From a virus, in the IMG/VR virus record IMGVR_UViG_3300010883_000460, positions 1 to 24,153 of that record: 24,153 bases of DNA; one strand, given 5' to 3'. Below are positions 1-24,153 of this stretch, one piece after another. Position 1 is the first letter of the stretch, and the number at the start of each line of letters is the position of its first letter. A program made the translations under genes and the position numbers. The notes under the pieces are model-generated. The model was not told the DNA's origin and made no database searches. It was given only the letters and a program-made list of their open reading frames with translations.

Positions 1-1
1 A

Positions 2-583
2 GAAACCATCAAAGTTGAATTGAAGAACACAAAACGTCAGCTGACATTTTCAAACGAGGACGGTGACGAAGTTGACATGGACCGACTCCGAAGCGGACAG
101 GAATTTTGGCGATTGTCTCGCCGTGAATCATCTGCAGTGTCGCGAACAGTCACAATCTGCATTCAGACTTCAACACCGTCAACGAAGTCATCAGAGCAAT
201 GCTTGTGGCGGGGAATGGTTGCTGTTGTTGCTGCAGAAATTCTTGAGGAAGCCGGTCACAGTGTCGAAATTCATACCATCGGCAAGAACGAACTGACAAA
301 CGGTGTCCACGTCAGTCATGTTTGCCTGAAACGCACCAGCGAACCAATGGACCGATCGTCGCTGATCAATGCTTTGTCGGGTTGGTATCACCGATCAATG
401 CGGTTCGCACAAATATTCAAAACGCAAACCCACAAAAGTGATTCACTGCCGATCGTGCAAATCATCGGTGACGATATTGACCGAGTGACCCCAGACGATG
501 AACGAATTTTTGTGTCAGACGTTTGGAACAAAGATGACGCGGTCAGAATGATCACTGAGGAAATCAACAAGCTTGCACTGTAA
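2..583 (+). CDS. DUF7192-like phage protein, 5' end outside window
   Basis: The frame is open to the left edge, so the gene very likely begins upstream; a TTG at 20 is possible in frame but has no clear ribosome binding site. The visible part holds a Val-Asp-x-Asp-Arg segment followed by a Ser-Gly and aromatic stretch, a central hydrophobic beta segment, and then Trp-Arg-Gly ahead of a helix ending GHSVEIHTIG. This order resembles the DUF7192 family, widespread in phages and of unknown function. The C-terminus (VTPDDERIFVSDVW) is hydrophilic. The gene is followed by a strong hairpin terminator, so it ends a transcription unit. The family assignment is from memory of the pattern, not from a search. 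Confidence 0.6.
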   Translation, partial: ETIKVELKNTKRQLTFSNEDGDEVDMDRLRSGQEFWRLSRRESSAVSRTVTICIQTSTPSTKSSEQCLWRGMVAVVAAEILEEAGHSVEIHTIGKNELTNGVHVSHVCLKRTSEPMDRSSLINALSGWYHRSMRFAQIFKTQTHKSDSLPIVQIIGDDIDRVTPDDERIFVSDVWNKDDAVRMITEEINKLAL

Positions 584-598
584 GTCGGTCGACGATGG

Positions 599-628
599 AA
601 CCCGGTATTTCGCCGGGTTTCTTTTCTC
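599..628 (+). terminator. Rho-independent terminator after the first gene
   Basis: A 7-bp stem AACCCGG (599-605) and CCGGGTT (613-619) encloses a 7-nt loop and is followed by a pyrimidine- and T-rich tract TCTTTTCTCT. It lies 16 nt after the stop codon of the upstream gene and just before the next start. Confidence 0.8.
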
Positions 629-655
629 TCTCATGAAATGAAAGAAGTCAGGAAC

Positions 656-1117
656 ATGATTTTCAAAACAGCACCAACGCAGATCACAAATCAGATCAAA
701 GCCGAAATCTGTTTCCTTTACTCGGGAGGCAAGGTCAAAATTGAAAACATAAAATTTACCGGCAACCAAGGACAACCAATTTTTGTGAACGAGGATCACC
801 CCGAAATTTCAGAAGCCATTTTGAAAGCTGCCAAGGATCATGCGTTGGCAAACCTAATCACGAACACGAAACTGTCTGAACTGCCAACGCTTGAAGTCGA
901 CTTCTCGCGAGTGTCAGCAATTCGCATTAAAGCTCCCCACATGACCGTCAGACTGCGTTCGATTGCAGTGAAGGTGAACAACTATGAATTGTTGATCGAA
1001 ACGTTTGACGGTACGTGCAACGCTTCCAAGGTCACCGCGATTTATTTGAAAGAAACCGTTGGAACCTTCAATCTTCGAAATGGTGGACAATCACTCGAAA
1101 TTGACATGAACTGTTGA
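656..1117 (+). CDS. Hypothetical protein, 153 aa
   Basis: I do not recognise this protein. It has no signal peptide or membrane segment; alternating beta-like hydrophobic stretches suggest a soluble alpha/beta protein, with a short helical segment in the middle (EAILKAAKDHALANLI). The ATG at 656 is preferred because purine-rich GAAG and AGGA motifs lie just upstream; an in-frame ATG at 638 would add six residues but has only pyrimidines before it. The gene stands alone between two strong terminators (599-628 and 1126-1182), so it is probably an independent unit, although I see no convincing promoter in the short space ahead of it. Confidence 0.65.
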   Translation: MIFKTAPTQITNQIKAEICFLYSGGKVKIENIKFTGNQGQPIFVNEDHPEISEAILKAAKDHALANLITNTKLSELPTLEVDFSRVSAIRIKAPHMTVRLRSIAVKVNNYELLIETFDGTCNASKVTAIYLKETVGTFNLRNGGQSLEIDMNC

Positions 1118-1125
1118 AATTCTTT

Positions 1126-1182
1126 TGGGAAGTTCACCAGCGAAAACACTGGCAAAACGTGGACTTCCCAGTTTTCTTTTCT
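1126..1182 (+). terminator. Long-stem terminator
   Basis: A 12-bp stem with one G:T pair is formed by TGGGAAGTTCAC (1126-1137) and GTGGACTTCCCA (1159-1170). A CCAG/CTGG pair (1137-1140, 1149-1152) can form a small inner hairpin. GTTTTCTTTTCTC follows directly. It begins 8 nt after the stop of the 153-aa gene. Confidence 0.8.
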
Positions 1183-1218
1183 CAAATGACCATTTTTAGA
1201 TCCTTCGGACTGGTGTTT

Positions 1219-1234
1219 CGGTCACCCCTGACCG
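1219..1234 (+). promoter_or_regulatory. Small perfect hairpin upstream of the 56-aa gene
   Basis: CGGTCA (1219-1224), loop CCCC, TGACCG (1229-1234) is a perfect 6-bp dyad in the gap between a terminator and the next gene, 46 nt before the start codon. No T-tract follows, so it does not look like a terminator. It could be an operator or a leader-RNA hairpin; nothing else in the gap supports a specific role. Confidence 0.3.
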
Positions 1235-1280
1235 ATACTGTTTGTGTCAGACGAACGAAACACAACCCGAAAGCGAAGCA

Positions 1281-1451
1281 ATGAAAACACCTTCAACGAG
1301 TCACAACGGTTTCAAAGTCGGTGACAAAGTCGAAAACTTTTATGATGAAGTTTTGGAAATTGTTGAATTCGATGAAAACAGTCATGGTGAAGCTGTTGCC
1401 GTTCTTTCTGACAACTCTGTCGAAGACTTAAGCGAACTGGTTAAAGCGTAA
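1281..1451 (+). CDS. Small acidic hypothetical protein, 56 aa
   Basis: The protein is short and acidic. The segment FKVGDKVENF followed by VLEIVEFDENSHGEAVAVL reads like a small SH3/KOW-type beta barrel (a turn with Val-Gly-Asp-x-Val followed by beta strands), but this is a pattern impression only. The ATG at 1281 is preferred over an in-frame TTG at 1242 because it is preceded by a purine-rich GAAAGCGAAG. It is followed after 27 nt by another small gene in the same direction, so the two are probably co-transcribed. Confidence 0.55.
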   Translation: MKTPSTSHNGFKVGDKVENFYDEVLEIVEFDENSHGEAVAVLSDNSVEDLSELVKA

Positions 1452-1478
1452 ACCCCAAAGACAAAGAAAGTCAAAACC

Positions 1479-1697
1479 ATGTCACTGCCAAAAGCCACCA
1501 AGCGGAACAGCAAAACAATCGAAGGCCAGTTGTGGCACTTCAAAGCCGATCGATATTGGGCACCGGACACCTGCAGCGGAAGCATGGAACGAGCAACCAT
1601 CTGTACTCGATACGAAGACGGACGCACGATGACCGGAGGATCTCGCGAACGCTGTCAATCGATCATTGCCGAACGAATCATCGACGGCACATACTGA
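1479..1697 (+). CDS. Small hypothetical protein, 72 aa
   Basis: The protein is basic and soluble, with two Cys residues and many charged residues; there is no membrane segment or recognised domain. GAAAG lies about 8 nt upstream of the ATG and serves as a modest ribosome binding site. It is followed by a 72-nt gap with a TATAAT-like element and a GC-rich dyad before the helicase gene. Small genes of this kind are common in phage early regions. I cannot assign a function. Confidence 0.5.
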   Translation: MSLPKATKRNSKTIEGQLWHFKADRYWAPDTCSGSMERATICTRYEDGRTMTGGSRERCQSIIAERIIDGTY

Positions 1698-1703
1698 TAT
1701 AAT
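1698..1703 (+). promoter_or_regulatory. Possible -10 element ahead of the helicase gene
   Basis: A perfect TATAAT occurs at 1698-1703, overlapping the end of the preceding gene and 67 nt before the helicase start. The matching -35 position (about 1675-1680, GAATCA) fits the sigma-70 consensus poorly. A CCCGG/CCGGG dyad (1715-1719, 1730-1734) lies downstream without a T-tract. This is a weak promoter candidate. Confidence 0.25.
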
Positions 1704-1769
1704 AAAAGAACCGCCCCGGTGAACTGTCGCCGGGTCCACTCTGTTCTCAAATGTAAAGAATGAGAAAAC

Positions 1770-3392
1770 ATGTCATCTTCAATTGCCAAAAAACTTGCTG
1801 ACAAAGCTAACACAAAAACAGAGCCACATATCATCGTCGAAGCGTTGGCGGGGACTGGCAAAACCACAACACTGATCGAAGGGTTGAAAGCGTTACGTGG
1901 TCTGGACACCAGTATCAAACCAAGCGTGCAACAGAAAGCCGTTTGGGAACAGATGATGGCGGGACCAGAACCTGCATCGGTCAACTTTGTGGCATTCAAC
2001 AAACTGATTGCAAAAGAACTTTCGCGAAGAGTGCCAACCGGTTGCGATGCAATGACAATGCACGGCATGGGAAACCGAATTGTGCGTCAAAGCTTCAATC
2101 TTCGAAACGGTGGTGTCAACGGTTTCAGGGTTGGAGATATCACCGAACGAATCAGCCTTGAAAGCAATGGCAAAAACAAGTGGGATCTGAAACGGTATGA
2201 AGCCGATTTCTTCCAAGGTGTCGACAAGCTGGTTGGACTGTGCAAGGTTAATCTGACCGAGCCAACTGCTAAAAATCTCGACAAGCTTGTGAGTCACTAC
2301 GATGTCCATTTGAACGGTTCAAAGTCAAAAACGTATGACTACGTTCCGCAGGTTCTTGAACGATGCAAAGACGTGGACGAAGATGGCGAAATGGATTACA
2401 ATGACATGATCTGGTTGCCGGTTGTTCTTGACTTGCCTTGCATGAAATACGATTTCCTGATTTGGGACGAAGCACAAGACGGGAACCGATGTCAGCAAGC
2501 ACTAGCCAAAAAATGCGGACGTCGTCTCATGCTTTGCGGGGACCGTCATCAGGCAATCTATGGTTTCGCCGGTGCCGATCATGAATCAATGACCCGCATG
2601 GAACAAGAGTTGAGCGAAACTGATTCAGGTGTTGTTGTGTTACCACTGACAACAACGTATCGGTGCGGATCTGCTATCGTCAAAGAAGCACAAAAGATCG
2701 TCAGCGGTTTGGAGGCTCATGAATCAACTGGAACAGGAATCGTTTCGGAAGATGTCTTCGACGTGGACTCTGAAAAGAGATACCTAAGCCGCGCAGAAAA
2801 CGGTGACATGATTCTGTGCCGCTGCAACGCACCATTGATCAGCGAATGTTTCAAGCTTCTGAAACGCGGTGTGAAAGCAAACATCCAAGGACGTGATGTC
2901 GGACAAGGTCTGGTTGCAACAATCAAACGGCTGTTCAAGAACGAAGCTAAGAAAGCCAACATTTCAAACGCCAAAAAGTGGACTGAGTTCTTCAAGACTT
3001 TGCGAGTCATTGACATGGTTCAGAAGTTGGCCGAAATGACACACAACGAAGTCGAAAAGGAAATGAAGAAACGCGGTACCAGTGAATTGAAAATTGCGAA
3101 CCTGCAGGACAAGGAAATGTGTTTGAATTTCTTTTCAGAGGGTTGTGACCAAGTCAGTGAAGTTGTTGACTCGATTGAAGAGATCTTCACCGATAAAACA
3201 ACAACAGGCATCCTGCTGTCATCGATTCACAAAGCTAAGGGACTTGAAGCCGATCGAGTATTCTTAATTGAGCCAGGCAGTGCAACAGTACCACACCCGA
3301 TGGCAAAGCAAGATTGGGAAATGGAGCAAGAATGGAATCTTCGTTATGTCGCAATCACACGAGCCAAAAAAGAGATTGTTTATGTGGCCTAA
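1770..3392 (+). CDS. UvrD/Rep-type superfamily 1 DNA helicase
   Basis: A 540-aa ATP-dependent helicase with the superfamily 1A motifs in order: Walker A EALAGTGKTTT (residues 24-34), motif Ia VAFNKLIAKEL (74-84), a TMHGMGNRI segment (96-104), Walker B with DEAQD (233-237), motif III GDRHQAIYGFAGAD (257-270), a TTTYRCG segment (294-300) like motif IV, motif V IHKAKGLEADRVF, and motif VI RYVAITRAKK near the C-terminus. It is shorter than cellular UvrD (about 720 aa), meaning smaller 1B/2B insertions, as is usual for phage and UvrD-C-like versions. The family unwinds DNA in the 3'-5' direction in replication, recombination or repair; which role applies here cannot be told. AAAGAATGAG precedes the ATG. 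A terminator follows. Confidence 0.93.
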   Translation: MSSSIAKKLADKANTKTEPHIIVEALAGTGKTTTLIEGLKALRGLDTSIKPSVQQKAVWEQMMAGPEPASVNFVAFNKLIAKELSRRVPTGCDAMTMHGMGNRIVRQSFNLRNGGVNGFRVGDITERISLESNGKNKWDLKRYEADFFQGVDKLVGLCKVNLTEPTAKNLDKLVSHYDVHLNGSKSKTYDYVPQVLERCKDVDEDGEMDYNDMIWLPVVLDLPCMKYDFLIWDEAQDGNRCQQALAKKCGRRLMLCGDRHQAIYGFAGADHESMTRMEQELSETDSGVVVLPLTTTYRCGSAIVKEAQKIVSGLEAHESTGTGIVSEDVFDVDSEKRYLSRAENGDMILCRCNAPLISECFKLLKRGVKANIQGRDVGQGLVATIKRLFKNEAKKANISNAKKWTEFFKTLRVIDMVQKLAEMTHNEVEKEMKKRGTSELKIANLQDKEMCLNFFSEGCDQVSEVVDSIEEIFTDKTTTGILLSSIHKAKGLEADRVFLIEPGSATVPHPMAKQDWEMEQEWNLRYVAITRAKKEIVYVA

Positions 3393-3413
3393 TCTTTAAC
3401 TGTGAAAGCCTTC

Positions 3414-3443
3414 TGTCGGGATAGGCTCCGACATTTTAACTTT
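3414..3443 (+). terminator. Rho-independent terminator after the helicase gene
   Basis: TGTCGG (3414-3419) and CCGACA (3428-3433) form a 6-bp stem around an 8-nt loop, followed by TTTTAACTTTTG. It lies 21 nt after the helicase stop codon and 18 nt before the next start. Confidence 0.75.
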
Positions 3444-3461
3444 TGATCTGGAGCGATAAAA

Positions 3462-3881
3462 ATGGGTTTCAATGTAGTCGAAAAATGTGCCAGGGGCGGA
3501 TTCTCGAATCAAGTTCACACAACCAAAAATGTTACCATCTGTTTAACTGACAAAAAGAAGGTGTCCAAATCATTCCAAGTAAGTCTTGGATCGCAGGTAT
3601 GTAAAGAATTGGGATGGGACACGAAACATTATTTGATTGTTTCCTCAGGCACAGGAAAAGACGTGGGTAAGATTGGTTTGAGTTTAGGAAGCTCAAAAAC
3701 TGGATACAGTCTTTCAAAATCGGGTAAGTCTTCAAGACTATCAATCAAAATGTCAATCAAAAACCTGCCTTGGATTGAATCGCTTTTGATTGGCAACAAA
3801 GGATCTGTTGTTGTTGACTATGTAATTCATCAAGACACTTTGATTATTACGATTGATACCAATGTGACTGAAGGAGGTTGA
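3462..3881 (+). CDS. Hypothetical protein, 139 aa
   Basis: The protein is soluble, rich in Ser, Lys and Gly, and has no membrane segment. The middle (QVSLGSQVCKELGWDTKHYL) followed by a Gly-Lys-Ile-Gly-Leu strand looks like a swapped-hairpin, AbrB-like arrangement seen in some phage proteins of unknown function; I would not claim DNA binding from this. The start is well supported by GGAG eight nt before the ATG within GGAGCGATAAAA, a leader that recurs in front of late genes in this window. The next gene starts one base after its stop and uses an AAGGAGG site inside this gene's last codons, so the two are coupled. Confidence 0.6.
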   Translation: MGFNVVEKCARGGFSNQVHTTKNVTICLTDKKKVSKSFQVSLGSQVCKELGWDTKHYLIVSSGTGKDVGKIGLSLGSSKTGYSLSKSGKSSRLSIKMSIKNLPWIESLLIGNKGSVVVDYVIHQDTLIITIDTNVTEGG

Positions 3882-3882
3882 A

Positions 3883-4104
3883 ATGTCAGGACAATTAAAA
3901 GTGTTCACGTTCATGTGTGATGGTTTTTGTATTCAGGCAACAGCGGTTGTCATTCACACCGATCCAAACGAAGCAAGAACAATTGCAACGTCTGCATTGG
4001 CGGCAAAAGATATTGGACACGAACAGCTGACAACACTGCAACTGATTGACTGTATGCCATTTATGTTGGAAAAAGCCGTTTACTGTAATAACGGAGACAT
4101 GTGA
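3883..4104 (+). CDS. Small hypothetical protein, 73 aa
   Basis: A soluble protein with four Cys residues and a predicted beta-beta-alpha-like pattern (TATAVVIHTDPNEARTIATSA), of unknown function. It has the strongest ribosome binding site in the rightward region (AAGGAGG, 5 nt before the ATG), lying in the end of the upstream gene. Its TGA stop shares one base with the ATG of the next tiny membrane gene, so it is the lead gene of a four-gene chain of stop/start overlaps. Confidence 0.6.
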   Translation: MSGQLKVFTFMCDGFCIQATAVVIHTDPNEARTIATSALAAKDIGHEQLTTLQLIDCMPFMLEKAVYCNNGDM

Positions 4105-4196
4105 TGATTTGGATTGTTGTTTGTGTTGCTATACTATCTTTGGTTTTGTTGACGTGTATTATAGTTATTGACTCAAAACCTATTGGAGTGGATTGA
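4104..4196 (+). CDS. Tiny single-TM protein, 30 aa
   Basis: The ATG overlaps the stop of the upstream gene by one base (TGATG), and its own TGA overlaps the next ATG in the same way. The product is almost entirely one hydrophobic helix (WIVVCVAILSLVLLTCIIVI, about residues 3-22) with a short polar tail. There is no independent ribosome binding site other than the GGAGACATG stretch near the end of the preceding gene, which suggests translational coupling. The exact overlaps on both sides are the main argument that it is real. The role is unknown; small phage membrane peptides can act in lysis, superinfection exclusion or host-membrane modulation. Confidence 0.5.
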   Translation: MIWIVVCVAILSLVLLTCIIVIDSKPIGVD

Positions 4197-4348
4197 TGCT
4201 GTTGTTTCGCTTGTGTCTGAATGTTCTGTTTCTCCTTCTTTCACCAGTGTGGATTCTGCCTGTCTTGCTGGTGTTTCTATTTGAAAACGGTTTCACAGTC
4301 GCTTGTGAGAATCTCACTGGATCATTCATTGGCAAGGAACTTAATTAA
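4196..4348 (+). CDS. Small hydrophobic protein, 50 aa
   Basis: It starts on the ATG that overlaps the previous stop by one base, and its TAA overlaps the next ATG by one base. The first 29 residues are strongly hydrophobic (two stretches split by Ser-Pro at 16-17, ending LLVFLF), followed by a polar tail with one Cys and an Asn-Leu-Thr site. It could be a signal peptide with a short secreted tail, or a membrane hairpin. GGAGTGGATTG lies just upstream as a ribosome binding site inside the preceding gene. Function unknown; it probably works with the 30-aa membrane peptide encoded directly before it. Confidence 0.5.
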   Translation: MLLFRLCLNVLFLLLSPVWILPVLLVFLFENGFTVACENLTGSFIGKELN

Positions 4349-4764
4349 TGAGAAAGAAGAAACTTAGGAAACTGATTCGCACACCAAAGATCGAGTTTGC
4401 CTGGACGAAGCGTCGACACAAAATCAGGCAACTGGCCAAAGAGTATTCGGAATCAACGACGAACAGGAACGACGCGATGACGAGTGAAACGACAGTTACC
4501 GCAGATCCTCTGTGCGGACAGTGCAACGGTACTGGAATCGTCACGCGACCGTATATTCTCGGCACGCCTTACCAATGCGTGCATTGGCACTGTGATTGCA
4601 GACGTGGTGTTGAAATAGCAGAACAACAGGAGCGGCGGGTTGAAGACAGCCAAAACACTGACAAACGGGTTTTGGCTGTGACTATGTCGCATCAAACGGC
4701 ATACAAAGCCCAGATTGACCGTCTAAGGGCCTCAAACGCTCAAGATGACACCTTGCCCGTGTAA
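4348..4764 (+). CDS. DnaJ-type zinc-ribbon-like protein, 138 aa
   Basis: The N-terminal 30 residues are very basic (MRKKKLRKLIR and KRRHKIRQ). A Cys/His cluster follows: C56, C59 in CGQCNGTGIV, then C77-x-H79-x-H81-C82-x-C84. CxxCxGxG is the hallmark of DnaJ-like zinc-binding repeats, so one zinc-ribbon fold is plausible. The C-terminal half is polar and likely helical. It is the last rightward gene, joined to the preceding small membrane gene by a TAATG overlap, and lies next to the convergent repeat zone. A basic zinc-ribbon protein may bind nucleic acid or act as an adaptor; this is inference. Confidence 0.6.
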   Translation: MRKKKLRKLIRTPKIEFAWTKRRHKIRQLAKEYSESTTNRNDAMTSETTVTADPLCGQCNGTGIVTRPYILGTPYQCVHWHCDCRRGVEIAEQQERRVEDSQNTDKRVLAVTMSHQTAYKAQIDRLRASNAQDDTLPV

Positions 4765-4790
4765 CTCATTTGAAGCCGTTACAGGGCCTG

Positions 4791-4815
4791 TGAGAGCGTC
4801 TGAGAGCGTCTGAGA
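4791..4815. repeat. Tandem 10-bp repeat, 2.5 copies
   Basis: TGAGAGCGTC is repeated exactly twice, followed by TGAGA. It directly overlaps the first copy of the direct repeat AGGGCCTGTGA (4783-4793), whose second copy lies at 4867-4877. Confidence 0.8.
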
Positions 4816-4915
4816 AGCAAAGAACCCCCCGAAACCGGTTAGTGGGCCAACAATAGCCAGAATCGGAGGGCCTGTGAACGGCTCAACACTACGGGAGCGA
4901 CGTCGCAGCGTTGAG

Positions 4916-4976
4916 AGACACCGGAGAAACCATGAAACTCCGGTGTCTTTGCAGTGGGGGGAGTTGACACCCCCAC
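4916..4976. terminator. Double hairpin between convergent operons
   Basis: AGACACCGGAG (4916-4926) and CTCCGGTGTCT (4938-4948) form a perfect 11-bp stem with an 11-nt loop. GTGGGGG (4954-4960) and CCCCCAC (4970-4976) form a second 7-bp stem. The first is followed by only three Ts on the plus strand, so it is not a textbook intrinsic terminator, but the position between converging gene sets supports termination in both directions. Confidence 0.55.
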
Positions 4977-4990
4977 CACACCGTTTCAAA

Positions 4991-5161
4991 TCACAAATTC
5001 GAATCACTTTTGAAAACGTCTCTCTCGTTAGGTTGTTTCTCAATGGCGGTTTTGTCGTAAACAACTGTTCCGATAATCACTAACAGAATCGTAATCATGA
5101 TCAAATGAATTGACTTGGTATCGAACACAGAGGCATGGTTTAAATCATTCCGAATCGTCAT
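4991..5161 (-). CDS. Small single-TM protein overlapping the holin gene, 56 aa
   Basis: The chosen ATG at 5161 is preceded by AAAGGA with a spacing of about 10 nt, inside the 3' end of the holin gene, giving a 17-nt overlap. The product has a polar N-terminus of about 16 residues, one TM helix (IHLIMITILLVIIGTVVY, about residues 18-35) and a charged 20-residue tail. A small N-in/C-out protein encoded in an overlapping frame right after a holin resembles the arrangement of accessory lysis genes (antiholins, i-spanins), but the soluble part is shorter than typical for an i-spanin. It is the last leftward gene. Confidence 0.5.
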   Translation of the reverse strand: MTIRNDLNHASVFDTKSIHLIMITILLVIIGTVVYDKTAIEKQPNERDVFKSDSNL

Positions 5162-5513
5162 CAGTAGTTTGTCCTTTATTTTTCCGCTCGTCACGGAGTT
5201 TGTTTTTCATGTAAATCTTTGCCAAACCGAAAGCGAATTCAATCAAAGCGTTTCCACCAAGACCTGACAGAATCGCAAACACGACTGCAAAGATTTCGTG
5301 TCCCGGTCCGAGATAGTATTGAATGAACAATCCAGCAGAGATTGAAAACAAACCACTGTTCAAGACAGCCGTCCAGAATGCTCTCCGGTCAAGATTAGCT
5401 CCGCTTCTCAACAGTGCTGCTACACCCGCCAAAGAACCAAATCCTCCAAAGATAAGACACTTCCATAGGATGTCTATGTTCTGTTCAGGCATTGTTACTA
5501 TTTCTGCTTTCAT
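5145..5513 (-). CDS. LydA-like phage holin (holin superfamily III type)
   Basis: A 122-aa membrane protein with three to four hydrophobic segments: about residues 17-37 (with a Gly-Gly-Phe-Gly start), 48-66, 73-86 and a glycine-rich LSGLGGNALIEFAFGL (82-97), followed by a highly charged C-terminal tail (KNKLRDERKNKG). The GFGSLAG...DRRAFW pattern and Gly-rich last helix resemble the LydA/HP1 class of phage holins, which form lesions in the inner membrane at the time of lysis. The ATG overlaps the stop of the large tail gene as ATGA, so it is part of the late operon. No endolysin with a familiar fold lies next to it. Substrate-independent pore role is inferred from family resemblance. Confidence 0.65.
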   Translation of the reverse strand: MKAEIVTMPEQNIDILWKCLIFGGFGSLAGVAALLRSGANLDRRAFWTAVLNSGLFSISAGLFIQYYLGPGHEIFAVVFAILSGLGGNALIEFAFGLAKIYMKNKLRDERKNKGQTTDDDSE

Positions 5514-7939
5514 CTCAATTCCGGTTCAACAGGGACTTGAGACCATCCAACTACTGTAGATCCCCTCGGATTCATTATCATTGAACAACCAGTCTCCTGA
5601 TTGTTATCAAGTCGCGTTCCAAAACTTCGTTTCCATTCAACAAGACCATCTGACCAACGTGTTGCAGACATGTAATTTCCTGATGGACTGGTCTGAGCAA
5701 ATCCGGTGTTTTTGTTTCTGACTCTCACGAGGACATACGTGAAGATTGACGAGATGTATCGTGACCATGATCGTGCAGCAGAACCAGGATTGTTAGGATC
5801 AACTTCAAAGGATCCAGTACATCCGTTAGTGTCTGCAAGTTTGAAACTGTCTAATGAACTATTGAGACTTGCATAGTTGATTTCAAGTGTTTGGGCTTTT
5901 TCCCACTCCATCATTGATTGAACGATTCCAGGTGAGACATTAGGTGTAAAAAAAGAATCATAAACGTTGTCAAAACTAACGTTGTTAGTTGGTCCATACC
6001 TCAGATCGTCTGCAACTCCGAACGTATCACCTAGTGCCGTTTCAATGTCTTCAACTGACGCATCAAATGGCAACCATTCTGTGTACTGTCCTGCTCTTGG
6101 AAATTGATAAGAACCAAGACCAATCGCAAACTCTGTTGATTCGTCATACGGTACTCTCCATGATGTCGGTAAAGCAAAATCAACTCTTCTAGTCTCGTAA
6201 GTAAAACCAAATCTACTTTTCCACGGATTGTCTGTAATCCCACCAGGATGAAGAATTGTCCAACCCTGTGTTCCTTTCATAACTGGATATTCTCTTGCCT
6301 CATTCTGGTTGAACTGATGAACTGTTGAGATTCCACCTGAATATGCTCTTTCTGTGTCTCCAATAATAAACGGACTGTTCATTGAAACTTCGTCACCAGT
6401 GTCCCAAATTGAAACCCATGGATCATATTTGCTGATTGAAATTGGTTGGTTGTTTGCATTAGCAGGAGTGTCTTCGGGGATGCTGTAATACCCGATATCC
6501 ACATCCAGTGATCTGAACCCGTTGAAATCGTTTCTCTGTTTGACAACATGAAGAGACGGAATCGAACCACCGTCCACCGGGAATGGATTGTAGTCAGCTC
6601 CGACGTAGCGTGTGCTGGTAGCCTGATCAAACCGGAACCATCTGTTGATCAAACTCAATTCAAGATCGTAGATGTACCAACCCAAATAATCATCTCTGGT
6701 CAGAAGAATCATGTCCTGTGCAAACCTGAGATTCATTTTGATTCCATGTGCCTGTCGAATCTCTGTTGAATTCATATCTTCAAGGTTCTGTCCATCCCAT
6801 CGGTAAACATTGTGAACCCCACTTACTGTCCCTGACTCTCTTTCAAACCGTTGATTTAGAACAATGTTTCCGTCTCCTGAAATGCAAAATTGTGATCTTC
6901 TGTAAGTGTCAAAGAATGCCGTTGTTCTTGGTTGTTCTCTTGACGTGTAAGGAATCAACGTGTCGCTGTCATGGAGGGTGAGATAACCGACAATTCTCGA
7001 AGTCAATGGTTCTGGTTCTGTGTAAGAATCTTCGAGAGATGCCCATACAAACTGCTGATCAGCATTCTGCCATGTAATGTGAATTTCCAACCAGTCTTCA
7101 GACAATGGTCCACCAGAAACATTTGCTTCAAATATTGCCGCTACGTTATCGAAAATCGCTTTGACTGCGTTCGCGTCATCAGTGTGATTGAATGACACAG
7201 TCTGTTCTGGTAATCCACTCCATGCAGGAATCCTGAAATTGTAAAAAGTTGTTTCAGGGAGTACCTGTGGAATTATGCGATACTTTTGAATGTTGGTGAC
7301 TGCTTCAAATGGATTCAAACAGATCACCGAAGATTGTGGAGTCCTTGATTGAGTTGAAAGAAGACCACCACTGACTTCACCGATCATCGCTCGTGTTCCA
7401 CTCACACCAAGCGTAGAGATCGTGTAACTGTTTCCTGATCCATTTGCATCATAAGGAACACCAACAACATTTGGATCTCCAGCAGAAACGTGACGCACTC
7501 CGAATCCGCCAGAAACATCATTCTTAGGAAGAGAAATGTAACCCATGTTTCCTGAGGAAAGAGATGAACTACCATTTTCCATATTGATGTACTTGACACG
7601 CGATTCCCAGGTTACAAATTGGTTTTGACTTAATGGAGTTGCCCAAATAGATGTACGACCTGGAAAACGGGCGGATGGTGAAGCATCTGAAATTCTCACC
7701 TGATTAGTTGCGTGAATGTCGTCCCTGTTAGACTCCACATAATAATGAACTGGAAGAGTGTTATTCAAAATCGATGTAGTGATTCTGGTTGTTGTAATAT
7801 GTCTGTTTTGCAAAGTTCCAAACAACTGGCCGATATGTTCCCATGAAGTTATACCGGTAGCCCGATTGAATCCTTTGATGTTAATGCCACCGGGTACTTC
7901 ATCAATGCACCGGCAACAGTTTCCCATAATCATATTCAT
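5510..7939 (-). CDS. Large distal tail / tail fibre-like protein, 809 aa
   Basis: I do not recognise a named domain. It is a long, soluble, beta-rich protein full of Trp, Tyr, Asn, Gly and Ser, without membrane segments, typical of phage tip, fibre or receptor-binding proteins. The N-terminus carries a Cys pair motif (GNCCRCIDE) that may bind metal or be a disulfide. Repeated short segments with Trp-Asp-Gly and ISGDGNI suggest propeller or beta-helical blades. It is the largest protein of the window, is encoded after the tape measure and three smaller tail genes, and overlaps both neighbours by ATGA. Position plus composition support a host-recognition or tip role; enzymatic activity cannot be excluded. 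Confidence 0.55.
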   Translation of the reverse strand: MNMIMGNCCRCIDEVPGGINIKGFNRATGITSWEHIGQLFGTLQNRHITTTRITTSILNNTLPVHYYVESNRDDIHATNQVRISDASPSARFPGRTSIWATPLSQNQFVTWESRVKYINMENGSSSLSSGNMGYISLPKNDVSGGFGVRHVSAGDPNVVGVPYDANGSGNSYTISTLGVSGTRAMIGEVSGGLLSTQSRTPQSSVICLNPFEAVTNIQKYRIIPQVLPETTFYNFRIPAWSGLPEQTVSFNHTDDANAVKAIFDNVAAIFEANVSGGPLSEDWLEIHITWQNADQQFVWASLEDSYTEPEPLTSRIVGYLTLHDSDTLIPYTSREQPRTTAFFDTYRRSQFCISGDGNIVLNQRFERESGTVSGVHNVYRWDGQNLEDMNSTEIRQAHGIKMNLRFAQDMILLTRDDYLGWYIYDLELSLINRWFRFDQATSTRYVGADYNPFPVDGGSIPSLHVVKQRNDFNGFRSLDVDIGYYSIPEDTPANANNQPISISKYDPWVSIWDTGDEVSMNSPFIIGDTERAYSGGISTVHQFNQNEAREYPVMKGTQGWTILHPGGITDNPWKSRFGFTYETRRVDFALPTSWRVPYDESTEFAIGLGSYQFPRAGQYTEWLPFDASVEDIETALGDTFGVADDLRYGPTNNVSFDNVYDSFFTPNVSPGIVQSMMEWEKAQTLEINYASLNSSLDSFKLADTNGCTGSFEVDPNNPGSAARSWSRYISSIFTYVLVRVRNKNTGFAQTSPSGNYMSATRWSDGLVEWKRSFGTRLDNNQETGCSMIMNPRGSTVVGWSQVPVEPELR

Positions 7940-8331
7940 GGTTTACCGTCCGTTGCATTACAATTTGCGTCAGTCAACATCCATTTGCCTTGATTGTCTT
8001 TGTAAGTCGCTTCGACAAATGTCCCAGATGAAATATCAGTGTCCCGTCGTGAGAAAACTTCCTGAGTTGTGCTGGTATCGGCTAAAGAACCGTCTGACGA
8101 ATCAACGATGTAAATGTTAACATCCGCTGACGGTTGCGAGGACCAAGCTAAATCAGGATCAGTCGATGCCGCCAAGTCTGCTGCAAGGTAACCAATGATG
8201 ACAGGCGGGACGTATTCAATTTGTTCTTCGCGTTCCTCAATAGGTGACGAACCACGCTTCCGGTTTTTTGCTTCTTTGACCAGTTGAACCAACTGAGCCA
8301 CGAAACCTGAATCAAGTTTGACGAATCCCAT
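7936..8331 (-). CDS. Tail-associated hypothetical protein, 131 aa
   Basis: The N-terminal 40 residues are helical and charged (FVAQLVQLVKEAKNRKRG), then an acidic stretch leads into a beta-rich domain with VIIGYLAADLAAST and FVEATYKDNQGKW segments. No homologous family is recognised. Its start codon shares one base with the upstream stop (TAATG) and its stop overlaps the 809-aa gene as ATGA, so it is translationally coupled on both sides. It may be an attachment piece or chaperone for the large tip protein. Confidence 0.55.
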   Translation of the reverse strand: MGFVKLDSGFVAQLVQLVKEAKNRKRGSSPIEEREEQIEYVPPVIIGYLAADLAASTDPDLAWSSQPSADVNIYIVDSSDGSLADTSTTQEVFSRRDTDISSGTFVEATYKDNQGKWMLTDANCNATDGKP

Positions 8332-8690
8332 TAGTCTTCCAGTACATCAATGTCCACGAGCGTTGAAGCAGTGTCTGAAATGAAAAACAAATCAGCAGTG
8401 GGATTGAGTCTGAAGCAGAAAGTTTCGCTTGGTTTGATTCGACCACCGTACACACCGGTTGAGTATCCCCACCGAACGATCGCGGTTGTGCTTGTGTTAC
8501 GCAAAACACAAACTCCCTCTGTCGTCAGTTCGCCAAACGTGGATACTGTCTTTTCTCCCGTACCAACCACAACTGTTGACGAAAACTTTCCAATTCCGGT
8601 TTTTGTGATGGTCTGTGAACCGGGACTGATGTTGATTGGAGTTTCATTCGCAAGGCTGGTTGAAATTGTAATGTTGAGTGAGATTGTCAT
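8331..8690 (-). CDS. Tail-associated beta-sandwich-like protein, 119 aa
   Basis: A beta-rich protein with Thr/Ser/Val-rich strands and turn motifs, without membrane segments. The ending KPSETFCFRLNPTADLFFISDTAST resembles small structural phage proteins with a jelly-roll or Ig-like fold, in which a Pro-Gly/Ser turn precedes a strand reaching a fluorophobic core. No specific family is claimed. TAAGGA lies six nt before the ATG, and its stop overlaps the next start. It is in the distal tail block and may be a tail-tip or decoration component. Confidence 0.55.
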   Translation of the reverse strand: MTISLNITISTSLANETPINISPGSQTITKTGIGKFSSTVVVGTGEKTVSTFGELTTEGVCVLRNTSTTAIVRWGYSTGVYGGRIKPSETFCFRLNPTADLFFISDTASTLVDIDVLED

Positions 8691-8699
8691 TGGTATTCC

Positions 8700-9617
8700 T
8701 TAGCTGAAAAATGGTGAAAGAACTGAAAAGTCCAAAGGGATTTCAGGTTCAACTTCGATTTTCAAAATGTCGTCGGAGTTTGTGATAGTAGTTTGAGACA
8801 TTGCAGATCCTGCAGACGTCAACGGGACTTCTTTCGAAACGCTGACACCGTTACCGTCTCTGATGGGATAGATTGCAAATCCACCAGGCTCAAGAATCGA
8901 CGGTAACCGTTCATAGCGACCAACATTTGGAATGTAACGCTTCCAGTCTTTTCTGAAGTGAAATTCAAACGTGAATTCTTTGAAGGTCACTCCGTTTCTG
9001 ACCTGTGCTTCAGACAGTCCGCCGAACTTATACCGTGCTTTCTTTTCTGCGACCGACAACCCGCGAAAACTGAAACCAGATTTATTGATTGAATCAGGCC
9101 AGGTGTCTATTGCAGCAATAGGGATATCGGACACGTTTTTTCTGATCTTGGCAATTGGTCGCGTACGGTCTTTTGAGAACGGCCTGACGGGTGTGAAGGC
9201 TGTGTTGACGATTATGTTGCCCTCTCCGTCAGTGTTGACAAGTTCTTCGTAACCTTCACCAACCCACGAGATCCTTGCTTGTTCCGCTAGTGGGTTTGTG
9301 TTTGTTGGTATGCCGAAACCCTTCTCCGTTGTGTAGTCAGCTTTCACCAACCAATACAGACCAAGCTTGCCTCCTGTGATGCTGTCTTTCGTCGGTCCTT
9401 TATTGTCGATCGGTTTGACGTTGAGACCTTGACATACTGCATCAGGATCTTCCCAGTGAAAGCTGCCGACTTGTGGCAACCCAACTGCAGAGCCTGCAAC
9501 ATATGCTGTGTTGTCTCTGTCAGTTAATACTTTCCACACATGCGTGTATGTTCTAACGCCGGACTGGTTGTTACCTTCCTGCATGTCTTCAACGTGACCA
9601 ATCAATCGTGATGGCAT
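8700..9617 (-). CDS. Putative distal tail / baseplate-hub protein, 305 aa
   Basis: This soluble, beta-rich protein is encoded directly after the tape measure, the usual place of the distal tail protein in siphoviruses. The N-terminal half is beta-strand rich (TYTHVWKVLTD, KLGLYWLVKADY); the C-terminal half contains FTFEFHFRKDWKRYIPNVG and a Pro/Gly-rich FAIYPIRDGNG segment. No hydrolase motif is evident. Its ATG shares one base with the tape-measure stop (TAATG). The assignment relies on position; sequence identity to a known distal tail family was not recognised. Confidence 0.5.
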   Translation of the reverse strand: MPSRLIGHVEDMQEGNNQSGVRTYTHVWKVLTDRDNTAYVAGSAVGLPQVGSFHWEDPDAVCQGLNVKPIDNKGPTKDSITGGKLGLYWLVKADYTTEKGFGIPTNTNPLAEQARISWVGEGYEELVNTDGEGNIIVNTAFTPVRPFSKDRTRPIAKIRKNVSDIPIAAIDTWPDSINKSGFSFRGLSVAEKKARYKFGGLSEAQVRNGVTFKEFTFEFHFRKDWKRYIPNVGRYERLPSILEPGGFAIYPIRDGNGVSVSKEVPLTSAGSAMSQTTITNSDDILKIEVEPEIPLDFSVLSPFFS

Positions 9618-11710
9618 TAGTTCACTGCTCCTTGTACTGGTACACCTTCAGTTGCATCAACAAGCCGTCCCAACAATGACGCGGACTCTTCAAGGTTGTC
9701 AGCGTTCTGAGCTGAGTTTGGATCAATACCAGCTTCAGCTAGTAATGCGTTTTTGGACTTGCCCCTGTTCAGTTCGTCTCTGATTCTGTCACGTTGTTCC
9801 TGTGCAGCTTTCAATTGTGATTTCGTCACATCAATGTCCCTCTGTCGATTGGCAACAAGTTGATTGTTCCCAGTGATCCCTGTTGCAGCAGACAAAGCAC
9901 CAAGCAACCCGCTGTGTTTGGTGATTCTTGACACTGCAATGGCTTCCTCAACCGATTTCAATCTTTTGTTTTCGCTTAACTGTCCTTGTTTGCCTGAAAT
10001 GTTTTTGTTGGATTTGTCGAGTTGAAACTGCAGGAACTTTCTTTTGTCTTCACCACTTAAACCGGCAGCAGTGGACATAACATCGTCACCACGTTTTTGG
10101 GTTTTCTTGTTGAGTTCATCGGTCAGATTTTTCGACCGTGCAAGTTCGTCATTTAAGTCACGAATTGCGGGATTCAGTTTGTAAATTGCGATGGACAGAA
10201 TACCAATCCCGGCAATAGCAGCACCTGCAAGACTTGCTTTCCATAACCACGTCACTGTGGTCAATGTTCGAAATGCACCAATCAGAGTTGGAATCACACT
10301 GACCATCGTACCGAGACCAAGAGCTAACGGACCAAACGCTGCAGCAGCACCAGCAGCAATCAGAAGGTAATCCTGGGTTTCATCGCTTAGGTCTGAAAAC
10401 CAATCGACAAGACCTGTTAGAACGTCTGTCAGACGGCTTAAAATCGGGACCAGCTTCTCTCCGATGTTCTCAGCTGCAACCTGCATTTTCGTTCTGAGTT
10501 GTGCCATCGCAAAACTTGCATTCGAAACACCTTCTGTTTGTGCTTCAAAAGCATCAGTCACCGCATTTGTTGGGTCCTTCATTGCCTCCAATTTTTGGGC
10601 GAACGTTTCAGCCTGTGAACCGGTCAACGCCAACACTGCTGTCAGTGCTTCAGATGAACCAAACATTTTCCCAAGTATATTTGTGTCTCCTTCAGCTTCA
10701 GCACCAAGCAACGCCAGACTGTCTTTCAATCCTGTTGAGTTGAAAACGGTTTGTCCAAGAGACTTGCCAACTTCCTCGGAGAACTTTGAAAGGTCTTTCA
10801 ACGCTAGTCCAAGTTCCTTCATTTTCTTTGTGTCGTTTTGTTTGGTCGCTTCAGCAAGTTCCATTCTTGCTTTCTTGATTCTTTCCTGTACTTCAAACCA
10901 TTGCTTGGAAAACTTCGTTTCAACCAGTTTTCCCTGTTCTTTTAGTTTGTTCGTGACTTGTCCTAATGCTTCCCCCATTTCTGCGGTTGGTTTCAACATT
11001 GCCTGGAACGCAGCTTTGGCCTGTGTCGTAACTTCAGCAGCGTTGCCGGTCACACCAGTCAAAGTTGCGAACGTTGCAAACAGTTCTTCCTGCGTTACAC
11101 CAAGGGCAGCCGCCATCGGTGTGACTTTGCCGATTGCTGCAGCAAGTTGTGGGAAGTCTGTCTGTCCAAGCTTCACTGTCATGAACGCAAGATCAGCAGC
11201 TTTCTGGACGGCAACTTCAGTTGTGTCCCCGTAACCTTTGGTGACAGCAGAAGTCAGAGCGATTGCCTGTTCCGTTGTGGCTAATCCTGCAGTCGCTGCC
11301 CGTGCATTGATGGCAAGAACACCAGACGCATCCGCCATGTCAAAACCAGCGGATACAACCTGATAAAGTCCACCAGCAATGTCACCAGTGGACTTTCCAG
11401 TTTCAACCGCGATCGACTGAACATCGTCACGGAACTTTGCAAGGTTCGTATCATCGACTCCAAGGCTTTGGACATTTGCCATTGCCTTGTTTAAGTCTTC
11501 CGAGAACTTTAGAGCGGCACCAGCAGCACCAACGATGGGAAGCGTGACTCCCACCGTGGCAGTTTTACCGATCTTCTTTAACTTCTTACCGACCTTCTCT
11601 GAAAACTTGCCTGTGATGCCTTCAGCATTAGACAACATTTCCTGAAATTCGCCAAGGTCTCCTGTTAGTCTGACGAGCAGATTCGCAATTTCAACCTGAC
11701 CCACTGCCAT
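9617..11710 (-). CDS. Tail tape measure protein, TP901 family
   Basis: A 697-aa protein that sets tail length and probably helps DNA pass the host membrane. Residues about 60-260 show the TP901 tape measure core (MANVQSLGVD, VSAGFDMADA, ARAATAGLATTEQAIALTSA, QAAFQAM-like repeats). A helical charged region with coiled-coil character follows (KKARMELAEATKQNDTKKMK), then a long hydrophobic stretch near residues 440-515 (LLIAAGAAAAFGPLALGLG and AAIAGIGILSIAIYKL) of the kind that inserts in membranes, and a charged helical C-terminus. AAGGAG lies ten nt before the ATG. The gene starts 20 nt inside the chaperone extension frame. At about 1.5 angstroms per residue, 697 aa would fit a tail around 100 nm; this is an estimate. 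Confidence 0.9.
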   Translation of the reverse strand: MAVGQVEIANLLVRLTGDLGEFQEMLSNAEGITGKFSEKVGKKLKKIGKTATVGVTLPIVGAAGAALKFSEDLNKAMANVQSLGVDDTNLAKFRDDVQSIAVETGKSTGDIAGGLYQVVSAGFDMADASGVLAINARAATAGLATTEQAIALTSAVTKGYGDTTEVAVQKAADLAFMTVKLGQTDFPQLAAAIGKVTPMAAALGVTQEELFATFATLTGVTGNAAEVTTQAKAAFQAMLKPTAEMGEALGQVTNKLKEQGKLVETKFSKQWFEVQERIKKARMELAEATKQNDTKKMKELGLALKDLSKFSEEVGKSLGQTVFNSTGLKDSLALLGAEAEGDTNILGKMFGSSEALTAVLALTGSQAETFAQKLEAMKDPTNAVTDAFEAQTEGVSNASFAMAQLRTKMQVAAENIGEKLVPILSRLTDVLTGLVDWFSDLSDETQDYLLIAAGAAAAFGPLALGLGTMVSVIPTLIGAFRTLTTVTWLWKASLAGAAIAGIGILSIAIYKLNPAIRDLNDELARSKNLTDELNKKTQKRGDDVMSTAAGLSGEDKRKFLQFQLDKSNKNISGKQGQLSENKRLKSVEEAIAVSRITKHSGLLGALSAATGITGNNQLVANRQRDIDVTKSQLKAAQEQRDRIRDELNRGKSKNALLAEAGIDPNSAQNADNLEESASLLGRLVDATEGVPVQGAVN

Positions 11711-11930
11711 CGACTCTGCTCCTTGACATCCTCAAGTGCCAACGTGCTTTGACTTCCTCAGATGAAGTTGTCAATTGCTTTGGTCTTACCTTACGTGTCC
11801 CTGTTTTGGCGATTTCATACCACGCTTTGAAAGTGTTAAACTGTCGGTTGGTAGTTGTCTCCATTGCTTCACTGAGAGACATGCCAAAGTGTTTGCAATA
11901 GAGAAACCAGAAGTGGAATTTTATTGCACG
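11691..11930 (-). CDS. Tail assembly chaperone T-like extension (-1 frame)
   Basis: This reading frame has no good start of its own for most of its length but is fully open from the slippery heptamer at 11930-11936 to a stop 20 nt inside the tape-measure gene. A -1 shift of ribosomes reading the upstream 140-aa chaperone would give 138 + 79 = 217 aa. The 79-aa extension contains aromatic and Cys residues (FHFWFLYCKHFG), followed by NRQFNTFKAWYEI, resembling the downstream half of G-T chaperones, which bind the tape measure and recruit tail tube subunits. An ATG at 11882 lies in frame but lacks a ribosome binding site. The joined product spans complement positions 12343-11930 then 11930-11691. 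Confidence 0.82.
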   Translation of the reverse strand, partial: RAIKFHFWFLYCKHFGMSLSEAMETTTNRQFNTFKAWYEIAKTGTRKVRPKQLTTSSEEVKARWHLRMSRSRVDGSGSG

Positions 11931-12343
11931 TTTCCCACCGTGTCTTCTTCGCGTTGCTTAATGACGGCGTCCAGCGCTTCACGTTTCTTGATTAGGCTTT
12001 CAAGGTCTTCGTCCGAATCCATTTCGCTGTTCTTTTTGATCAGTTCAATCAAACGGTCACAGATTCGACTAGGCCATTTTTCAACCATCAACTTGGAAAC
12101 AGTCCTTTGTTCTCCCTGTTCTTCGACAGTGGTACATTCGGCCAACAGTTCAAGTTCAGGTTCGTTAAACCCGTCAGACTTAACAGCTTTCCCGTCTTCA
12201 AGTGTGATGTTCCTCATGATCCCGTCCTTGTAACGAGACACAGCACCGCCTGAAGCTTCAGTCAAGGTGTAAGACTTGTCCTTGTACTTGAACTGTTGAG
12301 TCCATTCTGAAACACCACTGTCAAAATCAATAACTTCACTCAT
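11921..12343 (-). CDS. Tail assembly chaperone G-like, 140 aa
   Basis: An acidic, mostly helical soluble protein located between the tail tube and tape measure genes, the position of lambda gpG. It begins with a beta-rich section (FKYKDKSYTLTEASGG), then a charged helical section with a Leu-rich KLMVEKWPSRICDRLIELIKK and ends in a polar helix. The ATG is preceded by TTGGAGCGACCTG, a strong leader also used elsewhere in the window. Near the stop, the codons GTG GGA AAC form the heptamer GGGAAAC in the zero frame; a -1 shift there makes the longer G-T fusion. Ribosomes that do not shift end at the TAA at 11921. Confidence 0.82.
   Translation of the reverse strand: MSEVIDFDSGVSEWTQQFKYKDKSYTLTEASGGAVSRYKDGIMRNITLEDGKAVKSDGFNEPELELLAECTTVEEQGEQRTVSKLMVEKWPSRICDRLIELIKKNSEMDSDEDLESLIKKREALDAVIKQREEDTVGNVQ
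11930..11936 (-). promoter_or_regulatory. -1 programmed frameshift heptamer G GGA AAC
   Basis: Read on the minus strand, GGGAAAC fits the X XXY YYZ rule exactly in the zero frame of the G-like gene (codons GGA then AAC), two codons before its stop. Slipping by one base gives GGG and AAA pairing and then CGT GCA ATA, a frame open for 79 codons. Lambda uses the near-identical GGGAAAG at the same place. A 6-bp stem TGCAAT/ATTGCA can form just downstream (about 11894-11928), but it lies close to the heptamer and is weak support. Confidence 0.85.
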
Positions 12344-12362
12344 CAGGTCGCTCCAACCTTAG

Positions 12363-12587
12363 TCACTTAGTGTTCGTCACTTTTTCAATTTCCGGCGGAC
12401 GAGTTACCGGTGCTTTCTTTTTGGTTGTCGCTTTCGGCTTTACAGCTTCAACGTCAACACGTTCTCCAAACAGTTCTTTCCTTGCTGCATCAATTGAGTC
12501 AGCAAGGATTGGAAAAGTTTGCCCATTGATGCCTTGCCGAAACAAAGCACCAGCGGTATCCAGATCGTCTTTCACTTTGGAGTCCAT
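12363..12587 (-). CDS. Small hypothetical tail-region protein, 74 aa
   Basis: It starts with an acidic helical half (DLDTAGALFRQGINGQTFP, then DAARKELFGERVDVE) and ends in a Lys/Pro/Thr-rich basic tail (KPKATTKKKAPVTRPP) that is probably disordered. AAAGGTTGAACA precedes the ATG at good spacing. It sits between the tail tube gene and the chaperones; small unknown genes are common at this place in siphoviruses. A short protein with one helical and one disordered basic part might be a second chaperone or a tube accessory. Function is unknown. Confidence 0.55.
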   Translation of the reverse strand: MDSKVKDDLDTAGALFRQGINGQTFPILADSIDAARKELFGERVDVEAVKPKATTKKKAPVTRPPEIEKVTNTK

Positions 12588-12605
12588 TGTTCAACCTTTC
12601 AAGGT

Positions 12606-13067
12606 TTACGCAACAACTGGTTCTTCTTCGTTGTCACTGCCGTCTGTACCAGTGAACACAAATTCAACATCGGCCAACGGCATTGCTCCGTCAGTCAAAC
12701 CGGTTGGCTTAAATGATTTCATGTATCCAAAGTCAGCAGATGTTGTTGCATCCGCATATTTGATTGTGATTGTCGTTCTGACGTTAATCAGTGCCCGACA
12801 TTGTGCACGACTTGTTGAAGTGTAAGCACAGGTCATCGTACCGTTTTCGGTATCAATGAGTCCACGTGGAGCCTTTGATCGTCGTGTTGCGTTGTGTTGA
12901 GTTGTTGTGTCAATCGGATCACCGCCTTCGTCTCCAAATGGAGTACCGATTTCAGTTTCCCACAGTGCCACATTTGGATCAGTTGCAAAAGTAATCAGAG
13001 ACTGATATCCGTCTTTGATTCTTGTTCCAACTGGTGCGACTCTTGTTGTTGCGACAGGAGCAGTCAT
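12606..13067 (-). CDS. Major tail (tube) protein, putative
   Basis: A 153-aa, beta-rich protein in the canonical tail tube position, just upstream of the chaperone pair and after the tail terminator. The N-terminus (VATTRVAPVGTRIKDGYQSLI) is followed by FATDPNVALWETEIGTP, a Trp-containing segment also seen in tube proteins, and then by alternating strands (TMTCAYTSTSRAQC, RTTITIKYADATT). The C-terminus is acidic (GTDGSDNEEEP). Tube subunits of this size form hexameric rings stacked around the tape measure. AAGGATTGAAAA precedes the ATG, a strong site that fits high expression. The call rests mainly on position, size and fold impression. Confidence 0.72.
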   Translation of the reverse strand: MTAPVATTRVAPVGTRIKDGYQSLITFATDPNVALWETEIGTPFGDEGGDPIDTTTQHNATRRSKAPRGLIDTENGTMTCAYTSTSRAQCRALINVRTTITIKYADATTSADFGYMKSFKPTGLTDGAMPLADVEFVFTGTDGSDNEEEPVVA

Positions 13068-13080
13068 TTTTCAATCCTTC

Positions 13081-13512
13081 TTACAGAGTAACCTGAGCGT
13101 TAATTGTGAACAGATTCAAACTGGACAACGGAGCAGAACCAATTGGAATGATGTTTGAAGTTCTCGACACACTAACAATTGTGTATGTCGTACCTGAAAC
13201 AATCACCGCAGTGTTTCTGATTTGTTGGTCCAGTGCGTCTCTGATTTCTTGTGGCTTCTTTGGTGTTGATGATACCGATCTAATACGAATTTGGATACCC
13301 AGCTTTTCAACAATCACTCCACTGATTTGCAACCGACCTTCAAGTGTCCCTTGCGTGTCAATTATCGTGATTACGTCATCGGGTTTGTCTGGTTCTTCTG
13401 TGACATATACCGGCCATTTGCCGTTTTCAGATGGATCAGTTCCAACTTTCAAATCGTTCAACGCCCGTGCAACCAAGTCAGCAGGGGATGGAAGTATTGT
13501 TGTTGCAACCAT
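13081..13512 (-). CDS. Tail terminator / minor capsid-type protein
   Basis: A 143-aa protein with a pattern typical of phage tail terminators: an N-terminal helix (PSPADLVARALNDLKVG), the segment KPDDVITIIDTQGT, beta strands (QISGVIVEKLGIQIRIRS), then a helix ending IRDALDQQIRN and final strands. The PDD...I..T.G motif occurs in the phage minor capsid family PF12691 and in related terminator proteins that close the tail tube before it joins the head. The ATG at 13512 overlaps the upstream stop (TGATG) and has AAGGA at good spacing; a TTG three bases upstream (13515) is less likely. Confidence 0.72.
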   Translation of the reverse strand: MVATTILPSPADLVARALNDLKVGTDPSENGKWPVYVTEEPDKPDDVITIIDTQGTLEGRLQISGVIVEKLGIQIRIRSVSSTPKKPQEIRDALDQQIRNTAVIVSGTTYTIVSVSRTSNIIPIGSAPLSSLNLFTINAQVTL

Positions 13513-13928
13513 CAAAATTTTTCCTTGTAGACTTTGGCCGATCCTTTTAAGTCACCTGTTTCCACTGGTGCAAGTTTTTGGGACGCTGCCATCAATCGGT
13601 TACCCGCAAGAACTAGAGCCTGGACAAGTGAAACTTTTTTCCCGTGTGCAATACCGTTCTCAAGTGTTCTGACAACCTGTGCTTTCAACTCACTTTGCAT
13701 TGTTCGTGCAGGTTCTTCAAGAAACTTTGGTTGACCGACTTCCCAATACACACCATGTGCGGGAGGCCGTCTTGGCAGCCCCTTCCATTTCATTTGCGTG
13801 TTTTCATGAACGTAAACCGCATACGCTACAGTGTATCCAACGGCAACCGAAACCTTCGTTGATGATCCATAAGCTGTCTGCAGTTTTCGCAGTGTTTGAT
13901 TCAGCTTTTTGAGTCCTTCGATTCTCAT
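13512..13928 (-). CDS. HK97 gp10-like tail completion protein
   Basis: A 138-aa protein with the gp10-type arrangement: an N-terminal helix (LKKLNQTLRKLQTAYG), a core VSVAVGYTVAYAVYVHENTQ with a His-Glu-Asn segment, a second conserved stretch VGQPKFLEEPAR, a long helix, and a C-terminal APVETGDLKGSAKV. The AxYVHE...PKFLEPA pattern is characteristic of this head-tail joining family. The true start is the ATG at 13928, whose base overlap with the upstream TGA (ATGA) fits the other junctions; a longer reading from 13988 would add an unlikely Trp/Phe/Leu-rich leader that is really the previous gene in another frame. Confidence 0.8.
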   Translation of the reverse strand: MRIEGLKKLNQTLRKLQTAYGSSTKVSVAVGYTVAYAVYVHENTQMKWKGLPRRPPAHGVYWEVGQPKFLEEPARTMQSELKAQVVRTLENGIAHGKKVSLVQALVLAGNRLMAASQKLAPVETGDLKGSAKVYKEKF

Positions 13929-14113
13929 CTGATCCCGTTCAACAACATGCACAAGAAAAAACCAACAGAACAACCAACACAAAACCAAGCAACTCGGACG
14001 GGCATCAGATACCGCTCAATTGAAAACGGCTTTTGTGGTTTGATTTCTTTTTCAGGAACTTTGTACGGTTCTTCGTCAGGAAAAATGTCATCCCACATGG
14101 TTCGTGTTGACAT
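13925..14113 (-). CDS. Small membrane protein, 62 aa
   Basis: Polar N-terminus of about 38 residues with acidic and Lys/Pro-rich segments (DDIFPDEEPYKVPEKEIKP), then one TM helix (about 41-58, VAWFCVGCSVGFFLCMLLNG, three Cys inside) and only two residues after it. A tail-anchored protein with N-in orientation is likely. The ATG at 14113 shares a base with the preceding stop (TAATG), and the stop overlaps the tail completion gene (ATGA). Starts further upstream would need a long read-through of the neighbour's coding region in another frame. Part of the membrane/secreted cassette; function unknown. Confidence 0.6.
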   Translation of the reverse strand: MSTRTMWDDIFPDEEPYKVPEKEIKPQKPFSIERYLMPVRVAWFCVGCSVGFFLCMLLNGIR

Positions 14114-14415
14114 TAGACCCATCCCTTTTTGTTGATGTAATGTTTCACCATGATTGTGATTGCCTGAATGATCAGACGTTGAAGAATGAACATCAACCAA
14201 CCACCTGACAACAGACCAATTCCAACCGCTCGTTTTCTTGTGTCTCGAATCAACTTTTGTCGCCAACGCTTTTCACTGATTCCCATCGGTATTTCGCGTG
14301 GAAGATCGTCGACAAAGTGTGCAATCGATTTGCATTTTGACAACGGAACTTTTTTATCCATTTCACCGTATAGAGCATGTCCGGCTTCCTCTGGACTGTC
14401 ACTTTTAATAATCAT
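14113..14415 (-). CDS. Membrane protein with C-terminal hydrophobic segments, 100 aa
   Basis: The first 60 residues are polar, with DSPEEAGHALYGEMDK and a basic EKRWRQKLIRDTRKR stretch next to the membrane; residues about 63-90 form one long or two short hydrophobic helices (AVGIGLLSGGWLMFILQ, LIIQAITIMV), followed by a basic tail KHYINKKG. The basic residues on both sides suggest a re-entrant hairpin or N-in/C-in topology. ATGA overlap with the upstream gene, TAATG overlap with the downstream one. No family recognised. It belongs to the eight-gene cassette between neck and tail genes. Confidence 0.6.
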   Translation of the reverse strand: MIIKSDSPEEAGHALYGEMDKKVPLSKCKSIAHFVDDLPREIPMGISEKRWRQKLIRDTRKRAVGIGLLSGGWLMFILQRLIIQAITIMVKHYINKKGWV

Positions 14416-14780
14416 GATTTTGGTACAACGTTGACGTCAATCGGACTGCTGTCCACATCAATAAAAATTGAATTGTCATTGATCCCAGCTTTAATTTTTG
14501 TCACGGTTGTCTTTAAGAATTTCCAGCTGACTCTTGCGGGCGGATCGAACACCAAACCGCCATCCATTGTCATTGTCTGAACACCGCCGAAATCAATTTC
14601 CAAATCGTCTTTCGAAAATGTCCCTGAACTCAGAATTGATTTCAATGCAATATAAGCTTCACTGTCGATTTCAATTTCTTTGTCCAGGAACGATTTCGAA
14701 ACCATCGACTTAGGCTCAACCGCAAGGCTGATGACCAAACCAATCAAAACCACTGCCACGATCGGGGACGGCAGTTTCAT
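14412..14780 (-). CDS. Secreted or membrane-anchored protein, 122 aa
   Basis: The ATG at 14780 overlaps the previous stop as ATGA; upstream ATGs at 14819 and 14792 lie in the neighbour and would put polar residues ahead of the hydrophobic segment. The N-terminus (MKLPSPIVAVVLIGLVISLA) is a signal peptide or signal anchor, without a lipobox. The rest is soluble and beta-rich with acidic turns (EIEIDSEAYIALKSIL, DDLEIDFGGVQTMTMDGG, NDNSIFIDVDSSP). The body would face the periplasm or outside. No known domain. Companion of the neighbouring secreted gene. Confidence 0.6.
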   Translation of the reverse strand: MKLPSPIVAVVLIGLVISLAVEPKSMVSKSFLDKEIEIDSEAYIALKSILSSGTFSKDDLEIDFGGVQTMTMDGGLVFDPPARVSWKFLKTTVTKIKAGINDNSIFIDVDSSPIDVNVVPKS

Positions 14781-15481
14781 CGATTGATCCATTGACGATG
14801 GCAACGACCATTCACGCACCGAGTCTGCCAGTAGCCCTCAGACCGCCTGACGTTGGCTGTGCCGCTGTTCGACCATTTAGAGGCACTCTGAGCCATCTGA
14901 GACGTTGAACGTCTTACAGAGGCTTTCTGGTGGTTCATACGACCTGTGCCATTGTATGATTTTCTCAGTTGTGCCATCGAATTGGTATGAATCGCACCGT
15001 GCAGCTTGCCAAGTTCGTTTTGACTTCTGCCGTCAAGATCAGCAATCTCAAATCCATGTGTTTCCAAGTGTGACTTGCCGACAGGTTGCCGATTGTGATA
15101 CCAGATTTGTCCACCGTAGTTGTCGACGATGAACTGCACAAAATCATTCTGTTCCTCAACAGCAACTTCAACCTGAATTTGTGGTTTCTGTTGAACTGGT
15201 TTTGGCGCAACTTCAACGGCAACTTCAGGCCCAATTTTTTGTTCTTTAACCGACTCCACATATTCCTCATTAGCTTCTGAAGAAAGAGCAATGATTGTAA
15301 AAGACAAGCGATCCAATTCGGCTTCCAGTCTGTTGATCTTTGCAACCAAATCAGCACCACATCTATCACACTTGCATTGCTCAACTTCGACTGTGTTTGA
15401 AACAGCTTCTTCCGGGGCTGGGGCCGATCCCATAATCAAAGAGATTAATCCAACACCAATAACCAAAACGTTCGGACTCAT
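14777..15481 (-). CDS. Putative exported Cys-motif protein, 234 aa
   Basis: It begins with a signal-peptide-like segment (MSPNVLVIGVGLISLIMGSA, residues 1-20). A C-x-C-x2-C motif (CKCDRCGADL) follows, then a heptad-like helix (AKINRLEAELDRLSFTIIAL), a Pro/Val/Gln-rich linker (VAPKPVQQKPQIQVEV), a compact domain with IWYHNRQPVGKSHL and HGF...LGKLHGAIH, a basic Ser-rich low-complexity region, and a C-terminal Cys pair CVNGRC. Such terminal Cys pairs are frequent in exported planctomycetal proteins, which is a recollection rather than a search result. The ATG is preceded by GATGGAGTAG. The mid-domain might bind a host surface component. Function unknown. Confidence 0.6.
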   Translation of the reverse strand: MSPNVLVIGVGLISLIMGSAPAPEEAVSNTVEVEQCKCDRCGADLVAKINRLEAELDRLSFTIIALSSEANEEYVESVKEQKIGPEVAVEVAPKPVQQKPQIQVEVAVEEQNDFVQFIVDNYGGQIWYHNRQPVGKSHLETHGFEIADLDGRSQNELGKLHGAIHTNSMAQLRKSYNGTGRMNHQKASVRRSTSQMAQSASKWSNSGTANVRRSEGYWQTRCVNGRCHRQWINR

Positions 15482-15493
15482 TTGTCTACTCCA

Positions 15494-16333
15494 TCAAAGT
15501 GAAAGACCGTCGGTGAATTCGTTGAAGGTAACTTTCCGAGGCTCAAGATTTTCCATGTCAGAAACGCCGATGAAAACCGTGAACTTATCACGAAACATTT
15601 TCTCGACTGATTTCTGATTCCACGTCGCCCAGCCCTTATCCCCCCAACGTTCATCCCAGCTGTTATTTATGTCAGCCTCCCCAGGCCGTTTCTTGGACAT
15701 CTGCGCACCACACAAAGCATGACCACCGCCGCGACCACCCTTGAAGTCGGTAACGTGTTCACGATTGACAGAACTGTTCCAGCGAATGCCAAGACTGATT
15801 GCTCCCAAACCAGCTTCAAGAAACGTTGTCAAACCGTCCCATGATTCAATGCGAATCTGTTTGCCAGCTTTAAACCGTGCAGCAGATGGCAGACATTGTT
15901 CCTTGTAGTGTGATGGTCTGCGATTGTCGTATTTCTTACCGGGATACTTCCAAAGGTCTTCGCGACAGATACCAGTATTCATCGCAAGTTTGACACCACC
16001 TGAAATCGTTGAACCGCGATCCCCTTTGATGCCGTCCAAGCGTTGCGTTTCGTAGTATCCCATTGCCCGTGAAAGTTCGAGCGACTTCTTTCCGATGGCA
16101 ATACAAGAACAGATTTCCAACGCGGTTGAAATTGCGTGTCCCTGACATGCTCCTTGTGACATTTGGTTTTCGGTTTTGATGATCTCCCGAAAGTCAAAAT
16201 CGTTCGCTTCGTAGTGTCCTCTCATTGCAAGAACTTCAGCTTCTCCCGGCAGTGAGTCAAGTACGCCGAAATCCTCTTCCTCAATGAGCCAACCACCCGC
16301 AAGCTTGAGATATTCTTTGAATGGATCACTCAT
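15494..16333 (-). CDS. Papain-like (C1 family) cysteine peptidase
   Basis: A 279-aa protein with the papain catalytic set in the right order. Q57 lies six residues before C63 in QMSQGACQGHA, matching the oxyanion Gln and nucleophile Cys of papain; H205 lies in GGGHALCGA; N224 lies in NNSWDERWGDKGWATW, matching the Asn-Ser-Trp-Gly-x-x-Trp-Gly block. A DRGSTISGG...GICREDLWKYP segment between them is also typical of C1 peptidases. There is no signal peptide and only about 56 residues ahead of the core, too short for a classical inhibitor propeptide. It overlaps the upstream membrane gene by 8 nt. It could act in lysis, virion maturation, or host-envelope processing; position does not decide. Confidence 0.85.
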   Translation of the reverse strand: MSDPFKEYLKLAGGWLIEEEDFGVLDSLPGEAEVLAMRGHYEANDFDFREIIKTENQMSQGACQGHAISTALEICSCIAIGKKSLELSRAMGYYETQRLDGIKGDRGSTISGGVKLAMNTGICREDLWKYPGKKYDNRRPSHYKEQCLPSAARFKAGKQIRIESWDGLTTFLEAGLGAISLGIRWNSSVNREHVTDFKGGRGGGHALCGAQMSKKRPGEADINNSWDERWGDKGWATWNQKSVEKMFRDKFTVFIGVSDMENLEPRKVTFNEFTDGLSL

Positions 16334-16676
16334 AACTGTTTGGTTTTTCAGTCTGTAGTCCCAATTTGCGTTCCCTTAAACGCTTTACAGCTTCGTCGGC
16401 TTTCTCGTTCCACCAAAGTGCAAACACTTCCTGTGTTGGTTCTTTGTGAGACTCTGACCGTGCAGCTGACAGCAACTCCTGGAACTTGTTTTTGGTTTCT
16501 TCAGTTCGTTCTGCCTCTTTCAATTCAAGAATGATCAGTGCAGTTGCTTCACGGTATCTGTCATCGGCTTTGTCGAGACTGTCAGCAGTACTAACAAAAC
16601 CCCCACCGTCAGCAGGGAAGAAAGCAATGACAGCAGCAACAACCAGTCCGATAATCGGTAAGGTGTTTTTATCCAT
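16326..16676 (-). CDS. Membrane-anchored helical protein, 116 aa
   Basis: The ATG at 16676 has GAGAGGG about nine nt upstream and is preferred to 16703. Residues 6-20 (LPIIGLVVAAVIAFF) form an N-terminal TM segment or signal, followed by ADGGG and a highly charged helical domain (KADDRYREATALIILELKEAERTEETKNKF... DEAVKRLRERK). N-in/C-out anchoring of a helical stalk is reminiscent of i-spanins, but no Cys/lipoprotein partner gene nested within it was found. It overlaps both neighbours by 8 nt and precedes the papain-like gene. Confidence 0.6.
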   Translation of the reverse strand: MDKNTLPIIGLVVAAVIAFFPADGGGFVSTADSLDKADDRYREATALIILELKEAERTEETKNKFQELLSAARSESHKEPTQEVFALWWNEKADEAVKRLRERKLGLQTEKPNSYE

Positions 16677-16974
16677 CAGTTTTTGCCCTCTCTTTGACTT
16701 CACCTAATCGCATCATTTCGGCTTTCACAATCTCCTGAGTGTTTTTTCCTGATGTTAAGTATTCAAGCTTAAGTTGAGCATTCGCAAACGGACAACTGGA
16801 AACCAGTTCATTGATCCGTTCGGTGAATTCATTCAACTTCTTTGGAGGGAGTTTCTTTGGTTTACTCAGTTCTTCAACATCACTGACCGTCGAATCAGTT
16901 TTCAAGTTGAAGTAATACCAACCAACTGAAACAACAGTGACAAGCACTGCAATCATTTGATTGGGAGCCATCAA
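16669..16974 (-). CDS. Membrane-anchored helical protein, 101 aa
   Basis: The N-terminus holds a TM helix (about residues 7-23, MIAVLVTVVSVGWYYFNL), then a Ser/Lys/Pro-rich hinge (SKPKKLPPKKLNEF) and a helical domain with one Cys (INELVSSCPFANAQLKLEYL). Like the next gene it has N-in/C-out design with a short extracytoplasmic domain. ATGA overlap with the upstream holin-like gene. No family recognised. Confidence 0.6.
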   Translation of the reverse strand: MMAPNQMIAVLVTVVSVGWYYFNLKTDSTVSDVEELSKPKKLPPKKLNEFTERINELVSSCPFANAQLKLEYLTSGKNTQEIVKAEMMRLGEVKERAKTDG

Positions 16975-17168
16975 GAAACTCCTTCAGTTACTTTTGCAGC
17001 TTCTTTGCCTGCGTCTGCAATACCCTGTCCAACGATGTACGTCATGATCAGTTGGAGGATTTCAGTTACACGGTCTTCAGCGACGCCAAATCTCTGAGAA
17101 AGAAAAGCAGCGATCATCCCGATGATCATTGCCAGAAACTTTTTTGACTTCAACAGGTCAGTCCACAT
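16971..17168 (-). CDS. Small holin-like membrane protein, 65 aa
   Basis: The protein starts with a basic-amphipathic stretch (MWTDLLKSKKF), a hydrophobic helix (LAMIIGMIAAFLSQRFGV), a short charged turn (AEDRVTEI) and a second helix LQLIMTYIVGQGIADAG with a polar C-terminal tail. This layout matches small phage membrane proteins often annotated as holins, but short proteins of this kind are also found in head regions with unknown roles. AGGAGCGAACAC precedes the ATG. It leads the membrane/secreted cassette, separated by 14 nt from the head-closure-like gene. Confidence 0.5.
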   Translation of the reverse strand: MWTDLLKSKKFLAMIIGMIAAFLSQRFGVAEDRVTEILQLIMTYIVGQGIADAGKEAAKVTEGVS

Positions 17169-17182
17169 GTGTTCGCTCCTGT

Positions 17183-17551
17183 TCAGGCGGTGATTGTTGG
17201 GAGTTCATCCTTGAACCTGATTAGTGCGGCGGTCCTTCTAAAGTATCGTCCCTTGATGTCGGGTGTCGAAGTGAACGAAATGATTTCAAACAGGTTTGTT
17301 GCGGAAGAATAAACTTCTGGAAGACCGACCCAAATGATTGAACCAACAACAACTTCCTGGTCCAAATCTCTAAGCATCGCATCAGCTGAAACTTCGTTCC
17401 CCTGTGCGTCACTTGTCTTGATTTTCTTATTCTCAATGCGACCGGTTATCAAAACACCTGCGAGCACTTTTATATTGGAGTAACGGTCTTTTCCTGCCGC
17501 TTCCCAATAGGTGAAATTGGTGGTTGCTCCGTGTGTTTCGATTTCAGCCAT
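17183..17551 (-). CDS. Putative head closure / neck protein, 122 aa
   Basis: A beta-rich protein at the third position after the capsid gene, where head closure proteins (SPP1 gp16-like) are normally found. Features: strands VLAGVLITGRIENKKI, the loop SDAQGNEVSADAMLRD, the hydrophobic QEVVVGSIIWVGLPEVYSS and NLFEIISFTSTPDIKGRYFRRTAAL. These suit the small beta barrel that seals the portal channel, with a flexible loop that becomes structured on binding the adaptor. Its ATG shares one base with the preceding stop (TAATG). Assigned by position and fold impression. Confidence 0.55.
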   Translation of the reverse strand: MAEIETHGATTNFTYWEAAGKDRYSNIKVLAGVLITGRIENKKIKTSDAQGNEVSADAMLRDLDQEVVVGSIIWVGLPEVYSSATNLFEIISFTSTPDIKGRYFRRTAALIRFKDELPTITA

Positions 17552-17976
17552 TAGTGGATATTCTGATTTGCTGATGAATATTCAGTTCCGCCCCAATTGA
17601 CCGTCGCTGTTTTGGACAATCCCTCTTTGGCTTCTTTATCGCGTTTCGCAAGCCAGTTAGTTTTGTCGAGAAGCATCGCGGTTTGACCGTGAAGCGTACT
17701 GGAAAGGAACATGTCATCTGAACCCCGGAAAGTACCTGAAGCATCCCCGGTTTTCTTTGTCTTTAACTGTGGATCACGAACCGCATAGAAATGAGCGGCA
17801 ATCCACACTTCAATTTGTGTCAACTCTGTTGCAGCCAGACAAGCTTCGTTAGCTGCGTCCACTGCCGCAAGTTGATCAACAAGAATGTTTGCAGCAGCAA
17901 TGAACGGGGTCAACGATATTGAACTAGCAACATCGATGATCCCCGTCACGTCTGCGTCAACAGCTCTAATCGCCAT
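17551..17976 (-). CDS. Putative head-tail adaptor protein, 141 aa
   Basis: A predominantly helical protein: an opening MAIRAVDADVTGIID, then LTPFIAAANILVDQLA, LAATELTQIEVWIAAHFYA and LHGQTAMLLDKTNWLA. The sequence IEVWIAAHFYAVRDP is typical of the helical adaptors that dock on the portal ring (gp6/gp15-like connectors), in which a Trp-Leu-Ala-Ala-His-Phe-like helix is common. The ATG at 17976 has GGGGGGA upstream and an 11-nt overlap with the preceding gene; an alternative upstream ATG at 18003 has no such site. Second gene after the capsid. Confidence 0.65.
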   Translation of the reverse strand: MAIRAVDADVTGIIDVASSISLTPFIAAANILVDQLAAVDAANEACLAATELTQIEVWIAAHFYAVRDPQLKTKKTGDASGTFRGSDDMFLSSTLHGQTAMLLDKTNWLAKRDKEAKEGLSKTATVNWGGTEYSSANQNIH

Positions 17977-18322
17977 CAACGTCCCCCCATGCTTCTTTGA
18001 CAATCACAAGTAATTCAGCTTTGGAAGATGCCTCAGAGATTTCCAAGTCATTTTCCGTCGCGAATTCTTTCAATTGCAGCACCGTCATTTTGTCGAAATT
18101 GGGGTTTCCACTTTCGTCTTGATCCGGTGCAGGAGTTACGTCAACGATTGAGTGTCCGTCATCAGTGATCCGTGCGAATTTGATTGCCCCGAAAGAATTG
18201 TGTTTGGAGAGATCTGACTTTGAGTCAATAACATCTCCAGCCATTTCATCTTTGCCATAGGTTTTACCACCTTCGCTGTGAACACCAATGAGAACACGAA
18301 ATCGTCCAAACGTTTTAGCCAT
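17966..18322 (-). CDS. Neck-region protein with HeH/LEM- or SAP-like C-terminus, 118 aa
   Basis: The first half is beta-rich and acidic (RFRVLIGVHSEGGKTYGKDEMAGDVIDS). The C-terminal third reads DKMTVLQLKEFATENDLEISEASSKAELLVIVKEAW, the helix-extended loop-helix pattern seen in HeH/LEM and SAP-type domains often found in phage proteins next to the capsid gene (MTVxQLKxxAxExxI...SKAELI). The first part matches the accessory N-terminal region such proteins have. TTGGAGCGACATA precedes the ATG. First gene after the capsid gene; may contact DNA or the capsid interior. Confidence 0.68.
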   Translation of the reverse strand: MAKTFGRFRVLIGVHSEGGKTYGKDEMAGDVIDSKSDLSKHNSFGAIKFARITDDGHSIVDVTPAPDQDESGNPNFDKMTVLQLKEFATENDLEISEASSKAELLVIVKEAWGDVDGD

Positions 18323-18340
18323 TATGTCGCTCCAACTTTC

Positions 18341-19570
18341 TTAGGATGTCGTGCCGTGAACAATACCGGTTGAACCACCGGGGAAGTCTTTGATGAAGGG
18401 CACTTGAATTCCCATCACCTTGAAGTTTGTTCGCATGCCACCAACAGACTCCCACTGAACAGTACTGATGTTCATCCCGTTCACGGCTTCGACAACGTCA
18501 GAAGTCATTTGAACAAGAATCACAACGTCGCCTGTCAGGTAATCAAGACGACGGACGCCGTTGATCCCATCGATGGCATTCAGTCGAGTTCGAACCGTGC
18601 CAGTTGGTGCAGCCAACCCTTGAGCGGCGGTTCCTGTAACGTAGTCGCCGTCCAACAGTGCGTCATATGCCGTTGACACATAACACATGAATGGACCGTA
18701 GAAGTTCTGAGCGTATGCAAGTTCACGCATTGCCAAAACTTCGTCAACGAACGTCGCAGGAACAAACGAAGCAGACGCGGTGACGTCAGTTTTCGTAATT
18801 CGCTGTCCGTGGTTGGTGTAACCTTTCACCTGTGGACGAGATCCATAGGTTGTGGCATCACCGAACGCTAAACCAGTCACAGTTCCGATCAAAGTTTTTT
18901 CGATCGTTTCTGCAACACGTCGGGCGGCAGCTTCAGCACGGATTGTACTCTGCGGACGACCGCTCTTTCGAGAGATCTGCAGGGCACGCTTGGAAAGCCA
19001 AAAGTCGCTGTGAGTGATCGGCAAAGGGAGACCCTTCAGCGTGTACTCACTTGCGTCTGTGCGGCCTTCAGTCAGTGCATCCATATCAACGACCGCTTCA
19101 CCGTCATCGGAAAGCGTTTCGTATTCAAGGACGGTACTCGACATGCCATCGAATCCGGAGATCGAATTCGCGGAAGACAAGTCAGCCCACGCACGAAGCC
19201 GGTTTCGAACAGCAAGTTGGACACGTCGGTCAAATCGAACCCACTGATCCTTTGACAAGGTGGTTGCATTGAAAACCGGCGATTCAACACCAGCATCCTG
19301 CAGGTCACGAACTTCAACAACTTCAGTCACTGGAAAGTCGACTGCAGTACCGTCAGAGTTACAGATCATTTCCCCTTTGGGATTCTTTCTATTCTCTGAT
19401 CGACCAGTGTTGACGCAACAAACCGGAATCAGTTTCTGGTCTGAAGCACGGGGAGCAAAATACGGTCGAAGCAGTCCGGTATCGAAATGGACACCATTGC
19501 CATTGTCGATATCCAAAGCCTGTGCCAAGTCTCCTTGGCCCTGACCGTTGATAATCATATCTGTCCACAT
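18341..19570 (-). CDS. Major capsid protein (HK97/encapsulin-type fold)
   Basis: A 409-aa shell protein. Indicators: the helix-rich middle PLPITHSDFWLSKRALQIS, followed by AEAAARRVAETIEKTLIG and LAFGD, is the spine-like helix and E-loop region seen in encapsulin-type (linocin M18) capsid proteins; GVRRLDYLTGDVVILVQMTSDVVEAVNG and GMRTNFKVMGIQVPFIKDFPG make up the A domain and closing P-domain strand, where phage capsids bind ions and end with I-x-V-P. The ATG at 19570 has AAAGGATTGAACACT upstream; a longer TTG reading from 19594 adds eight unlikely residues. It lies between decoration and neck genes, the conventional order. Confidence 0.92.
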   Translation of the reverse strand: MWTDMIINGQGQGDLAQALDIDNGNGVHFDTGLLRPYFAPRASDQKLIPVCCVNTGRSENRKNPKGEMICNSDGTAVDFPVTEVVEVRDLQDAGVESPVFNATTLSKDQWVRFDRRVQLAVRNRLRAWADLSSANSISGFDGMSSTVLEYETLSDDGEAVVDMDALTEGRTDASEYTLKGLPLPITHSDFWLSKRALQISRKSGRPQSTIRAEAAARRVAETIEKTLIGTVTGLAFGDATTYGSRPQVKGYTNHGQRITKTDVTASASFVPATFVDEVLAMRELAYAQNFYGPFMCYVSTAYDALLDGDYVTGTAAQGLAAPTGTVRTRLNAIDGINGVRRLDYLTGDVVILVQMTSDVVEAVNGMNISTVQWESVGGMRTNFKVMGIQVPFIKDFPGGSTGIVHGTTS

Positions 19571-19607
19571 AGTGTTCAATCCTTTCGGGATCAAAAAAAG
19601 AAGTTTG

Positions 19608-20075
19608 TTATACGCCTGAAACCATCATGTGATACAAGGCATCAGCTGCCGGATCACTTGCTGTTTCCATGCAGATGAATGGTTCCGCTTCAGGCGTGCC
19701 TGTGGTCAGAATCAATTCGCCAGTGCCGTCGTCCACTATCATTTTCTGACCGATGGCGAGGGCACCAGCGGAAGCCTGGACGAGGACATTCAGTTGTTCA
19801 CCAATAGCGGGAACATACATGAAGATTCGATCACCGGCAGCATATGCCGTGGAATTCGTTCCGCCGTTCAATTTCGATTCAATTGCAACGACAATCAGAT
19901 TCCGTTCACCGTCAGCAGCACCGTTGAAAACTTCCCAAGTGTACCGACCTTCAATTGGTTCAACAGCTGCATCCAGCTGCATGCAATGTCCAGGCAAAGC
20001 CACGCCTGTTGAAATACCTTCGAGAAAAATTCCCCGAGGATTTGAAGCCAAAATAATTGACTTGCCAAGTGCCAT
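19608..20075 (-). CDS. Putative capsid decoration protein, 155 aa
   Basis: A beta-rich, low-charge protein located between protease/scaffold and capsid genes. Phrases such as GDRIFMYVPAIGEQLNVLVQA, LAIGQKMIVDDGTGEL and TGTPEAEPFICMETAS match the trimeric decoration (head fibre or DUF2190-like) type, in which a barrel ends with a V(I/L)... strand and alanine-rich turn. The N-terminus ALGKSIILASNPRG might contact the capsid 3-fold axis. GGGAGATCTCAGTT precedes the ATG, consistent with high expression. Confidence 0.65.
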   Translation of the reverse strand: MALGKSIILASNPRGIFLEGISTGVALPGHCMQLDAAVEPIEGRYTWEVFNGAADGERNLIVVAIESKLNGGTNSTAYAAGDRIFMYVPAIGEQLNVLVQASAGALAIGQKMIVDDGTGELILTTGTPEAEPFICMETASDPAADALYHMMVSGV

Positions 20076-20111
20076 AACTGAGATCTCCCTTCAAGAGATT
20101 TTGGTTTGAAA

Positions 20112-20726
20112 TTAGTCCCAGGACAGGTATGGAACTTCGAGTTTTTCAGACTCTGCAAAACGTGGTCCAGTGGCATTCGTCACCGGTACTGTTCGAGAAG
20201 CCCGACCAGCATACCGTGGAGTTGCTTCAACTTTTGCGGGAGCTGATCCTTTCAATTCACGAAGCGTTTCCAGTTCGTCAATTGATTTTGAATTCAGAAC
20301 CGCAGTCAGTGCTTCTTTCTTTTCGTCAGCAATGTCTTCCAAGAGACTGTTGACGATTTCAGCGTGCTGACGTTGTCGAGTCTGGCGAGCATACTCGATA
20401 TCTTCCCGCATTTCTGCAGGCAACTGTTCCAGACTGATTTCAGCCTTCGCAGCGTTTTCGATTTTCACTTCTTCTTCCTTCGGTTCTCCGGCAACCTTCT
20501 GTTCCACGGTGTACTTACCGTTCACAAAAGATACCTTGACGTGTTCGTCTTCAAATCCTTCCTGGATGCTGTTGACGAGTTCAGTATTCTTGTCTGAGGC
20601 TTCGATACCTTTCAGAATGTTTTTCAGTTTTGGGACTGTAAAATCATTCAGAATTTCGGAATCGTCCTCTGACCAGCAGTCACAACCGCTATTCACGATT
20701 GTGTCGACCAGTTCGTCTTTCTTCAT
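20112..20726 (-). CDS. Internal-start scaffold protein (same frame), 204 aa
   Basis: Within the protease gene, an ATG at 20726 (residue 267) is preceded by AAAAGGAAAACGCA, a strong ribosome binding site at good spacing. Translation from here would give just the helical acidic region (KKDELVDTIVNS... DELETLRELKG), which is what a free scaffold would need. Lambda makes Nu3 from within gene C in this way. The opening Met-Lys-Lys-Asp-Glu-Leu segment and the two Cys of GCDCWSEDD would be at the N-terminus of the shorter product. Confidence 0.6.
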   Translation of the reverse strand: MKKDELVDTIVNSGCDCWSEDDSEILNDFTVPKLKNILKGIEASDKNTELVNSIQEGFEDEHVKVSFVNGKYTVEQKVAGEPKEEEVKIENAAKAEISLEQLPAEMREDIEYARQTRQRQHAEIVNSLLEDIADEKKEALTAVLNSKSIDELETLRELKGSAPAKVEATPRYAGRASRTVPVTNATGPRFAESEKLEVPYLSWD

Positions 20727-21524
20727 TGCGTTTTCCTTTTCACTGGAGTTAAGAACTGGCCGGAATTTTACTTCACGGACCACTTCGACGGGCACACCAA
20801 CAAGCTTCACTTGATTGTCGGATTTGGTGTATTTTATTTTGAACCACATTCCGTCCCGCGAGTAGATTGCAGAACGTGAAAGAATGTCATCACTGCCAAC
20901 CCAGATTTCATCGTCATTTTCGTAGTTGCGGACCAACTGATTCAGAGCGGTTTGGATTGAACCGTGTGTCAGTTCATTCACAAGAATTCCACAACCCTGA
21001 TCAATGCTGCAGGCTGCAGGCTCGTCCAATAGGATTGCAAGGTGGTCCGGGTTGATGTCGGCAGCTGAGAAATTGTAAGAGTCCCCATTGTAGACTCCGT
21101 CAACTTCAATCAACCTTGCCTTGGATATGCCGGTACTGACAGGCAGTGCTTGCCCGTTGTAAATGCCTTCAAGAATCCGTTTGTCTTTTGTGTCAGCAGC
21201 TTTGATGTCGATCCAAGCTTCAGCTTCAAGGTCACCTTTTTCTGAAGTGGAAGAGTTTTGAATGACACCAACAGACTCACGCAACATCTTTGCAGTACGT
21301 GCAGAAACGTGTTTACCGTTTCTTTTCGGGTGTCCAAGAACGATAGGCATCCCGTTCCATAGTTCGGTGCTTTTTTCGTTCTCAACACTTGAATAGAAAA
21401 CAGGTCCACGAGAACCACTGAAAACTCCCTGCCGCATCATGCGAATAGGAGCAACCAGATACTCAGTTCCTGACACTGTTTCTGTTCGGGGTTTTGCTGT
21501 CAGTGCTGCGTTGACAAAAAACAA
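20112..21524 (-). CDS. DUF2213-type prohead protease fused to scaffold, 470 aa
   Basis: Residues about 20-185 carry the DUF2213 pattern: APIRMMRQGVFSG, MPIVLGHPKRNGKHVS with H65, ALPVSTGISKA with S130, YNFSAADINPDHLAIL and AACSIDQGCGILVNE. H65 and S130 are the best candidates for catalysis by analogy with capsid-maturation proteases. The C-terminal 200 residues form an acidic helical scaffold-like region. The start is a TTG at 21524: an in-frame stop lies two codons upstream, the first ATG is inside the conserved domain, and GGAGATTAAACC supplies a site at proper spacing. The protease trims the scaffold before packaging. An internal start may make the scaffold separately. Confidence 0.82.
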   Translation of the reverse strand: MFFVNAALTAKPRTETVSGTEYLVAPIRMMRQGVFSGSRGPVFYSSVENEKSTELWNGMPIVLGHPKRNGKHVSARTAKMLRESVGVIQNSSTSEKGDLEAEAWIDIKAADTKDKRILEGIYNGQALPVSTGISKARLIEVDGVYNGDSYNFSAADINPDHLAILLDEPAACSIDQGCGILVNELTHGSIQTALNQLVRNYENDDEIWVGSDDILSRSAIYSRDGMWFKIKYTKSDNQVKLVGVPVEVVREVKFRPVLNSSEKENAMKKDELVDTIVNSGCDCWSEDDSEILNDFTVPKLKNILKGIEASDKNTELVNSIQEGFEDEHVKVSFVNGKYTVEQKVAGEPKEEEVKIENAAKAEISLEQLPAEMREDIEYARQTRQRQHAEIVNSLLEDIADEKKEALTAVLNSKSIDELETLRELKGSAPAKVEATPRYAGRASRTVPVTNATGPRFAESEKLEVPYLSWD

Positions 21525-21604
21525 GGTTTAATCTCCACTGTGGTTTTGGTACCAACCAGTAAAGCTTAAACCTGTCAGGTGTTCTCTGTATAGGGAATCA
21601 CCTA

Positions 21605-21634
21605 AGTATCGCGTCCATGGCTGAATAGAATCAA
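21605..21634 (-). promoter_or_regulatory. Possible promoter ahead of the head module
   Basis: On the minus strand TTGATT (21629-21634) and GATACT (21605-21610) are separated by 18 nt, a moderate sigma-70-type match. The 106-nt gap downstream of the winged-helix gene also holds the palindrome TTGGTACCAA and an AGGTG...CACCT dyad, the only long non-coding gap in this part of the late region. A separate promoter for protease/scaffold/capsid would be sensible. Unproven. Confidence 0.3.
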
Positions 21635-21906
21635 CCAAGTTTGCGAGTCATGATGTAAAACCTACGTGTTCCCTCTGACACACAGTGAATCTCGCGACCG
21701 TTTGGCAATTTCTTTCGTAGTGCCTGAATCGTTTTTGCCATGTTTGGTTTGCTGATTTGAGGATCATTTCTGACTTCTTTGATGCAGTCCAACACCCTCA
21801 TCATCGGATGTTTAAGACCGTCAGAAAACAATTCCATCAATCGTAGTTCAGTTTCAGTGTAAAACATTTGTTTTTCCATGGTTTTAGCATTCATCCTGCC
21901 GCTCAT
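21631..21906 (-). CDS. Winged-helix DNA-binding-like protein, 91 aa
   Basis: After a short N-terminal stretch, the protein reads FYTETELRLMELFSDGLKHPMMRVLDCI, then SKPNMAKTIQALRKKLPNG and EIHCVSEGTRRFYIMTRK. This is the winged-helix pattern of OmpR-type C-terminal domains: a first strand and helix (L...E.RLM.LL.DG), a recognition helix (V...I..LRKKL) and a beta wing ending in a Tyr-containing strand. It has no receiver domain. The ATG overlaps the previous stop as ATGA. A small DNA-binding protein within a structural region may regulate the late genes or take part in packaging. Confidence 0.6.
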   Translation of the reverse strand: MSGRMNAKTMEKQMFYTETELRLMELFSDGLKHPMMRVLDCIKEVRNDPQISKPNMAKTIQALRKKLPNGREIHCVSEGTRRFYIMTRKLG

Positions 21907-22124
21907 TTCAATCCATCAATTGGAATTTTGGTAGTGCCCGACCTGCGTCCATTTGATTTAAGATGTCGCTGCCAGTATTCAGTATGAGGTGTCGCTTCGC
22001 CAATAGATCTCCATATCCCTCTTGAGTCTTGAAACACAGAGATCTTTTTGTTGTTGCTGGTTTTGATGATGCCGACCTTTGTTCCGAAATCATCAACCCA
22101 GCTAATCCTGTGGTTTGAGTTCAT
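21903..22124 (-). CDS. Small hypothetical protein, 73 aa
   Basis: A basic, soluble protein with a beta-hairpin-like start (RISWVDDFGTKVGIIKTS, NKKISVFQDSRGIWRSIG) and a polar basic C-terminus (RHLKSNGRRSGTTK). The ATG has GCGGAG ten nt upstream and its stop overlaps the winged-helix gene as ATGA, so the two are likely translated together. The basic charge and coupling suggest nucleic-acid or partner binding, but no domain is recognised. Confidence 0.55.
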   Translation of the reverse strand: MNSNHRISWVDDFGTKVGIIKTSNNKKISVFQDSRGIWRSIGEATPHTEYWQRHLKSNGRRSGTTKIPIDGLK

Positions 22125-22203
22125 TGACCAATTTCTCCGCTAGTTGTTTCAACTCGTTTTCCAAAATGGAGGGCTATTGTCACTTAGCGGCATGGCTCAA
22201 CTT

Positions 22204-22380
22204 TCAATTCAAGGTTCCATAGGTTCTGCCAACAACTAAACCATCCTTGTCAAATTCAACAATCTCCGCTCGTGTCGCATTCTTCTTATCGGCAACGTTC
22301 CCCTTTGAATCTTGATAGTAGATTGTACTACTGACTCCACCGTTCGGTGTGTTACCTTTTTTGGTTTCTTCAGTTTTCAT
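22204..22380 (-). CDS. Small hypothetical protein, 58 aa
   Basis: Starts with ATG at 22380, three bases after the stop of the upstream gene, and ends at TGA 22204. Charged, polar and soluble, with ATRAEIVEFDKDGLVVGRTYG near the end, a beta-hairpin-like stretch. The Shine-Dalgarno is weak (GATGGTTAAAC), suggesting reliance on coupling to the upstream gene. Followed by 79 nt without a credible gene. No known family. Confidence 0.5.
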   Translation of the reverse strand: MKTEETKKGNTPNGGVSSTIYYQDSKGNVADKKNATRAEIVEFDKDGLVVGRTYGTLN

Positions 22381-22383
22381 AGT

Positions 22384-22578
22384 TTAACCATCATCCTCAA
22401 AGACACAACATTCCTCAATGGTTTCGAGATACACCCACATTGTATGTCCGTCAGACAATCTCTTACATAAAATCTCTTTCACAAGAGATAGGCTTCCCTT
22501 AAAACGTTTGTCCATCACTTCATACTTTTTGGATGACTTGTCTGTAATTATCTGTCCAATTTCCACGAATAGAGACAT
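22384..22578 (-). CDS. Small hypothetical protein, 64 aa
   Basis: A mixed-charge protein with a strand-turn-strand start (FVEIGQIITDKSSKKYEVMD), a basic middle (KRFKGSLSLVKEILCKRLSDG) and an ending WVYLETIEECCVFEDD with a Cys pair. The Gly-Gln-Ile-Ile-Thr-Asp...Tyr-Glu-Val pattern followed by Val-Lys...Leu resembles a small SH3-like barrel. It starts two bases after the previous stop. Function unknown. Confidence 0.5.
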   Translation of the reverse strand: MSLFVEIGQIITDKSSKKYEVMDKRFKGSLSLVKEILCKRLSDGHTMWVYLETIEECCVFEDDG

Positions 22579-22580
22579 GA

Positions 22581-22769
22581 TTATTTTCTCTTTGTTTTGG
22601 TTTCACTATCCTTTTCAAACAGGATTCCATTATCCCCTTTGAACGGCTTAGAATGGTCATGTTCCCCGTAGTAGATTTCTTTTGGAATCCCTGAAGGAAA
22701 AGCAACACATCGATTCGCCGTTGAATAGTGTTTGCAACTCATACATTGCCATTTTACCAGTACAGTCAT
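22581..22769 (-). CDS. Conserved Cys-containing small protein, 62 aa
   Basis: The sequence CMSCKHYS...RCVAFPSGIPKEIYYGEHDHSKPFKGDNGILFE has the pattern C-x2-C-K-H-Y/F...C-x-A-F-P-x-G-I-P-x-E-I...G-x-x-x-H...G-D-N-G-I, which I recognise as a recurring small protein of unknown function near phage head genes and in bacterial islands. Three Cys and nearby His residues may bind a metal. The ATG overlaps the stop of the head gene as ATGA. Confidence 0.65.
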   Translation of the reverse strand: MTVLVKWQCMSCKHYSTANRCVAFPSGIPKEIYYGEHDHSKPFKGDNGILFEKDSETKTKRK

Positions 22770-24153
22770 AGTCCCAACTCTTTGAATAAACTGACCAACA
22801 ACTTTTCAGGACACGCTCCAGTTTGTCGGTACATTAGAAAACTCTCCGCGAAGTATTCAGCCCCATTTGTTGTTGCGTACTGTGAAACTTCAATTCCATT
22901 TCCAATCTCTGCAGCTTCGTCAAACATGTTGCTGTTAACGCCACTGAATTGAAGGGATTCCGCTTCTGTTCTGTAATTGTGTTTTGTTTTCAGCTTTGAA
23001 AGAATGGATTTCACTTCATCACTGTGTTTGTCAAATCCCAGCTGCAAGTCAGTCTGGAGAACGTGAGCGTATTCGTGTGTGATAGCCTCTTCCAGCTTCA
23101 CCGCTCTTGTGTTGTTCTTTGTCATTGCTCGTTTCTTTACAGCTGCGTCGGACAATCTAGGTTCATCCAAAGCTTTTTCAAGAGCCTCTTTGTATTTTGT
23201 GAGCCTTTCGATTTCATGGTCATCAAACTCTGGAATTAGATCATCAAGTTTTTTCGTCGTCTTTCTAACTTCATCTTGATATCCCTTCCGCACTTTTCTA
23301 ATTGACTTGCGTTCCTTCAAAATCGCGGCTTCAAGCTGGTCATCGAAGTTTCCTGCAATTGTGAATTTGGCTTCATTCGTTGAATGCCTCAACATCTGAA
23401 AACTACCGCCAGCAGATCCCTCTTCCATTTTTACGCCGACCAGTTCAAACGTTTTACCACTTTTCAAAGCGTTGGCTGATTCAAGGTCACTTAGTGTTTT
23501 GTTTATTCTGTTTGCCTGATCAACGGTAACGTTTTTCAAATCAACTTTCCCAACGCTTGTCATAGTCTTGGAAAAGTTTTCAGCTTCGTCTATTGTCTTT
23601 GCTGTTGAGAAAGTCACCGGACTCGGAACAGATTCAACCGCTTTAACTTTCTTCACAGTGTCGCCAACAATCTCTTCGATGGCTTTGAACTTCTTAGGGA
23701 AAAGTTGTTTTAATTCTTCACGTTGCATAACCCACATTTCCATAGCTTCTGCAAAGTCTTCAGCAGTGGATGCCGCTCCATAAGTTGTGACAGGTTTTTC
23801 AACAAGTTGAGCTTTACCATAATTGCTGGACGTTAGTGGTTTGGTTTGGTTCCACGTCTTTTTAGCTAAATTGTGTCCAGCTTCGTGAGAGAATGTTCCC
23901 ATTCCCATTGGTCTATTATACACAACAACAGAACCGTCTCCACCAGTTGCAGCGGATACAAATCCCGGCATGTTATATTCCTTCTCCCAGAACGAATCCT
24001 TATTGTTTCTCTGAGAAGAAAAGATAACCCGATCGGTTGAGTTCCATAGCTTGTCAGGAAAGTTTTCACGGTGGGTGACTGATTCTCTGATCGTTCCTGC
24101 CGCCCATTCTCTTCCCTGTTCTGTGTCAGGGTAAAAAAACTGAATCCCTTCAA
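22766..24153 (-). CDS. Head-associated protein with twin zincin-like motifs, 5' end outside window
   Basis: The frame is open to the right edge through 60 codons upstream of the ATG at 23971 (QFFYPDTEQGREWAAG and RVIFSSQRNNKDSFWEK are encoded), so the true start lies beyond the window. The visible 461 residues contain FSHEAGHNLA (HExxH at 23873-23887) followed about 40 residues later by EDFAEAMEMW, and later ITHEYAHVLQ (HExxH at 23063-23077) followed about 70 residues on by AEYFAESFLMY. This is the zinc-ligand layout of anthrax-lethal-factor-like metalloproteases (ATLF-like). A charged helical region lies between them. Head proteins of MuF type often carry such C-terminal toxin domains. Whether both sites bind zinc is unknown. 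Confidence 0.75.
   Translation of the reverse strand, partial: EGIQFFYPDTEQGREWAAGTIRESVTHRENFPDKLWNSTDRVIFSSQRNNKDSFWEKEYNMPGFVSAATGGDGSVVVYNRPMGMGTFSHEAGHNLAKKTWNQTKPLTSSNYGKAQLVEKPVTTYGAASTAEDFAEAMEMWVMQREELKQLFPKKFKAIEEIVGDTVKKVKAVESVPSPVTFSTAKTIDEAENFSKTMTSVGKVDLKNVTVDQANRINKTLSDLESANALKSGKTFELVGVKMEEGSAGGSFQMLRHSTNEAKFTIAGNFDDQLEAAILKERKSIRKVRKGYQDEVRKTTKKLDDLIPEFDDHEIERLTKYKEALEKALDEPRLSDAAVKKRAMTKNNTRAVKLEEAITHEYAHVLQTDLQLGFDKHSDEVKSILSKLKTKHNYRTEAESLQFSGVNSNMFDEAAEIGNGIEVSQYATTNGAEYFAESFLMYRQTGACPEKLLVSLFKELGL

Follow-up and report, generated by a model that had tools for sequence, protein, structure and literature searches.

The window analysed here comprises the 24,153 bases of one IMG/VR virus record and is probably part of a tailed phage genome; in it, eight tightly packed minus-strand genes (17168 to 13925) separate a head-closure-like neck gene from a gp10-like tail completion gene. 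We propose that these genes form a late lysis or envelope-breaching module situated among neck genes as in phage P2, i.e., one in which a cytoplasmic protease is released by a holin; we assign this reading a probability of approximately 0.48, close to an even chance. What is new is the protease-centred module within a cargo zone of the neck; the site itself is less unusual than initially supposed. Several gene names in the operon were assigned by us from position (Table 1). The closure-like gene has no database match of its own; it and the gene that adjoins gp10 in most relatives are one family. A relative of the capsid protein in Brevundimonas phage vB_BpoS-StAshley is annotated as a major capsid protein.

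Table 1. Genes of the cassette and the surrounding operon, in order of transcription.
Feature	Position	Strand	Evidence or remark
Head-protease-like gene	20112-21524	minus	
Decoration gene	19608-20075	minus	
Major capsid protein gene	18341-19594	minus	PHROG 771
rho118	17966-18322	minus	
adap150	17551-18003	minus	
Head-closure-like neck gene, upstream flank of cassette	17183-17551	minus	Family kept in position among relatives
g1, 65 aa, holin-like small membrane protein	16971-17168	minus	PHROG 9987 holin, E 1e-5
g2, 100 aa, hydrophobic segment at N terminus followed by a tail of helical appearance	16669-16971	minus	52% identity to L003, dN 0.44
g3, 116 aa, N-anchored	16326-16676	minus	Hydropathy; 35% identity to L003
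g4, 279 aa, papain-like (C1-type) cysteine peptidase	15494-16333	minus	PDB and PHROG matches; Q57, C63, H205, N224
g5, 234 aa, exported or N-anchored	14777-15481	minus	Relatives right after papain gene in L015, L082, L106
g6, 122 aa, N-terminal signal or anchor, beta-rich rest (low-confidence model)	14412-14780	minus	46% identity to L015
g7, 100 aa, C-terminal membrane segment	14113-14415	minus	Hydropathy; 41% identity to L015
g8, 62 aa, C-terminal membrane segment	13925-14113	minus	Hydropathy; counterpart L015 1754-1915, same place
gp10-like tail completion gene, downstream flank	13512-13928	minus	PHROG 5, E 4e-4; Pfam HK97-gp10_like, 0.009
Connector	13081-13515	minus	PHROG 2595
Tube-like gene	between connector and tape measure	minus	
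Tape measure gene	9617-11710	minus	

Following correction of gene starts using the DNA and a relative, neighbouring cassette genes overlap by 1-8 nt at six of the seven internal junctions, and the g4/g5 junction has a 12-nt gap that contains GGAG. The closure-like gene lies 14 nt from g1, and g8 overlaps the start of the gp10-like gene (ATGA). A sister phage, represented by L003 and L002/L015, contains all eight genes in identical order and place; these contigs come from one metagenome and appear to meet at a single break within the papain gene. Between window and sister, the cassette proteins are 33-84% identical, with pS of 0.78-0.90 (saturated) and dN of 0.14-0.86. The papain-like protein (81-84% identity) is more conserved than the capsid protein (76%), and the other cassette proteins range from 33 to 57%. 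Since the sister keeps all eight in order and place, and since the proteins are conserved at saturation of the silent sites, we conclude that these ORFs are real genes. Relatives of g2, g3, g6, g7, and g8 were found in the sister phage only.

These results bear out the initial annotation: all eight ORFs are present on the minus strand between the two flanking genes and form a coherent set, overlapping and conserved together in the sister. Its description of the products as membrane or secreted proteins is likewise borne out by hydropathy: a hydrophobic segment is N-terminal in g1, g2, g3, g5, and g6 and C-terminal in g7 and g8, with none strong in g4. However, the second holin that it placed at the far end of the operon (5145-5513) was not upheld; this protein contains three hydrophobic stretches and matched no PHROG at E 0.1.

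The holin role of g1 is predicted from a weak match of a short protein. Its relatives occur in L003, L030, L041, and L085, and in the last three the gene stands alone, upstream of the head protease. Both the weak match and the location of these relatives, away from hydrolases, count against the lysis reading. Among the other small proteins, g2 gave a weak spanin hint (Rz-like PHROG, E 0.075), and both g2 and g3 carry N-terminal anchors. The g5 protein starts with a signal for export or anchoring, contains a motif with two histidine pairs (SHLETHG, LHGAIH), and ends in a basic tail with CVNGRC (CxxGxC-basic). The single-sequence model of g6 had a pLDDT of 42.

We name g4 papain-like because it matches papain-family structures in the PDB, namely xylellain (3ois, 8.5e-5, single sequence) and falcipain (3.5e-7, four-row profile), despite a Pfam Peptidase_C1 score under the cut-off (E 0.026; 15 bits compared to 20.7). 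It also matches the PHROG 16701 peptidase (3.3e-5). As in family C1 members such as xylellain and falcipain-2 (6jw9), whose catalytic core it matches significantly, the Gln, Cys, His, and Asn residues occur in order; each stands in a C1-family context and is kept in the sister, Q and C in L003 and H and N in L015. Unlike these enzymes, g4 is phage-encoded, lacks a signal peptide, scores under the Pfam cut-off, and lies inside an operon of membrane proteins. Its AlphaFold2 model, from a seven-row alignment, has a pLDDT of 31, which is too low to judge the papain fold. Neither g4 nor g1 matched any protein in the annotated phage records, and PF00112 alone finds papain-like members in 3 of 50 records, missing most.

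Relatives of g5 lie directly 3' of the papain gene in the window, L015, L082, and L106. In L082 the pair is at another junction. In L106 no capsid belonging to this clade could be detected, and the locus is therefore evidence for the pair rather than for a neck position. Independent scattering of the cassette genes among relatives, named in the initial annotation as contrary evidence, thus does not apply to papain and g5, which stay adjacent when they recur elsewhere. A regular expression for the histidine motif matched five of 8,972 ORFs, each directly after a papain or matrixin gene; this association is not an independent test, because these sequences were already known when the motif was composed. 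Profile comparison (hhalign) of g5 with the thioredoxin-type protein of L026 and L053 gave a non-significant probability of 5.8%, and on sequence grounds the two appear to resemble one another at the motif level only.

We surveyed 76 loci recovered with a major capsid protein alignment, profiling each neck gene. The closure and gp10 genes adjoin in 30 of 37 non-redundant loci and are separated by 1.7-7.1 kb in the remaining seven. This supports the initial view that the cassette is in an unusual place, but only in part: most relatives in which the two genes adjoin have a comparable insert at a distance of one or two genes, and the P2 placement is similar. The survey also bears on whether the cassette encodes neck components or injected parts of the particle. 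Such virion proteins would fit a placement between neck genes, but 30 of 37 relatives do without an insert at the closure/gp10 junction, insert content elsewhere differs, the products carry export signals and membrane segments, and a separate head-protease-like gene is present; we consider this explanation very improbable.

Among the 29 loci with a complete capsid-to-connector stretch, 24 contain an insert of >900 bp (1.7-7.3 kb). Counting inserts by junction, some loci having two, there were ten at rho118/adap150, seven at capsid/rho118, seven at closure/gp10, five at gp10/connector, and one at adap150/closure. Along the capsid tree, in which many forks are weak, insert position shifts repeatedly. 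The occurrence of inserts in most necks, at shifting positions, indicates that the neck region is a cargo zone. The other five complete necks have no insert, which counts against the lysis reading. Exported or membrane-looking genes make up 92 of 208 genes in closed inserts (44%), compared to 180 of 1,074 other genes (17%; p 1e-16), as judged by a simple hydropathy rule on our own gene calls, with relatives as non-independent samples.

A Pfam search of 129 zone proteins, tallied without attribution to individual members, identified Trypsin_2 (8), Cytochrome_CBB3 (5), Trypsin (4), Lipase_3 (3), SNase (2), and papain (2), together with single matches to subtilase, matrixin, astacin, C92, CAP, PG_binding_1, DUF1353, and GTA_holin_3TM. 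The cargo includes nucleases, thioredoxin-like proteins, CxxCH proteins that resemble c-type cytochromes, and trypsins with apparent signal peptides. In individual loci, the zone contains an Amidase_2 protein (L087, whose insert also holds a lipoprotein-like gene and one for a protein resembling a three-segment holin), C92 (L029), Lipase_3 (L055), a lipase (L042), or a matrixin with a PG_binding_1 peptidoglycan-binding domain and no evident signal peptide (L026). Papain was above the cut-off in L071, papain-like in L082, and weak in L048. Relatives thus exchange other hydrolases at or near the cassette site. An eight-locus cluster of exported proteins of 500-690 aa gave no Pfam cytochrome match on direct scan, though its members carry CxxCH.

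Among the closest parallels to the cassette are the matrixin inserts of L026, L053, L037, and L024, which likewise follow the closure gene and combine small membrane proteins, an exported protein, and a peptidase; L026 and L053 also contain an exported protein with a histidine motif similar to that of g5. They differ in that the peptidase is a metallopeptidase, with a peptidoglycan-binding domain in L026, and the exported partner is in part thioredoxin-like. In L053, the closure gene is followed by a strong holin (6.8e-18), an exported protein, a matrixin-like peptidase, and an exported thioredoxin-like protein, i.e., the same plan as in the window with a different peptidase. In StAshley, whose major capsid protein is related (31% identity over 72%) and whose gene order is similar, the genes following the capsid are contiguous with no insert, unlike in the window.

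This variable content can also be read as exported cargo that acts on the host envelope without lysing the cell. Late secreted or anchored proteins would remodel the host surface or periplasm, perhaps by processing envelope proteins, blocking superinfection, or redox work, and the neck zone would be a tolerant site. The trypsins with apparent signal peptides, lipases, thioredoxin-like proteins, and CxxCH proteins fit this explanation, as does the shifting of insert position along the capsid tree. However, g4 has no signal peptide and therefore would need some route of exit, the companions that recur are holin-like, and several zone enzymes are of amidase, C92, or peptidoglycan-binding types. 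We regard such cargo as the chief alternative, possible but somewhat doubtful. The c-type-cytochrome-like proteins, nucleases, and lipases of the zone are unlike lysis genes and stand against the lysis reading.

We searched 37 records (window, sister, and relatives, most of which are fragments) for five lysin families. SLT, Phage_lysozyme, and M15_4 were absent; Amidase_2 occurred once, inside the zone (L087), and NLPC_P60 once, outside it and close to the G055 end. None of the five was found in the window, and the eight cassette genes had no Pfam or PHROG lysin match. Trypsin_2 was present in 11 of the records, nine times within the zone by our comparison of positions. When 114 proteins, most of them from two relatives of ~60 kb, were scanned against Pfam, no lysin family appeared among the matches listed (25 of 67). 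The window and most relatives being fragments, and the search covering five lysin families, an ordinary endolysin may lie elsewhere, which tells against the lysis reading.

In P2 (NC_001895), the lysis genes Y (holin), K (endolysin), lysA, lysB, and lysC lie between the head-tail adaptor L (and X) and the tail-completion genes R and S. The cassette occupies an analogous place (17551-13512 compared to 6000-9367 of NC_001895), the likeness being one of position. Both comprise a holin (predicted in the window), a hydrolase, and membrane-anchored accessory genes, partly overlapping. In contrast to P2, the hydrolase of the window is a papain-like protease rather than a peptidoglycan enzyme, and there are eight genes. 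The cassette may function like a lysis cassette, but it lacks the endolysin of the canonical holin-endolysin-spanin kind.

We favour the lysis reading because g1 is holin-like; because g4 is papain-like, with catalytic residues and no signal peptide; because zones of relatives hold holins, an amidase, C92, and a matrixin with a peptidoglycan-binding domain; and because the five lysin families are nearly absent, the P2 placement is analogous, and the zone is rich in membrane and exported proteins. The lysis or host-envelope module suggested initially is accordingly the favoured explanation, though not a proven one. Given that relatives swap other hydrolases at or near the site, the cassette probably represents an unusual set of tools with which the host envelope is breached. 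In the proposed mechanism, g4 would be translated along with the neck genes and build up in the cytoplasm; g1, perhaps with g7 and g8, would open the inner membrane; and the freed g4, together with the N-anchored or exported g2, g3, g5, and g6, would attack envelope proteins until the cell bursts. The protease would thereby stand in for the usual peptidoglycan hydrolase. Observed here are the genes, their conservation, the protease family, the membrane and export features, and the neck zone with its exchanged hydrolases; holin-mediated release, the substrate, and a requirement for the module in lysis are what we infer. Two further points count against this reading, i.e., that the cassette has no peptidoglycan hydrolase and that a papain fold is no proof of wall activity. 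If correct, it would mean that phages can use a protease module instead of a wall lysin to attack the envelope; the eight genes would then offer a well-delimited test case, and the neck zone a place to look for unknown lysis or envelope-active proteins. Even if its contents are no more than cargo, the zone is rich in exported phage enzymes, among them apparent c-type cytochromes.

The cassette could alternatively be a set of moron-like genes for lysogenic conversion, expressed independently from a prophage, and the varied insertion among morphogenesis genes and the membrane-bound nature of some products are compatible with this. However, the genes overlap one another and the gp10 gene, a consensus scan found promoter-like sites to be no commoner in the cassette than in shuffles (5 compared to 6.4), and no terminator clearly closes the cassette. 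Furthermore, two bacterial genome scans, with g4 and the capsid alignment, showed no sign of the clade and gave no prophage or host link. We therefore judge this origin very improbable.

A literature search of limited coverage returned no paper on planctomycete phages and, among the titles listed, nothing on papain-type phage lysis modules. A broader proposal, that a clade of tailed phages, perhaps on Planctomycetota, lyses its hosts with proteases or lipases that a holin releases, rather than with peptidoglycan hydrolases, and swaps these enzymes as cargo modules between capsid and tail genes, is speculative and in our view unlikely. Two sequence features do no more than hint at Planctomycetota as the host: a zone protein matches PSCyt1, a Planctomycete cytochrome domain (1.2e-4), and L033 contains the stretch LEPLEERNLLS, of a type that we take to be typical of planctomycete exported proteins.

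In at least seven relatives, the neck inserts, that is, the variable cargo stretches between capsid and connector genes, contain exported-looking proteins encoded in adjoining pairs, with one CxxCH motif per protein. These pairs are apparently phage-encoded c-type cytochromes; across these stretches, five proteins matched Cytochrome_CBB3 and one matched PSCyt1. In the most distant relatives, the inserts instead carry genes that, as judged by eye, resemble glycosyltransferase and acyltransferase genes and so look like functions for modifying sugars or surfaces. The sister phage encodes, in its early region, an SNase-like protein that apparently has a signal peptide; SNase genes are also present in other relatives' neck inserts. 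The papain-like gene of locus L072 (660 aa) contains an intein that starts at the expected active-site cysteine and carries a LAGLIDADG-like domain.

A large ORF truncated by the window end contains two HExxH-type motifs and matched the Pfam family ATLF near the cut-off, with weaker matches to zinc peptidases. Since a head-morphogenesis-like gene occupies the corresponding place in L003 of the sister phage, the ORF could encode a MuF-like protein that carries a zincin tail. Proteins of 68-76 aa with two hydrophobic segments each, alike by eye only, were observed in four loci and are possible second holins. Two relatives, G010 and G026 (L096-L103; approximately 60 kb each), encode proteins that match three families, 5-hmdU DNA kinase, amino acid:DNA transferase, and thymidylate synthase, which suggests that thymine in their DNA is hypermodified.

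Features in the window and in loci of relatives (L-numbers)
Feature	Locus	Position	Remark
CxxCH protein pair	L039	5621-8223	neck insert
CxxCH protein pair	L050	11455-13640	neck insert
CxxCH protein pair	L057	12076-15206	neck insert
CxxCH protein pair	L058	6232-9249	neck insert
CxxCH protein pair	L063	9763-12261	neck insert
CxxCH protein pair	L072	17858-20163	neck insert
CxxCH protein pair	L077	4072-7005	neck insert
Sugar-/surface-modification-like insert	L087	11466-13967	by eye
Sugar-/surface-modification-like insert	L088	9164-13294	by eye
Sugar-/surface-modification-like insert	L092	3265-8607	by eye
SNase-like protein	L015	10772-11311	
Papain-like gene with intein	L072	15864-17846	
Large truncated ORF	window	22766-24151	
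Two-segment protein	L003	2500-2718	likeness by eye
Two-segment protein	L053	12730-12936	likeness by eye
Two-segment protein	L085	5740-5970	likeness by eye
Two-segment protein	L106	6907-7125	likeness by eye
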